Assembly: GCA_002011735.1 (NCBI GenBank) | Contig: MTOQ01000013.1 | Coordinates: 1-56,553, forward strand | From: Nitrospirae bacterium JdFR-81 | Lineage (GTDB): Bacteria > Nitrospirota > Thermodesulfovibrionia > UBA6902 | Direction: 5' to 3' | DNA length: 56,553 nucleotides | In this document: positions 1 to 56,553 of the stretch, piece by piece | How positions within the stretch are numbered: the first letter of the stretch is position 1 | Layout: every line of letters begins with the position of its first letter | The notes under the pieces: model-generated | The model's database searches: none | What the model was told of the DNA's origin: nothing | The model's input: only the letters and a program-made list of their open reading frames with translations | Program-made: the position numbers and the translations under genes

Positions 1-109
1 AGAGGCTTCTTCTTTATCCCTGGGGACGAAGGGTCTGATATTCCTCCTCTTCCATGGTTTATTATTCTCACAGTGGATACTATGTCCTAACCGGAAAGAG
101 ATACTTCTT

Positions 110-139
110 TTGACTTTTTGCCTCTTTTCACTTTAATAT
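110..139 (+). promoter_or_regulatory. Sigma70-like promoter of the tol operon, predicted leaderless
   Basis: TTGACT (110-115), an 18-base spacer and TAATAT (134-139) form a good sigma70-type promoter. The -10 box ends six bases before the tolQ ATG, so transcription should start at or within a base of the start codon. There is no Shine-Dalgarno sequence in front of tolQ, which fits a leaderless mRNA. The remaining upstream bases 1-109 show no gene I can support. Confidence 0.55.
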
Positions 140-145
140 AAGACC

Positions 146-799
146 ATGGCCGGCGAGATCTCTATCATATCCCTTGTCCTCAGGGCAGGACTGGTGGTGA
201 AGCTTGTGCTCCTGATACTCCTCTTCTTCTCGATATTCTCATGGGCCATCATCCTTTATAAATACAAGCTTTTTAAAAGGGTGGAGAGGGAGTCGGACGA
301 ATTCCAGAGCGCATTCCTGAAGAGCAAGGATATGGAGACGCTCTACCAGACCACCCGTTCGCTCAGACTCACCCCACTTGCAAACCTGTTCAGGGCTGTT
401 TATCCCTCAGAGGATGTGGACAGGGAGGCCATCAAGAGGTCACTGAAAAGGGTCGAGGCAACAGAGACGGCGAGGCTTGAAAGATATCTCACCTTCCTTG
501 CAACAACAGGCTCAACCACACCATTTATAGGCCTCTTTGGCACCGTGTGGGGGATCATGGACTCCTTCATAGGTATCGGAAGGATGGGTTCTGCGTCCCT
601 TGCTGTTGTTGCCCCTGGTATTGCAGAGGCGCTGATAGCGACCGCTGCGGGTCTGGCTGCTGCCGTGCCTGCTGTTATCGCCTATAATTATTACCTCAGC
701 AGGGTTCGCAGGAATGTCATAATGATGGAGGATTTCTCCCAGGAATTAATAGAGCACCTTGTGAGGAGGTATGGAGAGGCGAAGACAGGCGCTTTCTGA
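146..799 (+). CDS. tolQ: TolQ, inner-membrane proton-channel subunit of Tol-Pal
   Basis: A 217-residue MotA/TolQ/ExbB family protein. An N-terminal membrane segment lies at about residues 15-38, followed by a cytoplasmic stretch and two hydrophobic helices around 120-145 and 155-182, the latter with the small-residue pattern of the channel (PGIAEALIATAAGLAAAVPA). TolQ and TolR form the proton-driven motor that energises TolA and pulls the outer membrane in during constriction. The identity is fixed by the following tolR, tolA, tolB and pal. It is first in the operon with no ribosome-binding site, and its ATG lies directly at the predicted transcription start. Its 3' end overlaps tolR by 29 bases. 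Confidence 0.95.
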   Translation: MAGEISIISLVLRAGLVVKLVLLILLFFSIFSWAIILYKYKLFKRVERESDEFQSAFLKSKDMETLYQTTRSLRLTPLANLFRAVYPSEDVDREAIKRSLKRVEATETARLERYLTFLATTGSTTPFIGLFGTVWGIMDSFIGIGRMGSASLAVVAPGIAEALIATAAGLAAAVPAVIAYNYYLSRVRRNVIMMEDFSQELIEHLVRRYGEAKTGAF

Positions 800-1160
800 G
801 ATCAATGTCACGCCCTTTGTTGATGTGATGCTGGTGTTGCTCGTCATATTCATGGCAACAGCGCCACTACTTCAGCAGGGTGTTGATGTAAACCTTCCAC
901 AGGCGACAGGTCAGGCCCTATCACCTGCCGAGAGGATAGTGATAACCATAAAGAAGGATGGCAGGATATTCCTGAATCGTTCTGTTGTGACAATCGACTC
1001 TTTAAAGACGCTACTTTCGGGCAGGAAGGAGAAGGAGGTCTTCCTCAAGGCTGACAGAGATGTGCCGTATGGCGTTGTTGTTGAGGTCATGGGAGAGCTG
1101 AAAGAGGCAGGGGTTGAGAGGCTGGGGATGGTGACAGAGCCCAAGACGCGCCTTAAATGA
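771..1160 (+). CDS. tolR: TolR/ExbD-type biopolymer transport protein
   Basis: A 129-residue ExbD/TolR protein. The family signature SEINVTPFVDVMLVLLVIFM lies at residues 9-28 and contains the membrane-embedded Asp that carries protons. A periplasmic domain follows (about 45-129). The ATG is preceded by a strong GAGGAGGT site lying inside the end of tolQ, so the two genes are translationally coupled (29-base overlap). The protein works with TolQ as the stator/rotor unit. It is somewhat shorter than E. coli TolR (about 142 residues), within normal variation. Confidence 0.93.
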   Translation: MERRRQALSEINVTPFVDVMLVLLVIFMATAPLLQQGVDVNLPQATGQALSPAERIVITIKKDGRIFLNRSVVTIDSLKTLLSGRKEKEVFLKADRDVPYGVVVEVMGELKEAGVERLGMVTEPKTRLK

Positions 1161-1894
1161 GGCTATCAACAGGAATCGATAAAGAACCAACCCTTCAAAG
1201 GTCTGTATTCCTCTCATCATTATTACACCTGTTTATCATCCTCTTTACCATCATCCCACTCAGGACAGGGGACAGGGAATTCAGGCATTACTATGTCAGG
1301 ATCGTAAGCCCCATGGAACTCGCCAGGCAGGGCGGACAGGGCCTGAGCAGGACGAGGAGGGCCATACCAAGGAAGAGGATACCACCACCAAAGAGCAGGT
1401 TCCGCAGAAAGAGGGTTATCCCGAAGAAGACTATAAAGACCCATGCTGTTAAAGAATCGAAGACGGCATTAAAGGCCGAAGAGATCATCGCAAAGGAGAT
1501 AGAGAGGCTGCGTGCGATAAAGGAGATAGAGAGGCACAGGATGAAGAGGGAGGAGGTGGAGATCATAAGGGAGAGTGTAGGTTCTGCATCTGCCGTAGAA
1601 GATGGGACGGCCGGTGAAGCCAAAGGGGTGGATGCTGACTCCTACTACGGGAGGGTGATAGAGATGATCAGTGACCAGTGGGCCTGGCCTCCTGAGATCG
1701 GCTCCCTTGACCTTGAGGTGATCATCTCCATAAGGATCGATGGCAGAGGGAACATAGTCTCACAGGAGATAGAGAAGTCATCAGGCAACCTCCAGTTTGA
1801 TCAGTCAGCGCTGAGGGCGATATCAAAGGCAAATCCGCTCCCTCCACCACCATTCGGCATAGAGACGGAGATCGGTGTGAGGTTTCGGCTGTGA
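1157..1894 (+). CDS. tolA: TolA-like protein with TonB C-terminal domain
   Basis: A 245-residue energy-transducing protein. One N-terminal membrane helix (about residues 17-36) is followed by a basic, proline-rich spacer (about 65-100), a charged helical region (about 105-135) and a C-terminal TonB/TolA domain (about 160-245) with the motif GRGNIVSQEIEKSSGN. It should span the periplasm and link TolQR to TolB and Pal. It overlaps tolR by four bases (ATGA) and is much shorter than E. coli TolA (about 420 residues) because the long alanine-rich helix is missing. By sequence alone TonB is an alternative; the position between tolR and tolB makes TolA the better call. Confidence 0.85.
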   Translation: MRLSTGIDKEPTLQRSVFLSSLLHLFIILFTIIPLRTGDREFRHYYVRIVSPMELARQGGQGLSRTRRAIPRKRIPPPKSRFRRKRVIPKKTIKTHAVKESKTALKAEEIIAKEIERLRAIKEIERHRMKREEVEIIRESVGSASAVEDGTAGEAKGVDADSYYGRVIEMISDQWAWPPEIGSLDLEVIISIRIDGRGNIVSQEIEKSSGNLQFDQSALRAISKANPLPPPPFGIETEIGVRFRL

Positions 1895-3147
1895 GGTCAG
1901 AGGACAGAAAACGCTTCCTGTGTCACAGAGGGAGGGTCACACCTTTATGGCCGGTCTCCTGGATCCTGTGTCTTGTCCTCCTCTTTCTTACCTCTACCTC
2001 TGACGCAAAGGTCTATCTCGATATAACATCACCAGGCCTGAGAAGACTGCCCATATCCATAATAGCCAGGGGGCCGAGGGAGGCCGAGGTAGTCCAGGGC
2101 ATAGTGAAGGATGACCTTTATTATACAGGCCTCTTCTCCGATGTCCCTCCTGACATCCCAGGGGCCGAGATAAGGGTGGAGATAGAGGTGAAGGCCTCGG
2201 AGAGGCTCGAATCCATTGTGAATGTGACGGACATGATAGAGGGAAGGGGCCTTCTTAAAAAGAGGTATGAGGCATCACCAAGGATAATCCGTGCCCTTGC
2301 ACACAGCATCTCAAATGACATATTTGAGGTTGTCACAGGGAGGAAGGGTGCGTTCAGGACGAGGATTGCATATATACAGATATCCCGGGGTAAAAGGGAG
2401 ATATACCTCATGGACTGGGATGGGCATAATCCAAGACCTCTCATCTCAGGGGGGTTGATATCCAGCCATCACTGGTCAATGGATGGGAGATACATCGTTT
2501 ATTCATCGGAAAGGGGGAGGAGGTGGAGGATATACCTGGTTGATCTCGAAAGATACAAGAAAGACCTGCTCTTTCAATCAAAGGGGCTCAACCTTGTCGG
2601 TAACATCTCCAGGAATGGTCAGGTTGTATTCTCCTCATCAAAGGACGGCAGTCCTGAGATATATATAATGGATATCAGGACAAAGGGCTATCGCAAATTG
2701 ACGCACTCCTATGGCATAGATGTCTCCCCTGTCCTTTCGCCTGACGGCACAAAGATTGCCTTTGTATCAGACAGGGGGGGGACACCACAGATATATGTTA
2801 TGGACATACAGAGCAGGGAGCTGAACAGGATCACATTCAATGGCAACTACAACACATCCCCAGCATGGTCACCGGATGGCGAATGGATTGCATACACAGG
2901 AAGGGTAAATGGCAAAAATCAGATATTCGTGGTAAAATCAGATGGGACAGAATTAAGACAGCTCACTGACACAGGGAATAATGAGGAGCCGAGTTTTTCA
3001 CCTGATGGCCTCTTCATAGCATTCGATTCGGACAGAGAGGGCAGATGGGGAGTATATGTGATGCGCATCAATGGTGAAGGACAGAGGAGGATCTCTCCAG
3101 ATGGCGTAGTGGCAAGATCACCCGAATGGTCGCCCTATAAGGAGTGA
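1891..3147 (+). CDS. tolB: TolB, periplasmic beta-propeller of Tol-Pal
   Basis: A 418-residue protein with a hydrophobic export segment at about residues 20-37, an N-terminal TolB domain (about 40-150) and a C-terminal propeller of repeated WD40-like PD40 blades, visible as recurring SPDGTKIAFVSDRGG-type units (SPDG at about 285, 330, 370 and 400). TolB binds Pal and TolA in the periplasm. The chosen GTG start overlaps the tolA stop by four bases (GTGA). The N-terminal extension before the signal helix is long and basic, so a downstream start is possible, but I see no better one. Confidence 0.93.
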   Translation: MRSEDRKRFLCHRGRVTPLWPVSWILCLVLLFLTSTSDAKVYLDITSPGLRRLPISIIARGPREAEVVQGIVKDDLYYTGLFSDVPPDIPGAEIRVEIEVKASERLESIVNVTDMIEGRGLLKKRYEASPRIIRALAHSISNDIFEVVTGRKGAFRTRIAYIQISRGKREIYLMDWDGHNPRPLISGGLISSHHWSMDGRYIVYSSERGRRWRIYLVDLERYKKDLLFQSKGLNLVGNISRNGQVVFSSSKDGSPEIYIMDIRTKGYRKLTHSYGIDVSPVLSPDGTKIAFVSDRGGTPQIYVMDIQSRELNRITFNGNYNTSPAWSPDGEWIAYTGRVNGKNQIFVVKSDGTELRQLTDTGNNEEPSFSPDGLFIAFDSDREGRWGVYVMRINGEGQRRISPDGVVARSPEWSPYKE

Positions 3148-3182
3148 GAATAAGGAACAATAATTATATAAGGAGGTAAGGG

Positions 3183-3731
3183 ATGAAGAAGCTTCTTATC
3201 ATCATGATGGTCTTTCTGGCATTTGGCTGTGCCAAAAAGTATGTGAAGGGAACCGCTGAGACCCCTGCCAAGGAAGAGGCAGTGACCAAGGGGGCAGGAG
3301 CGCCTGAGAAGGAAGTGGTGGAGGAGGGGCTCTATGCCACCAAGGAGGGCAAGGTTGGCGAGGAGGAGATCATCGAGGCAGGTATGGCTGGAAGGGAGGA
3401 CGTCTTCAAAGATATATACTTTGATTTCGACAGGTATGACATAAGGGCTGACGCAAGGCCTGTGCTTGATGAGATAGCCACATGGATGAATAAGAATACG
3501 GATACAAACATCATCATAGAGGGGCACTGTGACGAGAGGGGGACAAACGAATACAACCTCGCACTGGGCGAGAAGAGGGCAAAGGCAACAAGAGACTACC
3601 TCATCTCCCTTGGCGTCTCTCCATCAAGGATCACCATTGTCACATATGGTGAGGAGAGGCCTCAGTGCACCGAACATAATGAAGCCTGCTGGCAGCTGAA
3701 CAGAAGGGCACACTTTGTGGTGACGGAGTAG
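3183..3731 (+). CDS. pal: Pal, peptidoglycan-associated OmpA-like lipoprotein
   Basis: A 182-residue lipoprotein: the signal peptide ends in a lipobox (LAFGC, Cys at about 16), followed by a low-complexity acidic linker (about 20-75) and an OmpA-family domain (about 80-180). Family motifs include YFDFDRYDIR, EGHCDERGTNEYNLALGEKR and the C-terminal NRRAHF. It anchors the outer membrane to peptidoglycan and interacts with TolB and TolA. An ideal AGGAGGT site precedes the ATG. A gap of 35 bases after tolB shows no terminator, so the gene is probably co-transcribed. Confidence 0.95.
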   Translation: MKKLLIIMMVFLAFGCAKKYVKGTAETPAKEEAVTKGAGAPEKEVVEEGLYATKEGKVGEEEIIEAGMAGREDVFKDIYFDFDRYDIRADARPVLDEIATWMNKNTDTNIIIEGHCDERGTNEYNLALGEKRAKATRDYLISLGVSPSRITIVTYGEERPQCTEHNEACWQLNRRAHFVVTE

Positions 3732-3743
3732 CCGTTGTCTCCT

Positions 3744-4607
3744 ATGTATAGGTTCAAGGGTCATACATGGCTGAGCCCTGTGCCATTCCTGCTGATCCTC
3801 ATCCTCTATAGATGCGCCTCCTCAGGCCTTGGCATCGCCACATCAGATGATGTGGGTAAACTCCAGTGGATGCTCAATAACCTGAGGACCGATCTGAACG
3901 CCCTTGAAAAGAGGGTGAGTGCCCTTGAGGCCCGACTGCCCGAGGGCCAGGACATCAAGCAGATACAGGATTCACAGAAGGCGACGGCAAAGTCCGTATC
4001 AGACCTGCTCTTCAAGACCCAGTCCCTCACCACCGAGCTACAGAGGATAACAGGTAGGCTTGAAGAGCTGAGCCATTCACAGAGGATGCTGAACAAGAGG
4101 GACGAGGCCATACAGAACGAACTGGCCAAGATCAAGCTCTCCATTGCGGATATGAAGAAGAGGCTCGATCAGTTAACCCCTCCCAAGACCCCTGAAGAGG
4201 CCGAAAGACCTCAGGAGGCAAAGACGGAAAAGAAAACCGATGATAAAGGACTGTATATGTCAGCATATGAGACATTCAAGGCAGGGAAGATGGACGAGGC
4301 AAGAAGGATGTTCAACACCCTCCTCAGGGAATACCCTGACAGTGAATATGCTGACAACGCCAGGTTCTGGATCGGTGAGACCTACTATAAAGAAGGCAAA
4401 TATGAGGACGCCATACTCGCATATGAGGAGCTGTTCAGGAAGAACCCTGACAGTGAGAAGGTCCCTGGTGCCATGCTCAAGCAGGGGCTTGCCTTCTATG
4501 CATTAAAGGACAGAAAGACGGGCAGGCTCATCCTGGAGAGGTTGATCGAGAAGTTCCCCGATTCAGAGCAGGCAAGGATCGCAAGGAAGAAGCTCAAGGA
4601 ACACTGA
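3744..4607 (+). CDS. cpoB: CpoB/YbgF, Tol-Pal associated TPR lipoprotein-like protein
   Basis: The ATG at 3744 gives 287 residues; a TTG at 3735 in the same frame would add three. The N-terminus is hydrophobic and reaches a Cys (LILYRC), suggesting a lipoprotein instead of the usual soluble periplasmic form. A long coiled coil (about 40-130) with heptad Leu/Ile forms the trimerisation region, then a linker and a C-terminal YbgF TPR domain (about 165-285) with repeats of the type AYETFKAGKMDEARRMF. CpoB links Tol function to septal peptidoglycan synthesis. It sits directly after pal, the usual place. No strong ribosome-binding site is visible. Confidence 0.88.
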   Translation: MYRFKGHTWLSPVPFLLILILYRCASSGLGIATSDDVGKLQWMLNNLRTDLNALEKRVSALEARLPEGQDIKQIQDSQKATAKSVSDLLFKTQSLTTELQRITGRLEELSHSQRMLNKRDEAIQNELAKIKLSIADMKKRLDQLTPPKTPEEAERPQEAKTEKKTDDKGLYMSAYETFKAGKMDEARRMFNTLLREYPDSEYADNARFWIGETYYKEGKYEDAILAYEELFRKNPDSEKVPGAMLKQGLAFYALKDRKTGRLILERLIEKFPDSEQARIARKKLKEH

Positions 4608-4609
4608 GC

Positions 4610-5593
4610 ATGCATGACCCCAGGGGAAGAGAGATCGACTATCTCCGCATATCTGTGACTGACAGATGCAACCTCAGGTGCTTCTATTGTATGCCCTCCG
4701 AAGGTGTAAAACCCATACTCCATAAAGAGATACTCACCTATGAAGAGATAACAAGGATCGTCAGGATCGCTGCCCCCATAGGGATCAGGAAGGTGAGGCT
4801 TACAGGTGGTGAACCCCTTGCGAGGAAGAACATCGCCTTCCTCGTCGCCTCGCTCAAATCCATAGATGGCATAGAAAACCTAAGCCTCACCACAAACGGT
4901 GTGCTACTTGAGAGATACGCAGAGGAGCTCGTCAGTGCGGGCCTCGACAGGGTGAATGTAAGCCTCGACTCACTCAGGCCTGACAGATACAGGGAGATCA
5001 CAAGGGGTGGTTCACTTGAGCAGGTCTTGAGGGGCATTGAAAAGGCACATGAGGCCGGTCTGAGACCTGTAAGGATAAACATGGTTCCCATAAGGGGATA
5101 CAATGATGATGAGATAGAGGAATTTGCAAGGATCACGCTCCAGAAGCCCTATCAGATCCGTTTCATAGAGTTCATGCCTGCAGGCTCAGGGGAGTTATGG
5201 AGCCCTGAAAAGTACGTGCCTGTTGACGAGATAAAATCCATCGTTGGAAGGATAGGAAGGCTGACACCTGTCAAGCTCAGGAGGTCAGGGCCTGCAAGAT
5301 ACTTCAGGTTTGATGGTGCACCAGGTGTGGTCGGTTTCATCAATGCAGTGAGCCACAAGTTTTGCAGAGAGTGTAATCGCCTCCGCCTCACAGCAGATGG
5401 AAAGCTGAGGCCTTGTCTGTTTGCCGAGACAGAGATAGACCTAAAGACACCCATGAGGAGTGGTGTGCCTGACAGGGAGATAGAGAGGCTCATCAGGCTG
5501 TCCATCGAGGTCAAGCCAGAGGAACACAACATAGGCTGCAGGGATGGGGCACCATTTCCAAAGCTGAGGCCCATGTCAAAGATAGGGGGTTAG
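4610..5593 (+). CDS. moaA: GTP 3',8-cyclase MoaA, molybdenum cofactor synthesis
   Basis: A 327-residue radical SAM enzyme. The N-terminal cluster motif is CNLRCFYC (residues about 22-29). The second Fe-S site at the C-terminus is CRECNRLRLTADGKLRPC, and the chain ends in the conserved GG (SKIGG) required for catalysis. MoaA converts GTP to 3',8-cyclo-GTP, which MoaC (encoded at 44373) turns into cyclic pyranopterin monophosphate. It starts two bases after the cpoB stop, so it appears to ride on the tol operon transcript, and its stop overlaps the comEC GTG by one base. Full length for the family. Confidence 0.96.
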   Translation: MHDPRGREIDYLRISVTDRCNLRCFYCMPSEGVKPILHKEILTYEEITRIVRIAAPIGIRKVRLTGGEPLARKNIAFLVASLKSIDGIENLSLTTNGVLLERYAEELVSAGLDRVNVSLDSLRPDRYREITRGGSLEQVLRGIEKAHEAGLRPVRINMVPIRGYNDDEIEEFARITLQKPYQIRFIEFMPAGSGELWSPEKYVPVDEIKSIVGRIGRLTPVKLRRSGPARYFRFDGAPGVVGFINAVSHKFCRECNRLRLTADGKLRPCLFAETEIDLKTPMRSGVPDREIERLIRLSIEVKPEEHNIGCRDGAPFPKLRPMSKIGG

Positions 5594-7980
5594 TGTTAGC
5601 GGTAACCCTATCCTTCATATGTGGTATAGCCATACATAGATTCCTCCCCCTGTTTCCCCTTTCAATCCTCACACTCGCTGCCATCTCGTTCCTGCTCATC
5701 TACAGGATCAACAGGAAGAGGGCATTGATTATAATGGCCTTTCTTGCCTTCGGGTTTATATACACATGGCTGAGATCAGAACCATATCCCGAGACGGATC
5801 TTCCAGATAGAGGGTCTTCACTGACAGGCATGATCAATGACGTCCCTGAGATAAAGGATGGAACATTAAGCCTTACAGTGGATCGGGTCTCTATAAATGG
5901 CATGAGGCTCGATGGAAGGGTCATGCTCTTTGCGGATGCACAGGAGATGAACCGTATACCGGAAAGCGGAGACATCATCACTGCATTCGTGAGGCTCAAA
6001 AGGCCGTTGATCTTCAAAAACCCAGGGGTATATACCTATGACCCGAGGAGGCGTGGAATCCTGGCATCAGGAAGTGTGTCATTCCTCAGGATAACAGGTT
6101 CAGCAGGAGGGCTGAGGAACGCTATTAACAATGAGAGACAGAGGCTTGGCTGGATAATAGACAGGAGCCTCTCCCCCCGGAGCGCATCGCTCATCAAGGC
6201 CATAATACCTGGCCTAAAGAGGGGGATAGATAAGGGGGTGAGGGACGACTTCAGCAGGACAGGCCTTGCCCATCTGCTCAGTATCTCCGGAACACACTTC
6301 GGTCTCCTTGCCTTTCTACTCTTTAAGGTGGTGAGGATGATCATAAGACTGTTTCCCCTGAGGATACTCAATAGACTGACCCTGTATGTAACACCCTCTC
6401 AGATATCCATATTATTGACCATGCCCGTCCTCCTGCTCTATGCAGGCATCTCAGGCGCAAGTATACCGACCATACGCTCACTCATCATGATCTCGATTTA
6501 CATGACCGCCCTGTTCATGGGTAGGAGGGATCAGTGGCTCAACTCCCTGTCCATCGCAGCGTTCATCATCCTGCTCTGGAACCCCTCTGCCCTCTTTGAG
6601 ATATCCTTTCTGCTCTCCTTCCTTGCTGTGCTCTCCATAGGGCTTGTGCTGGAGAGGATGGCACCCGTGCGTGAGGAGGCAGAGACCAGGAGAGAGGGGA
6701 TCATCAGGTATCTAAAGACCGCCTCCCTCATAACCCTCTCGGCCGTGCTTGGCACAGCACCATTTATAATCCTCTACTTCAAACAGTTCCCGATTATATC
6801 GCCTGTCACAAACCTCCTGATCACTCCGATCGTATGCTTTGTGATCCTCCCGCTTGGTTTTGTATCATGTTTCACAGCACTCATCCTTGGCCTAAGCTCA
6901 TTACCGTTCAATCATCTGATAGACTCCATCACAGGATTTACGATCAAGCTTGTGGGGCTCTTCGCAGATATACCGTTTGCAGGGGTGCACCTGCACAATC
7001 CCTCCCACCTTCTAATAGTGCTCTATTACCTCTCTATCATCTTAATAGTCATGCATAACCACAGGTTGAGGTTTCTTCCATTGGGTATGGTGATATTCCT
7101 CTTCCTCATAAGACCACACATCCATGGTCATGAAATGAGGATCACCATCCTTGATGTAGGTCAGGGAGACTCGTCGGTTATTGAACTGCCTGACGGCAGG
7201 GTGATGCTCATAGATGGTGGTCCACAGGGGAGTGATGCAGGGAGGAGGGTGGTTGCACCTTACCTCTGGTCAAGGGGCATAGGAGAGATCGACATCCTTG
7301 TCCTGAGCCATCCCCATTATGACCATTATGGGGGCCTCCTCTATATACTCGATAATCTCGACGTAGGAGAGGTATGGCTCAACGGAAGGTTTGTGGAGGA
7401 TGCATTGCCCTTCTTTGAGAAGCTCGTCGAAAAGAGCATACCATACAGGATACTGAGGAGAGGAGACTCATTCTCAACAGGAGACTACATGATCATCATC
7501 CTTCACCCATACGATGGCTTTTATGCAGACTCAGAAAGGGGAGGCTTCTCAGATGAAAACAACGATTCCCTTGTATTAAAGATACAGGCAGGGGACTTCT
7601 CCATGCTCTTCCCAGGGGACATAGAGTCAGAGGCAGAGAGGGACATCCTGCACCTTGGCAGGTGGTTAAGGAGTGATATAATCAAGGTCCCCCATCATGG
7701 CGGGAAGATCTCAAGCACACCAGGGTTTATTGCCTCTGTTGACCCCGATGTGGCGATTATAAGTGTCGGAGAGGGGAACACATTCAACCATCCCCACAGG
7801 GAGGCGATCGAGAGATACCTTCGGAGAGGTGTAAGACTCTACAGGACAGACAGAGACGGCGCCGTCATCATAACCACAAAGGATGGTGAATACTCAATAA
7901 AGACCTACAGAGACTATCAGTTCAAGGAAGTCTCTAACATATATGATGAGATACACAACCTCAAACTCCTCTATCACTGA
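5593..7980 (+). CDS. comEC: ComEC/Rec2 family DNA uptake channel
   Basis: A 795-residue polytopic membrane protein. It starts with two or three membrane helices and a soluble DUF4131 region (about 60-170), then the Competence domain with many helices (about 200-480; the motif HLLSISGTHFGLLAF is visible) and a C-terminal metallo-beta-lactamase-like domain (about 510-770) with the metal-binding motif SHPHYDHYGG. In transformable bacteria ComEC forms the inner-membrane channel for single-stranded DNA. The GTG start overlaps the moaA stop. All three domains are present, so the gene looks intact. No other competence gene is in the window, so natural transformation cannot be concluded. Confidence 0.93.
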   Translation: MLAVTLSFICGIAIHRFLPLFPLSILTLAAISFLLIYRINRKRALIIMAFLAFGFIYTWLRSEPYPETDLPDRGSSLTGMINDVPEIKDGTLSLTVDRVSINGMRLDGRVMLFADAQEMNRIPESGDIITAFVRLKRPLIFKNPGVYTYDPRRRGILASGSVSFLRITGSAGGLRNAINNERQRLGWIIDRSLSPRSASLIKAIIPGLKRGIDKGVRDDFSRTGLAHLLSISGTHFGLLAFLLFKVVRMIIRLFPLRILNRLTLYVTPSQISILLTMPVLLLYAGISGASIPTIRSLIMISIYMTALFMGRRDQWLNSLSIAAFIILLWNPSALFEISFLLSFLAVLSIGLVLERMAPVREEAETRREGIIRYLKTASLITLSAVLGTAPFIILYFKQFPIISPVTNLLITPIVCFVILPLGFVSCFTALILGLSSLPFNHLIDSITGFTIKLVGLFADIPFAGVHLHNPSHLLIVLYYLSIILIVMHNHRLRFLPLGMVIFLFLIRPHIHGHEMRITILDVGQGDSSVIELPDGRVMLIDGGPQGSDAGRRVVAPYLWSRGIGEIDILVLSHPHYDHYGGLLYILDNLDVGEVWLNGRFVEDALPFFEKLVEKSIPYRILRRGDSFSTGDYMIIILHPYDGFYADSERGGFSDENNDSLVLKIQAGDFSMLFPGDIESEAERDILHLGRWLRSDIIKVPHHGGKISSTPGFIASVDPDVAIISVGEGNTFNHPHREAIERYLRRGVRLYRTDRDGAVIITTKDGEYSIKTYRDYQFKEVSNIYDEIHNLKLLYH

Positions 7981-8485
7981 TCATCCTCTTAATCCTCTCA
8001 ACCGCCTCCTCAGGGGTCTCCCTGTCTGTATGAATAATTAACTCCGGTTCTACCGGCTCCTCGTATGGCACGGTCCTGCCAGGGACAGGCCATCCCCTCT
8101 CGGCCTTTTTATATATATCCTTCGGTGCACCATGTGTCTCCATCCTCTGCCCTTCTCGTTTAATGCATGTCTCAATAGGACACTCCAGATAGACCTCAAA
8201 GAACTCAGGGATAACCGATCTTGCAAGCTCCCTCCACCTTCTCCTGTTTCCTGTGGCATCAATAACCACATTATGTCCTGCCTCATAGAGTTTCTTGGCG
8301 GTATAGACAATACTTCTATAAACATACTCCCTCTCTGTATCCGAGTAAGAAGGATCGGGCGTCACAATACTCCTCAGCTCATCCATATTCAGCACAACCA
8401 CATCCTCAAACCCATCCCTCAACCTGTATGCTATGGTGCTCTTGCCACTGCCTGGCAGACCCGTTATCCACATAACCCAAGGCAT
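7961..8485 (-). CDS. cysC: Adenylylsulfate (APS) kinase-like protein
   Basis: A 174-residue P-loop kinase from the chosen ATG. Walker A is GLPGSGKST (about residues 8-16); further features are VVLNMDELR, the DATGNRRRWRELAR segment and the GAPKDIYKKA / VPYEEPVEPELII region typical of APS kinases. It would phosphorylate adenylylsulfate to PAPS. The start at 8485 begins two residues before the first beta strand; in-frame ATGs further upstream (8548, 8593) add a non-homologous extension. A TATAAT box lies six bases upstream of this ATG, supporting it. The CysC family is close to other small-molecule kinases and there is no sulfurylase gene nearby, so substrate is inferred. Its 3' end overlaps comEC tail to tail by 20 bases. 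Confidence 0.8.
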   Translation of the reverse strand: MPWVMWITGLPGSGKSTIAYRLRDGFEDVVVLNMDELRSIVTPDPSYSDTEREYVYRSIVYTAKKLYEAGHNVVIDATGNRRRWRELARSVIPEFFEVYLECPIETCIKREGQRMETHGAPKDIYKKAERGWPVPGRTVPYEEPVEPELIIHTDRETPEEAVERIKRMISDRGV

Positions 8486-8491
8486 GGATAT

Positions 8492-8497
8492 ATTATA
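8492..8497 (-). promoter_or_regulatory. -10 box of the APS kinase gene, predicted leaderless
   Basis: TATAAT on the minus strand, separated by six bases from the ATG at 8485, which would place the transcription start on the A of ATG. No convincing -35 hexamer is seen at 16-18 bases upstream, and no Shine-Dalgarno sequence lies next to the ATG. It lies in the 61-base divergent gap before the DUF3187 gene. Confidence 0.45.
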
Positions 8498-8546
8498 TAC
8501 TTTTTCCTTTATCAATCTTCCCCCTTTTGTTAAAATTTTTATTGTC

Positions 8547-9500
8547 ATGAAGAAGACGATACTGACGATGTTATTGCTTGTCCTCCCCTTCACAAACGCC
8601 CAATCCTTTGATGGCCCCCTGCAGGTGAGAAATCAACTCCCCATATTCCTCCATGCTGACCAGCCCTATATCGAGAAGGCAGGGGTCGAGGACTCGCTCT
8701 CATTGAGCCTCTCCCACTCAAGCACATATATAGTGCAGGCCTCACAGGACTGGGTAATCAACCTGGACATGGAGACAACAGAACTCAACATGAGGCTTAA
8801 AAAGGTCGTTAACGGGATGGAGTTAAACATTGATGTGCCGTTATTAATCCTCAGCGATGGATTCATGGACGGCTTTCTTGATCTCTATCACAGCACATTC
8901 GGTTTTAACGACTATGGAAGACCGAACAGGCCATTAAACAGCTTTCTCTATGAGATAAAAAGGGAGGGGATAAGGATCATAAAGGGAGAAGAGGGGATCG
9001 GGCTCGGAGACATAAGGGTTGGAGTCAAGAGGTTATTATATTCAGGTGATGGATTAAACATAGGGGTCAGGGGCGGTGTGGAGCTTCCTACAGGAGATGC
9101 CGACAAGGGGTTTGGTAACGGAGGGCTTGATACAGACATCGCCTTACTGATAGACAAGGCAATATCAGGGAGGATCATGACCTACATTAATATCGGCGCC
9201 GTGCATACAGGCGACCTCAGGACATCAGAAAGGCTGACCCTCAGAGATTTCCTCTATGCCGGCATTGCCGTTGAGGGGATGGTAAACAGGAGACTGGGCC
9301 TCCTTGTCCAGCTCGAAGGACACCCCTCAATCTATCCCGAAACAGGCCTTGAGGCCGTTGATACATGTGCATGCCTTCTTGCATTCGGCGGCAGGTATTA
9401 CAGGGCAGAGGATACCATCGAGTTTTCGATCACAGAGGATATAAGTGCAGGCTCAGCGCCTGACTTTATTATTAACATCACATACAAAAAGGAGATTTAA
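8547..9500 (+). CDS. DUF3187 family protein, probable outer-membrane beta-barrel
   Basis: A 317-residue exported protein. The signal peptide is MKKTILTMLLLVLPFTNAQS, and the rest consists of alternating strands such as GDIRVGVKRLLY, LNIGVRGGVELPTGDADKGFGNGG and RIMTYINIGAVHTGD. The segment ELPTGDADKGFGNGGLD is characteristic of DUF3187. Function is unknown; a barrel in the outer membrane is inferred from the strand pattern. The start at 8547 was chosen because it is followed by a clean signal peptide; longer in-frame extensions run into the divergent APS kinase gene. It ends one base before the next gene. Confidence 0.72.
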   Translation: MKKTILTMLLLVLPFTNAQSFDGPLQVRNQLPIFLHADQPYIEKAGVEDSLSLSLSHSSTYIVQASQDWVINLDMETTELNMRLKKVVNGMELNIDVPLLILSDGFMDGFLDLYHSTFGFNDYGRPNRPLNSFLYEIKREGIRIIKGEEGIGLGDIRVGVKRLLYSGDGLNIGVRGGVELPTGDADKGFGNGGLDTDIALLIDKAISGRIMTYINIGAVHTGDLRTSERLTLRDFLYAGIAVEGMVNRRLGLLVQLEGHPSIYPETGLEAVDTCACLLAFGGRYYRAEDTIEFSITEDISAGSAPDFIINITYKKEI

Positions 9501-9501
9501 G

Positions 9502-9864
9502 ATGCAACATGAAAGACTCATTCATGACTGGATGGTCTCACACCTCAAACATCGTCTATCAAGAGATTACAGGGATATCAGGGTCAACCACGGAGGAGAA
9601 CAGAAGAACGAGTTTAAGGGGCACTATCCTGACCTCATCCTCGGCAACCATGGGCTCGTCCTTGCAGTCATGGAGGTCGAGACAGAGGAGAGTATAACCC
9701 CTCAAAAGGCCGAGGAATGGAAGGAGCTCTCAGGCCTTGGTGTCAAACTGATCCTCATGGTCCCAAAGCCTTCAAGGGCAAAGACCCTTGACCTCCTCTG
9801 GAAGGCAGGGATAGCAGACAGGGTATCTGTGGGCACATATGAGATAAATATAAATATGCCGTGA
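9502..9864 (+). CDS. Small conserved protein with nuclease-like fold, function unknown
   Basis: A 120-residue soluble protein. The ATG at 9502 has a good AAGGAGA site upstream and starts two bases after the DUF3187 stop. The order of elements (GHYPDLIL at about residues 41-48, then LAVMEVETE at about 55-63, then a helix KAEEWKEL and strand VKLILMVP) resembles the PD-(D/E)xK nuclease core, but the usual Lys of the E-x-K motif is Thr or Glu here (EVETE), so catalysis is doubtful. I cannot assign a function. It is the last gene before the WYL-controlled operon, with 258 bases between them, and seems to belong to the DUF3187 transcript. Confidence 0.65.
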   Translation: MQHERLIHDWMVSHLKHRLSRDYRDIRVNHGGEQKNEFKGHYPDLILGNHGLVLAVMEVETEESITPQKAEEWKELSGLGVKLILMVPKPSRAKTLDLLWKAGIADRVSVGTYEININMP

Positions 9865-10063
9865 ATACCGATTCACATTCGCCCTGTCTCAATTGACAAA
9901 TCCTATTGTGGAGTGTGAGGGCTGATCGAATTAATCCAGAAACGGGACATTAGAAGAAGAGATAACTACCAAAAAATCTTTAAAATTCCTTCGTACTGAT
10001 AACCCCCACCTAAATCTTCCCTGGTTTGAAGAGATAATCCCGGGCCAATTATGCTGATTCAAA

Positions 10064-10111
10064 CTGCCACACTGGTGGCAGTGAGGGTATAATATAATAC
10101 CCTAAAAGGGT
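10064..10111 (+). promoter_or_regulatory. Promoter and candidate operators of the WYL-McrBC operon
   Basis: An inverted repeat CTGCCAC-ACTG-GTGGCAG (10064-10081) lies where the -35 element would be, just upstream of a consensus TATAAT (10088-10093). A second dyad, ACCCT-AAA-AGGGT (10099-10111), lies across the predicted transcription start. Two dyads around a promoter directly in front of a WYL regulator gene suggest autoregulation. The regulator-operator link is inferred from position. Confidence 0.5.
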
Positions 10112-10122
10112 GGTATGGGATA

Positions 10123-11046
10123 ATGTCATACAAGTTTGACTCCCTCATGATAATCCTCAACAAGCTTGAGAACAAAGAGAAGGTCACTGTCAGATCCCTC
10201 ATGGAGGAGCTTGAAGTCAGTGAGAGGACTGTTCATCGGTATCTCAATACCCTCCAGATCGGCGGATTCCCCATCAAATATGACAGGAAAAGAGAGACCT
10301 ACTGTTTTGAAGAAGGCTATACCCTGAGCAAACCCGACCTTACCCTTGAGGAGAGCCTTGCCTTTGCCCTCTCGAAGAAACTGATGAAGAGCCTTGGCCC
10401 AGGTTTTGAGAAACGACTCTCAGACATAGAGAAGAAACTCTCCATGAAGGATGCAAAACTCCAGGAGCAGTTTTTATTGAAAGGGCCTGAACAGCCAGAG
10501 GCAATAAAAGGCATGATTGAAGAGATAACCGGTGCAATCAAAAACTTCAGGGTGATAGAACTCACCTATAAAAGTGCCTATTCTGACAGAGAATCTGTGA
10601 GAAAGGTCGAACCATACTATCTTTTCTTCGACAATGACATATGGTATCTGAGAGGATATTGCCATTTAAGAAAAGAGCTCCGGACCTTTGCCCTCGACAG
10701 GGTGATATCCGTAAGGCCACTGAACAAACATTTTGTACCCGAGAAGATATCACCTGATGAAGACATCTCAGGGGCCTTTGGCCCTGTGGTAGGTGGCAAA
10801 CCGGTAGAAGTAATCCTAAGATTTGATGCCCCTATCAAACCCTTTGTCAGCAGAAAGAAGTGGCATCGTAGCCAGAAGTTAAAGGAATTAGAGGACGGGG
10901 GAGTTGAGATGAGATTCAGGGTCAATGGCTTAGCAGGTATAAAGCCATGGATTTATCAATGGTTACCCCATGTTAAAGTGATAGCCCCTGAGGAGCTAAA
11001 GAGGATAATGAGGGCAGAACTCAAAAGAGCCATTAAAAACATATAA
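10123..11046 (+). CDS. HTH-WYL domain transcriptional regulator
   Basis: A 307-residue DeoR/YafY-type regulator. An N-terminal winged helix-turn-helix (about residues 5-65; SLMEELEVSERTVHRYLNTL) is followed by a WYL domain (about 135-215) with YKSAYSDRESVRKVEPYYLFFDNDIWYLRGYCHLRKELRTFALDRV and a C-terminal WCX-like extension (about 220-300). WYL domains bind nucleic acid or nucleotide ligands and often control anti-phage operons, as in the BrxR/CapW group. It is the first gene of a tightly spaced six-gene operon and probably represses its own promoter. Base composition is close to that of the housekeeping genes. Confidence 0.88.
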   Translation: MSYKFDSLMIILNKLENKEKVTVRSLMEELEVSERTVHRYLNTLQIGGFPIKYDRKRETYCFEEGYTLSKPDLTLEESLAFALSKKLMKSLGPGFEKRLSDIEKKLSMKDAKLQEQFLLKGPEQPEAIKGMIEEITGAIKNFRVIELTYKSAYSDRESVRKVEPYYLFFDNDIWYLRGYCHLRKELRTFALDRVISVRPLNKHFVPEKISPDEDISGAFGPVVGGKPVEVILRFDAPIKPFVSRKKWHRSQKLKELEDGGVEMRFRVNGLAGIKPWIYQWLPHVKVIAPEELKRIMRAELKRAIKNI

Positions 11047-11065
11047 CCCTTAAAAAGGAGGACTT

Positions 11066-12289
11066 ATGGGAGAGAGACTAAAGTGTCCGGTCTGTGGAAA
11101 ACCACTGACACGTGCAGAGTATGACAGGGCCCTGGGCCTCTGGAAGGAAAAACAGGAGCATATAAAACACCTTGAGGCAGAGCAGAAGAAACTCAGGGAG
11201 AACCAGAAGAGGCTTGAAGAAGAGAGAAAGAGGCTCAAGGCACAGGAGAAGGCGTATAAACAGCAGGTAAAGAAACTGACCGACGAATTTCAAAGGCAGA
11301 AGACCCAGCTCATAAAAGAGAGGGACAGGCTCTTACAGGAGCAGAGAAAGAAATTTACAGAGGAGATGCATAAGCAGAGGGCCAGGATGGAAAAATCCTT
11401 TGAACTCCGCATGAAGAAAGAGATCCAGAAAGGCATTGCCCGTGGCATAGAAGAGCAGAAGAAACAGATCAAGAAGCAGGAAGAAGAGCTCAGGAAGGCA
11501 AAGAACAGGATGCAACAGCTTGAGAGGAGCCTGCGCATCTCTGCCAGAAAGTATGAGCAGGCCAATGAGGAGATCAAGAGACTGAGGAAACAGCTTGAAC
11601 AGGGCATTACCCCACAGATAGAGGGACTGCTTGAAGAAGACAATCTCCTCTCAAAACTCAAGGAACTATATCCTGAAGACAGGTTTGAGCATCCAGGCAA
11701 GAAAGGTGATATAATTCAGATCGTTATAGATCAGGGCAGGGAGGTTGGCAAAATAGTTTATGAATGTAAGAAGGTGAAGACATTCAACAGCAGACATATC
11801 GATCAGGCCAGAGAGGCACGCAATAAACGACAGGCCGATTTTGCCATTCTTGTAACAAACGCCTTTCCATCGAAGAGACAGTTCTACTTTGTTGAAAAGA
11901 CGGTGTTTGTAATCAGTCCCATAAGCCTTGAGCCCATAACCTATATCCTCAGGGCCAGCCTGGTGAGGATAGCCCTGTTGAAGATGAGCAATGAGGCAAA
12001 GGAGAAGGCAGTCCAGAGGGTCTATGAGTATCTCTCAAGCAGTGAGTATAATAACAAAGTGAATGATATTGCTAACCAGCTTTTTGAACTCGGCAAAGAA
12101 CTCCGTTCTGAGATATCTGCTCACAAACGCACCTGGGAGAAGAGATACAACATATACCGTTGTCTATTTAATGACATAAGATTGATAGACCACAAGCTGA
12201 AGGAACTCGTCCACGACAGCACCAACAACAAACAAAAACTCCTGCCACTGAGAAAGGAATATATCGAGATTACGGAATTGGGAGGGTGA
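11066..12289 (+). CDS. DUF2130 family coiled-coil protein with predicted nuclease domain
   Basis: A 407-residue protein. A zinc-knuckle-like start (CPVCGK, residues 7-12) is followed by a very long charged coiled coil (about 25-200) and a globular domain (about 205-320) with GKKGDIIQIVIDQ and KIVYECKKVK. This is the DUF2130 pattern, in which D and E-x-K (ECK) suggest a PD-(D/E)xK nuclease fold. The C-terminal helical tail ends at about 405. A GGAGG site precedes the ATG and the gene lies 19 bases after the WYL gene. DUF2130 proteins are found in phages and accessory islands; a nuclease role is inferred from the motif. Confidence 0.78.
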   Translation: MGERLKCPVCGKPLTRAEYDRALGLWKEKQEHIKHLEAEQKKLRENQKRLEEERKRLKAQEKAYKQQVKKLTDEFQRQKTQLIKERDRLLQEQRKKFTEEMHKQRARMEKSFELRMKKEIQKGIARGIEEQKKQIKKQEEELRKAKNRMQQLERSLRISARKYEQANEEIKRLRKQLEQGITPQIEGLLEEDNLLSKLKELYPEDRFEHPGKKGDIIQIVIDQGREVGKIVYECKKVKTFNSRHIDQAREARNKRQADFAILVTNAFPSKRQFYFVEKTVFVISPISLEPITYILRASLVRIALLKMSNEAKEKAVQRVYEYLSSSEYNNKVNDIANQLFELGKELRSEISAHKRTWEKRYNIYRCLFNDIRLIDHKLKELVHDSTNNKQKLLPLRKEYIEITELGG

Positions 12290-12329
12290 GGGAAAAAGTA
12301 GATATATAATATTCGCAAAAGGAGGTATT

Positions 12330-13181
12330 ATGGGTAATACAATAGAAAAATTTTTGTCTGCCTTGAATAAAAAGGATGGCAATTTTCGGAAAAGTGCAGG
12401 TAACTATGCTAATAGAGTCCACATACATCATAACCCGAAGAAAGACATTAAAATCCCACAGAAAAAAGATCCAAGCAAAACAAAGAATTGTGACATTGTT
12501 TTTGCTCATTTATATGAAAATCCACGAACTAAAGAATTATTCTGGCTCAAGAAAGCGGCTAATTCACAACATGTTCATGGACATAAGTGTATTTCTTATA
12601 TTTTTCATAATCTATTATCTTCCCCTCCAGTAAAAATCAAACGTGATTTGGCAAAGAAAATATTAGATTCGGAACTTCCTAAGATCGTCGATTACCTAAA
12701 TAAAATAGAAAAGGATAATATAACTTTAGAAGATTTGGATTATAACCATGAAGAAATAGAGCAAGTGTCTACATATCTTATCGAACGTCAAATTAGGAAT
12801 GTTGGAGGAGGATACCGGAACCACGAAGATAATCGTAAGGTAGAAAAAGCAGCTATTAAATTCGTTATAAGACATTACAAACAACAGGGGTGGAATGTCC
12901 AGTCTGTGGAATTTGAGAAAAGAGGATACGATTTACTCTGCACAAAAGGAACAAGAGAGGAGCATGTTGAAGTAAAAGGTATCAAAGGTACAGAGTTATC
13001 ATTTATTGTTACATCTCGTGAAGTTGAACAGGCTCATATAGACCCCCACTCGGTATTCTGCGTGGTGACCTCTGCCTTATCAAAGAGACCAAAATTATCA
13101 CGTTTTACTGGTAAAGAATTTATTAATTCCTTCAAGTTAAATCCGTTAGCATTCAAAGCTATATTTAGTTTGAAAAAATAA
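12330..13181 (+). CDS. DUF3883 domain protein, putative restriction-associated nuclease
   Basis: A 283-residue protein. Residues about 1-150 match nothing I recognise. Residues about 165-270 look like DUF3883: a helix (KAAIKFVIRHYKQQGW), the strand pair GYDLLCTKG / EEHVEVKGIKG with D and E-V-K as in PD-(D/E)xK enzymes, then ELSFIVTSREVEQA and a terminal strand-helix. DUF3883 is frequent in restriction and defence proteins. AAAGGAGGT precedes the ATG. The gene is markedly AT-rich (about 28-33% GC in sampled lines against about 48-55% outside), pointing to recent acquisition. It sits between DUF2130 and mcrB with gaps of 40 and 33 bases. Confidence 0.68.
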   Translation: MGNTIEKFLSALNKKDGNFRKSAGNYANRVHIHHNPKKDIKIPQKKDPSKTKNCDIVFAHLYENPRTKELFWLKKAANSQHVHGHKCISYIFHNLLSSPPVKIKRDLAKKILDSELPKIVDYLNKIEKDNITLEDLDYNHEEIEQVSTYLIERQIRNVGGGYRNHEDNRKVEKAAIKFVIRHYKQQGWNVQSVEFEKRGYDLLCTKGTREEHVEVKGIKGTELSFIVTSREVEQAHIDPHSVFCVVTSALSKRPKLSRFTGKEFINSFKLNPLAFKAIFSLKK

Positions 13182-13214
13182 GATACAAATCGACATGAGG
13201 AAGGAGAGGAATAA

Positions 13215-14597
13215 ATGGAAAATTTGAGAAATACGGTGAGGCGATTAACAGAAGAAGAGAAAAAACAAGCCATTGCCGCTGCCAAGAGAGAAAAAGCTAA
13301 GGGGTCGCGTAGTCAAGGAACATCTAACATCCCAGTAGAAGTAGAATATAAGGGGAAAATATATGTTGGAACAGGGAAAGAAGTATTTCGAATACTAAAA
13401 AAAGATAGTGGAGTAAAGTCGTCAACTCTTACGGCTCTTGTAAAAAAGATTGGTGCTAAGTGGCTATTTAATCCATTGGCTGAAGAAGGCGAAATAAGTA
13501 ATATACGTACAGAAACAGAAAAACATCTTAAGGAGACAAAGATACAATCAGATTCAGAAGGTGTTTATAAACTACTTGAAAAGAAAAAACAGATCATTCT
13601 CTATGGGCCACCTGGGACGGGGAAGACATATAGTACAAAGGAGATTGCCCTTGAGCTGTTTACTGAAGAAGAGGAAGAGTACGAAGAATTGCGTGACAAA
13701 GGCAGAATCGAATTCATCACCTTTCATCCCTCCTATAGCTATGAAGAATTCATAGAAGGCATCACTGTCGAGACAGAAAGAGAGGGAGTTGCTACCGAAA
13801 GTGTCAAGTATAAACTCAGACCTGGGATTTTTAAAGAGATGTGCAAGAAAGCCTTAGGATCTCTTATTAATTTACCAGATGAGGAAATTGAGGAGAAGAC
13901 ATGGCGTGAAGTTTTTGATGCCTATATAGAGAAAGAAGTTGTGGATTTTGAAGATGCACCTCCATATGTCCTTATCATAGACGAGATCAACAGGGGTGAT
14001 ATGGCAAAGATATTTGGAGAGCTCATAACCCTGCTTGAGGCTGACAAACGCCTTGGAGAAGATAATGAATTAATTGCCACTCTGCCCACATCTGGCGACA
14101 GATTCGGCGTTCCACCAAATCTCTACATCATCGGCACAATGAACACAGCAGACAGAAGCATCGCCCTCCTGGATGTGGCATTGAGAAGGAGATTTGGTTT
14201 TATCGCCATGGAACCAGACCTTGAGATGTTAAGAAGTCATATAGAGAATACTACGGATATAGAAGAGAACACGAAATCTCTCCTTACTCACTCAATTAAG
14301 GCCATTGAAAAGATAAACCAAAAGATATGCCATGACAGGGCCATAGGCAGGGACAAACAGATAGGCCATTCCTATTTATTGAAAGTTAAAAATACAGAAG
14401 ATCTGGCCATGGTCTGGCGACATGAGATACTGCCCCTCCTTGAAGAGTACTGCTACGGAGACTATCAGAAGATCAACCAGATACTCTTTAATAGTGATTC
14501 AGACACTGAGTGGATAAGTCAATGTGAAGGGATTAAAGATATCACAGCCAATAACATCAGAGACATGCTCAATGAGATAATTTCTGATGGTGAATAA
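13215..14597 (+). CDS. mcrB: McrB-like AAA+ GTPase subunit of a modification-dependent restriction system
   Basis: A 460-residue protein. The N-terminal about 120 residues are basic and unassigned, in the position of the McrB DNA-recognition domain. The AAA+ domain follows: Walker A GPPGTGKT (about residue 132), Walker B with LIIDEINRGDMAKIFGELI (the McrB EINR form) and sensor/arginine region MNTADRSIALLDVALRRRF. McrB hexamers bind target DNA, hydrolyse GTP and drive the McrC nuclease. AGGAGAGG precedes the ATG. It overlaps mcrC by 11 bases. The first about 125 codons are AT-rich like the preceding gene, while the AAA+ part is closer to host composition, suggesting a domain swap. Target specificity cannot be read from sequence. 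Confidence 0.9.
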   Translation: MENLRNTVRRLTEEEKKQAIAAAKREKAKGSRSQGTSNIPVEVEYKGKIYVGTGKEVFRILKKDSGVKSSTLTALVKKIGAKWLFNPLAEEGEISNIRTETEKHLKETKIQSDSEGVYKLLEKKKQIILYGPPGTGKTYSTKEIALELFTEEEEEYEELRDKGRIEFITFHPSYSYEEFIEGITVETEREGVATESVKYKLRPGIFKEMCKKALGSLINLPDEEIEEKTWREVFDAYIEKEVVDFEDAPPYVLIIDEINRGDMAKIFGELITLLEADKRLGEDNELIATLPTSGDRFGVPPNLYIIGTMNTADRSIALLDVALRRRFGFIAMEPDLEMLRSHIENTTDIEENTKSLLTHSIKAIEKINQKICHDRAIGRDKQIGHSYLLKVKNTEDLAMVWRHEILPLLEEYCYGDYQKINQILFNSDSDTEWISQCEGIKDITANNIRDMLNEIISDGE

Positions 14598-15873
14598 TAG
14601 CAGTATCATAGAAGTCCCAGAATACAAATCAATAAAGATAGAACCTCTAAGTGATAGAGAGATTGAGTATCTCAGGCAGGACTGCTTTAACTACAGGGAG
14701 GAAGGAAAGTCACCTTATAAAGTAAGGCGTTTGAAAGAGAAAGACGAGATTGAAAACACCTCCTACTCTGGTATCATCCAGCTTGATAACTTCAGGATTC
14801 ATTTCTCCACAAAGGTCAGCACAAACCTGTTCTACATGCTCACCTTTCTTAAAGACGAAAAAGCGTTCCTCTATGATTCAGAAAGGATTATTGAGATAAA
14901 AGAAGGCGAATGCTTCTTCGACATCATTGGCAGGCTCTTTCTGAACGAACTGGAAAAGATCTTTGAGAGAGGCTTCTATAAGAGATATGTCAGAAAAGAA
15001 GAAAATCTTGCCTTCCTTAAAGGCAAGCTATTGATTAAACATCAGATAAGAAACGATTTCACCAGAAGGCCAGAGTTTTACTGCTCATATGAAGACCTGA
15101 CATACGACAACCTCGAGAATCGCATAATCCTGCGTGCCGCAACCCTCCTGATTCCACTTATCCGTTTTAATGAAGAGATAAAGGGTGACCTCCTTAAATA
15201 TACCCATCTCCTCAGAGAAGAAGTCAGCCTCATTGATGTGAATCCCGAAGACTGCAATCGGATAAGGTTTCACAGGCTCAATGACTACTATGAAGCCATA
15301 ATCCAGCTCTCAAAGGTTATTCTTCAGTATCACTTCATCAGGCATACACAGAAGGGACTCTCCAAGGGGTTCAATTTTATTGTAAACATGAACAGAGTAT
15401 ACGAGGACTTTATCACCTCTGTTATCGAAGACATCGTCTCAACTGATGAGGAATTTCAGGACTTCGTGGTGGAGAAACAGGCAAGATTTGACAGTCTTGT
15501 AAGAGAGAGAACGATTATCACAAGACCCGACATAATCCTCCGCAGGAAGAACACCGAAGAGTATCCTGTTATTATTGACGCCAAGTACAAGAGGGAGGAG
15601 GACAACACAGACTATTATCAGGTGATAGCCTATGCTATGGCAATACCTACAGCAAAGGTATGTTGCTTAATTTATCCAGCAGAAGAAGAAAGGATTGAGA
15701 CAAGGATTTTAACTCTTAAAAGAAAGGCCTTTGACAGCGCAAGAGAAGATGTAAGATTACATGCAATCAAGATCAATTTATTCTGGGAAGAAAAGACGGG
15801 ATTTAAAGATTATATAACGAAGGTAAAGAGAGAATTAAAAGGCGAATTATTAAATGTAGTAGAATTCCATTAA
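14587..15873 (+). CDS. mcrC: McrC-like nuclease subunit
   Basis: A 428-residue McrC family protein. The N-terminal region carries beta-rich segments (about 1-120) including FRIHFSTKVSTNLFYMLTFL; the middle contains EDLTYDNLENRIILRAATLL; the C-terminal PD-(D/E)xK nuclease core is TRPDIILRRKN with IIDAKYKRE (about residues 320-345), in which D and D-A-K are the expected catalytic residues. McrC is stimulated by McrB to cut DNA. It is translated from a start inside the end of mcrB (11-base overlap), as usual for this pair. Everything needed for activity appears present. Confidence 0.9.
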   Translation: MVNNSSIIEVPEYKSIKIEPLSDREIEYLRQDCFNYREEGKSPYKVRRLKEKDEIENTSYSGIIQLDNFRIHFSTKVSTNLFYMLTFLKDEKAFLYDSERIIEIKEGECFFDIIGRLFLNELEKIFERGFYKRYVRKEENLAFLKGKLLIKHQIRNDFTRRPEFYCSYEDLTYDNLENRIILRAATLLIPLIRFNEEIKGDLLKYTHLLREEVSLIDVNPEDCNRIRFHRLNDYYEAIIQLSKVILQYHFIRHTQKGLSKGFNFIVNMNRVYEDFITSVIEDIVSTDEEFQDFVVEKQARFDSLVRERTIITRPDIILRRKNTEEYPVIIDAKYKREEDNTDYYQVIAYAMAIPTAKVCCLIYPAEEERIETRILTLKRKAFDSAREDVRLHAIKINLFWEEKTGFKDYITKVKRELKGELLNVVEFH

Positions 15874-15897
15874 GCTCAAGGCCCATCGAAGAGGACG

Positions 15898-17496
15898 ATG
15901 GTAAGATTAACCTTTTATGGAGGCATAAGAGAAATAGGAGGGAATCAGATCCTTCTTGAGGATGGAGACAGGTCTGTATTTTTTGACTTTGGACTATCAT
16001 TCAAGAGATACAAAAAATTTTATGAAGAATACCTTAAACCTCGCGCTGGTTCAGGCTTGCTTGATCCTTTAATTATGGGATTACTCCCTCCGCTAAAAGG
16101 GATCTACAGAGATGACCTGCAAAATTCCGAGATCTGGAAGCACTTCCATGCCAGCCCTTTTGTCTGAAAATTAAAAAAGTTAGACGGAGTTCTTTTAAGT
16201 CACGCCCACCTTGACCACTCAGGTTATATCTCTTTCCTTAAAAAAGAGATTCCCATCTGTTCAAGCTCAATGACTGCTTTTATTGTGAAGGCAGTTCAAG
16301 ACAGTGGAAGACCTGATTTTGATAGACGTATCTGCTATTTTACTCCATGCGAGACCGGTATACCTGCAGGGTGGAGACAAGAGGCATTTCTGTCAGACTC
16401 ATCCAGTCCTGATGAACAACGCCTTTTTCTCCTGGGAGATATCTCGCCGCGCAAACTGCCCAAGAAAGCGGTAGAATTTTGGGCAAACCCAGCAAAAACA
16501 AAAGAGCTTATCTCGTGTTCCCCTGGAAATTGTAAAGAATTTGTTTTTAACTTAAAATGTTTTGCTGTTGATCATTCGATACCAGGGGCAACAGCATGGG
16601 CAGTGGAAACCAACGCTGGATGGATAATTTACACTGGTGACCTTCGTCTACATGGGAAGAAGAAGGAATTCACACAGAAGTTTCTGAAGAATGCCGCAAG
16701 ACTTAAGCCCAAGGTGCTCATAATAGAAGGCACCAGGGTAGATGATGAAAGAAAGATTAACGAAGAAGAGGTTAAGGGTAATCTCCTTAAAGTTGTAAAG
16801 AGGTTCAAGGGGAAACTGGTTATAGCTGACTTTGGCGCAAGAAATATAGAGCGGTTAGAAACATTTCTCGAAATCGCAGAGGAAGTCGGGAGAAAGCTTG
16901 TTATAACGGATAAAGATGCCTACCTGCTCGATGCGCTCCATGTATTGGATCCAGCTATTCCTGATGCAACCAATAAGCATATATATGTCTATCAGAAGAC
17001 AACCGCAAATAAAAGTCCTGATATATGGAAGAGAAACATTTATGCTAAGTATAGCAATAAGATCGTGATGGCAGAAGATATTCGCAGAAATCAAGAAGAT
17101 TTTATTTTGTGCTTCAGTTTTTTCGATATAAACGAATTGCCAAGTCTTAAACCCGAGCCAGAGAGTGCATATATTTATTCTTCAAGTGAACTTTACGATG
17201 AAGAGCAGGAAATAGATTTCCGGCGACTTCATGCCTGGCTTGAACATTTCCAGATTAAAGGAATAGGATTGCCAAGGGAAATAGCTTACCGGAAATGGGA
17301 GATTCCAGAGGATGAAAAAGCACTTCATGCCTCAGGACATGCCGCCGGCCCTGAGTTAATAGAGATGGTCTGCTTGATTAAACCACAATATGTCCTCCCG
17401 GTACACACCGAAAGACCTGAATATTTCAGGGAACACCTCCGCGATACAGATATCAAGGTAAGAATAGCTGAACCAGGTGAGTGTATAAATATCTAA
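15898..17496 (+). pseudogene. RNase J-like beta-CASP MBL-fold gene interrupted by an in-frame TGA
   Basis: One open frame of 533 codons broken only by TGA at 16165-16167. Before it lies the MBL start (FYGGIREIGGNQILLEDGD). After it, in the same frame, come the metal motif SHAHLDHSG, then VDHSIPGATAW, YTGDLRLHG and the beta-CASP motifs DFGARN, SGHAAGPELIEM and VLPVHTE of RNase J-like enzymes. The downstream ATG at 16270 lies after HxHxDH, so reinitiation could not give a metal-binding enzyme. A point nonsense mutation is the simplest reading; UGA readthrough or selenocysteine is possible, since UGA appears to be recoded elsewhere in this window, but I see no good SECIS hairpin. It sits 24 bases after mcrC and ends at the operon terminator. 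Confidence 0.75.
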
Positions 17497-17533
17497 CCAA
17501 AAAACTTGCACTTGCGAAGTGCAGGTTTTTTGG
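17497..17533 (+). terminator. Rho-independent terminator of the McrBC operon
   Basis: An inverted repeat starting right after the beta-CASP stop: arms CCAAAAAAC-TGCACTT and AAGTGCA-GTTTTTTGG with a GCG loop and a single internal mismatch. The 3' arm contains six T. The matching A-run on the other arm means it could work in both directions. Confidence 0.8.
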
Positions 17534-17638
17534 TGGGATCCACTTTGCGCAGTCTACACGGGGACTACTTTACATGGTGCGATAAATAGGACAGAATATG
17601 AGGATGACTCATTTGTCTATGTTGTTAATTGTTAATAA

Positions 17639-17722
17639 GTTAATAAGGATGAGTGCGTCAGATGTGGCCTCTGTGTAGGTGTCTGCCCCTGCGGGATATG
17701 GGAGATGGTGGAGAATGTGTAA
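17639..17722 (+). pseudogene. Remnant of a 4Fe-4S ferredoxin-type gene
   Basis: The frame from 17639 to the TAA at 17720 encodes about 27 residues including CVRCGLCVGVCPCG, a classical 4Fe-4S motif (CxxCxxCxxxCP). It is closed upstream by TAA (17636-17638), no start codon or ribosome-binding site is present, and no homologous sequence flanks it. I read it as the eroded end of a ferredoxin-domain gene. Confidence 0.5.
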
Positions 17723-17802
17723 GGAGAATACCTCGTAGTTTGCTCCCTCCTATAAATAGGCATGATCAAGCCAATCTTAAACTGTAGGATGATGCACATC
17801 AG

Positions 17803-18033
17803 GTGAGTGATTTCACTCACAGGATGTGTGAAATAACACATCTCAACTATAAGAGATAACATAAAAATGGATATATTATAGGCAGCAAAAATGGTATGAA
17901 TTTTGCTAAAGTCAAGAGGGAGGTGTTTTATTTATTTATTGACATTAAATGGAATTAATATTCATGGTGTCTTAATTAACACGATTAGAATTTCCTTCAA
18001 TTAATTGAAGGATTGAGGATGTTGAGCTCAATC
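17803..18033. repeat. Cluster of perfect dyads in a gene-poor stretch
   Basis: The gap 17534-18211 holds several exact inverted repeats: GTGAGTGA-TT-TCACTCAC (17803-17820), GATGTGT-6-ACACATC (17823-17842), AGCAAAA-10-TTTTGCT (17884-17907), a 20-base perfect palindrome centred on AATT (17993-18012) and GATTGAG-9-CTCAATC (18011-18033). They could be operators for the downstream fimbrial operon or relics. A TTGACA at 17939-17944 has no convincing -10 partner. No riboswitch class is recognised. Confidence 0.4.
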
Positions 18034-18125
18034 AGCGCCCTCGATTCAGCAAGCCGTCTTCGAAGGTTCTCTTGCCTATCCAGGGTATTCTTGATAAGGG
18101 GTGTCCCTCTCAAAGTGCCACTCAT
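17997..18125 (-). CDS. Possible 42-residue ORF or gene remnant
   Basis: On the minus strand an ATG at 18125 opens 42 codons ending in TGA inside the AATT-centred palindrome. The product is helical and charged (LDRQENLRRRLAESRALIEL), a plausible protein-like composition, but no ribosome-binding site precedes the ATG and I recognise no family. It may be the tail of an eroded coiled-coil gene, like the ferredoxin remnant nearby. Confidence 0.25.
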   Translation of the reverse strand: MSGTLRGTPLIKNTLDRQENLRRRLAESRALIELNILNPSIN

Positions 18126-18211
18126 TTTTAAAGGGGGGTGGGACCCATGATCTAATTACATAAAGGCCTTAATTCATGGAGGCTATTATTTTTGGTGGAA
18201 GGAGGTAAAGG

Positions 18212-18718
18212 ATGATGGAGAGGGTGATAACGATATTGACATTACTGATCACATTTATTGCGGTTTCAGGTGTTGTTTATGCAGGCTCAGTGAATGGCAC
18301 ACTTGATGTTACAGCGAATGTCATCGGATTTTGTGATGTGATGGTCACTGGCGTGGACTTTGGGAATGTAGTGGCGGATGGCTCCCTCTATTATGCCAAT
18401 GGGGATGTATCTGTGGCATGTGACACAGGGGTACCTTATAACATTGCTATGGATGCAGGTATGTATTTTGATGGGATCAGCAGGCAGCTGAGCGACGGTT
18501 TTAGTGGTTTCCTGCATTACCACCTCTTTAAGGATGGGACTTACACTCAGGAGTATGGTGATTCCGACTATGATAATACCTTCCCATTGGGATCCAGTCT
18601 TTCAGATATAGGTGATGGGACATGGCAGGCACACACGGTCTATGGCCAACTGGTAACTCTGGGCGGAGAGCCCGTGGGTAGTTACGCTGATACCGTTACG
18701 GTAACCGTCTACTATTAA
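18212..18718 (+). CDS. SCPU-domain (spore coat U-like) secreted pilin subunit
   Basis: A 168-residue secreted protein. The signal peptide ends at about VVYAGS (residue 24), followed by an SCPU domain rich in strands: SVNGTLDVTANVIGFC, then CDTGVPYNIAMDAG, GFLHYHLFKDGTYTQEYGD and a C-terminal donor-strand-like ADTVTVTVYY. Two cysteines (about 45 and 70) could form the usual disulfide. Such proteins are subunits of Csu-type (archaic) chaperone-usher fibres. A perfect GGAGGTAA precedes the ATG; a start one codon later is equally possible. It is the first gene of a three-gene operon and the only subunit encoded here. Confidence 0.85.
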   Translation: MMERVITILTLLITFIAVSGVVYAGSVNGTLDVTANVIGFCDVMVTGVDFGNVVADGSLYYANGDVSVACDTGVPYNIAMDAGMYFDGISRQLSDGFSGFLHYHLFKDGTYTQEYGDSDYDNTFPLGSSLSDIGDGTWQAHTVYGQLVTLGGEPVGSYADTVTVTVYY

Positions 18719-18732
18719 AAAATAAAAATTAG

Positions 18733-18759
18733 ATGGGGCTTCCACATTGGAAGCCCCAT
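18733..18759 (+). other. Perfect 12-bp intercistronic hairpin after the pilin gene
   Basis: ATGGGGCTTCCA-CAT-TGGAAGCCCCAT: an uninterrupted 12-bp stem with a three-base loop, starting 14 bases after the pilin stop and ending 17 bases before the chaperone start. It has no T-run after it, so an attenuator or mRNA-stabilising/processing hairpin fits better than a full terminator. It would favour excess subunit over chaperone and usher. Confidence 0.7.
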
Positions 18760-18776
18760 GATGAATGGAGTGGGGG

Positions 18777-19562
18777 ATGAGACAACCTCACTTTTTTATC
18801 CTTCTTATTTTTCTTCTATCCCTTCCTGTAAATGTAGATGGAAGTTCACTCAAGATATCCCCCCTGAAAGTATCGCTCGGTGAAGGCAGACGATCCGCTG
18901 TATTGAGCCTTACGAATACAGGAGAGGAGGCGATAACCCTCCAGGTTTCTGCCAAGAGGTGGCTTCAGGACGAGACGGGCAAGGATATATACAGCGATAC
19001 TGAGGATATTATATTCTTCCCCAGGATATTCCAGATAGAGAAGGGTAAAACGAGAATCATAAGGGTGGGTTACCAAGGGGCAGTAGATGTGCAGGTGGAG
19101 AAGGCATACAGACTGTTTATTGAAGAATTGCCTGTAACAGCTCCCCGGGGGGAGATACTGAGGTTTGTCTTGAGATTCGCTGTGCCTGTTTTTATAACAC
19201 CTTCCAGAGAGGTCAGGAGACCGATTATTGAGAAGGTAGGCCTTGCTCATGGTAGTGTTAGAGTGAAGATAGGGAATGCGGGTAACACACACCTGCTCAT
19301 GAGAAAGCTCGTTATAACCGGCGTTGGGGCATCTGGGAGGGAGGTCTTTTCAAGGGAGACGGCAGGATGGTATATCCTTGAAGGCTCATCAAGGGCTTTT
19401 ATTGTGAATATCACGGAACAGGAGTGTCTGGAGGCAGATGTAATCAAGATAAAGGCCACGGGTGAGCACCTGAATCTTGAGGCCAAGCTGGACCTTAAGC
19501 CAGAGTACTGCAAAGCGTCTGAGAGGAAGGGACGGGCTCATACAGGAAGAAAGGCAGGATGA
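18777..19562 (+). CDS. Periplasmic fimbrial chaperone (PapD-like)
   Basis: 261 residues from the ATG at 18777, which has GGAG/GGGGG upstream and begins a clear signal peptide (FFILLIFLLSLPVNVDG); the in-frame ATG at 18765 lacks a site. Two Ig-like domains follow: domain 1 (about 25-145) with SLKISPLKVSLGEGRRSAVLSL and IIFFPRIFQIEKGKTRIIRVG, in which the conserved Arg/Lys pair anchors the subunit C-terminus, and domain 2 (about 150-240). The closing tail is basic. It would shuttle the SCPU subunit to the usher, whose gene overlaps it by four bases (ATGA). Confidence 0.88.
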   Translation: MRQPHFFILLIFLLSLPVNVDGSSLKISPLKVSLGEGRRSAVLSLTNTGEEAITLQVSAKRWLQDETGKDIYSDTEDIIFFPRIFQIEKGKTRIIRVGYQGAVDVQVEKAYRLFIEELPVTAPRGEILRFVLRFAVPVFITPSREVRRPIIEKVGLAHGSVRVKIGNAGNTHLLMRKLVITGVGASGREVFSRETAGWYILEGSSRAFIVNITEQECLEADVIKIKATGEHLNLEAKLDLKPEYCKASERKGRAHTGRKAG

Positions 19563-21904
19563 CCGTAGAAGGCCGTTCTTGGAAACCACACCTTATAAGT
19601 CTTGCCTTATTAAATCTGCTCCTTCTTTCCTCATCATTGTATGCAACCAATAGAGTAGTAATGAAGGTCTATCTGAACACCGTAGAGATGGGAGAATATA
19701 TCTTCATCCTCGGGCCTGAGGATACCGTGTTTTTCCCTATGAGGGATCTGCTTGATATGGGTTTCGACAGGCCACCCGAAGATGCGGAAGTAGAGATAGA
19801 AGGAGAGAGGTATATTTTATTAAACAAGATCCAGGGCGTAGGGGTTGAGATAGATAAGGAGAGGGTGATACTCCATATCACCGCTGAACCTCATCTCCTC
19901 AAAAAGCATTTGTTCGATCTCTCATTCAAGGGACCGAAGGATGTCTTATATGTAAGAAATGATTCCGCGTTTCTAAATTATTACCTTGATTATCTAACGG
20001 GTGATGTAGATTTTGGATCGTTGTCCCTTTCTCTTGAGACCGGGGTGAATATAGGGGGTTATTTCGGTCATTCCAATTTTTCTTATCTGAATTCGAATAG
20101 TGAGGATAGATTTGTAAGATTGATGACGAGCATAACAAAGGATGACCCTGTGACACTCCGAAGGTACGTACTTGGTGACTCCTTTGCTACCTCAGGGCTG
20201 TATCTCAGTGGAGGATTAATCCTTGGGGGAGTGGGTATCTCGAAGAACTATAAGATAAATCCTTATTTTATAAAGGTGCCAAGTCTCACCCTCTCGGGTG
20301 CTGTCCAGACACCATCAGACATTGAAATCTATGTGGATGATTACCTCATAAGAAGAGAGAGAGTGCCTCCAGGAGAGTTTGAGTTCTTAAACCTTATAGA
20401 GAGGCCGGGTGCGGGCATATCCACCATATTGATAAAGGATGCATATGGACGTGTGAAAAAGGTGGATACCCCGTTTTATATCTCTTCCTCCCTCCTCAGG
20501 CCAGGCGTCCAGGAGTACAGTTACACCCTGGGATTCAAGAGGGAGGATTTTGGCAAAGAGAGTTTCAGATACACCGAACCCTTGTTGATAGGTTTTCATC
20601 GACTTGGGCTTACTGATACCCTAACGGTAGGAGCCGGGATAGAAGGTGGCAGGGAAGGATTTAATCTTTCACCCTCGATCACCTTTCTCCTCGGACTGGC
20701 AGGAGAGATGCATATCTCTGGTGCAATAAGTAACCATAATGGTCAAATTGGCTATGGAGCATTATTGGGTTATAGTTATACCAGCAGAAAGAAGAGTCTG
20801 AGGATTTCCGTCCGTGGCTTCAGCAGAGGATACTCAAATGTCTCTCTCCTTCCTTCGCAGGACAAGCCCTGGTTTGAGGGTAATATAAACTCTGGATATA
20901 ACCTTGGAAGGCTTGGAACCATCTCGGTAGGGTTTTCAATGGGAGATTATTATGCCTCTACAGAGGTAAAAAGATTCTCGATAAACTATACAAAGAGACT
21001 CAGAAAAGACCTCTCCTTTCATCTCAGGTTCACCAGGACAGAAACAGATGAGGTGGTTAATAAGGTCTTTATAGGGCTGAGAATCTCTCTGGGAGGGCAT
21101 CATTCAGGGGAGGCAAAATACACATCGGACGGGGAAGTCTCAGAGCAGACCCTGTTGATCTACAAGGATCCACCGTTCAAGAAAGGCATAGGATACAGGC
21201 TGAATATTGAAAGGGTAGCCTCTGAGACAGAAAATGGAGAGGTGAATGGTGATGTTCTCATACACTACCGTTTTCCTGCGGCCATCAGCAGAATTAATTA
21301 CAGGCATATCTCCGGAGAGGATGTCTATAATCTTGGCGTAACAGGAGGGATAGTGTTTATAAAGGACTCCCTGTTTTTAACGCGCCCTATTACAGACAGT
21401 TTTGTACTTGTCAGGGTGGATGGACTCGAAGGGGTAAGGGTATATTATAGCAACAAGGAGGTAGGTCGGACGAACAGAAAAGGGGATCTCATTGTGCCAT
21501 ACATCCTCTCATACCATCCCAATAACATCTCCATTGAGCCTGAAGATATACCTGTGCAATATGAATTAAAAGCAGTGAAGAAGTATGTTACAACCCCCTA
21601 TAGGGGTGGTGGTATCATGGAATTTGAGACAAGAGCGCTTCAAGGTTTTATAGGCCACCTCTTTATGCTTCAGAAAGGCAGAAAGGAGCCTGCTGAATAT
21701 GGAAGACTCGAGATTAAGGCAGAAGACAGCGTTATCAAAACAGTGACAGGTAAGGGTGGAGAGTTTTATCTTGAGAACCTCCCACCAGGGAAATTCCCTG
21801 CGAGGCTCTTCCTTAAGGATATGGAATGTGATTTTGAGTTAACCATACCACACAGCAACAAGGTGATTGTGAATATTGGAGAGGTGATATGTCATATGAA
21901 TTAG
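19559..21904 (+). CDS. Outer-membrane usher (FimD/PapC-like, archaic type)
   Basis: A 781-residue protein with a hydrophobic export segment (about residues 10-30), an N-terminal chaperone-binding domain (about 35-125), a beta-barrel with internal plug region (about 135-640; YVDDYLIRRERVPPGEFEFLNL is usher-like) and C-terminal domains ending with a GEFYLENLPPGKFPARL module. Ushers assemble and export fibre subunits across the outer membrane. It overlaps the chaperone gene by four bases. Length is typical of Csu-type ushers. No adhesin gene follows; the next gene has its own promoter. Confidence 0.88.
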   Translation: MTVEGRSWKPHLISLALLNLLLLSSSLYATNRVVMKVYLNTVEMGEYIFILGPEDTVFFPMRDLLDMGFDRPPEDAEVEIEGERYILLNKIQGVGVEIDKERVILHITAEPHLLKKHLFDLSFKGPKDVLYVRNDSAFLNYYLDYLTGDVDFGSLSLSLETGVNIGGYFGHSNFSYLNSNSEDRFVRLMTSITKDDPVTLRRYVLGDSFATSGLYLSGGLILGGVGISKNYKINPYFIKVPSLTLSGAVQTPSDIEIYVDDYLIRRERVPPGEFEFLNLIERPGAGISTILIKDAYGRVKKVDTPFYISSSLLRPGVQEYSYTLGFKREDFGKESFRYTEPLLIGFHRLGLTDTLTVGAGIEGGREGFNLSPSITFLLGLAGEMHISGAISNHNGQIGYGALLGYSYTSRKKSLRISVRGFSRGYSNVSLLPSQDKPWFEGNINSGYNLGRLGTISVGFSMGDYYASTEVKRFSINYTKRLRKDLSFHLRFTRTETDEVVNKVFIGLRISLGGHHSGEAKYTSDGEVSEQTLLIYKDPPFKKGIGYRLNIERVASETENGEVNGDVLIHYRFPAAISRINYRHISGEDVYNLGVTGGIVFIKDSLFLTRPITDSFVLVRVDGLEGVRVYYSNKEVGRTNRKGDLIVPYILSYHPNNISIEPEDIPVQYELKAVKKYVTTPYRGGGIMEFETRALQGFIGHLFMLQKGRKEPAEYGRLEIKAEDSVIKTVTGKGGEFYLENLPPGKFPARLFLKDMECDFELTIPHSNKVIVNIGEVICHMN

Positions 21905-21910
21905 GGAGAA

Positions 21911-21919
21911 TGGTATAAT
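21911..21919 (+). promoter_or_regulatory. Extended -10 promoter of the VOC gene, predicted leaderless
   Basis: TGG-TATAAT (extended -10, TATAAT at 21914-21919) lies seven bases before the ATG at 21927. No clear -35 box is present, as allowed for extended -10 promoters. No Shine-Dalgarno sequence lies at a normal distance from the ATG. Confidence 0.45.
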
Positions 21920-21926
21920 AATCTGC

Positions 21927-22310
21927 ATGATACTTCATCACATAGGGATAGTGAATGATGCTGAAGAGAAGGCTGAGAGGTTCTATGGAGAGTTCCTCGG
22001 CCTCAGGAAGGCAAGGCAGTATACTGTCCCGCCTGAACTTTCAGAACAACTCTTCTCGATCAGACAGGAGATAAGGGCCATAGTCTATGAGACCGAGGGT
22101 GTGAGGGTCGAGGTCTTCATATGTCCTGAAAGCAAGAACCCTTCTACAGAAATAAGACACTTTGCACTCCATGTTGATGACATAGAAACATTTCTCAGAA
22201 GGGCCAGAGAATTCTCTGTTGAGCACATTGTCGGTAAGACAAAGGACAAGACCGTCCACTTCATCAGGGATTACTCAGGTAACCTTATAGAGATAAAGCA
22301 GAGACAATAA
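21927..22310 (+). CDS. VOC superfamily (glyoxalase-like) protein
   Basis: A 127-residue protein with two beta-alpha-beta-beta-beta modules of the vicinal oxygen chelate fold: HHIGIVNDAEEKAERFYGEFLGL at the start and IRHFALHVDDIETFLRRARE in the second half, ending with RDYSGNLIEIKQ. The His near the N-terminus (HHIG), HFAL and the Glu of LIEI are the usual metal ligands. The reaction cannot be assigned; glyoxalase, epimerase and dioxygenase activities occur in this fold. It is followed after 64 bases by mqnC on the same strand. Confidence 0.82.
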   Translation: MILHHIGIVNDAEEKAERFYGEFLGLRKARQYTVPPELSEQLFSIRQEIRAIVYETEGVRVEVFICPESKNPSTEIRHFALHVDDIETFLRRAREFSVEHIVGKTKDKTVHFIRDYSGNLIEIKQRQ

Positions 22311-22374
22311 CCCTGAATACGTTTTCTATGGGTGGATTATCTTTAACCGGACTCGGGGACAGCGGCGAGGGAGG

Positions 22375-23493
22375 ATGGAACGGATAACGAAAAGGGAGGG
22401 ACTCAGGCTCCTGAAGGAGGCGGATATCCTTGGCCTCGGGATGATGGCTGACAGGATGAGGAGGAGACTCCACCCTCATAAGAGGGTGACATTCATAATC
22501 GACAGGAATATCAATTACACCAATGTCTGTATAAACCGTTGCAGGTTCTGTGCATTCTGGCGGGACATGGATGACAGAGATGCATATGTATTAAGCAAAA
22601 GGAGTCTCTTCCACAAGATCAGACAGACCATAAAGCAGGGTGGCACACAGATACTCATCCAGGGAGGTCTCCATCCAGGGCTCGGTATTGAGTATTATGT
22701 TGATCTGTTGAGGTCAATAAAGGAGAGGTTCGATATCCATATCCATGGCTTCTCCCCTCCAGAGATATGGTATATGGCAGAAAGGGCAGGCCTCTCATTG
22801 AGGAAGACCATAAGTATCCTCAGGGAGGCAGGCCTCGATTCAATCCCAGGTGGTGGGGCAGAGATACTATCGGACAGGGTGAGGAGGCAGATAAGTCCGA
22901 GGAAGATAGGCAAGCACAGGTGGTTGAGGGTGATGGAGGAGGCACACAGGCTTGGCATGAAGACCACTGCAACCATGATGTTTGGAAGCATAGAGGAGCC
23001 AGAGGATATCATCGAGCACCTTGACGCCATCAGGAGGTTGCAGGACAGGACAGGTGGCTTTACTGCCTTTATACCATGGAGCTTCCAGCCGGGCAACACG
23101 GAGATCGGCTCACGGTTCACGGGCAATGGTTCGCGGTTTCATCCTGCTACAGGTGTTGAATACCTGAGGGTCCTTGCCCTCTCAAGGATATATCTTGATA
23201 ACATCCCCAACATTCAGGCCTCGTGGGTGACACAGGGGCTCAAGATGGCACAGGTTGCGCTGAGGTTTGGCGCAAACGACTTTGGCTCAACCATGCTCGA
23301 GGAGAATGTGGTTGCCGCTACAGGGGTAAGATACAGGGTCTCGCTCGGTGATATCATTAATGCCATAAGGGGTGCAGGTTTTATCCCTGCACAGAGGGAT
23401 ATGTACTACAACATAATAAGACTCTGGGATGAAAATGGACAGGACGATAAGGAAGACCATAGCAGACATCTACAGGGTCAACCTCGGTGTTAG
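22375..23493 (+). CDS. mqnC: Cyclic dehypoxanthinyl futalosine synthase MqnC
   Basis: A 372-residue radical SAM enzyme of the futalosine menaquinone pathway. The cluster motif is CINRCRFCAFWR (about residues 52-63), preceded by the family sequence IDRNINYTNV. Further MqnC hallmarks are GGTQILIQGGLHPGLGIEYY, HIHGFSPPEIWYMA and FIPWSFQPGNTEIG, which separate it from MqnE and CofH. GAGGGAGG directly precedes the ATG. The last about 20 residues (after NIIRLW) are polar, unlike the family, and come from reading through the start of the next gene, which overlaps by 65 bases. Confidence 0.92.
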   Translation: MERITKREGLRLLKEADILGLGMMADRMRRRLHPHKRVTFIIDRNINYTNVCINRCRFCAFWRDMDDRDAYVLSKRSLFHKIRQTIKQGGTQILIQGGLHPGLGIEYYVDLLRSIKERFDIHIHGFSPPEIWYMAERAGLSLRKTISILREAGLDSIPGGGAEILSDRVRRQISPRKIGKHRWLRVMEEAHRLGMKTTATMMFGSIEEPEDIIEHLDAIRRLQDRTGGFTAFIPWSFQPGNTEIGSRFTGNGSRFHPATGVEYLRVLALSRIYLDNIPNIQASWVTQGLKMAQVALRFGANDFGSTMLEENVVAATGVRYRVSLGDIINAIRGAGFIPAQRDMYYNIIRLWDENGQDDKEDHSRHLQGQPRC

Positions 23494-24529
23494 GAACAGG
23501 GAACGTCTCCTGATCTTCACGGACGATTCTGATAAAGAGGTGGTCAGGATAGCAGGTCTGTTCAGAGAGGTTGGGGAGGGGCTTGGTGGACCTGAGATTC
23601 GCTATATAGAATTTCCATCTACAGGCAGCCATGGTGCTGAGCCGCCTGAACCACTGTGGGTAGAGGCCTTTGGCAGAGGGGCGGTCGAATCTATCAAATC
23701 AAAGGGCCTTTTCAGGCCTCTTCTTAAGAAGAGCGCTGACAGGAGGAGTCTGAGCAGGATCAGGACGATCATCAGGAGGTTCAGGGAGGATGCCGTGGAT
23801 GTGGTTATCGCCCTGTCCTATTTCTCCACCACCCACACGATATTCCGTGACCTCCTTACAGGGGTTTGTGGTGCAAGATATGCAAGCATGCCTCTGTTCG
23901 ATATCTCCATGCTCAAGGGGCCCATGAGGGTTGACTGGAGGGAGATGTCGAAGAGGACGAGGAGGATGGCAAGGAGGATGGACAGATATGATACCATAGA
24001 GCTGAGCACACCCAATGGGACATCTCTCAGGTTTTCAAAGAAGGGCAGGAAGGCAATGGCAGATACAGGGATACTGACAGAGAGCGGTTCGGTGAGTAAC
24101 CTCCCTGCTGGTGAGGTGTATCTTGCACCTGTCGAAGGCACGGCAGAGGGAAGGCTTGTGCTTGAGTGGGCACCAACACGGAGGCTTAAAAGCCCTGTTA
24201 TCCTTGATGTTGAGGGTGGTGTGGTCAGGGGTATCTCAGGGGATGATGAGTATGCTGAGGTTCTTCAGGAGAGGCTTTCTGAGAGGCCTGAAAATGCAAA
24301 CATAGCGGAATTTGGTATCGGCACCAATGACAGGGCATCAAGGCCTGACAACATACTCGAGTCTGAAAAGATACTCGGCACAGTGCACATAGCACTGGGT
24401 GATAACTCCTCATTTGGCGGGAAGGTGAGAACCCCATTTCACCAGGATTTTATATTCTTCAATCCAACGGTCGTCCTCATCAGCAGGACGGGAAGGACAA
24501 CACTGATCAAGGACGGGAGGCCCTATTAA
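23429..24529 (+). CDS. M29-family (AmpS/aminopeptidase T-like) metallopeptidase
   Basis: A 366-residue protein. The C-terminal half carries the family motifs LPAGEVYLAPVEGTAEG (metal-ligand Glu), IAEFGIGTN (Glu), GTVHIALGDNSSFGG (His) and HQDFIF (His and Asp). The N-terminal half is an alpha/beta domain with NRERLLIFTDDSDKEVVRIA. M29 enzymes are dinuclear metal aminopeptidases. The start (23429 or 23435) lies inside the 3' end of mqnC; this overlap is unusually long but the N-terminal homology needs it. The role next to menaquinone synthesis is not known. Confidence 0.82.
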   Translation: MKMDRTIRKTIADIYRVNLGVRNRERLLIFTDDSDKEVVRIAGLFREVGEGLGGPEIRYIEFPSTGSHGAEPPEPLWVEAFGRGAVESIKSKGLFRPLLKKSADRRSLSRIRTIIRRFREDAVDVVIALSYFSTTHTIFRDLLTGVCGARYASMPLFDISMLKGPMRVDWREMSKRTRRMARRMDRYDTIELSTPNGTSLRFSKKGRKAMADTGILTESGSVSNLPAGEVYLAPVEGTAEGRLVLEWAPTRRLKSPVILDVEGGVVRGISGDDEYAEVLQERLSERPENANIAEFGIGTNDRASRPDNILESEKILGTVHIALGDNSSFGGKVRTPFHQDFIFFNPTVVLISRTGRTTLIKDGRPY

Positions 24530-24533
24530 ATTA

Positions 24534-24563
24534 TTGACACTCCTGAAAAAGGTATGTTATAGT
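24534..24563 (+). promoter_or_regulatory. Sigma70 promoter of the glycosyltransferase locus
   Basis: TTGACA (24534-24539), an 18-base spacer and TATAGT (24558-24563) with an upstream TG (extended -10). It leaves a leader of about 30 bases with a GGGGA site before the ATG at 24601. It begins five bases after the stop of the preceding gene. Confidence 0.65.
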
Positions 24564-24600
24564 CCTTGAACAAAATTCTCGGAGAGAACAGGGACGGGGA

Positions 24601-26112
24601 ATGCTTCTCTATCTGTTCCTTGCAATATATTTCGTCATCCTTATAGCCGTATTCTTTTATGCATCACACCGTTATTACATGGTATATCTCTACTACAGGC
24701 ACCAGAAGGACAGGCCCCGCCTCACCAGAAGACTGCCCTCCCTCCCGAGGGTAACCATACAGCTGCCAATCTACAACGAGATGTATGTTGTGAGGAGGTT
24801 GATCACCGCAACCTGCAATATTGATTACCCGAGAGAACTCCTTGATATACAGGTGTTAGATGACTCTACAGACGAGACCTCAAGGATTGCGCAGGAGTGT
24901 GTGAGGGAGTTCAGGCAGAAGGGATATGACATCGTTTATATCCATCGTAAGGAGAGGGTGGGATTCAAGGCAGGTGCGCTTGCAGAGGGGATGAAGAGTG
25001 CAAAGGGTGAGTTCATTGCCATCTTTGATGCAGATTTTGTCCCTCCAAGGGATATACTACAGAGGACCATCCATTACTTTGCAGATGAGAAGGTGGGTAT
25101 GGTGCAGACCCGGTGGACATATCTGAACAGGGACTACTCGCTACTGTCAAAGGTACAGGCCATAATGCTGGATGGCCACTTTGTCATAGAACATACGGCA
25201 AGGAACTGGTCAGGCAGGTTCTTTAATTTTAACGGGACAGCAGGCATCTGGAGGAGAGAGGCCATAGAGACATCAGGTGGCTGGGAGCATGATACGCTCA
25301 CAGAAGACCTCGACCTCAGTTACAGGGCACAGCTTAGAGGCTGGAGGTTCATCTTCCTCAGAGACGAGGTCTCACCCTCTGAGATACCTGTTGAGATTAA
25401 TGGTTTCAAGAGTCAACAGCACAGGTGGGCAAAGGGCTCGATCCAGACGGCCAAGAAACTCCTGCCACAGATATTAAAGAGCGACCTCCCCTTAAAGATA
25501 AAGGTTGAGGCATTCTTCCACCTTACCAATAATATGGCCTACCTCCTCATGCTCCTGCTCTCCATCCTGATGTATCCGTCGATGGTGGCAAGGATCAACA
25601 TCGGCTGGTTCCAGATGCTCGTTACCGATGTGCCATTCCTGCTGGTTGCTACGGTGGGGATTTCGTTCTTTTACACATGTTCACAGAGGGAGTCAACAAA
25701 GAACTGGATATCGAGACTCATCTATATGCCGATGTTGATGTCTATCGGTATCGGCCTATCAGTGAATAACTCAAAGGCTGTGCTCGAGGCACTCTTTAAC
25801 AGGCAGACAGAGTTCCAGAGGACACCGAAGTTCAAGATAGAGGACAAGAAGGACAGGTGGTATAACAAGAGATACAGGGGGAAGATAAGCCCCCTTGTCC
25901 TTGTAGAGCTACTGCTTGGTGTATACTTCACATTCAACATCTATTTTGCATATATAAACAGGATCTATGTCTCCATCCCCTTCTTGATGATATTCCAGGT
26001 TGGATATTTTTATGTTGCATTTTTATCCCTTTATCAGATAATATTTGGACATATATTTTTGAAATACCACGGCCTTTTCAGGAAAAAGGCCGAGGATGTG
26101 GTTACAGCATAA
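24601..26112 (+). CDS. Membrane GT2 processive glycosyltransferase (cellulose/mannan synthase-like)
   Basis: A 503-residue membrane protein. An N-terminal helix (about residues 3-24) is followed by a GT-A catalytic domain (about 50-290) with the processive-synthase signatures VLDDSTDET, FDADF (DxD), TEDLDLSYRAQL (TED) and QQHRW (Q-x-x-R-W), then four or more C-terminal membrane helices (about 310-480). This set matches beta-glycan synthases such as cellulose or glucomannan synthase, without a PilZ domain. The product is not predictable. It starts an operon whose next genes encode a beta-barrel, a TPR protein and membrane glycosyltransferases. Confidence 0.88.
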   Translation: MLLYLFLAIYFVILIAVFFYASHRYYMVYLYYRHQKDRPRLTRRLPSLPRVTIQLPIYNEMYVVRRLITATCNIDYPRELLDIQVLDDSTDETSRIAQECVREFRQKGYDIVYIHRKERVGFKAGALAEGMKSAKGEFIAIFDADFVPPRDILQRTIHYFADEKVGMVQTRWTYLNRDYSLLSKVQAIMLDGHFVIEHTARNWSGRFFNFNGTAGIWRREAIETSGGWEHDTLTEDLDLSYRAQLRGWRFIFLRDEVSPSEIPVEINGFKSQQHRWAKGSIQTAKKLLPQILKSDLPLKIKVEAFFHLTNNMAYLLMLLLSILMYPSMVARINIGWFQMLVTDVPFLLVATVGISFFYTCSQRESTKNWISRLIYMPMLMSIGIGLSVNNSKAVLEALFNRQTEFQRTPKFKIEDKKDRWYNKRYRGKISPLVLVELLLGVYFTFNIYFAYINRIYVSIPFLMIFQVGYFYVAFLSLYQIIFGHIFLKYHGLFRKKAEDVVTA

Positions 26113-26141
26113 TATAAAACTTATACCACAGGAGGTAAGAG

Positions 26142-27140
26142 ATGAGGGGGAAGATTTGTATTGTGCTTTTTATCCTTATCATAGGAGGTCTATTATTACC
26201 CTATAGTGCCTTCTCTGCGTGGACACAGCCCAAGGGCCATTCCTATCATCAGCTGACGGTCAGCTACTACATAACCAATCAGAAGTTCCAGTCAATGAAG
26301 AAGGATGAGACAGGGGCGGTCATTGATCCCAATTCAGGGATACACAAATACCCTGCACCTGAGTTCACATCGACAAAGATAACCTACTATGGAGAATACG
26401 GGATTATCGATAAACTCACGGTATATACCTCTATCCCCTATGACTGGCAGGAGTCTGAGGACACAAAGAGGTATGCAGGTGAGAACGGACCAAGCGGTAT
26501 AGGCGATATAAATCTTGGCCTGAGATATAACATCACCCAGGCCCTGCTGGGATCAAAATGGCTGATGTCTGTGCAGGGGGAGTTGAAGATACCAGAGGCG
26601 TATGATTATGGGCATCCCCTGAGAGAGCTTAGCCTGGGTAGTGGGCAGTACGACCTGACCCTTACAGCGATGTTGGGCAGGGCCTTTGACTGGGGCTATG
26701 CATGGGCAAATCTGGGTTATAAATTCCGTTTTGAGAATGATAAATACGATCCCATAACATTCGACCCCTCTGACCAGGTGAAGATATCCTTTGGTGGCGG
26801 ATATCAGGTGACATCAAGGTTTTCAATCAGGGGTAGCGTTGACATCTCAAAGTCTGTTGGAAACGCATCAGTGTCAAAGGAGCTTATAAGGGAGAATTAT
26901 AAGTATGGTGGCATCGCAGAGTATGGCGATACTGTTATTATTAAGGATACCCTCGGCCTCGAACCTGATGTGGTGAATGTGGGTGTCAGTTTCGTTTATA
27001 ATATAACAAAACAGTGCTGGCCCAAGTGTGTGCAGGTCGTCCTCTCCTATAACAAGGATATAGAGGGTCTTGGTCCATTCCGCACAAAGGACTACTCAGA
27101 GGGCCACACCTTCAGTGCAGCCGTGGCGGTCATGTTTTAA
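26142..27140 (+). CDS. Outer-membrane beta-barrel protein, phenol-pathway MetA/transporter-like
   Basis: A 332-residue exported protein. The signal peptide (about 1-25, ending SAFSAW) is followed by amphipathic strands throughout, such as STKITYYGEYGIIDKLTVYTSIPYD, GPSGIGDINLGLRYNI and DQVKISFGGGYQVTSRFSIRGS. The pattern GIGDINLGLRY is typical of the MetA-pathway-of-phenol-degradation family of porin-like proteins. AGGAGGTAAGAG precedes the ATG. Its position 30 bases after the glycan synthase suggests a role in exporting or sensing the polymer, which is inference. Confidence 0.72.
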   Translation: MRGKICIVLFILIIGGLLLPYSAFSAWTQPKGHSYHQLTVSYYITNQKFQSMKKDETGAVIDPNSGIHKYPAPEFTSTKITYYGEYGIIDKLTVYTSIPYDWQESEDTKRYAGENGPSGIGDINLGLRYNITQALLGSKWLMSVQGELKIPEAYDYGHPLRELSLGSGQYDLTLTAMLGRAFDWGYAWANLGYKFRFENDKYDPITFDPSDQVKISFGGGYQVTSRFSIRGSVDISKSVGNASVSKELIRENYKYGGIAEYGDTVIIKDTLGLEPDVVNVGVSFVYNITKQCWPKCVQVVLSYNKDIEGLGPFRTKDYSEGHTFSAAVAVMF

Positions 27141-27187
27141 TATAATGGCATCTGGTGGGGCTGGTCACAGTGGGGTCAGCCCCACCA
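27141..27187 (+). promoter_or_regulatory. -10 box and 5' hairpin upstream of the TPR gene
   Basis: TATAAT (27141-27146) begins immediately after the barrel gene stop; a start about seven bases further on would put an 11-bp hairpin (TGGTGGGGCTG / CAGCCCCACCA, 27153-27187) at the extreme 5' end of the mRNA. No -35 box is evident. The hairpin has no T-run, so termination is less likely than mRNA protection. Confidence 0.4.
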
Positions 27188-27194
27188 TCCAAGG

Positions 27195-27773
27195 ATGAAG
27201 CCAGCAAGGGTCCTTTTCCTCTTATTAATTCTATTCTGTATCATTGTCCTGCTATCCTATGTCCTTGAGAACAGACACACCCTTCTTGGTATCTTTTATC
27301 AGACCCTAAAGATGGATGAGGATGCTTTAAGGGAGTTTGAGAAGGCCGTTGAATCAAACCCCAGTGATGCATATGCATACTATCAGATGGGCCTCATTTA
27401 TAAGGAGATGAGGGATTTTGACAGGGCAGAGGAGGCATATAAGAGGCTCCTGAGGATCTTCCCTGACCATCCTGATGCAAACTATGACCTCGGGTATGTG
27501 TACAGGGAGAAGGGTTTATATGATAGGGCGATAAGGCAGTATAAAAAGGCACTCTCCATAAATCCTGAGAACGTCTATGCCCATTATGACCTGGGCTATA
27601 TATATAGAAAGATGGGAGATTATCAGAAGGCACTGGAGGAGTACAGGAAGGCGATCGAGATCGATCCCAGGCACCCATATTCACATTATGACCTGGGTCT
27701 TATCTATGAGAAGATGGGCATGAAGGAGAAGGCCGAGGAGGAGTTCAGGATCTATCACGAGATAGCCGACTGA
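27195..27773 (+). CDS. Membrane-anchored TPR protein
   Basis: A 192-residue protein with an N-terminal membrane helix (about 5-24) and about four and a half tetratricopeptide repeats from residue 35 to the end, each of the form AYAYYQMGLIYKEMRDFDRAEEAY. TPR units bind other proteins; in polysaccharide export loci they often serve as periplasmic scaffolds. AAGGATG is the start context. The stop overlaps the ATG of the next gene by one base (TGATG), implying coupled translation with the GT-C gene. Confidence 0.85.
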   Translation: MKPARVLFLLLILFCIIVLLSYVLENRHTLLGIFYQTLKMDEDALREFEKAVESNPSDAYAYYQMGLIYKEMRDFDRAEEAYKRLLRIFPDHPDANYDLGYVYREKGLYDRAIRQYKKALSINPENVYAHYDLGYIYRKMGDYQKALEEYRKAIEIDPRHPYSHYDLGLIYEKMGMKEKAEEEFRIYHEIAD

Positions 27774-29719
27774 TGAATATACTCTCCTATATCATAGTAA
27801 ACCTCCTTCTATATACATCCTGGTTTCTGCTACTGTTTAGGAAGAGGAAGGCCCTGTCATTTGTTGATAGGTTGACCGGGACATTCGTCCTCGCCCTCGC
27901 ACAGATAGTGCTCACAGAGATGCTCCTCGGGATCATATTCAGGAGGCTCCATATGATCCCCCTCATGGCACTGAATCTGGGCATTTCGTCCGTCATACTT
28001 ATCGCAGTTCTTAGAGCGATTGATGTTAAGACGGTCATTAATGAGATAAGGGATGAGGTCAGGGGGCTGGTCAGGCTGATCAGGGGTGATGTGATATTGC
28101 TCCTCGTCTTCACAGTCTTTGTCATCCTGATAGTCTATATCGTATTCCTTGGTTACCTCTTCCCCCCATACACATGGGATGGTCTGTGGTATCACCTGCC
28201 CATTGTGGGGCGCATAATCCAGAGCGGTGCGATCCAGGAATATCCTGCTCCGTTCATGATAGACCAGTTCATGAATATCTTTCCAAAGAATATAGAGCTC
28301 TTCTTTATCTGGCAGATCATATTCCTGAAGAGTGATCTCATCGTCGACCTCAGCCAGTTATTATTCGCCCTTGCTGGCATCCTCACAGTGTATAGTATCG
28401 CTGTCAAGATAGGCGTGGACAGGAGGTATGCCATATATTCGGGCCTCCTCTTCTTCTTCACCCCCATTATAATCCTCCAGTCAAAGGCCGCCTATGTGGA
28501 TGTTGCCGTCAGTGTCCTCTTCCTCATAGCCATCAACTTCCTTGTCCACAGGAGGGATGTAAAGACCACAACACCGTCCACACTCCTTGCAGGTGTTACA
28601 GCAGGCCTGCTCCTTGGCTCAAAGGGTTCAGGCCCGCTCTTTCTGATCACCATGTCCACGGTCATCCTTTTGAGGGAGTTACTGAGGTACCTCAACCCGT
28701 TCAAGCTATTCCACGGCAGGGTGGTAGACAGGAGGGAATTGAAGGGGAGGTTAGGGGGATACCTATTGTACTTCCTCATACCATCGATCCTGATAGGTGG
28801 ATACTGGTATATAAAGAACTGGGTGTTTTACGGGAACCCCGTCTATCCAATGGAGATATCCCTTATGAATGTCATCATCTTTAAGGGACTGTATGGCGGG
28901 ATAATCGATCCAGCGCCTGATGTGATCCTGAGGCTCTCTCCACTGGAGAGGCTGATCTATGTATGGCTTGAGAGGGTCAGGTATTACCTCTATGATTCGA
29001 GGTTCAGTGGCTTCGGCCCTATATGGTTTGTCCTCTCTCTGCCATCCATGACCTTCTGCCTCATCCGCTCCATGAGGAGGGGAAGGTTCGGTTTCCTCTT
29101 CATAGCCATGGTGCTGATCGTTACATTCATCCTCTATCCCAGGAACTGGAACACGAGGTATGTAATCTTTATAATCGGACTCGGTGCACTCTCCATCGGT
29201 ATGGTGCTTGAATATTTCAGTGATAGGATGATCCTCAAGATAATCACCCTTTCTCTGGTCTTGTATACCGCCCTCACATCAAACTCACCGGCCATCACGC
29301 CTGAGAAGATCGGGGAGTTTGTCCACCTCCCTCCGTCAAAAAGGGATATAGTTGAACATGACCCGTTTAATATACACCTGCAGGCAAGGCAGGAGTATGG
29401 ATACTGGAGGTGGATAAGGGAGAATGTGTCAGGGGGCGATACCCTTGTTTATACATTCGAGCCCCTGTTTCTGGCACCGTTATGGAACGGCTCATACACC
29501 AACAGGGTGGTCTATGTCAAGGCAGGATCATATGATGAATGGCTTAAGAGGCTTGAGGATGAAGGGGCCACACACATCCTGGTAAGGAGGAGATCGATTG
29601 AGGATAGGTGGATCAGGGATGAGTCTTTATCCCAGGACAGCCTGTCTGGAGGCCGGAGTAGAAGGTTTACCCTGCTCTATTCGGATGAAAACTACAGGAT
29701 ATACAGGCTTGTGCATTAG
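27773..29719 (+). CDS. Polytopic GT-C-like glycosyltransferase (ArnT/PMT-type topology)
   Basis: A 648-residue membrane protein with about 12 helices and a C-terminal soluble domain (about 510-648). The large early loop contains YTWDGLWYHLPIVGRIIQSG with an Asp followed by YHLP, like the catalytic first loop of GT-C lipid-phospho-sugar transferases. The C-terminal part (EGATHILVRRRSIED) resembles periplasmic domains of this group. It would transfer a sugar from a polyprenyl carrier on the outer face of the inner membrane. The precise family is uncertain. Genes upstream and downstream overlap or abut. Confidence 0.7.
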   Translation: MNILSYIIVNLLLYTSWFLLLFRKRKALSFVDRLTGTFVLALAQIVLTEMLLGIIFRRLHMIPLMALNLGISSVILIAVLRAIDVKTVINEIRDEVRGLVRLIRGDVILLLVFTVFVILIVYIVFLGYLFPPYTWDGLWYHLPIVGRIIQSGAIQEYPAPFMIDQFMNIFPKNIELFFIWQIIFLKSDLIVDLSQLLFALAGILTVYSIAVKIGVDRRYAIYSGLLFFFTPIIILQSKAAYVDVAVSVLFLIAINFLVHRRDVKTTTPSTLLAGVTAGLLLGSKGSGPLFLITMSTVILLRELLRYLNPFKLFHGRVVDRRELKGRLGGYLLYFLIPSILIGGYWYIKNWVFYGNPVYPMEISLMNVIIFKGLYGGIIDPAPDVILRLSPLERLIYVWLERVRYYLYDSRFSGFGPIWFVLSLPSMTFCLIRSMRRGRFGFLFIAMVLIVTFILYPRNWNTRYVIFIIGLGALSIGMVLEYFSDRMILKIITLSLVLYTALTSNSPAITPEKIGEFVHLPPSKRDIVEHDPFNIHLQARQEYGYWRWIRENVSGGDTLVYTFEPLFLAPLWNGSYTNRVVYVKAGSYDEWLKRLEDEGATHILVRRRSIEDRWIRDESLSQDSLSGGRSRRFTLLYSDENYRIYRLVH

Positions 29720-29875
29720 ATGAAAAGGAAGAGGGACATACTCTTTCTCATATATTTATTGGTTATCATAGTCCTTGCCGTGATATACTTTACAGTGCCT
29801 GAGAGGAGGATGTTCCTTGAAGACCAGATCGAACGGTACCGCGAGTTTTTCAGGCTTGTGAGGTCGCTTGTATAA
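29720..29875 (+). CDS. 51-residue single-pass membrane peptide
   Basis: ATG directly after the TAG of the GT-C gene. The product has a basic start (MKRKRD), one membrane helix (about residues 7-25, LFLIYLLVIIVLAVIYF) and a charged amphipathic tail rich in Arg and Phe. It has no family I recognise. Its 3' end overlaps the next gene by eight bases if the TTG start is used. Position and coupling suggest a small partner of the membrane glycosyltransferases. Confidence 0.55.
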   Translation: MKRKRDILFLIYLLVIIVLAVIYFTVPERRMFLEDQIERYREFFRLVRSLV

Positions 29876-30560
29876 GGTGCGTATAGCAGTAATAATACCG
29901 GCCCTTAATGAAGAGAAGACCCTCCCCCGTGTCCTGGGTGACATCCCGCGTGATCTTGTTGATGAGGTGGTGGTTGTTGACAATGGCAGCACCGACAGGA
30001 CGCCCGAGATAGCGAGGCAGTGGGGGGCCACGGTGCTCTTTGAGTCAAGGAGGGGATATGGCTATCCCTGCCTGAGGGCCATAGAGTATCTCAAGGGGAG
30101 GGAACCTGATATAGTGGTGTTCCTTGATGGTAACTACAGCGATCACCCTGATGAGATGGAGGTGCTTATAAGGCCGATTATGGAGGAGGGCTATGACCTC
30201 GTCCTTGGCTCAAGGGTGATGGGAGAGGCAGAGGAGGGGGCACTCAGGTTGCCTGTCCGTTTTGGCAACGGGCTTGCGACCTTCCTTATAAGGATACTCT
30301 ACGGATTCAGATACACAGACCTTGGCCCATTCAGGGCGATAAGGTTCAAGAGGTTGCTTGAGCTGGATATGGGAGACAACCTTGGCTGGACAGTGGAGAT
30401 GCAGGTCAAGGCCGTTAAGAGGGGATTCAGGATAAAGGAGGTCCCTGTGAGCTATCGCAGGGGCACGGGGCGGTCAAAGTTTACAGGAGATATCAGGGGT
30501 ATATTCCGTATCGGATACAGGATACTGAGGGCGGTCTTCAGAAACCTAACCTTCCATTAA
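29868..30560 (+). CDS. GT2 family glycosyltransferase (dolichol-phosphate-sugar synthase-like)
   Basis: 230 residues from TTG (29868, with GAGG four bases upstream) or 227 from GTG (29877). A GT-A fold: IAVIIPALNEEKTLPRVL at the start, VVVVDNGSTDRT, then VVFLDGNYSDHPDEM (DxN/D acceptor region) and DLGPFRAIRFKRLLELDMGDN with the C-terminal YRRGTGRSKFTG. This resembles polyprenyl-phosphate glucose/mannose synthases without C-terminal membrane helices. It could supply the lipid-linked sugar used by the GT-C protein upstream. Its end overlaps the convergent selenoprotein gene by 15 bases. Confidence 0.82.
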   Translation: MYKVRIAVIIPALNEEKTLPRVLGDIPRDLVDEVVVVDNGSTDRTPEIARQWGATVLFESRRGYGYPCLRAIEYLKGREPDIVVFLDGNYSDHPDEMEVLIRPIMEEGYDLVLGSRVMGEAEEGALRLPVRFGNGLATFLIRILYGFRYTDLGPFRAIRFKRLLELDMGDNLGWTVEMQVKAVKRGFRIKEVPVSYRRGTGRSKFTGDIRGIFRIGYRILRAVFRNLTFH

Positions 30561-31127
30561 CAGCTCTATCAATCTCTTCATCTCATCAGTATCCCATTCC
30601 CTGTAACCAACGCTCAGGCCGATCAGTCTACCTTCTCTGTCGATGAGGAACTTTGTCGGTGTTGACCTTACCCTGTAGAGCATGCTCACCCTTGCATCGC
30701 TGTCAAGGAGGTTGGGGTATGTGATCCCGTGCCTCTTGAGGAGGGCCGAGACCCTGTCCCTCTCCTCCTCTATATCTATGCCGATGATGACAAATGCTCT
30801 GCCCTCAAAGTGCTGATAGAGCCTCTCAAGGGAAGGCAACTCCTTCCTGCACCATGGTCACCATGTGGCCCAGAAGCTCAGCAGGATCACATTACCCCTG
30901 TACTCCCTCAGGTTCACCATGCGTCCATCGATGGACAGGAGTTCAAACTCAGGGGCAGGTGTGGCCTCATCAATGGGCACGATATTCATTGAGTTCATTA
31001 ACTCTGACAGGGGTCCTCCTGCTGTGTCCCTGGCCTTTCCTGGGCCCTGTTTCTCCTCACACCCATGGAGTGATGCAAAGATGATGAGGATGATGGTTAT
31101 GTGGAGGAATCTATTGATTATCCGCAT
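30546..31127 (-). CDS. TlpA/ResA-like thiol-disulfide lipoprotein with selenocysteine (UxxC)
   Basis: One frame of 194 codons with a single internal TGA (30860-30858). The N-terminal half is a lipoprotein signal ending in LHGC, then a Redoxin start (PAPEFELLSIDGRMVNLREY) and FWATW; the TGA follows and then PWCRKELPSLERLY. In every TlpA/ResA relative the residue after FWATW is the nucleophilic Cys of CxxC, so the motif here is U-P-W-C with Sec at position 90. The second half is a complete thioredoxin fold with the cis-Pro segment STPTKFLIDREGRLIG. A SECIS-like hairpin follows the TGA. Start chosen at the lipoprotein signal, 13 bases after the rnfB stop. It probably reduces periplasmic disulfides or c-type cytochromes. 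Confidence 0.85.
30831..30860 (-). promoter_or_regulatory. Recoded UGA and bacterial SECIS-like hairpin
   Basis: On the minus strand the UGA (30860-30858) is followed by ten bases, then GGAAGG-AGTTG-CCTTCC (30847-30831), a perfect six-pair stem with a five-base loop. Exactly 16 bases lie between UGA and loop, and G is the second loop base. Bacterial SECIS elements are known to need a G among the first two loop bases and a spacing of about 16-37 bases, so both criteria are met, the spacing at its lower limit. Confidence 0.7.
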
Positions 31128-31140
31128 ATTATAAAGGCTC

Positions 31141-32346
31141 TTAAGTGCCGACAGGCTGGCCCTCTGTCGAGGCGGCTGCCTTTGCCTTCTGGCGGGCTGC
31201 CTTCTTTGCCTCAAAGGCCATCTTGACCTCAGGATAGTTGATCGTCCCCTCTATGGCAAGCACAGGACATTTTGATGTGCAGATGCCACATCCAATGCAC
31301 CTCTCCTGGTCTATTACATGCCTCTTCTTCCTCTCGCCTGATGCCGCATTCACAGGGCAGACCTTGGTGCATGTGGTGCAGCCGATACATTTCTCTGTGA
31401 CATGGGCCTTTGGCCTTTGTGGTATGTAGTCCATTATCGCATTTGTGGGGCACTTCCTGACACACAGACCGCATACCTTGCACTTATCAAGGTTTATCCT
31501 GGAGAGGTTATCAGCCATCTCAGCCGCATTGTATGGACAGACCTTCACGCACATACCGCAGCCGATACAACCTATAAGGCAGTTCTTCTTTGTCACCGCA
31601 CCCTTGTCCTTTGAATGGCACCTCACAAGCACCTCTTTTGCAAGGGGCAGTATCTCTATGACATTCTTTGGGCACGCCTTTGCACAATTCCCGCAGGCGG
31701 TGCACTTTGAGGGGTCAACAACAGGGATGCCATCATCACCCATCTTTATCGCATCAAACGGGCATGCCTTTACACATGTCCCGTAACCAAGACACCCGTA
31801 TACACAGGACTTGTCCCCTCCACTGGCAAGCACCGCTGCCCTGCAGTCGAGGATACCCTCATACTTGAACCTCCTTGTGGCCTTTGACGAGCCACCCTGA
31901 CACATCACCCTGGCGATCTTTGGCTCTGTCTCAGCGACCTCCTTACCTGTTATGATGGCTATTGCCTTTGCAGTCGGCTCCCTTCCAGGGGCGCATAGGT
32001 TTGGTGGCACATTCGGATCAGCGACAACCGCCTCTGCATACTGCCTGCAACCAGGATAGCCGCATGCCCCGCAGTGTGCATGGGCGAGTACATCCAGCAC
32101 CTGTTCAACCCTCGGGTCTGTCTTTACATCGAACTTCTTTGCGGCAAAGGCAAGGCCAAGGCCAAAGAGCGCACTTATGCCTGCCATGAAGATGGCGGCA
32201 AACTTGAGGACAGCCACAAGGTCAACACTCTCCTTTGCCTCCACACCACCACCAACGCCTGCATAAATGGTGGGGCTCCAGCATAGCAGTAGCACGATGG
32301 TGATAGCGAATATCATTACCCCTCTATGGCCCTTCATCTCCAACAC
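31141..32346 (-). CDS. rnfB: RnfB, polyferredoxin subunit of the Rnf complex
   Basis: A 401-residue subunit, longer than E. coli RsxB (about 190). A hydrophobic signal-like helix (about 10-30) and a second membrane helix (about 45-65) precede the Fe-S domain CGACGYPGCRQYAEAV with its fourth Cys in NLCAPG. Six further 4Fe-4S motifs follow, including CVYGCLGYGTCVKACP, CTACGNCAKACP, CLIGCIGCGMCVKVCP, CKVCGLCVRKCP, CIGCTTCTKVCP and CIGCGICTSKCP. RnfB accepts electrons from ferredoxin. GTG (32346) or ATG (32337) may start it. It ends the rnf order C-D-G-E-A-B, with the selenoprotein gene 13 bases downstream. Confidence 0.94.
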   Translation of the reverse strand: MLEMKGHRGVMIFAITIVLLLCWSPTIYAGVGGGVEAKESVDLVAVLKFAAIFMAGISALFGLGLAFAAKKFDVKTDPRVEQVLDVLAHAHCGACGYPGCRQYAEAVVADPNVPPNLCAPGREPTAKAIAIITGKEVAETEPKIARVMCQGGSSKATRRFKYEGILDCRAAVLASGGDKSCVYGCLGYGTCVKACPFDAIKMGDDGIPVVDPSKCTACGNCAKACPKNVIEILPLAKEVLVRCHSKDKGAVTKKNCLIGCIGCGMCVKVCPYNAAEMADNLSRINLDKCKVCGLCVRKCPTNAIMDYIPQRPKAHVTEKCIGCTTCTKVCPVNAASGERKKRHVIDQERCIGCGICTSKCPVLAIEGTINYPEVKMAFEAKKAARQKAKAAASTEGQPVGT

Positions 32347-32352
32347 CCTTCC

Positions 32353-32940
32353 CTAAAGCCTTATCAGGCCCGAAAACCCCGTGAATGCAAGGGATATAAG
32401 CCCTGCTGTTATGAATGCTATCGGCAGTCCCCTGAAGGGGACAGGGACATCGGCAAGCTCGAGTTTTTCACGGATGCTCGCCATGATGACAAGTGCAAGG
32501 GCGAAGCCGAGCCCTGAGCCAAGGCCAAAGGATATGCTCTCCAGGAAGTTATAGCCCTCACCGGCATTTATCAGCGGGACCGCAAGGATGATACAGTTTG
32601 TCGTTATGAGTGCGAGGTACACACCAAGTTTATAATACAGTGTGGGACTCACCTTCTTCATTATCGTATCTGCAGACTGAACAAAGGCAGCCACTATACC
32701 TATGAATATGATTATCTTCAGGAATGTTATATCAAGCGGGACCATCACCTGTGTGAACACGACCCAGCTCAGTGCAGCACTGACGACCATGACAGATGTA
32801 AAGGTGATGCTCATCCCCACCGCGGTCTCCATCTTCTTTGAGACACCGAAGAAGATGCAGAGGCCAAGGAACCTTGTGAAGACAAAGTTATTTATGAGTG
32901 ATGCGGCTATCAGCAGTTCAAAGAGCTTTCCAAATTCCAT
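32353..32940 (-). CDS. rnfA: RnfA, membrane subunit of the Rnf complex
   Basis: A 195-residue protein with six membrane helices, homologous to RnfE/NqrD. Typical segments are NNFVFTRFLGLCIFFGVSKK (residues about 17-36) and VYLALITTNCIILAVPLINAG, containing the conserved Cys in each half that bind the intramembrane 2Fe-2S cluster with RnfE. Together they pass electrons across the membrane. It lies seven bases before rnfB and 11 bases after rnfE. Confidence 0.95.
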   Translation of the reverse strand: MEFGKLFELLIAASLINNFVFTRFLGLCIFFGVSKKMETAVGMSITFTSVMVVSAALSWVVFTQVMVPLDITFLKIIIFIGIVAAFVQSADTIMKKVSPTLYYKLGVYLALITTNCIILAVPLINAGEGYNFLESISFGLGSGLGFALALVIMASIREKLELADVPVPFRGLPIAFITAGLISLAFTGFSGLIRL

Positions 32941-32951
32941 GGTTCATCCTC

Positions 32952-33584
32952 CTATGCAGCGCCTGAGGCACCCTTGCCTCCATAGAACCTTATATCGATC
33001 CAGTTAAAGAAGCCCATGAGCAGGCCAACGGCAAGGAAGCCTCCTGCAGGTAGTATCATAATAAGCAATGGCTTGCCGGCCACTATCTTGAGTCCATAGA
33101 GCGTGCCCTTGCCAAGCAGTTCCCTGAAGAAGCTGATGATTATCATCGCAAGGAGGAACCCTATGCCCATACCGAGGCCGTCAAAGAATGACTTATCAAG
33201 ACGGTTCTTGCTTGCAAAGACCTCGGCCCTTGCGAATATGGATGCAAAGGCCACGATGATCTGGATGTATAGCCCTATCTCCCTGTATGCCTCCCTCGCA
33301 TACGCAGCCATGACCATATCGATGATGCTCACATACCCTGCGATGATGAACATGAATATAGGGATACGGATCTTCGGATGGATGAACTTCCTGAGGGCGG
33401 ATACAGTGACGTTAACCATCACCTGGACGAAGACCACTGCCAGACCGAGTGTGATACCGTTCTTCAGGCTGTTTGTAACGGCGATTGATGGACACAGGCT
33501 TATCGCCATCCTGAATATGGTGTTCTCACCAAATATGCCGTTCTTGAATATCTCCCAGTTACCCTTTTCCCTTATCAGACTCAT
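32952..33584 (-). CDS. rnfE: RnfE, membrane subunit of the Rnf complex
   Basis: A 210-residue six-helix protein, paralogous to RnfA with inverted topology. Seen are NGIFGENTIFRMAISLCPSIAVTNSLKNG with the conserved Cys, and later ASIFARAEVFASKN, both typical of RnfE. It pairs with RnfA to hold the membrane 2Fe-2S cluster. A 49-base AT-rich gap separates it from rnfG; I see no terminator there. Full length for the family. Confidence 0.95.
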   Translation of the reverse strand: MSLIREKGNWEIFKNGIFGENTIFRMAISLCPSIAVTNSLKNGITLGLAVVFVQVMVNVTVSALRKFIHPKIRIPIFMFIIAGYVSIIDMVMAAYAREAYREIGLYIQIIVAFASIFARAEVFASKNRLDKSFFDGLGMGIGFLLAMIIISFFRELLGKGTLYGLKIVAGKPLLIMILPAGGFLAVGLLMGFFNWIDIRFYGGKGASGAA

Positions 33585-33633
33585 TTAAAACCTCGTAAAT
33601 TTAATTTTAAGATTATCTTAGCAAAATATCAAA

Positions 33634-34287
33634 TTAGCCATGCCCCTCTGACACACTCTCGGGCTTACCACCCTTTATCATTATGACGGCGTTCCTGACC
33701 GCATCCTCGGTAACCGCACGGCTTGAGATGGTGGCACCAGTGATCGCCTGTATATCCTCCTTTGTCTCACCCTTCACCACGACAAGGTGCTCAACCGTCT
33801 TGCCATTGAACTGGTTCAGGAAGTAGTCCCTCTCTATCTCATCCCCCAGCCCTGGTGTCTCGGCATGGTGGAGGATGTTCACCTTCCTGACCACATAGTT
33901 GTTGTCCACTGCCACGAGGACATTTATATAGCTTGAATAGCCCTTCCCATAGCTCTCCACTATATACCCGATCGGTGTCCCATCGATACACTCCTTGACC
34001 TCCCTCTCCACCCCTGTCTTTTCATCCTTGACCATCCGGATGTTGAGCTTGCCACACTTCTTTGCCACATAGTATTCTGCGTGTTTCTCATGGGGCTCCC
34101 AGTCACCAAGCTTCTCTATTATATCGGCCTCAGGCGACATGGTCTTCAGTGCTGCCTGCTTCTCCTCCTGGGCCTTCCTGTACATTACAGGTGAGGCCTT
34201 TGAATAGACGAATGCTATGAGGAGCCCGCCAAGCACATATACGATCACGAGATTGAGGGTTATCTTTAACATATCAATGGGCCTCAT
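33634..34287 (-). CDS. rnfG: RnfG, periplasmic flavoprotein subunit of Rnf
   Basis: A 217-residue protein with one N-terminal membrane helix (about 8-29) and a periplasmic FMN-binding domain. The flavinylation site is ITGATISSRAVT (about residues 181-192), where the second Thr of TGAT is expected to carry covalent FMN added by ApbE (gene at 52815). The segment HHAETPGLGDEI is also characteristic. It starts four bases inside the end of rnfD (ATGA overlap). Confidence 0.94.
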   Translation of the reverse strand: MRPIDMLKITLNLVIVYVLGGLLIAFVYSKASPVMYRKAQEEKQAALKTMSPEADIIEKLGDWEPHEKHAEYYVAKKCGKLNIRMVKDEKTGVEREVKECIDGTPIGYIVESYGKGYSSYINVLVAVDNNYVVRKVNILHHAETPGLGDEIERDYFLNQFNGKTVEHLVVVKGETKEDIQAITGATISSRAVTEDAVRNAVIMIKGGKPESVSEGHG

Positions 34288-35294
34288 CTCTTCTTCTCCT
34301 TTACGGCACCAAAGAGTTCAGGCTTTACATTCCTGTCGATCAATGGGGCAAAACAGTTCATCAGGAGTATTGCGAACATGACACCCTCAGGGAAACCGCC
34401 CTTGAGACGGATGAGCATAGTGATGGCACCACAGCCTATACCAAAGATTATCTGCCCCTTCCTTATGGTTGGGCATGTCACATAGTCTGTAGCCATAAAG
34501 AATGCACCCAGTATGAGACCACCGCTCAGGAGGTGTATAAGCGGGTCTCCTGTGAAGAGCCCCTCTTTGCCGCCAAAGACCCAAGCGAGTATGGCGACTG
34601 TTGAGAGGAATGATATGGGTATATGCCAGGTGATGTACCTCTTATAGAGCAGATATGCGGCACCGATGAGCAGGAGGATCACCGATGTCTCACCAAGGGA
34701 GCCTGCCCTGTTCCCAAAGAGCAGGTTTATATAGAGGTCCCCTTTACTGCCGAACTCCTCGATCAGCTTGTTAATCCCTTCTTCCTTTAGTATACCGAGC
34801 GGGGTTGCTGTGGTCTTTGCATCAAGGGCAGTAAACTGGGCTGTTGGTGCACTCCATGTGGTCATCGCCCTTGGCCATGTTATGAGCAGGAACGCCCTGC
34901 CGATAAGGGCAGGGTTAAAGATGTTATAACCGAGGCCACCAAAGAGCTGTTTTGTTATCACAACTGCCACAACAGAACCCACAATAGGGATATAAAACGG
35001 CACAGATGGCGGCAGGTTCATCCCCAGCAGCAGCCCTGTAAGGAATGCACTCCCGTCACTTATGGTGATCTGCCTCTTCAGGGCCTTCTGGAAGAGATAC
35101 TCAGACAGGACAGAGCTTATTATACACAGTGCTGTGACAAAGACGGCCCTCGGTCCAAAGTAATAGAATGAGGCGATCAGGGCAGGCATGAGGGAGAGGT
35201 TCACACTCCACATGATGCGGCCCACCGTCTCCCTGTCCCTCACATGAGGGCTCACGGAGACTATGAGTGGATGTCTCTTCTGTTCAACAGCCAT
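34284..35294 (-). CDS. rnfD: RnfD, membrane flavoprotein subunit of Rnf
   Basis: A 336-residue protein with about ten membrane helices. The covalent-FMN region is DAKTTATPLG (about residues 158-167), equivalent to the SGATPL motif of other RnfD proteins with the acceptor Thr near 164; the first residues of the motif differ (TTAT for SGAT). GLGYNIFNPALIGRAFLLI and SGGLILGAFFMATDYVTCP are family signatures. RnfD with RnfG carries electrons through the membrane and takes part in ion transport. It is 12 bases downstream of rnfC. Confidence 0.95.
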   Translation of the reverse strand: MAVEQKRHPLIVSVSPHVRDRETVGRIMWSVNLSLMPALIASFYYFGPRAVFVTALCIISSVLSEYLFQKALKRQITISDGSAFLTGLLLGMNLPPSVPFYIPIVGSVVAVVITKQLFGGLGYNIFNPALIGRAFLLITWPRAMTTWSAPTAQFTALDAKTTATPLGILKEEGINKLIEEFGSKGDLYINLLFGNRAGSLGETSVILLLIGAAYLLYKRYITWHIPISFLSTVAILAWVFGGKEGLFTGDPLIHLLSGGLILGAFFMATDYVTCPTIRKGQIIFGIGCGAITMLIRLKGGFPEGVMFAILLMNCFAPLIDRNVKPELFGAVKEKKR

Positions 35295-35306
35295 CTCTTC
35301 TACTTT

Positions 35307-36620
35307 TTACGGCTTTGTCTGTGACTTTGCCAGCCTTATAAACTGCACAATCGGCCTCTTTGACGGGCATATGAAGGCACACGACCCACACTCAAAGCAA
35401 TCAAAGAGGTTATATTCCTTTGCCTCTTCATAATGCCCCTTCTCAGAGAGGATGCTCAGCATGGATGGGTTGAGACCCATCGGACAGACATCTATGCACC
35501 TGCCACACCTTATGCAGGCAAAATACTCCTCTGACGGGAAGAACTCCTCCTCTGTCTGGACAAGCACCCCTGATGTGCCCTTGACAACAGGCACATCAAG
35601 GCTCCACTGTGCAAAACCCATCATCGGCCCACCGACTATCACCTTGACCGCCCCGTCCACGAGCCCCCCACAGTCCTCGATCAGCTCTGAGAGCATCATC
35701 CCAATCCTCACCTTCAGGTTCTTTGGCTCCCTTACACCCCTTCCGGTTACCGTTACCACCCTCTCTATAAGGGGTTTTCTGTATCTGACGGCCTCATAAA
35801 TGGCAACCGCTGTGCCGACATTCTGCACCACAACACCCACATCCATTGGTAGCCCACCCTTTGGAGGCACCTCCCTGCCTGTTATCGCCTTTATGAGCAT
35901 CTTCTCGGCACCCTGTGGGTACTTCACCTTTAGCTGTCTGACGTCTATGTCTCCCTCACCGACCGTGGCATCCTTCATCACCTTGATGGCATCAGGCTTA
36001 TTCATCTCTATGCCTATAAACCCCCTTGGTACACCAAGTGCCCTCATTATGATCTTCAGGCCATTGACCACATCCTCTGGCCGTTCAACCATCAGTCTGT
36101 GGTCAGCAGTAAGGTAGGGTTCACACTCTGCACCATTGAGGATGACCGTGTCGATCGGCTTCTCCTTTGGAGGAGAAAGCTTTACGCTTGTGGGGAAGGC
36201 TGCACCACCAAGGCCCACTATCCCTGCATCCCTGATGAGGGCCTTTATCTCATCAGGGGGGAGGTTCAGATAATCAGGGTTGTCCTCAAGGGGGAGTGGT
36301 TCGTCCTTACCATCACTCTCTATGACAATTGAGGGGACCATCCTTCCAGATGGATGGAGGAAATCGGATATGGCTATGACCTTCCCTGAGATGGATGCAT
36401 GCACAGGTGCAGAGACAAAGCCAGGGGGAGAGCCTATCATCTGGTATCTCTTAACCTCTTCGCCTATATTCACCTCGGGCTTTGCAGGTGCACCTATGTG
36501 CTGGCTCAATGGGATCACCACACGCCTTGGAAGGTGGGCACTCTCGATAGGCTTATGGGCGGTGAGCTCCTTTGATTCATGTGGATGCACACCACGCTCG
36601 AATGTATCGGCCTTAACCAT
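35307..36620 (-). CDS. rnfC: RnfC, NADH-interacting Fe-S/flavin subunit of Rnf
   Basis: A 437-residue soluble subunit and first gene of the operon. The N-terminal RnfC domain (VVIPLSQHIGAPAKPEVNIGEEV), a flavin/NADH region with GIVGLGGAAFPTSVKL (about 140) and a C-terminal pair of 4Fe-4S motifs, CIRCGRCIDVCPMGLNP and CFECGSCAFICPSKRP, are visible. It exchanges electrons with NAD at the cytoplasmic face. GGGAGGAAGGG precedes the ATG and a good promoter lies about 45 bases upstream. The gene order CDGEAB is that of the clostridial and thermophile Rnf operons. Confidence 0.95.
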   Translation of the reverse strand: MVKADTFERGVHPHESKELTAHKPIESAHLPRRVVIPLSQHIGAPAKPEVNIGEEVKRYQMIGSPPGFVSAPVHASISGKVIAISDFLHPSGRMVPSIVIESDGKDEPLPLEDNPDYLNLPPDEIKALIRDAGIVGLGGAAFPTSVKLSPPKEKPIDTVILNGAECEPYLTADHRLMVERPEDVVNGLKIIMRALGVPRGFIGIEMNKPDAIKVMKDATVGEGDIDVRQLKVKYPQGAEKMLIKAITGREVPPKGGLPMDVGVVVQNVGTAVAIYEAVRYRKPLIERVVTVTGRGVREPKNLKVRIGMMLSELIEDCGGLVDGAVKVIVGGPMMGFAQWSLDVPVVKGTSGVLVQTEEEFFPSEEYFACIRCGRCIDVCPMGLNPSMLSILSEKGHYEEAKEYNLFDCFECGSCAFICPSKRPIVQFIRLAKSQTKP

Positions 36621-36664
36621 AATAGCCCTTCCTCCCTCGAGGGTCTGGAGAAAAAATCTGCAAA

Positions 36665-36693
36665 GAATAACATTTAAAATAAAATTCTGTCAA
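36665..36693 (-). promoter_or_regulatory. Promoter of the rnf operon
   Basis: On the minus strand: TTGACA (36693-36688), a 17-base spacer and TTATTC (36670-36665). It leaves a leader of roughly 40 bases with a palindrome CCCTCGAGGG and a strong GGGAGG site before rnfC. It lies back to back with the degQ promoter. Confidence 0.6.
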
Positions 36694-36732
36694 CACCACC
36701 CCCCTCTCTGTTCTGGATGGGGATGGCCTCGG

Positions 36733-36762
36733 TTTACAACATCAGATTTTTAGAGTTATAAT
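36733..36762 (+). promoter_or_regulatory. Promoter of the degQ gene, predicted leaderless
   Basis: TTTACA (36733-36738), 18-base spacer, TATAAT (36757-36762), then six bases to the GTG at 36769. The start codon therefore coincides with the expected transcription start. No Shine-Dalgarno sequence is present. Confidence 0.55.
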
Positions 36763-36768
36763 GAAATA

Positions 36769-38232
36769 GTGAACAGAAAAACAGTCCTTTTAATCATACT
36801 ATTCCTCCTCCTTGGCTATGTAATAGGCACACATACTGGTTCTGTGTCATCAGGGCCTGAACAGCCGATTAATCCATATATACCGCGTGTCTCCCAGGGG
36901 CTTTCTGAAAAGAGCATAGCATTCTCGGATGTGGTCAAGAGTGTCATCCCGACGGTTGTGAACATCTCCACGACCAAGACCATGGAGAGGGACATCCCCT
37001 TCCAGCACTTCTTTGAGGGTCCGTTGAGGGACTTTCTTGAGCCCTTCCGGATGCCGAAGAGGTGGAAGGAACAGAGCCTTGGGTCAGGTGTGATCGTCTC
37101 CTCTGACGGCTATATCATCACAAACTCCCATGTGGTGGAGAAGGCAGAGGTTATAAAGGTCACCCTGTATGATAAACAGACCTACAAGGGGAAGGTTGTT
37201 GGTATGGATAAGAAGACCGATGTGGCCGTGATAAAGATACCCGCAAAGAACCTCCAGGCGATAAGATGGGGGGACTCTGATAAGCTCCAGGTGGGCGAGT
37301 TCGTGCTCGCCTTTGGCAACCCCTATGGCCTCAACCATACCGTTACAATGGGTATTGTGAGTGCCCTGGGAAGGGCGGATGTGGGTATCACAGACTATGA
37401 GGATTTCATCCAGACCGACGCAGCGATAAACCCTGGCAATTCAGGCGGCCCGCTCGTCAACATAAATGGTGAATTGATAGGCATAAATACGGCCATCTTC
37501 TCAAACACGGGTGGATATCAGGGCATAGGCTTTGCGGTCCCGAGCAATATGGCCAGGGCGGTGATGCGACAGCTGATAGAGGAGGGTAAGGTTACCCGTG
37601 GCTGGCTCGGGGTGACCATCCAGAAGGTTACACCCGAGCTTGCAAGGGAGTTCGGGCTCAAAAAACCAGCAGGTGCACTGGTTACAGATGTCTTCAAGGG
37701 GAGCCCGGCTGAGAAGGCAGGCATAAAGAGGGGGGATGTGATCGTTGGGTTAAACGGTATAGAGATAAGGGACGTGGAGTCCCTGAGAAACAGGGTTGCA
37801 CAGACAGAGGTCGGTAGCACCGTGAGGATAAAGGTCAAAAGGGATGGCAGGACTCTACACATGGATGTGACAATTGCTGAACTGCCCGATGATGTTGCGA
37901 TGCTGTCGTCAAGCAGGATGGACGAGGTGGAGGAGGATGAGGGCACGGTGGCAGGCCTCAGTGTCATGGAGCTTACCGAGGATATTGCAAGACAGCTTGG
38001 GCTTTCAGGTTCAGAGGAGGGGATCGTGGTCAGCAGGGTGGAACCCTATAGCCCTGCAGACGAGGCAGGGGTCAGAAAGGGCGACGTGATCCAGGAGATA
38101 AACAGGAAGAGGGTAAGGAATATGGAGGATTTCAACCGTATAGTATCGACCCTGAAGGAAGGGGATGTGATGTTGCTATTTATCAACAGGAATGGAAAGA
38201 AGTTTTATATACCCGTAAAGTTCTTCTCTTAG
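36769..38232 (+). CDS. degQ: DegP/DegQ (HtrA) family periplasmic serine protease
   Basis: A 487-residue envelope protease. An N-terminal helix (about 4-22) serves as signal or anchor. The trypsin-like domain (about 75-270) has the triad His in TNSHVVEK, Asp in KTDVAVIKI and Ser in NPGNSGGPL. Two PDZ domains follow (about 275-375 and 395-485; LVTDVFKGSPAEKAGIKRGD and SRVEPYSPADEAGVRKGD). It degrades or refolds misfolded envelope proteins. The GTG start is supported by the promoter six bases upstream. The PIN-TRAM gene begins 15 bases after the stop. Confidence 0.93.
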   Translation: MNRKTVLLIILFLLLGYVIGTHTGSVSSGPEQPINPYIPRVSQGLSEKSIAFSDVVKSVIPTVVNISTTKTMERDIPFQHFFEGPLRDFLEPFRMPKRWKEQSLGSGVIVSSDGYIITNSHVVEKAEVIKVTLYDKQTYKGKVVGMDKKTDVAVIKIPAKNLQAIRWGDSDKLQVGEFVLAFGNPYGLNHTVTMGIVSALGRADVGITDYEDFIQTDAAINPGNSGGPLVNINGELIGINTAIFSNTGGYQGIGFAVPSNMARAVMRQLIEEGKVTRGWLGVTIQKVTPELAREFGLKKPAGALVTDVFKGSPAEKAGIKRGDVIVGLNGIEIRDVESLRNRVAQTEVGSTVRIKVKRDGRTLHMDVTIAELPDDVAMLSSSRMDEVEEDEGTVAGLSVMELTEDIARQLGLSGSEEGIVVSRVEPYSPADEAGVRKGDVIQEINRKRVRNMEDFNRIVSTLKEGDVMLLFINRNGKKFYIPVKFFS

Positions 38233-38247
38233 GGGAAAGGGGGTAGG

Positions 38248-39255
38248 GTGATGTTTTATCGGATATTATTGATCTTCTTCTTCATGGCCGGTGGTTATGC
38301 TATCGGTCTTGATAGAGGGCTATCCTATGAGGGCATCCTTTATGGTGCAGGGGTCGGAGTCATCGCACTCGTCCTGGACCTTATAAATACCAGAATGGGC
38401 ATAGGTGCACTGTTGGGGAGCCTGTCAGGACTGCTGGTTGGGATAATCTTTGCAAATCTGCTTTATTATCCTGTGAAGGGGTTGTTCACCGATGAGCAGG
38501 GTATCATGGTCTCCCTCATCCTGAACGCCCTCTTTGGATATAGTGGCCTCTTCTACGGCCTGAGAAAGGGCAAGGATCTGACGCTCTCTGACATACTCAA
38601 GGTGTTAAAGGGGAGTATGACCGGAGAGCAGCCAAAGATTATAGATACGAGTGTGATTATCGACGGGAGGATCGCTGATGTCTGTGACTCGGGTTTTCTT
38701 GAGGGCACATTCATCATACCCCAGTTCATCCTCCAGGAGCTCCAGTATATAGCCGATTCTGCCGATGCCCTGAAGAGGGCAAGGGGCAGGAGGGGGCTTG
38801 ATGTGCTCCACAGGATACAGAAGATGTCCAATGTAACCGTTAAGATAGTGGATGAGGACTTCCCGCATATAAAGGAGGTGGATGCCAAGCTCGTTGCCCT
38901 CGCAAAGATGCACGGGGGCAAGATCGTTACAAATGATTTTAACCTCAACAAGGTTGCACAGCTCCACGGGGTGTCGGTCCTTAACCTCAATGAGCTTGCC
39001 AATGCGTTGAAGCCCGTGGTCCTGCCAGGCGAGAGCATGAATATATTTATCGTTAAGGAGGGTAAGGAGTTCAATCAGGGGGTTGGTTACCTTGATGACG
39101 GGACGATGGTCGTTGTTGATAATGCAAGGAGGCTGATAAACCACAGGGTTGATGTGGTGGTGACCAGTGTCCTTCAGACAACCGCGGGCAGGATGATCTT
39201 CGCAAGGCTGAAGGAGGAGGCAGAGAGGGAGGAGCTCAGGGTTGTGAGACGCTGA
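38248..39255 (+). CDS. PIN-TRAM domain membrane protein (YacL-like)
   Basis: A 335-residue protein with four membrane helices (about residues 5-110), a PIN nuclease-like domain (about 125-250; IIDTSVIIDGRIADV with conserved Asp, RGRRGLDVL, KIVTNDFNLNKVA) and a C-terminal TRAM domain (about 260-325; VGYLDDGTMVVVDNARR). This arrangement is the YacL/integral-membrane PIN family, often encoded next to ispD as here. The acidic PIN residues are present, so RNase activity is possible. GGGGGTAGGGTG precedes the ATG. Its stop overlaps the ispD ATG by one base. Confidence 0.92.
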   Translation: MMFYRILLIFFFMAGGYAIGLDRGLSYEGILYGAGVGVIALVLDLINTRMGIGALLGSLSGLLVGIIFANLLYYPVKGLFTDEQGIMVSLILNALFGYSGLFYGLRKGKDLTLSDILKVLKGSMTGEQPKIIDTSVIIDGRIADVCDSGFLEGTFIIPQFILQELQYIADSADALKRARGRRGLDVLHRIQKMSNVTVKIVDEDFPHIKEVDAKLVALAKMHGGKIVTNDFNLNKVAQLHGVSVLNLNELANALKPVVLPGESMNIFIVKEGKEFNQGVGYLDDGTMVVVDNARRLINHRVDVVVTSVLQTTAGRMIFARLKEEAEREELRVVRR

Positions 39256-39950
39256 TGAGGGCCAAGGCCATAGCAATAGTCCCCTCTGCCGGTGTTGGAA
39301 GGAGGTTTGACCCTTTTATAAAGAAGACCTTTGCAGACCTAAATGGTCTGCCCCTCCTCATCCAGACACTGAAAAGGCTGAATCAGTCACGCTGTATAGG
39401 GGAGATCATACCTGTCATGAGGCCTGAGGATATTGAAGAGGGATATGAGATGGCGATCAGCCACGGCCTTGAGAAGGTGAAGAGGATAGTGCCAGGGGGG
39501 AGGGAGAGGCAGGATTCGGTGTATAATGGCCTCAGATCCATTGAGGCCGATGCGCCTGTGCTTATACATGATGGGGTGAGGCCGATCATCCCTGATGGCC
39601 TGATCGAGAGGCTTATGGACGAGCTTGATGGTTATGATGGTGTTGTCCCTGGTGTGCCTCTCAGGGAGACCATAAAGATGGTTGATAAGGGGGTGGTGGT
39701 GAGGACGGTGAGTCGTGAAGGGTTGTGGAGCATCCAGACACCACAGCTCTTCCATATAGAGGCCCTCAGGAGGGCCTATCAGAGCGCCTATAGTGACGGC
39801 TACTATGCAACCGATGACTCGGCACTGGTGGAGAGGATCGGTGGGAGGGTAAAGATCATAATGGGAAGCCTCTTTAATATAAAGGTTACCACCCCTGAAG
39901 ACCTTGAGATGGTAAGGTATCTGCTCTCCAGCAGAAAAGAGGCCCGTTGA
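39255..39950 (+). CDS. ispD: 2-C-methyl-D-erythritol 4-phosphate cytidylyltransferase IspD
   Basis: A 231-residue cytidylyltransferase of the MEP isoprenoid pathway. The nucleotide-binding start is IVPSAGVGRRFDPFIKKTFADL, followed by PGGRERQDSVYNGL, VLIHDGVRP and IQTPQLFHIEALRRAY, and the C-terminal KVTTPEDL. It joins MEP with CTP. Translationally coupled to the PIN-TRAM gene (TGATG) and followed by ispF after three bases, a standard arrangement. Confidence 0.94.
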   Translation: MRAKAIAIVPSAGVGRRFDPFIKKTFADLNGLPLLIQTLKRLNQSRCIGEIIPVMRPEDIEEGYEMAISHGLEKVKRIVPGGRERQDSVYNGLRSIEADAPVLIHDGVRPIIPDGLIERLMDELDGYDGVVPGVPLRETIKMVDKGVVVRTVSREGLWSIQTPQLFHIEALRRAYQSAYSDGYYATDDSALVERIGGRVKIIMGSLFNIKVTTPEDLEMVRYLLSSRKEAR

Positions 39951-39953
39951 TTT

Positions 39954-40436
39954 ATGAGGATAGGCATAGGATTTGATTCGCACAGGTTTATGGAGGGAAG
40001 GAGGCTTGTGTTGGGGGGGGTTGAGATACCCTTTGAGAGGGGTCTTTGGGGGCACTCTGATGCAGATGTCCTGTGTCATGCAATAATAGACTCGATAATA
40101 GGGGCACTCGGGCTTGGTGATATAGGAAGGCACTACCCTGATACGGATGAGAGGTGGAAGGACGCCTCGAGCATCGGCCTCCTCAAGGAGACCATTGGCC
40201 TGATGAGGATGAGCGGTTATGATATATTATGGATAGACTCTGTGGTGATAGCAGAGGAGCCCAAGATCGGGCCTTTTATAGATTCGATGAAGGAGGAGAT
40301 CTCGAAGGCCGGGATACCAAGGGAGAGGATAAATATAAAGGCCAAGACGGCCGAGGGTATGGGCCTTATAGGCAGGGGTGAGGGGATGGCTGCACAGGCG
40401 GTCTGCCTCCTTGTCCGGCTTGGTGAGCCGAATTAA
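39954..40436 (+). CDS. ispF: 2-C-methyl-D-erythritol 2,4-cyclodiphosphate synthase IspF
   Basis: A 160-residue enzyme with GIGFDSHRF (metal ligands Asp8 and His10), LGGVEIPFERGLWGHSDADVLCHAIID (third ligand His in the GHSDAD motif), GLGDIGRHYPDTD and the C-terminal KAKTAEGMGLIGRGEGMAAQAVCL. It cyclises CDP-ME 2-phosphate in the MEP pathway. Intact and of normal length. IspE and other MEP enzymes are not in the window. Confidence 0.95.
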   Translation: MRIGIGFDSHRFMEGRRLVLGGVEIPFERGLWGHSDADVLCHAIIDSIIGALGLGDIGRHYPDTDERWKDASSIGLLKETIGLMRMSGYDILWIDSVVIAEEPKIGPFIDSMKEEISKAGIPRERINIKAKTAEGMGLIGRGEGMAAQAVCLLVRLGEPN

Positions 40437-40465
40437 AATACCTTGAAAGGGGGTATGGGACATAG

Positions 40466-40981
40466 ATGAGATACCGGGGGATCATCCTGATCGTCTTGCT
40501 CGCCCTGGCATTGATAGCCATCGTGTTCCTTCCGAGTGAGAGGTCATACATGACCGTGGCAGCTGTGGGAAAGCCAGCACCTGACTTTGAACTCAGGGAC
40601 TCTACAGGCAGGCTCTGGAGGCTCTCTGACCTCAGGGGCAAGGTGGTCTTTATAAACTTCTGGGCCACATGGTGCACAACCTGTAAGGCAGAGATGCCAT
40701 ATAAGGAGAGGCTCTACAAGAAGATGCAGGGCAGACCATTCCAGATGCTCGGGATACTCTTCAGGGATAACCCTCATAATCTTGTCCAGTATTTCAAGGA
40801 ACACAAAGTCAGTCCACCAACGCTTATAAGCCCTGACAACAAGGTTGCAAGGCTCTACGGGATAACCGGCGTCCCTGAGACCTTTATCGTGGATAAGAAC
40901 GGGATTATAAGGGAGAAGATAGTCGGTCCAAGGGAGTGGGACAGCCCTGAAAGCATCGCATTGATCGAGAAGTGGCTTTAG
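40466..40981 (+). CDS. TlpA/ResA-like membrane-anchored thioredoxin (CTTC)
   Basis: A 171-residue thiol-disulfide protein. A membrane anchor (about 5-22) precedes a redoxin domain with PAPDFELRDSTGRLWRLSDL, the active site FWATWCTTCKAEMP (two Cys, residues about 71 and 74) and the cis-Pro loop GVPETFIVDKNG. It would reduce periplasmic disulfides, for instance during cytochrome c maturation. It is an ordinary Cys relative of the selenoprotein encoded at 30546-31127. It lies between ispF and a QueG-like gene. Confidence 0.9.
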   Translation: MRYRGIILIVLLALALIAIVFLPSERSYMTVAAVGKPAPDFELRDSTGRLWRLSDLRGKVVFINFWATWCTTCKAEMPYKERLYKKMQGRPFQMLGILFRDNPHNLVQYFKEHKVSPPTLISPDNKVARLYGITGVPETFIVDKNGIIREKIVGPREWDSPESIALIEKWL

Positions 40982-40985
40982 GATT

Positions 40986-41657
40986 ATGTATGATGAACTG
41001 CAGGAGATCGCCATCTCTTCAGGCATCACCCTCTTTGGTGTTGGTTACATAGATGACCTGAGGCCACACTTTGATGCACTCCCTCTGGAACAGACGGAGG
41101 GCCTCTCATATGGCATATCCATAGGGGTGAGGCTCTCTGACCCAGTCCTCGATGGTATAAAGACCGGCCCAACACACCACTATCTGCATCACTACAGGAT
41201 GGTCAATATGCTGCTTGATCAGACGGCCCTGAGGCTCTCACTCGCCATACAGGGCAGAGGGTATAATGCCATGCCCATCCCAGCGAGTCAGATCATAGAC
41301 TGGCAGAGGCAGATCGCACACCTATCACACAAGATGATAGCACTGAGGGCAGGGATGGGCTGGATAGGAAGGAATAACCTCCTTGTACACCCTGAGTATG
41401 GCTCCAGGATAAGGCTCGCAACCATCCTCACGGACATGCCCCTCAGGGTCGATGAGCCATTAAATGATGGGTCATGTGGTGATTGCAGGCTGTGCATAGA
41501 GGCGTGTCCTGTGTCAGCGATCAAAGAGACCCATAAGGAGTGGGATAAAGAGGCCTGCCTTGAGAGGCTCAGATCCTACACAAAGACCCATAACATAGGC
41601 CAGTACATATGTGGACTATGCGTTAAGGTGTGTAGGCCAAAGGGGCTTAAAGGCTGA
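40986..41657 (+). CDS. QueG-like 4Fe-4S protein, short form
   Basis: A 223-residue protein related to epoxyqueuosine reductase. Central GMGWIGRNNLLVHPEYGSRIRLATILTDMPL is the DUF1730 cobalamin-binding signature region, followed by a 4Fe-4S motif CGDCRLCIEACPVSAI and a second Cys cluster CGLCVKVC. Canonical QueG (about 350-380 residues) has a C-terminal HEAT domain, which is absent, so queuosine function is uncertain and a general corrinoid Fe-S reductase role is an alternative. It starts four bases after the thioredoxin-like gene. Confidence 0.78.
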   Translation: MYDELQEIAISSGITLFGVGYIDDLRPHFDALPLEQTEGLSYGISIGVRLSDPVLDGIKTGPTHHYLHHYRMVNMLLDQTALRLSLAIQGRGYNAMPIPASQIIDWQRQIAHLSHKMIALRAGMGWIGRNNLLVHPEYGSRIRLATILTDMPLRVDEPLNDGSCGDCRLCIEACPVSAIKETHKEWDKEACLERLRSYTKTHNIGQYICGLCVKVCRPKGLKG

Positions 41658-41664
41658 GGGATCG

Positions 41665-42189
41665 ATGGAGCGGAGGGGGCCACTGCCTGCCAAGCTGTTC
41701 ATAGGGATGCTATCAGGCGATACATCCCTCCTCTATGGGATGAAGGCCGAGCTTGAGGCCATCTTCGGCCCATGCGATATGGAGAGTCCTGTGTGGCAAT
41801 GGGAGCACACCGATTATTACAAGAGGGAGATGGGTGGAGGGTTGAAGAGATATTTTGTATTCTTCAGTGGTCTGATCAATCGTGGAGACATCGTCAGGAT
41901 AAAACTCAGGACCATGGAGCTTGAGAGGGACCACCTCAATGACCGTGGTGGAAGGAGGATCAATCTCGACCCTGGCTATCTTGATACGGCCAGGGTGGTG
42001 CTCGTCTCAACAAAGGACTACTCTCACAGGATATATCTTGGAGACGGCATATACGGTGAGGTCACACTCATCTATTCAAAGGGGGCCTTCCGTCCCCTGC
42101 CATACACATACCCTGACTTCAGGACAGAAGAATATAGAGAGCTCTTTAGACAGGCGCGGAGTATATACAAGAGGGAGCTAACCATGTGA
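41665..42189 (+). CDS. DUF4416 family protein
   Basis: 174 residues from the ATG at 41665 (preceded by GAGGGA). The sequence LPAKLFIGMLSGDTSLLYGMKAELEAIFGPCDMESP and the later DRGGRRINLDPGYLDTARVVLVSTKDYSHRIYLGDGIYGEVTLIY match DUF4416, a small protein family frequent in anaerobic bacteria, with no known function. It is the last plus-strand gene of this run; apt on the other strand ends 24 bases away. Confidence 0.82.
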   Translation: MERRGPLPAKLFIGMLSGDTSLLYGMKAELEAIFGPCDMESPVWQWEHTDYYKREMGGGLKRYFVFFSGLINRGDIVRIKLRTMELERDHLNDRGGRRINLDPGYLDTARVVLVSTKDYSHRIYLGDGIYGEVTLIYSKGAFRPLPYTYPDFRTEEYRELFRQARSIYKRELTM

Positions 42190-42212
42190 CCCTGATGTTT
42201 CTGTCTTGTGGT

Positions 42213-42746
42213 CTACTCCCCCTCGAACTCAGTGAGGTAGTATATATTGTATCCCTTCTCTTTCAGCTTTTTATACCCGCCCACATCAGGCAGGTTGACG
42301 ATGAAACACATCTCTGCGACCACCCCTCCAAGCTTCTCCACGAGCTGTGCAGCAGCGAGTGCGGTTCCGCCTGTTGCAAGCAGGTCATCGACAAGGAGGA
42401 CCCTCGTTCCGTTCTCAAGGGCATCCTCGTGCATCTCTATCTGGTCTGTCCCGTATTCAAGCTCATACTCCTGACGCACCACCTTGGCAGGTAGCTTCCC
42501 CTTCTTTCTTATCGGGACAAAGCCCTTGCCCAGGGTATAGGAGAGTGCACCACCTATTATGAACCCCCTTGACTCAATGCCCACGATCACATCAAAATCA
42601 ATGTCCCCTTTTATGTATCTCTGCGTGAAGTTGTCGATCACCAGCCTGAAACCAACCGGATCCTTTATAAGGGTGGTGATGTCCCTGAACATGATCCCCT
42701 TCTTGGGATAGTGTGGAATGGTCCTGATTCTTGACTTGATCGGCAT
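42213..42746 (-). CDS. apt: Adenine phosphoribosyltransferase
   Basis: A 177-residue type I PRTase. The PRPP-binding motif is VLLVDDLLATGGTA (about residues 115-128); IVGIESRGFIIGGALSY, GFVPIRKKGKLPAKV and YELEYGTDQIEMHEDAL are APRT signatures. It converts adenine and PRPP to AMP. It lies 18 bases downstream of mtnP, so it can recover the adenine released from methylthioadenosine. Confidence 0.95.
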   Translation of the reverse strand: MPIKSRIRTIPHYPKKGIMFRDITTLIKDPVGFRLVIDNFTQRYIKGDIDFDVIVGIESRGFIIGGALSYTLGKGFVPIRKKGKLPAKVVRQEYELEYGTDQIEMHEDALENGTRVLLVDDLLATGGTALAAAQLVEKLGGVVAEMCFIVNLPDVGGYKKLKEKGYNIYYLTEFEGE

Positions 42747-42764
42747 AACAACCCTCCCCTTATA

Positions 42765-43529
42765 TTATCTTACGCATACATCATCATAATCCTTAATCTT
42801 TGGGATAACATTCAGGAATAGCCTTATCACATTCTCTGCGTTCTTCTGCATGGTCTCCACGATCATCTCCCAGGTGACAGGCTCCTCCTCTTCGTGCCAG
42901 CAATCATAATCGGTTGACATGGCTATGGAGGCATAGTGCATCTTCTTCTCCCTTGCAAGATTTACCTCGGGCACGGTGCTCATATTTATGACATCTGCAT
43001 TCCAGCTCCTGAAGAGGTGGCTCTCTGCCTTTGTCGAAAACCTTGGCCCTTCAATCGTTATTACGGTCTTGTTTTTGTGATATGGGATGCCAAGCTCCTC
43101 TGCTGATGCAGAGAGGAGGTCGATGAGGTTTGGGCAGAATGGATCAGCCATTGGTGTATGGACAACCTCGGTCTCATCAAAGAATGTGGTCTCCCTCTTC
43201 TTGGTATGGTCTATGAACTGATCGGGGAATACGAGGTGGCCTGGCTTTATCTCCTCCCTGAGTGAGCCGACCGCAGTGGATGCAAGGATATGTGTGCAGC
43301 CCTGTTCCTTCAATGCCCATATATTTGCCCTGAAGTTGACGCCCGAGGGGTATATCGAATGGTCCCTTCCGTGTCGGGCGAGGATCACCACATCTATGCC
43401 CTCGATTGTGCCACACATAAGGGAGGATGTAGGAGGGCCATATGGTGTCTCCACCGTCACCTCCTCTGCATCCTTGAGGATTTCAGGATTATCGAGTCCG
43501 GAGCCACCAATTATGCCTATCTTGATCAT
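42765..43529 (-). CDS. mtnP: S-methyl-5'-thioadenosine phosphorylase
   Basis: A 254-residue phosphorylase of the PNP/MTAP family. Seen are IGIIGGSGLDNPEIL, LARHGRDHSIYPSGVNFRANIWALK, ASTAVGSLREEIKPGHLVFPDQFIDHT and EGPRFSTKAESHLFRSWNADVINMSTVPEVNLAREKKM. It splits methylthioadenosine into adenine and methylthioribose-1-phosphate; apt and mtnA (48825) encode the next steps for each product. A GGGGGTGA site precedes the ATG. Confidence 0.93.
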   Translation of the reverse strand: MIKIGIIGGSGLDNPEILKDAEEVTVETPYGPPTSSLMCGTIEGIDVVILARHGRDHSIYPSGVNFRANIWALKEQGCTHILASTAVGSLREEIKPGHLVFPDQFIDHTKKRETTFFDETEVVHTPMADPFCPNLIDLLSASAEELGIPYHKNKTVITIEGPRFSTKAESHLFRSWNADVINMSTVPEVNLAREKKMHYASIAMSTDYDCWHEEEEPVTWEMIVETMQKNAENVIRLFLNVIPKIKDYDDVCVR

Positions 43530-43645
43530 TTTTTAATCACCCCCTGATGATCTTTAAAATTATAGACATTATCCTTTGAAATATTCAATGTTTTTTGTAA
43601 TATAGTAGAGTATGGTCCGGTATCACACCGGATGGGGAGTTTCAG

Positions 43646-44371
43646 ATGACAGGCAGGAGAGATAGACTGGTCCTTTTTGACATAGATGAGACGCTCATAG
43701 ACTCTGGCAGGGCAGGGACAAGGGCCCTGAACAGGGCATTCCTTGACCTGTTCGGGATCAAGGATGCATTCAAGGATATAAGGATGGCGGGCATGACCGA
43801 CATCCAGATCATGAAGGAGGGTCTGAGGGTCCACGGCCTCTCGAGTATGGATGGGGAGGTGGATGCCATAGTCAGGAGGTATCTCAGGTTCCTATCAGAG
43901 GAGATAGAGAATCCGTGGAGGAGGGTGAAGCCAGGTGTGTTTGAGTTTCTTGAGGCCCTGAAGGAGGAGGGCATACCCTTTGGCCTTCTGACAGGCAACC
44001 TTGAGGAGGGTGCAAGGATAAAGCTCAGGCCATTCGGCCTTGATGCCTACTTCCCTGCAGGTGCCTTCGGGAGTGACGATGAGGACAGGGACAGGTTGTT
44101 ACCCATAGCGATCAGGAGGTTCTCCACACTCGGCGTAGATGTCTCTCCTGAGGACTGCATTATTATAGGAGACACACCAAGGGATGTCAGGTGTGCAAAG
44201 GCCCATGGTGCACGGTGTATAGCCGTGGCAACTGGGCCTTACTCCAGGGACTCCCTCACAGAGGCAGGTGCTGATCTTGTTGTTGATACGCTGAATGAGA
44301 GGGAGGTGTGTCTTGATTTTATAAAGAGTGACCACAAGGTCCAGCAGGTTAGACGGACAGACAGGGGATGA
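43646..44371 (+). CDS. HAD-superfamily phosphatase (phosphoglycolate phosphatase-like)
   Basis: A 241-residue HAD hydrolase: motif [13 protein letters not shown] (catalytic Asp), a helical cap (about 20-85), motif II LLTGNL, and motif [30 protein letters not shown]. The fold and cap resemble Gph-type phosphatases, but the substrate is unknown. It is followed by moaC after one base. Upstream is a small dyad CCGGT-5-ACCGG. Confidence 0.85.
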
Positions 44372-44372
44372 G

Positions 44373-44867
44373 ATGAAGAGGCTTACACATATAGATGAGG
44401 CCGGAAGGGCAAGGATGGTGGATGTGAGCGGCAAGCCTGTCACACTGAGGGAGGCTGTTGCGAGGGGCTCTGTGTGTATGGAGAGGGAGACCATCAGGCT
44501 CATATCAGAGGGCAGGGCTCCAAAGGGTGATGTGCTTGCGACCGCAAGGCTTGCTGGGATAATGGCTGCAAAGAGGACCTGTGAGCTCATACCCCTGTGC
44601 CACCAACTGAACCTCACATCCGTGACGGTGGATTTTGAGATCGACGAAGACAACAAGAGGATCAACATAGAGTCGGTGGCAAGGTGTCAGGGACAGACAG
44701 GGGTTGAGATGGAGGCACTTGTGGCGGTCTCTATTGCGGCACTCACGATATATGACATGTGTAAGGCCATTGACAGGGGGATCATCATCTCTGACATCAT
44801 GCTGATGGAGAAGAGTGGTGGTAAGAGCGGGGTATGGAAGAGGGAGGGACTATCTGGAGACCCTTAA
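44373..44867 (+). CDS. moaC: Cyclic pyranopterin monophosphate synthase MoaC
   Basis: 164 residues from the ATG at 44373, one base after the HAD stop; an in-frame ATG at 44328 adds a tail lying inside the HAD gene. Family features: [43 protein letters not shown] and [28 protein letters not shown]. It converts 3',8-cyclo-GTP made by MoaA (4610) into cPMP. The 3' end overlaps the convergent DnaJ-TPR gene by 18 bases. Confidence 0.95.
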
Positions 44868-45998
44868 CCTCTCAAGCTCCTCCCTGACCCTCATATTATC
44901 AGGGTCGATACTCAACGCCTTCTCAAACTGTGATCTTGCCCTCAGCCTCATCCCCATGTTCAGGTATAGCCTTCCAAGGTGGATATGGTAGTTTATATTA
45001 TATGGGTCGAGGTCTATGGCCTTTAGAATGGCGATCTCTGCATCCTTTGCCCTCCTTGGCATCTTTACCAGTGAGAGCGAGAGGTGTGCCCAGTATTTTG
45101 CGTTCCTGGGTTCAATATGTGCGGCCCTCTTGAACAGTTCAGCCGCCCCCCAGAAGTTACCCCTCCTGTATTCATCGATCCCGTTGATGAAGTACTCCAT
45201 TGCTGTGGTCTTCCTGGTAGCTGGATTATCATGGTCTCTTGTAAGGTCCCTGTTATAGTCACCCCTCTGTTTCTCCTCCTTCAGGGTGTTGTATGCCTCG
45301 TTTATCCTGGCGAGGATGTTTGTGAGCTTCTCCTTCACCAGAGGGTCCTTGATATCCCTGTGTCTGTCAGGGTGGAACTCCTTGACCTTCTCATGATAGG
45401 CCCTCTTTATCTCTGAATAAGGGGCGTCTGTATTTACCCCCAGAAGCTCATAATGGTTTGCATTCTCCATCCTCCTGTATAACTCATCGAGCCTCTCCAT
45501 AAACGGGTCCCTGGGCCTCTTCCTCTGCTTTGCCCGTTTCATGCCCTCTGCGATTATCTCCCTGATGCTATTTCTGAGTGTTACCACCTCGACGGATGGC
45601 ATACCCTCTATAAATCTGAACCTCCCTGCCTGCCATTCAAAGAGGCCCAGTATGATCTCCCTGACGTGTTCTCTGATGATGGTGAAGAGATCCTGCGGAT
45701 CGATAAAACCCAGTTCTACAAGTATCGTGCCCTTCCTCCTCCGTGTCCTCTCATAGACCTCTGAGACCTTCTGATACTGCTGCTCCGTTATCATCCCCTT
45801 CCTCAACAGCATGTCATCAAGGCGGTCACCAGGGGTATGTGACCTTGCGAATACGATCTCTCCATTTACAAAATACACACCTTTCCTGATCCCCTGGTTG
45901 GTGAGTAAGAGGGTGCCGGTCCTTCTGTGCCTATTTAGTTGGATGAACAATGTGGGGATGCTGTAATCCCTGATATCGCCTTCTTCTGGTATCTTCAT
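44850..45998 (-). CDS. DUF4388-DnaJ-TPR fusion protein
   Basis: A 382-residue protein with an unusual domain mix: an N-terminal DUF4388 (PATAN-like) region (about 1-145; [26 protein letters not shown], then [13 protein letters not shown]), a J domain (about 180-245; [34 protein letters not shown] with the HPD motif) and C-terminal TPR repeats (about 270-375). The J domain should stimulate an Hsp70. DUF4388 occurs in gliding-motility and signalling proteins. No dnaK is nearby. It ends a minus-strand run beginning with mtnA. Confidence 0.85.
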
Positions 45999-46012
45999 AA
46001 AAGCCTTGGTGA

Positions 46013-46279
46013 CTAATCCTCGGATTGTGTCTCCTCTCCCTGTGTCAGGGAGGACTCCCTGATCCTCCTCAACAGTTCGGCCTTCTCCTTCTTAAAGGCC
46101 TCCTTCATCGTGATTATCCTCAGGTCCCTCTCTTTGATCTCCTTCCTCAGTTTATATATATACGGGCCTGTGGCGGCAAGCATCGCCATGAGGATTACTA
46201 TGAGGAGTTTTACACATAATGGTGTCCTGACCATCTCGTGTCTCTCTATGTCATGTTCAAGGCGTGTCTTGTCCATCAT
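46013..46279 (-). CDS. Small membrane protein with coiled coil, unknown
   Basis: An 88-residue protein with one membrane helix (about residues 20-40, [20 protein letters not shown]) followed by a charged coiled coil (about 42-75, [20 protein letters not shown]). The topology recalls FtsL/FtsB-like septal proteins, but no sequence signature supports that. It overlaps the AMMECR1 gene upstream by four bases (ATGA) and precedes the DnaJ-TPR gene by 14 bases. Confidence 0.6.
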
Positions 46280-46782
46280 CTATACCTCTTCACCTCAAAC
46301 CTGTATATCTCCTTCTCCTCGTCCATTGATATCCCTGCCTTCATGGATGCGATACCTATCTGCTCGTCCACCGTGTTGACACCTTCAAGGTCAGGCAGCA
46401 GGAGACCCCTCCTCTCACCGCTCACAACTATTATGCCATACCTCTTTGGATCGAGCTCGCTCAGATCGGTCACCCTCTCGGGCCTCGTGAGTATATCAAC
46501 TGAGTATTCAAGGTCATCCAGCTCTGATGGCTCCACGGGCAAGAACCTTGGGTCACGGGTTGCAGCACTTATGGCATTCTGTATGATCTCTGTGGCCACA
46601 TTCTCTGTTGATGGCATGTATGTGCCTATGCATCCTCGCAGCTGCCCCTTCTTCTTTATGGATACAAAGACCCCTGCCTGCTCCTTCATCTCAGGGGTCA
46701 GTTCCTCTGGCGGGGAGATGGTCTGTCCTTTGAGCACATAATTCTCTACAGCTTCTCTTGCGAGCCTTACAAGGGGGTGCAT
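46276..46782 (-). CDS. amrA: AMMECR1-domain protein (AmmeMemoRadiSam system A)
   Basis: 168 residues from the ATG at 46782, one base after the stop of the prenyl synthase gene. AMMECR1 features: [21 protein letters not shown] (the conserved LRGCIG core), [30 protein letters not shown] and [18 protein letters not shown]. It is usually linked to a Memo-like and a radical SAM protein, but neither partner is in this window. A start at 46806 is also possible. Biochemical function is unknown. Confidence 0.87.
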
Positions 46783-46783
46783 C

Positions 46784-47758
46784 TCATTTCTTTCTCTTAA
46801 GGACATGGTCTGATAAGGCCAGGAGCGCCCTCTTCTCCATCGAGTCCCCGAAGATTGAAAGCTCGGACTTTGCCTCATCGATGATACGCGATGCCTTTTT
46901 GCGGGATTGTTCAATGGCACCATAACGGTTCAGCAGGTTGATGATATACCTTAGTGCCGAGTATGAGAGGTTGTTGTTGCTGATAATCGTCTTGATCTCC
47001 TCCACCTCACTGCTCTTTGCATCCTTAAGGAGATATATCAGGGGTAGCGTGATCTTCCCCTCCCTCAGGTCTTTACCAAGACCCTTTCCAAATGTCTCCT
47101 CATCCGCTGTATAATCAAGGATATCGTCTGTTATCTGGAACGCCATCCCCAGTTTCAGGCCAAAGTTCTTAAGGGCCTCCTCACCCTCCTTTGCTATGCC
47201 TCCAAGGATTGCACCGCTAAGGGTTGCTGCTGACATGAGGACAGCGGTCTTACCTGTGATTATCTCCATATATTCGTCCTCTGTGATATCAGGGTTACCG
47301 GTGAGGCTCAACTGCATCAGCTCCCTTTCAGCCATCCTGGCGGTTGCAGATGAGAGGACGTCCATGATCCTCTGATTCTTCAGGGAATTGGCAAGCCTCA
47401 GTGCATTGGAATAGAAGAAGTCACCAACAAGCACAGCCACATGGTTGCCCCATATACTGTATGCAGGAGGCTTGCCCCTCCTCAGTTCGGCCCCGTCAAC
47501 CACATCGTCATGCAGCAGTGATGCAGTATGTATGGACTCGATACTGCATGCCAGGATACTCGTCTTCTCGCCATTGTACCCCGACAGCCTTGAGCTCAAT
47601 ATGGCTAACAACGGCCTTATGCGTTTGCCACCACTTGAGAATGTATATCCCCCCACCTCGGAGATCAAAGGTGCGACCTTCTGGTAGGATTCCCTTATCT
47701 TCTCCTCCGTCAGGAGCAGATCCTTCTTGTAATATTCGCAGACCTCTTCAAAGTCCAT
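46784..47758 (-). CDS. ispB: Trans-polyprenyl diphosphate synthase (IspB-like)
   Basis: A 324-residue all-helical prenyltransferase with the two Asp-rich motifs [15 protein letters not shown] (first, DDxxD) and [11 protein letters not shown] (second), plus [14 protein letters not shown] and [10 protein letters not shown]. The residues before the first motif ([10 protein letters not shown]) lack bulky stoppers and fit long-chain octaprenyl/heptaprenyl synthases for menaquinone side chains, matching mqnC in this window. Chain length is inferred. It overlaps the mtnA stop by one base (TAATG). Confidence 0.9.
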
Positions 47759-48825
47759 TATCTCTCCGGCCTTAGCCTCAGTGCCTCTATATCAGCAGAG
47801 GGGTCCTGAAGCCTGTGTATATCCTCGGGCCTGAAGACGCCCCTTTCGGTGATAATCCCGGTGATGTATCTTGCAGGTGTAACATCAAAGGCCAGGTTTC
47901 TCACCTTCACGCCCTCAGGTGCAACCCTGCATCCAAACACAGTGGTCACCTCCTCAGGTGACCTCTCCTCTATTGGTATATACTGACCTGATGGGATCGA
48001 AAAGTCAATACTGCTCAGTGGTGCGGCAACAAAGAACGGGATGCCGTGTTCCTTGCATAATATAGCAAGGGAGTATGTCCCTATCTTGTTTGCGACGTCT
48101 CCATTGGCAACGGTCCTGTCAGTGCCCACTATCGCCAGGTCGATCTCTCCCCTCTGCATCAACGCACCAGCGGTATTGTCAGTGATGAGTGTTACGGGTA
48201 TGTCATCCTGCATGAGCTCCCATGCAGTGAGCCTTGCACCCTGGAGCACCGGCCTTGTCTCATCGGCGATGACATGGATGCGTTTGCCCTCCTCAACGGC
48301 GACCCTGATGGGTGCGGTGGCAGTTCCATATCCACCTGTTGCGAGGGAGCCTGCATTGCAATGGGTTATGATGGTGTCCCCATCTTTTATGAACTCGGCC
48401 CCCCACCTGCCTATCGCCCTGTTCACCTCTATATCCTCCTGTAGCATCCTGTTGGCCTCCTCCACCAGGAAACGCTTGAGGTTCTCAACAGGCTCATCAC
48501 TCCTCTCATTCAGCCCCCTCTTTATCCTGTCCACAGCCCACTGGATATTGACGGCGGTCGGCCTCGTGGACAGCATGGTCTCGAAGATGGGCTCAAGCGA
48601 GTCCATAAACTCCCTGAATCCACTGGCCCTTATCCCCTGCGCACCAATGGCGATACCCATGGCAGCGGCGATGCCTATGGCTGGTGCACCACGGATCCAT
48701 AGCCTCTTTATCCCCTCGGCAACCATCCTGTAATCAGTGCACTCGATATACCTGACCTCAAGCGGCAGTCTGCTCTGATCCAGCATCCTGACCACACCAT
48801 TGACCATCTCGATCGTCTTAACCAT
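47758..48825 (-). CDS. mtnA: S-methyl-5-thioribose-1-phosphate isomerase
   Basis: A 355-residue eIF2B-like isomerase. GAPAIGIAAAMGIAIG, THCNAGSLATGGYGTATAPIRVA (catalytic Cys) and IVGTDRTVANGDVANKIGTYSLA (catalytic Asp) are the MtnA signatures, with DFSIPSGQYIPIEERSPEEV near the end. It converts the methylthioribose-1-phosphate made by MtnP to methylthioribulose-1-phosphate. AAAGGAGTG precedes the ATG. Further salvage enzymes (mtnBCD) are absent, so the downstream fate of the sugar is unknown. Confidence 0.95.
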   Translation of the reverse strand: MVKTIEMVNGVVRMLDQSRLPLEVRYIECTDYRMVAEGIKRLWIRGAPAIGIAAAMGIAIGAQGIRASGFREFMDSLEPIFETMLSTRPTAVNIQWAVDRIKRGLNERSDEPVENLKRFLVEEANRMLQEDIEVNRAIGRWGAEFIKDGDTIITHCNAGSLATGGYGTATAPIRVAVEEGKRIHVIADETRPVLQGARLTAWELMQDDIPVTLITDNTAGALMQRGEIDLAIVGTDRTVANGDVANKIGTYSLAILCKEHGIPFFVAAPLSSIDFSIPSGQYIPIEERSPEEVTTVFGCRVAPEGVKVRNLAFDVTPARYITGIITERGVFRPEDIHRLQDPSADIEALRLRPER

Positions 48826-48846
48826 ATATCACTCCTTTATATAATC

Positions 48847-48875
48847 GTAATGCGTGATCCGTAATGCGTAATGGG
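48847..48875 (+). repeat. Short GTAATGCGT direct repeats
   Basis: GTAATGCGT occurs at 48847-48855 and 48861-48869 and continues into the degenerate copy AATGGGT. It lies in the 50-base gap between mtnA and the Nramp gene. Whether similar copies occur elsewhere in the genome cannot be seen here. Confidence 0.5.
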
Positions 48876-50120
48876 TCATGTGTTTGCCCTCAATCCAGGC
48901 AGTATAGTCATTAAAAGAAGGATGGTGGTTAGGGATATAAGCACGATCACTGTTGCCCATGATATATAATTATAACCTTTTGAGTTTGTAAACTCACCCA
49001 TGATCCTCCTGTTATTCACAAGGGCAAGGGCAAATATAAGGACGAATGGAAGGAGTATCCCGTTCAGAAATGATGACAGGATCATCAGTGTTATCAAAGG
49101 GATCCTGGGGATGAGGACGAGTATTGCCGCGATCACGATGAGGGCGGTATAGATCCACATGAACTCCGGCGCCTCTTTGAATGTCTTGTTGATACCAGCC
49201 TCCCACCCCATGGCCTCACACACATAATAGGCCGTTGCCAGAGGCACGATGATGGCACCAAGCAGGGACGCATTTGCAAGGCTCAGGGCAAAGAGGGCGG
49301 TTGCGTATTTACCTGCGAATGGCCTTAGTGCTATGGCTGCCTCGGATGCCTCGTTTATCCTGATACCATTGGGGAATAGGGTGGTGGCGCATGTAACGAT
49401 GATAAAGAAGGCGATGATATCGGTTATCAGGCATCCGACCACCACATCCAGCTTTGAGAACCTGTAGTCCTCCTTCTTTATCCCCTTTTCGGCTATCGAG
49501 GATTGCAGGTAAAACTGCATCCATGGTGTAACGGTTGTCCCTATTATGGCGATGGTGAGCATGATAAATTCGGATTCCCACTTTATTCTGGGGATGAGTG
49601 TGCCCTCCAGTATCCTGTTCCACTCTGGTTTTGCCATGAAGCCCGAGATCACATATCCAAAATAAAGCAGACACGCAACAAGGAGCACCCTCTCGACGAT
49701 CCTGTAACTGCCCTTTGTTACGAGCAGCCAGATGCCCAGCGCACCAGCAGGGACCATTATATATTTGCTCAGGCCGAATATCTCCATGCTTGCCGCCCAG
49801 CCTGCAAATTCAGCGGTTGTGGTGCCGAAATTGGCTATCATGAGTATTATCATCATGAAGAATGTTATACGAACACCATAGTTCTCCCTTATCAGATCAG
49901 AAAGCCCCTTCCCTGTTACCACCCCCATCCTTGCCACCATCTCCTGTATCACTATGAGGGCCACGGTGGTGGGTATCAGTGTCCAGAGGAGGAGGTAGCC
50001 ATAGCGTGCGCCTGCAACAGAGTAGGTGGTGATACCAGGGGCATCATTGTCGATGGAGGCCGTTATTATCCCAGGCCCTATTATTGCGAGCATGAGTACT
50101 ATATTCTTCCATCTCCTCAT
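48876..50120 (-). CDS. Nramp-family metal transporter lacking the TM6 methionine (possible Mg transporter)
   Basis: A 414-residue protein with about 11 membrane helices. TM1 carries ASIDNDAPGITTYS in place of the canonical DPGN region and TM6 has GTTVTPWMQFY in place of the MPH motif, so the methionine that selects Mn/Fe is missing. Related Nramp proteins lacking this methionine are known to transport magnesium. The partner gene immediately upstream encodes an MgtE_N/CBS protein and overlaps by four bases, which supports magnesium as substrate. Substrate assignment is inference. Confidence 0.85.
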   Translation of the reverse strand: MRRWKNIVLMLAIIGPGIITASIDNDAPGITTYSVAGARYGYLLLWTLIPTTVALIVIQEMVARMGVVTGKGLSDLIRENYGVRITFFMMIILMIANFGTTTAEFAGWAASMEIFGLSKYIMVPAGALGIWLLVTKGSYRIVERVLLVACLLYFGYVISGFMAKPEWNRILEGTLIPRIKWESEFIMLTIAIIGTTVTPWMQFYLQSSIAEKGIKKEDYRFSKLDVVVGCLITDIIAFFIIVTCATTLFPNGIRINEASEAAIALRPFAGKYATALFALSLANASLLGAIIVPLATAYYVCEAMGWEAGINKTFKEAPEFMWIYTALIVIAAILVLIPRIPLITLMILSSFLNGILLPFVLIFALALVNNRRIMGEFTNSKGYNYISWATVIVLISLTTILLLMTILPGLRANT

Positions 50121-51376
50121 ACACTCCTCCTCTTCCTTGATGGTGATGGCAGGAGGATATCCATGATATCATCAATGGTGACTATCCCGAGGAGTTCCCC
50201 CTCTGATCCCACGACAGGGATGGCAAGGAGGTTGTACTTGGAGATCATCTCTGCAACCACGTCCTGATCAGCGTCAGGTGTGACGGTCTTCAACTTTGTC
50301 TCCATGATGTCTGCAAGGGTGACATCAGGGGAGGACAGGAGCATGTCCCTCAGAGAAGTGACACCTATCAGCCTCTTGTCTTCATCAATCACATATATGT
50401 AATAGACGATCTCTATCCCGTGGGCATCTATCTTGAACCTCTCGATCGCCTCGCCGACCTTTATATCAGGTGGATAGGCGATGAACTGGGTGGTCATGAG
50501 GCCACCTGCTGTATCCTCTTCATGTGCGAGCAGTTCCTGTATGTCCTCTGCCTCGTCCTTTGTGATGGACTCCAGTATCTCCTTTGTCTTCTCAGAGCCA
50601 AGCTCCGACAGGAGGTCTGCTGCCTCATCAGGTGGCATCCTCTCCACTATGTCTGATGTGTGTTCCATATCAAGGGCATCGATGATCGATTTCTTAACAC
50701 TGGACTCGAGCTCATGGAGTGTCTCAGCCGCTGTGTTTGGGTCGAGCCCCTTAAAGAGTGCCACGCCCTGCTCATGCGGGACCTTATTGATGAGGTCTGC
50801 TATGTCAGCAGGATGGAGGGCTGATATCATCTGCCTTGGAACGGTGAGCGAGATGGTGGTGAGCTTTGGCTCAAGGGGCTGGATGTAGTTCCATGGTATG
50901 AGGTTATATGGAAGGTTCTTCCCAAAGAGCCTGTAGAAATTTGCGCCCTTCTGTTCCACGCCGAGACGCCTCAGGATGCCCCTTATCCCGACATCCACGG
51001 CAACAAGGCAGGCCTTATTGTTTATGCCCTCAAGCTTTATATCATTGACCCTCACGACCTTGACCCCATTTGCATCGACGATCTGCTTATCGAGTATGTC
51101 CCTTACGATCAGCAGGTCAGCCTCTGACGGCGTGTATGGTTTGATCTTCTGGGCATAGACCCGTGAGGATATAATGCGCTTGTTAAATATTCCCACTGAC
51201 TCCCATTCAAGCCTATAGAGGGCCTTACGATGCTCCAGTATAAGGGCAGAGACCACTGGCAACTGTTTGCCCTTGATGACGATAAAGTCCTTGAGCCTGC
51301 CTATTTCGTCCCCTCTTGGGTCAAGGACAGGCTTTTTGAGAAGCTCGCTGACGAAGAGTTCACCAAAAAGGGGCAT
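50117..51376 (-). CDS. PRC-barrel/MgtE_N/CBS regulatory protein
   Basis: A 419-residue soluble protein. Two PRC-barrel-like segments (about 5-75 and 85-165; VLDPRGDEIGRLKDFIV and IVDANGVKVVRVNDI) are followed by the MgtE intracellular N domain (about 175-285; LHPADIADLINKVPHEQGVALF and the helical repeat MPPDEAADLLSEL) and two CBS domains (about 285-410). The MgtE membrane part is missing. MgtE_N-CBS modules sense cytosolic Mg2+ in MgtE, so this protein probably gates the Nramp transporter encoded by the overlapping next gene. Confidence 0.87.
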   Translation of the reverse strand: MPLFGELFVSELLKKPVLDPRGDEIGRLKDFIVIKGKQLPVVSALILEHRKALYRLEWESVGIFNKRIISSRVYAQKIKPYTPSEADLLIVRDILDKQIVDANGVKVVRVNDIKLEGINNKACLVAVDVGIRGILRRLGVEQKGANFYRLFGKNLPYNLIPWNYIQPLEPKLTTISLTVPRQMISALHPADIADLINKVPHEQGVALFKGLDPNTAAETLHELESSVKKSIIDALDMEHTSDIVERMPPDEAADLLSELGSEKTKEILESITKDEAEDIQELLAHEEDTAGGLMTTQFIAYPPDIKVGEAIERFKIDAHGIEIVYYIYVIDEDKRLIGVTSLRDMLLSSPDVTLADIMETKLKTVTPDADQDVVAEMISKYNLLAIPVVGSEGELLGIVTIDDIMDILLPSPSRKRRSV

Positions 51377-51498
51377 CCCTGTGCTCCATTCTCAGGGTTT
51401 TAAAAGAATGTCAATGTTGAAGTATACATGACAGAGGTCTGTTTCAACAAGGGGGGAATCCTAAGGGGTGAATGGTATGCTGATATTTTTCGTAATCC

Positions 51499-52020
51499 TC
51501 AATCGCTCAGCTCTATCTTTACATCCTTACCCAATGCCCTGACTATCTTCTTCAACACGATTAAGGAGATGTTTTCCTTCCCATTCTCGATGCGGGAGAT
51601 CAGTTGTTGAGAGACCCCTAATTCCTTTGCTAATGCCTTCTGTGACAATCCCTTCTTCTGCCTGATATCTCGCAATTTCTGGCCAACCTCCCTACATATA
51701 TCATCCCTGAACCCTGTCCTTCTCTCCCTCAAGGAGATGCCCTGTCCTTTATATCTTTCTTTCAGCTTTTCAAATATCGCCTGCCAGAAGACTATCCTCC
51801 GGCTCTGCCACCTGTCTTTGCTCATCCTTTTCTTGATCTCTGCCCATCGTCTGCAGAATGTAATGGGGTCTAAATACTCCTTAAACACCATCCGAGGCTC
51901 GCTGTTGCGGGCCAGGAGCAATGCAGCGAGTGGAATGAAATCCCTGTGGTCAGGATTTTTTAAGATCTTCTTTGCCTCGGAGATATTCAGTTCCCTGTCC
52001 CAGAGCCAATTTTTATTCAT
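51499..52020 (-). CDS. XRE-family protein, putative antitoxin partner of AbiEii
   Basis: A 173-residue protein. The N-terminal about 95 residues (WLWDRELNISEAKKIL, then DPITFCRRWAEIKKRM) belong to no family I recognise. A C-terminal Cro/CI helix-turn-helix (about 112-165) has LRDIRQKKGLSQKALAKELGVSQQLISRIENGKENI. It starts inside the end of the AbiEii gene (ATGA overlap), so the toxin gene is first. Classical AbiE uses an AbiEi winged-helix antitoxin; this partner differs. It probably binds the dyads upstream of the pair. Confidence 0.75.
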   Translation of the reverse strand: MNKNWLWDRELNISEAKKILKNPDHRDFIPLAALLLARNSEPRMVFKEYLDPITFCRRWAEIKKRMSKDRWQSRRIVFWQAIFEKLKERYKGQGISLRERRTGFRDDICREVGQKLRDIRQKKGLSQKALAKELGVSQQLISRIENGKENISLIVLKKIVRALGKDVKIELSD

Positions 52021-52736
52021 ATACCTTCTATCTCCCTCTCAATGATTCTGTCCACTTCCTCACGAAGGTGTCTCTCCATGCTCCTGTAATCAACCTTCTT
52101 GTCTGTCTTGAGTCTCGGTATTCCATCAATAATGGCCATCCTGTCATATGTCCTATACCAGGTTATTATCCCTTCTTTTATTACAGGGCTGCCGTATCTA
52201 TCCACAAATTCACAGAGGGGCATAAAGGTATGAGAGAGAAAATAAAGATCAAAGAAGTCCTTTGCCTCTGTCCTGCCCCCAGCAAGTCTCTTCCTCCATG
52301 TATTATTAAACACAGGCAATGTCCCTATGAGGGCATGAATCTTTCTCAGATAGATATCCTCCAATGAGAGAACCTTGATCCCGTCCACAATCTTTGGCTC
52401 TTTTATAAGACCAAAGACATCCTCTATAAAATCTATCTTGAGTGTGCTCCTTTGGGTAAAATAAATATAATAAACAACCACCCTGGCCCTATCTCTCTCT
52501 AAGCTCTGCGCAGCAAGCTCTATATCCTTCCTGAGTGTGGTCTTCAGGTGAGAGGCTATCTCATCTATTCGTTTATATGAAAACCCAGGGGTAAAGAAGT
52601 CTAAATCAATGGAGACCCTGTGATGAAAATAGAAGAGGGAGAGGGCTGTGCCTCCGCCAAGATAAAAATCATCTATTTTATAGGAGAGGGTTTTTAAGAC
52701 CTTATCCTGATGCTCTAAGACTTTGTCTCTTCTCAT
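52017..52736 (-). CDS. AbiEii/AbiGii-type nucleotidyltransferase toxin
   Basis: A 239-residue nucleotidyltransferase. The GGGTALSLFYFHHRVSIDLDFF segment contains the GG and D-x-D of the polymerase-beta fold (first 21 residues of the motif start at about residue 27), followed by LKIDFIEDVFGLI (third Asp) and DIYLRKIHALIG, with KDFFDLYFL typical of AbiEii. Such enzymes modify tRNA or other targets and act as the toxic half of AbiE systems. The ATG is six bases after a consensus -10 box and has no Shine-Dalgarno sequence. It is co-translated with the XRE gene. Confidence 0.83.
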   Translation of the reverse strand: MRRDKVLEHQDKVLKTLSYKIDDFYLGGGTALSLFYFHHRVSIDLDFFTPGFSYKRIDEIASHLKTTLRKDIELAAQSLERDRARVVVYYIYFTQRSTLKIDFIEDVFGLIKEPKIVDGIKVLSLEDIYLRKIHALIGTLPVFNNTWRKRLAGGRTEAKDFFDLYFLSHTFMPLCEFVDRYGSPVIKEGIITWYRTYDRMAIIDGIPRLKTDKKVDYRSMERHLREEVDRIIEREIEGI

Positions 52737-52742
52737 AGGTCA

Positions 52743-52793
52743 ATGATACAACAAATATGTTGTATTGTCAATATAATTACAACTTATAAGTTG
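52743..52793 (-). promoter_or_regulatory. Promoter with overlapping operators for the AbiEii/XRE pair
   Basis: On the minus strand TTGACA (52771-52766), a 17-base spacer and TATCAT (52748-52743), then six bases to the ATG. The dyad ATACAACA-4-TGTTGTAT (52746-52765) fills the spacer between -35 and -10. A second perfect palindrome, CAACTTATAAGTTG (52780-52793), lies just upstream and shares the CAAC/GTTG half-site. Binding there would block RNA polymerase, the expected autoregulation by the XRE partner. Confidence 0.65.
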
Positions 52794-52814
52794 ATATGGT
52801 TTTCGGGGTTTTGA

Positions 52815-53864
52815 TTATCTAATCCTGTAGGCCCTGTTGGTGATTTTAATCTTTCCTTCTAATCCCTCTGTTAAATAAACCCTCTTATTGATATCAACGA
52901 TCACACCGTCAACACCAAGCGACTCAAGGAGGGTTATTGCCCTCTCTGGGGGGAAGATGAACATGGCAGTTGAAAGTCCATCTGTCATAAAGCCCCTGTC
53001 TGCGATGACAGAGGCACTTATTATCGACGATTCCGAGGGATAACCTGTCTTCGGGTCGATGATATGATGATATCGTTTCCCATCCTTTATAAAGAATCTC
53101 TGATAATCCCCTGATGTTGATATGGCCATATCACGCAGGTAGAGGGTTGCGAAGACGCTGTCAGGGTTGTCATCAGGTGGCCTCGGATCCTGTATGCCTA
53201 TATGCCATGGCTGGCCGTTTGGTCTGAGGCCAAAGCCCCTTATATCACCTGCAACCGCAACAAGTGCCGCCTTTATGCCCATCCCTTTTATCACCTCTAT
53301 GGCCCTGTCAGCTGCATAGCCCTTTGCAATCCCTCCAAGGTCGAGCTCCATGCCCCTGACCTCAAGATAGACCTCTGAGTCCTCTTCATTGATCCTTATC
53401 TTTCTGTAATCTATCAGTCTGAGGGCCTCCCTGATGGCCTCCTCAGAAGGTATGGTCTCTGCCCTATCCTGCCTCGAAAAACCCCAGAGTCTTATAACAG
53501 GGCCTATGGCAGGATTGAATGCACCGCCTGTGGCCTCTGATATCTCTATTGCCTTCTTTATTATCTCGATGGTCTCCCTGCTGACCTTTACAGGCCTTAT
53601 TCCGGATGACCTGTTGATCCTGGATATCTCACTCTCAGGGGAGAAGTAATTGAGCAGATGCTCGAGCCTCTCTATCTCATTAAAACCGGCATCTATTGCC
53701 CTGAGGGCCTCCTCCTCTGAAGGGCTCACCACCGTTATGGTGGTGATGGTATCCATTACAACACGGCTCTCCCTGTAGAGCCTGTCCTGTTTGATACAGC
53801 CAGAAGGCAAAAGTGAGAGGCAGAGGACAAGAAGCAGGAGGCCAAGTTTTGATCTGCCCTTCAT
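52815..53864 (-). CDS. apbE: FAD:protein FMN transferase ApbE
   Basis: A 349-residue periplasmic lipoprotein (signal and LLPSGC lipobox, Cys at about 23). ApbE features: [45 protein letters not shown] (the Gly-rich FAD site), [11 protein letters not shown] and the C-terminal [13 protein letters not shown] with [13 protein letters not shown] metal ligands. It attaches FMN to Thr in RnfG and RnfD, whose genes lie about 17 kb away. It overlaps the uvrA stop by four bases (ATGA). Confidence 0.94.
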
Positions 53865-56374
53865 GCCACCGCCTCTTTGAGGGAGAGCTTCTTCTTTAAG
53901 AATGCACCTGTGAATGATTCAGGGTTCATGGCCACCTCCTCAGGCGTGCCTGTTGCTATCACCCTTCCCCCATCGTCTCCACCCTCTGGTCCGAGGTCTA
54001 TTATATAGTCAGCACATTTTATCACCTCAAGGTTGTGTTCGATCACGATCACCGTGTTTCCGGCATCAACAAGGTCGTTCAGGACATCAAGGAGCTTCTG
54101 GATGTCGAAGAAGTGGAGGCCGGTGGTTGGCTCATCAAGGATGTACAGGGTCTTTCCTGTCGCCTTCTTGCTGAGCTCCCTTGATAGCTTCACCCTCTGG
54201 GCCTCACCCCCTGAGAGCGTTGTGGCAGGCTGTCCGAGCCTTATATAGCCGAGGCCGACCCTCTCAAGGGTGGAGAGTTTGCCCTTTATAGGTGGTATGG
54301 CACTGAAGAAATCGAGTGCCTGTGAGACGGTCATATCTAACACATCTGATATGTCCCTCCCCTTGTACCTTATCTCCAGTGTCTCCCTGTTGTATCTCCT
54401 CCCCTTACACTCCTTGCACGGCACATATACATCAGGCAGGAAGTGCATGGATACCTTTATAAGGCCATCACCCCTGCAGGTCTCGCACCTACCACCAGGG
54501 ACATTGAAGCTGAAACGGGAGGACCTGTAGCCCCTCACCCTTGCCTCGGGTATTCGTGCGAAGAGGCCCCTTATGAATGTAAACACCCCGGTATATGTTG
54601 CGGGGTTTGACCTTGGTGTCCTTCCAAGTGGTGACTGGTCTATATTTATCACCTTATCTATCATCTCCGCACCTATAATGCCCCTGTGTCTGCCAGGTGT
54701 GTCATGCGAGGAGTATAGCCTCCTTGCAAGCGCCTTGTATAGTATCTCGAGGATCAGTGTGCTCTTGCCCGATCCAGATACCCCTGTGACACATGTAAGG
54801 ACACCCAGGGGGATCTCGACATCGATGTCCTTCAGGTTGAACTCCCTGGCACCGAGTATCTTCAGGACACCCTTTGGTCTCCTCCGCCTCTCAGGCACAG
54901 GGATCTCACGCTCATGCCTCAGATATGAGCCTGTGAGTGAGGCAGGTGTGTTTATTATATCTGCCTGACTGCCCTGGGCCACCACATAGCCACCGTCTAT
55001 GCCTGCCCCTGGCCCCATATCAATGATGTGGTCTGCCCTCCTTATGGTCTCCTCATCGTGCTCAACCACTATGACGGTGTTGCCCATGTCCCTCAGACTG
55101 CACAGGCTATCAAGCAGCATGTTACAGTCCCTTGGGTGCAGTCCTATGCTGGGCTCATCAAATATATAAAGCACCCCTGTCAGTGATGAGCCGATCTGGG
55201 TTGCAAGCTTCGTCCTCTGTATCTCACCACCCGAGAGTGTCCTGACAGGTCTGTCAAGGGTGAGATAACCAAGACCGACCTTCTTCAGGAAGAAGAGCCT
55301 CTCCCTTATCTCTTTTAATACCTTCGAGACTATCGCATACTCCCTCTCTGAGAGTTCAAGGTTCTCAACGAACGAGAGGGCGTCCTTGACGCTCATTGAT
55401 GATACCTCTCCTATATTCAGGCCGCTGACCCTGACACCCAGTGCCTCGTCCTTCAGTCTCAACCCATTGCAGGAAGGGCATTTCTCAAACTTCGTGATCT
55501 CCTCTTCCTCATCCTCTATGTCCTTGAAGCCAAGTCCATTACACCTTGGACACGCCCCCTGTGGGCTGTTGAACGAGAAGAACATGGGGTTTATCTCAGG
55601 ATAGCTGATGCCGCATTTTGGGCAGGCGAGCCTTGAGCTGAAGAAGATATCCCTGTCCTCTTCTATAACATTTATTATAACCACATCGGTGAAGGTGAGT
55701 GCGTGGTTGACAGCGATTGATAGGTGTTTATCAATACCTGGTTTTATGACCAGCCTGTCGATCACTATATCGATATTATGCCTCTTGTGTTTGTTCAGCC
55801 TCACCTCTTTTGTGATATCAACAAGCCTCCCGTCTATCCTTGCCCTTATAAAACCCTTTGTCCTCGCCTCATGGAGCTCCTTCTTATGTTCTCCCTTCCT
55901 CCCCACAACGACAGGTGATAGCACCTGTATGCGAGTGCCCTCTGGCAGGGAGACTATGGAGTTTACGATATCCTTCAGACCCTGGGTGGTTATGGGATCC
56001 CCGCATTTATAACAGATCACCTTGCCGATCCTCGTATATAAGACCCTCAGGTAGTCATAGATGTCTGTTATCGTGCCAACAGTGGAGCGGAGGCTCCTTG
56101 AGATACCCTTCTGTTCCACTGCTATCGAGGGAGAGAGGCCCTCGATGGAGTCCACATCCGGTTTCTGTAACTGCTCAAGGAACTGCCTTGCATATGCCGA
56201 GAGGCTCTCCACATACCTCCTCTGACCCTCTGCATAGATCGTGTCAAAGGCCAGCGAGGACTTTCCAGAACCAGAGGGGCCTGTGATCACGGTAAGCCTG
56301 TCACGGGGTATCTGGAGGTCTATATTCTTGAGGTTATGGACCCTTGCGCCCTTGATTACTATACTGTTCAGCAA
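53861..56374 (-). CDS. uvrA: UvrA, excinuclease ATPase subunit, short form
   Basis: An 837-residue ABC ATPase for nucleotide excision repair. Walker [10 protein letters not shown] (about 33) and GVSGSGKST in the second half, signature motifs LSGGEIQR and LSGGEAQR, zinc sites [26 protein letters not shown], and CETCRGDG / CKECKG. It is about 100 residues shorter than typical UvrA (about 940): only about 20 residues separate PRCNGLG from CPSCNGLRL, where E. coli has about 110. The TTG start (56374) has GGGGAAGG four bases upstream. All catalytic motifs are intact. Confidence 0.94.
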
Positions 56375-56406
56375 ATCGCCTTCCCCTGAAAGAGGTTCAA
56401 TCTTAA

Positions 56407-56436
56407 ATATAACCCATAAGGGTTGGAGGATGTCAA
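56407..56436 (-). promoter_or_regulatory. Promoter of uvrA-apbE
   Basis: On the minus strand TTGACA (56436-56431), an 18-base spacer and TTATAT (56412-56407). It leaves a leader of about 25 bases containing the GGGGAAGG site. I see no obvious LexA-type operator. The last 117 bases of the window show nothing else I can support. Confidence 0.6.
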
Positions 56437-56553
56437 ATAACGAGGAGGGGAGGTGGTAATGTCAATAGTTTTGTGTAAATTCTTTTAAGGGTTTTCTCCT
56501 CCATTGATCATTTAAGTGACTTATTACTGCATATACTATCCTTTCTATACTCT

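Follow-up and report, generated by a model that had tools for sequence, protein, structure and literature searches.

A WYL-headed, probably mosaic locus around an ordinary McrBC pair, with a low-GC3 block crossing a gene boundary, in Nitrospirae bacterium JdFR-81

The six genes found on the + strand at positions 10123-17496 of the window, meaning the whole stretch of 56,553 nucleotides analysed here, are interpreted with moderate confidence as a mosaic anti-phage locus headed by a WYL regulator, in which a canonical McrBC core is combined with a cassette made of the NOV gene and the McrB N-terminal domain, a WYL-DUF2130 module and an interrupted, probably non-functional beta-CASP gene. Gene content, motifs, the interruption, the compositional block, the inverted repeats and the lack of such a linkage at the other loci sampled were established directly, and an integrated multi-nuclease system is not supported. 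The coding features of the locus are as follows.

10123-11046, + strand: HTH-WYL-WCX transcriptional regulator of 307 aa, with matches to HTH_11, WYL and WCX
11066-12289, + strand: DUF2130 protein of 407 aa, with an N-terminal CPxC, a helix of about 160 residues and a C-terminal PD-(D/E)xK nuclease domain
12330-13181, + strand: NOV_C/DUF3883 protein of 283 aa, with a C-terminal E-D-ExK nuclease motif
13215-14597, + strand: McrB, with an unmatched N-terminal domain (residues 1 to about 122) and a canonical AAA+ GTPase
14587-15873, + strand: McrC with an intact PD-DxK active site, overlapping mcrB by 11 bases
15898-17496, + strand: RNase J-like beta-CASP gene, interrupted
16165-16167, + strand: in-frame TGA ahead of the HxHxDH motif

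According to the ORF coordinates, the intergenic gaps are 19, 40, 33, -11 and 24 bases, exactly as an earlier note on this DNA had given them, and the six family names that it proposed are all backed by Pfam (HTH-WYL-WCX; DUF2130; NOV_C, that is DUF3883; the AAA_5 GTPase for McrB; McrBC, PF10117, for McrC; and RMMBL/Lactamase_B_2 for the beta-CASP gene). Shine-Dalgarno-like sequences stand 5' of most of the six genes, and a hairpin with a T-run follows position 17496, in agreement with the terminator claimed for the end of the operon. The six genes are probably co-transcribed, with the candidate signals listed below. When the locus was submitted to PADLOC, no system model fitted it.

10063-10082, no strand assigned: candidate WYL operator, a perfect 8-bp inverted repeat ACTGCCAC-N4-GTGGCAGT overlapping the -35 hexamer
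10064-10093, + strand: sigma-70-like promoter CTGCCA-18-TATAAT (10/12), directly 5' of the WYL gene
10084-10103, no strand assigned: candidate second operator, a 10-bp near-perfect palindrome AGGGTATAATATAATACCCT spanning the -10 element
17500-17533, + strand: intrinsic terminator-like hairpin and T-run, 3' of the beta-CASP gene

Regarding the promoter, the site scores among the highest of the promoter-like sequences found on the + strand of the region, where such sequences are not more frequent than the shuffle mean, so that the case leans on its position and on its overlap with the repeats. The zero-mismatch form of the first repeat occurs a single time in the 2.05-Mb genome, and 7-bp inverted repeats are found at 0.8 per kb within the window; both repeats are candidate WYL operators by the argument of position. 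WYL regulators such as BrxR control defence loci, with Type IV restriction as a common partner (NAR gkac334, PMC9122601), and the WYL protein of this locus would probably bind the two repeats that overlie its promoter and keep operon expression low until released by a ligand.

Two observations concern the surroundings. Upstream, a small protein (9502-9864) without a family match carries a PD...EVET stretch and is possibly a degenerate PD-(D/E)xK-type protein. Directly downstream of the operon, at 18212-21904, the translations resemble chaperone-usher pilus genes (subunit, chaperone and usher).

The core of the locus is, by its sequence, an ordinary Type IV McrBC pair. McrB matches the solved McrB of Thermococcus gammatolerans (6ut3, E 6e-69) as well as that of E. 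coli, and possesses the Walker A motif GPPGTGKT at 131, DEINR at 256 and MNTADR at 309, in which NTAD is the canonical NxxD GTPase signature. McrC is matched by PF10117 along the entire profile, and D315 and D331-A-K333 are retained in its alignment to the solved McrC. Meanwhile, residues 1 to about 122 of McrB have no match in Pfam, nor among the plasmids of the collection and the loci fetched.

Three PD-(D/E)xK-type motif sets had been claimed for the locus, and all three exist: besides that of McrC, DUF2130 carries D215 and E233-x-K235, and NOV carries E172, D201 and E214-x-K216. With these motifs intact, with tight co-directional spacing, a single promoter, a single terminator and ribosome-binding signals before most genes, the locus could be taken for one integrated six-gene Type IV system under WYL control, where McrBC and two PD-(D/E)xK nucleases act on modified DNA and the beta-CASP protein supplies an abortive RNA stage. 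That interpretation is improbable, as seen by the comparison with other genomes, by a composition that points to at least three histories and by the premature stop in the beta-CASP gene.

Searches of 296 genomes from the window's phylum, of 201-251 from the Chloroflexi-group phylum, of viral contigs and of the plasmid collection did not find the six-gene set. Among the 296 genomes, the window's own included, NOV is present in 4, McrC in 9 and DUF2130 in 54, and the beta-CASP protein was matched at E <= 1e-30 only in the window's own genome. The 251 Chloroflexi-group genomes hold McrC in 27 and NOV_C in 57 cases, mostly as matches within frames of about 1150-1300 codons for the latter, and the hit-position lists give no contig common to NOV_C and McrC, which argues against an integrated system. 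So do the 34 other McrBC loci of two phyla, inspected along with several kb of flanking sequence as far as the contig reached, using profiles that recover all the window genes: DUF2130, NOV and beta-CASP are near McrBC in none of them, and a WYL gene is near it in one (L164, upstream). The expectation of the earlier note that other genomes would keep the accessory genes next to mcrBC was therefore not borne out for these three families in the loci inspected. Its broader proposal of an expanded, regulated defence system is supported insofar as McrBC stands behind a WYL gene, probably in one transcript, along with two more proteins of the PD-(D/E)xK type; a conserved expanded system is not supported.

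DUF2130 with WYL, NOV and beta-CASP are each found elsewhere in unrelated settings. The closest DUF2130 relative belongs to a genome of the same class (G192), where a WYL gene lies directly upstream in the same order with a gap of 28 nt, and the window WYL matches no other WYL in that genome. At L044:7248-18691 the pair adjoins AddAB-like, MutS and PK_C genes, without McrBC. WYL and DUF2130 may thus represent a separate module of a nuclease and its regulator, set in front of the other genes.

A nuclease core is predicted for DUF2130, in line with the structural expectation placed on this protein. The AlphaFold2 model has the helix of about 160 residues, followed by a C-terminal alpha-beta-beta-beta-alpha-beta nuclease core whose region mostly has pLDDT values of 78-94, and D215, E233-x-K235 and the N-terminal CPxC are invariant across an alignment of 28 relatives. 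The top Foldseek match of the model is BamHI, weakly (E 0.018, probability 0.80), with Cap4, EcoT38I and McrC at lower ranks; these numbers are weak, but the family is consistent. For NOV, the structure predicted from the single sequence, with a pLDDT of 39, is uninformative on a nuclease core; E172, D201 and E214-x-K216 are invariant across the 6 sequences aligned, and DUF3883 has been termed a novel REase domain (PMC3710099).

The composition of third codon positions divides the operon in another way. GC3 is 0.53 in WYL, 0.58 in DUF2130, 0.28 in NOV, 0.24 in the N-terminal part of McrB, 0.45 in its AAA part, 0.48 in McrC and 0.38 in the beta-CASP gene, while the long neighbour genes mostly range from 0.5 to 0.67. 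An unsupervised scan, seeking the strongest low-GC3 segment without preset boundaries and with lengths in steps of five codons, returned the following block, which is a new observation of this analysis.

12330-13581, + strand: low-GC3 block (0.27 vs 0.48), comprising the NOV gene and the McrB N-terminal domain

The block begins at the NOV start codon and ends at about codon 123 of McrB, just ahead of the AAA domain, its 3' end being known to a few codons because of the five-codon steps. Its log-likelihood ratio of 30.4 was reached by 0/300 permutations, among which the maximum is 12.4, and fourfold-degenerate sites give an agreeing block at 12456-13575. This composition suggests that NOV and the McrB N-terminal domain entered together as a recognition cassette, although differences in GC3 can also arise without co-transfer. 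The pairing of the N-terminal domain with NOV has not been seen elsewhere, since no relative of that domain could be detected.

The locus might instead be a defence hot spot in which independent genes (WYL-DUF2130, NOV, McrBC and beta-CASP) have piled up in the manner of an operon, sharing transcription and not function. The occurrence of each accessory family alone in other contexts and the different composition of the modules both fit such a pile-up; however, a low-GC3 block that spans the boundary between NOV and McrB and stops at a domain junction exceeds what random stacking would be expected to give, and this account is considered a fairly unlikely one. A bolder extension of the mosaic reading, doubtful at present, is that NOV and a new McrB N-terminal reader constitute a swappable two-part cassette, so that McrBC would be retargeted by joint exchange of the 5' end of mcrB and the preceding gene, and NOV would be the complex's second nuclease.

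The sixth gene had been described as one RNase J-like gene, and the earlier note missed that it consists of two frames split by the TGA at 16165-16167. The 5' piece, 15898-16167, encodes 89 residues and is closed by this TGA, after which the frame continues unshifted until 17496; the HxHxDH site, as SHAHLDHSG, begins a few residues past the stop. Since the next in-frame ATG lies at 16270, beyond HxHxDH, the metal site cannot be complete in either piece, and no catalytic RNase can come from the gene as sequenced. Consequently, the possible RNA-acting arm suggested for the system, by which RNA would be degraded, is unsupported as sequenced.

Across the interruption, the beta-CASP motifs are all present (D30, HxHxDH at 102-107, H226, D248, HASGH and H503). 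Decoding of the TGA as selenocysteine would restore a full-length enzyme, with the remainder of the frame open and every catalytic motif kept, and the genome has a tRNA-Sec candidate above the Rfam cut-off, at 73 bits. Yet no stable hairpin follows the TGA (fold against shuffles, z = 0.62), and arginine stands at or beside this position in 5 of the 6 close relatives aligned, cysteine in none; the five include L118, which at 54% identity is the nearest of the relatives found. Besides, TGA acts as an ordinary stop in the window, where it is the commonest stop among long frames and also terminates the DUF2130 gene of the same operon. The selenocysteine reading was therefore rejected as barely credible, the hairpin value, the arginine of the relatives and the usual role of TGA making either a nonsense mutation or an error in the assembly far likelier, and one of these two is most likely the origin of the interruption. 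Should an assembly error of the draft genome lie behind the TGA, the beta-CASP gene would be intact. A beta-CASP copy in a Chloroflexi MAG (L003:6055-7532) is likewise split across two frames, by which the family may decay often or assemble poorly.

Relatives of the beta-CASP protein without adjacent McrBC came from 16 loci of the Chloroflexi group and from 5 plasmids, those of plasmids (Thermus, Rhodothermus and archaea) often being near other defence or restriction genes. No further case of beta-CASP beside McrBC was found in the sample. The nearest is a plasmid of Thermococcus barophilus, where a DUF2357/PDDEXK_7 gene resembling mcrC lies downstream of beta-CASP at a distance of about 5 kb and none of the genes tested was recognised as McrB-like. 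Two contigs of the Chloroflexi-group phylum (G460:C36 and G380:C17) carry beta-CASP and McrC about 33 kb apart. In two Chloroflexi-group genomes (L116:2165-6207 and L124:4545-8717), a beta-CASP relative lies directly 5' of a Rad50/SbcC-like ATPase gene, with junctions of 1 base and 24 bases, making a nuclease-ATPase pair possible.

Considering the mosaic reading, the AAA+ GTPase of McrB would assemble on DNA while its own N-terminal domain reads a modified base, presumably the target, and McrB would then translocate and drive the PD-DxK nuclease of McrC to cut. The NOV/DUF3883 gene and the McrB N-terminal domain, arriving as a cassette, would have altered target recognition, with NOV possibly serving as a co-reader or a second nuclease. 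The 3'-terminal beta-CASP gene would be a separate acquisition, now interrupted and probably non-functional.

If the cassette reading is true, it offers a concrete route for retargeting Type IV restriction, in which an accessory nuclease gene and the McrB reader domain are transferred jointly into an operon already in place; this would also make DUF2130 and DUF3883, on which there is almost no literature, both testable as McrBC partners. If it is false, the locus usefully cautions against taking operon-like gene spacing in a defence locus as proof of a single machine.

Among known systems, CoCoNuTs (coiled-coil nuclease tandems, PMC11090510) share with this locus a McrBC-like pair near a coiled-coil protein and extra nucleases, and an attack on RNA has been suggested for them. 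Their GTPase (McrB/CnuB) has the NxD motif and is fused to a long coiled coil, whereas McrB here is NxxD without a fused coiled coil, the long helix belongs to the separate DUF2130 protein, the McrC nuclease is intact and the locus has no CnuH helicase or HEPN gene; DUF2130 is not mentioned in the CoCoNuT paper (PMC11090510). Membership was rejected by the NxxD motif and the architecture.

As in loci with BrxR-type regulators (PMC9122601), a HTH-WYL gene heads the defence locus and inverted repeats lie near the promoter; the likeness lies in this arrangement, and the WYL protein here is a candidate DNA binder. The beta-CASP gene shares D30, HxHxDH, H226, D248, HASGH and H503 with ribonucleases of the RNase J family (EF2904, 2az4, TIGR00649), differing in a score far under the family cut-off and in its interruption.

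McrBC Type IV systems (E. coli and T. gammatolerans; census in eLife RP94800, PMC11090510) share with this locus the NxxD AAA+ GTPase of McrB, a McrC with a DUF2357-type region and a PD-DxK nuclease, the mcrB/mcrC overlap and a variable N-terminal domain on McrB, which in those systems is a modified-base reader (ADAM/DUF3578, EVE or similar) and here a candidate one. Unlike those systems, the McrB N-terminal domain of this locus matches no known reader, and genes for WYL, DUF2130, NOV and beta-CASP proteins lie within the same operon.

Follow-up and report, generated by a model that had tools for sequence, protein, structure and literature searches.

A predicted selenocysteine-containing TlpA/ResA-like lipoprotein next to rnfB belongs to a conserved selenoprotein clade of Nitrospirota

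Introduction

The gene that follows rnfB on a contig of Nitrospirae bacterium JdFR-81 (MTOQ01000013.1; the 56,553 nucleotides analyzed are referred to here as the window) contains an in-frame TGA within a thioredoxin-like active-site motif. A preliminary description of this DNA read the TGA as selenocysteine (Sec) and proposed that the Rnf operon supplies or accompanies a selenium-based periplasmic thiol pathway. The locus thus raises three questions: whether the codon is read as Sec, what kind of protein is encoded, and whether its position behind rnfB is informative as to function. Selenoproteins of related types have been catalogued, including UxxC TlpA-like proteins (cd02966, 'thiol-disulfide isomerase-like') and a Prx-like thiol:disulfide oxidoreductase (PF00578, UxxC) (PMC13188914), as well as the 'Prx-like 1' selenoprotein of the GOS data (PMC2398784). 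In papers on selenoproteins or selenocysteine that also concern Nitrospirota, Thermodesulfovibrio or the Rnf complex, titles and abstracts contained nothing on this protein.

Results

The features of the locus are listed below, with coordinates given as positions in the window.

30546..31127, minus strand: selenoprotein coding sequence, predicted TlpA/ResA-like lipoprotein of 193 aa with Sec at residue 90 and stop codon TAG (from the translation with TGA as U, Pfam and AlphaFold)
30858..30860, minus strand: Sec codon TGA, residue 90, first position of UPWC; the column is TGA in 39 of 39 clade members
30849..30851, minus strand: resolving Cys codon TGC, residue 93
31059..31127, minus strand: signal sequence with a lipobox-like LHGC (Cys23), read from the translation
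30831..30847, minus strand: SECIS-type hairpin GGAAGG-AGUUG-CCUUCC
31141..32346, minus strand: rnfB, last gene of rnfCDGEAB and upstream neighbor (NCBIfam NF005503 and Pfam)
40466..40981, plus strand: Cys paralogue, ResA/TlpA-like, motif CTTC, outside the Sec clade in the tree

Translation from 31127 to 30546 runs from MRIINRF through LLSFWATW-U-PWCRKELPSLE to LIELLMEG and the stop and contains one in-frame TGA, at codon 90. A gap of 13 nt separates the gene from the rnfB stop on the same strand, and the gene is convergent with a glycosyltransferase gene (29868-30560). The sequence bears out the first description of the locus as to the TGA at the first position of the CxxC motif (FWATW-U-PWC), the spacing behind rnfB, and the retention of Cys in the paralogue at 40466. 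Elsewhere in the window are two genes resembling McrB/McrC-type restriction components by sequence (13215-15873) and what appears to be a chaperone-usher pilus cluster with subunit, chaperone and usher (18212-21904).

A protein search of 150 related whole genomes recovered 37 Sec genes from 33 genomes, that of the window included; two more came from 396 genomes of the phylum searched with a profile, for a total of 39 genes in 35 genomes with a TGA at the homologous site. Each of the 37 genes from the first search contains one in-frame TGA, always at the same place. In a tree of the 39 Sec proteins and 43 Cys homologues, a branch supported at 100/99 set off all Sec members, this split was present in all 200 bootstrap trees checked, and no Cys member was found inside the Sec clade. 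The inner forks of the tree are not all resolved, because the alignment offers few columns (148). The profile scores also separated the two groups, the lowest Sec match among the matches listed having 218 bits versus 175 bits for the best Cys match. The clade is spread over many Nitrospirota relatives and comprises a main and a second subclade. A second copy in genome G082 (L136) was considered as a Sec member and assigned to the Cys set, its TGA being a normal stop and its motif CPPC. The Cys homologues align with their Cys at residue 90, as the preliminary description had anticipated; its statement that UGA replaces Cys holds in comparison with distant paralogues, but not within the clade itself, in which all 39 members found have Sec. 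The locus shows the pattern by which bacterial selenoproteins are recognized: an in-frame UGA, flanked on either side by homologous sequence, at a site where homologues have Cys.

The sequence downstream of the TGA folds into a hairpin with a 6-bp stem (GGAAGG/CCUUCC) and a 5-nt loop (AGUUG), with a folding energy of -7.6 kcal/mol for the bare hairpin and -8.6 kcal/mol for the surrounding 24-base stretch. Published rules for bacterial SECIS elements specify a stem of 4-16 bp, a loop of 3-9 nt, a G at loop position 1 or 2, a distance of 16-37 nt from the UGA, and an MFE <= -7.5 (PMC13188914). The hairpin of the window satisfies these rules, as had been proposed, and the perfect stem and the G as second loop base were correctly described; the distance of 16 nt, originally assigned to the start of the hairpin, is that to the loop, the stem starting 10 nt past the UGA.

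The hairpin is conserved across the clade. Stem positions 14-19 pair with positions 25-30 (counted from the T of TGA) in 36 of the 37 sequences of the first search, and the two sequences added later also pair fully, so that the hairpin is present in 38 of 39. The outer G-C pair is changed to A-U in three sequences, a compensatory change, and to G-U in two, while the first four loop bases, AGUU, are invariant (n=37). Not one of 48 Cys homologues allows all six pairs. Codons 94-99 read AGG AAG GAG TTG CCT TCC almost everywhere in the clade, with a synonymous codon identity of 0.71-1.0 versus the 0.18-0.52 predicted from codon usage. Across the gene, the three seven-codon windows with the highest synonymous conservation start at codons 92, 93 and 94, and the peak at codons 92-100 has an excess of 0.56, compared with 0.08 (SD 0.10) on average for all windows. 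Conservation of the TGA and hairpin in 38-39 of 39 members, together with absence of the hairpin from the 48 Cys homologues, excludes their occurrence by chance. A search of the genome with the Rfam model SECIS_1 gave no match; this result carries no weight, because the same model gave no match in control genomes either.

The genome contains the machinery for Sec insertion, all four of the genes selA, selB, selC and selD being present. Contig C16 carries selB (4.9e-109), the tRNA-Sec (73.1 bits) and selA, the last identified by reading the ORF that adjoins selB; selD (4.1e-95) lies on contig C61 (G000:C61:7913-8827; L167 from 1489). The selD gene carries an in-frame TGA of its own at the catalytic site (KAAG-U-AAKLGP), followed directly by a hairpin, and so reads as a second selenoprotein of this genome. 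Taken together, these data make it nearly certain that the UGA at codon 90 of the gene behind rnfB encodes selenocysteine.

The encoded protein matches the Pfam families AhpC-TSA (1.6e-25) and Redoxin (9.8e-21); its score of 89.8 bits for PF00578, against a cut-off of 26, combined with the UPWC motif places it among the PF00578 proteins of UxxC type. The predicted structure and the fold search served only to place the fold. The AlphaFold model has a pLDDT of 89.4 with a low-confidence linker at residues 26-34, and the nearest PDB folds to it are ResA and 3kcm. Residues U90, C93, E96 and P157 are invariant in the alignment, and E96 has the spacing of Glu80 in ResA, for which the PDB includes an E80Q entry (2h1b). 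We take E96 to stand in the place of this Glu, which belongs to the active site of ResA. Most members of the main subclade retain the lipobox-like Cys; in the second subclade an N-terminal hydrophobic anchor replaces it. An AhpC-TSA/Redoxin domain, a CxxC-type motif, a cis-Pro position and a membrane anchor, the hallmarks of TlpA/ResA-like reductases, are all found, and translation, Pfam and fold agree with the initial assignment of a TlpA-like protein with a lipoprotein-type signal. The protein is therefore very probably a thiol reductase of the TlpA/ResA type.

Comparison with known families indicates both kinship and distinction. With ResA, CcmG and TlpA (PDB 1st9, 2h1b, 3kcm, 1jfu) the protein shares the fold (TM-score normalized to ResA about 0.9), the CxxC-type motif, the active-site Glu at +6, the cis-Pro position and the membrane anchor. 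It differs in having Sec where those proteins have the attacking Cys and in an extra conserved ELMxSMN helix ahead of the domain, and it does not reach the cut-off of the NCBIfam ResA subfamily NF002854 (102.5 bits versus 170). The WAxxUGC family NF041054 also consists of TlpA/ResA-like selenoproteins, but its motif is UGC rather than UPWC, its model is longer (354 positions), and the protein of the window scores only 54 bits against a cut-off of 300. The catalogued UxxC TlpA-like and Prx-like selenoproteins, compared by description, share the domain family, the UxxC motif and a bacterial SECIS just past the UGA; the proteins studied here differ in forming a Nitrospirota clade in which all members found have Sec and the hairpin sequence is near-fixed. 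The clade is new, whereas UxxC TlpA-like and Prx-like selenoproteins as such are already known.

We examined gene neighborhoods for indications of function. In the family to which the window's gene belongs, the Sec gene is mostly alone between unrelated genes, often beside M16-peptidase-like genes and an opposite-facing two-component pair (named from sequence). A different arrangement is found in two deeper-branching genomes, where the Sec gene closes a cluster of cytochrome c maturation (ccm) genes:

L238 (G415), 1332-4104, and L239 (G325), 7642-10406: ccmA (ABC ATPase)-ccmB-ccmC-short ccmD-like ORF-Sec gene, with overlap of the ccmD stop and the Sec gene start

The same order occurs in G143, with a gap, and in G082 the Sec gene is followed by ccmH, a Cys ccmG-like gene, ccmE and ccmF. 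This recurring context points to cytochrome c maturation, but it belongs to the other subclade and not to the window's family. The genome of the window has ResB (System II) and no CcmF above the cut-off. It also has no CcdA or DsbD above the Pfam cut-off (96% complete genome), whereas one is found in 49 of the 53 genomes searched. Heavy-metal and DsbC-like genes are located close to some Sec copies (G096, G142, G002b). At three Sec loci (L157, L164 and L130, from G142, G082 and G018), the Sec gene is preceded at a distance of 150-250 nt by the gene for a large membrane protein of 917-965 aa, NosR/NapH-like by its cysteine motifs.

The association with Rnf was not conserved. The first search yielded 36 Sec loci besides that of the window, and none of these had an Rnf gene in its flanks (1.5-9 kb, some ending at contig ends), nor did the two loci found later (G415, G325). 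The rnfC gene was found in 50 of 53 genomes searched, including 33 of 33 high-quality ones, and it also occurs in genomes that gave no Sec gene in the search (e.g. G009, G019, G024). In the single-contig genomes G012 and G041, Rnf lies about 1 Mb from the Sec gene. Conversely, in 16 rnf regions read, no thioredoxin-like or thiol gene followed rnfB in any of the 14 relatives with a readable rnfB flank. One rnfC (G007:C14:46246-47464) is split over two frames, perhaps by an assembly frameshift. As far as sampled, the adjacency to rnfB occurs in this genome alone, and it says little about function.

Discussion

Our preferred interpretation, to which we assign a probability of roughly 0.6, is that the protein is an envelope selenothiol reductase of the ResA/CcmG type with apocytochrome c as its most likely substrate, cytochrome c maturation being its main role. 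SelB and tRNA-Sec would read the UGA at codon 90 as selenocysteine by means of the hairpin just downstream, a step for which the sequence makes a very strong case. The protein is predicted to have a TlpA/ResA thioredoxin fold and to be held at the membrane's outer face by a lipid or N-terminal anchor. As judged from the alignment and by analogy with ResA, Sec90 would attack a disulfide in a periplasmic partner and Cys93 would resolve the mixed selenylsulfide with the assistance of Glu96. The disulfide would most likely be that of apocytochrome c haem sites, although other envelope thiols may also serve, and the protein would take the ResA/CcmG/CcsX role beside the ResB-type maturation machinery of the genome. 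Its placement behind rnfB would reflect a local rearrangement. Three observations weigh against assignment to cytochrome c: the ccm linkage is found in the other subclade while the genes of the window's family are mostly alone, CcdA/DsbD did not exceed the Pfam cut-off in this genome, and the Cys paralogue at 40466 could itself do the job of ResA.

A general envelope role with no special tie to cytochrome c is about half as probable, and would involve repair of oxidized or metal-bound thiols, TlpA-like assembly of copper sites, or peroxide defense. The isolation of the gene in most genomes and its proximity to heavy-metal and DsbC-like genes in some are consistent with such a role, as is the precedent of TlpA, known in complexes with ScoI and CoxB that are among the PDB matches; the position in the ccm operon of G415 and G325, with the same order in G143, argues against it. 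It is very improbable that Rnf supplies electrons to the selenothiol lipoprotein or is matured by it. The 13-nt same-strand gap and the lack of CcdA/DsbD above the cut-off speak for such a link, but the adjacency occurs at one of the Sec loci examined, Rnf is present without the Sec gene or far removed from it, and no thiol gene lies behind rnfB in the 14 relatives, so that this lack of conservation largely refutes a role for Rnf. Finally, although the standard code reads TGA as stop, a pseudogene or a miscalled TGT/TGC can be dismissed given the same TGA in 39 genes, a frame open on both sides and a conserved hairpin, and an assembly error at the Sec codon is ruled out by the independence of these 39 genes.

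Returning to the ResA/CcmG-type interpretation, a broader and more tentative proposal, which we consider possible but rather unlikely, is that the clade as a whole represents the selenium counterpart of ResA/CcmG, with Sec fixed throughout a Nitrospirota class and the gene placed in the ccm operon of some members. Ordinary annotation would split genes of the clade at the UGA. The proposed link between selenium thiol chemistry and Rnf can be dropped. What emerges in its place is a well-supported, lineage-wide selenoprotein clade for which no Cys form was found, whereas for most selenoproteins Cys homologues are far more numerous. The ccm operon context in relatives suggests, in a form that can be tested, that cytochrome c assembly makes use of selenium, and if the clade does constitute a Sec-only ResA/CcmG arm, then respiratory cytochrome assembly in these lineages would depend on selenium.
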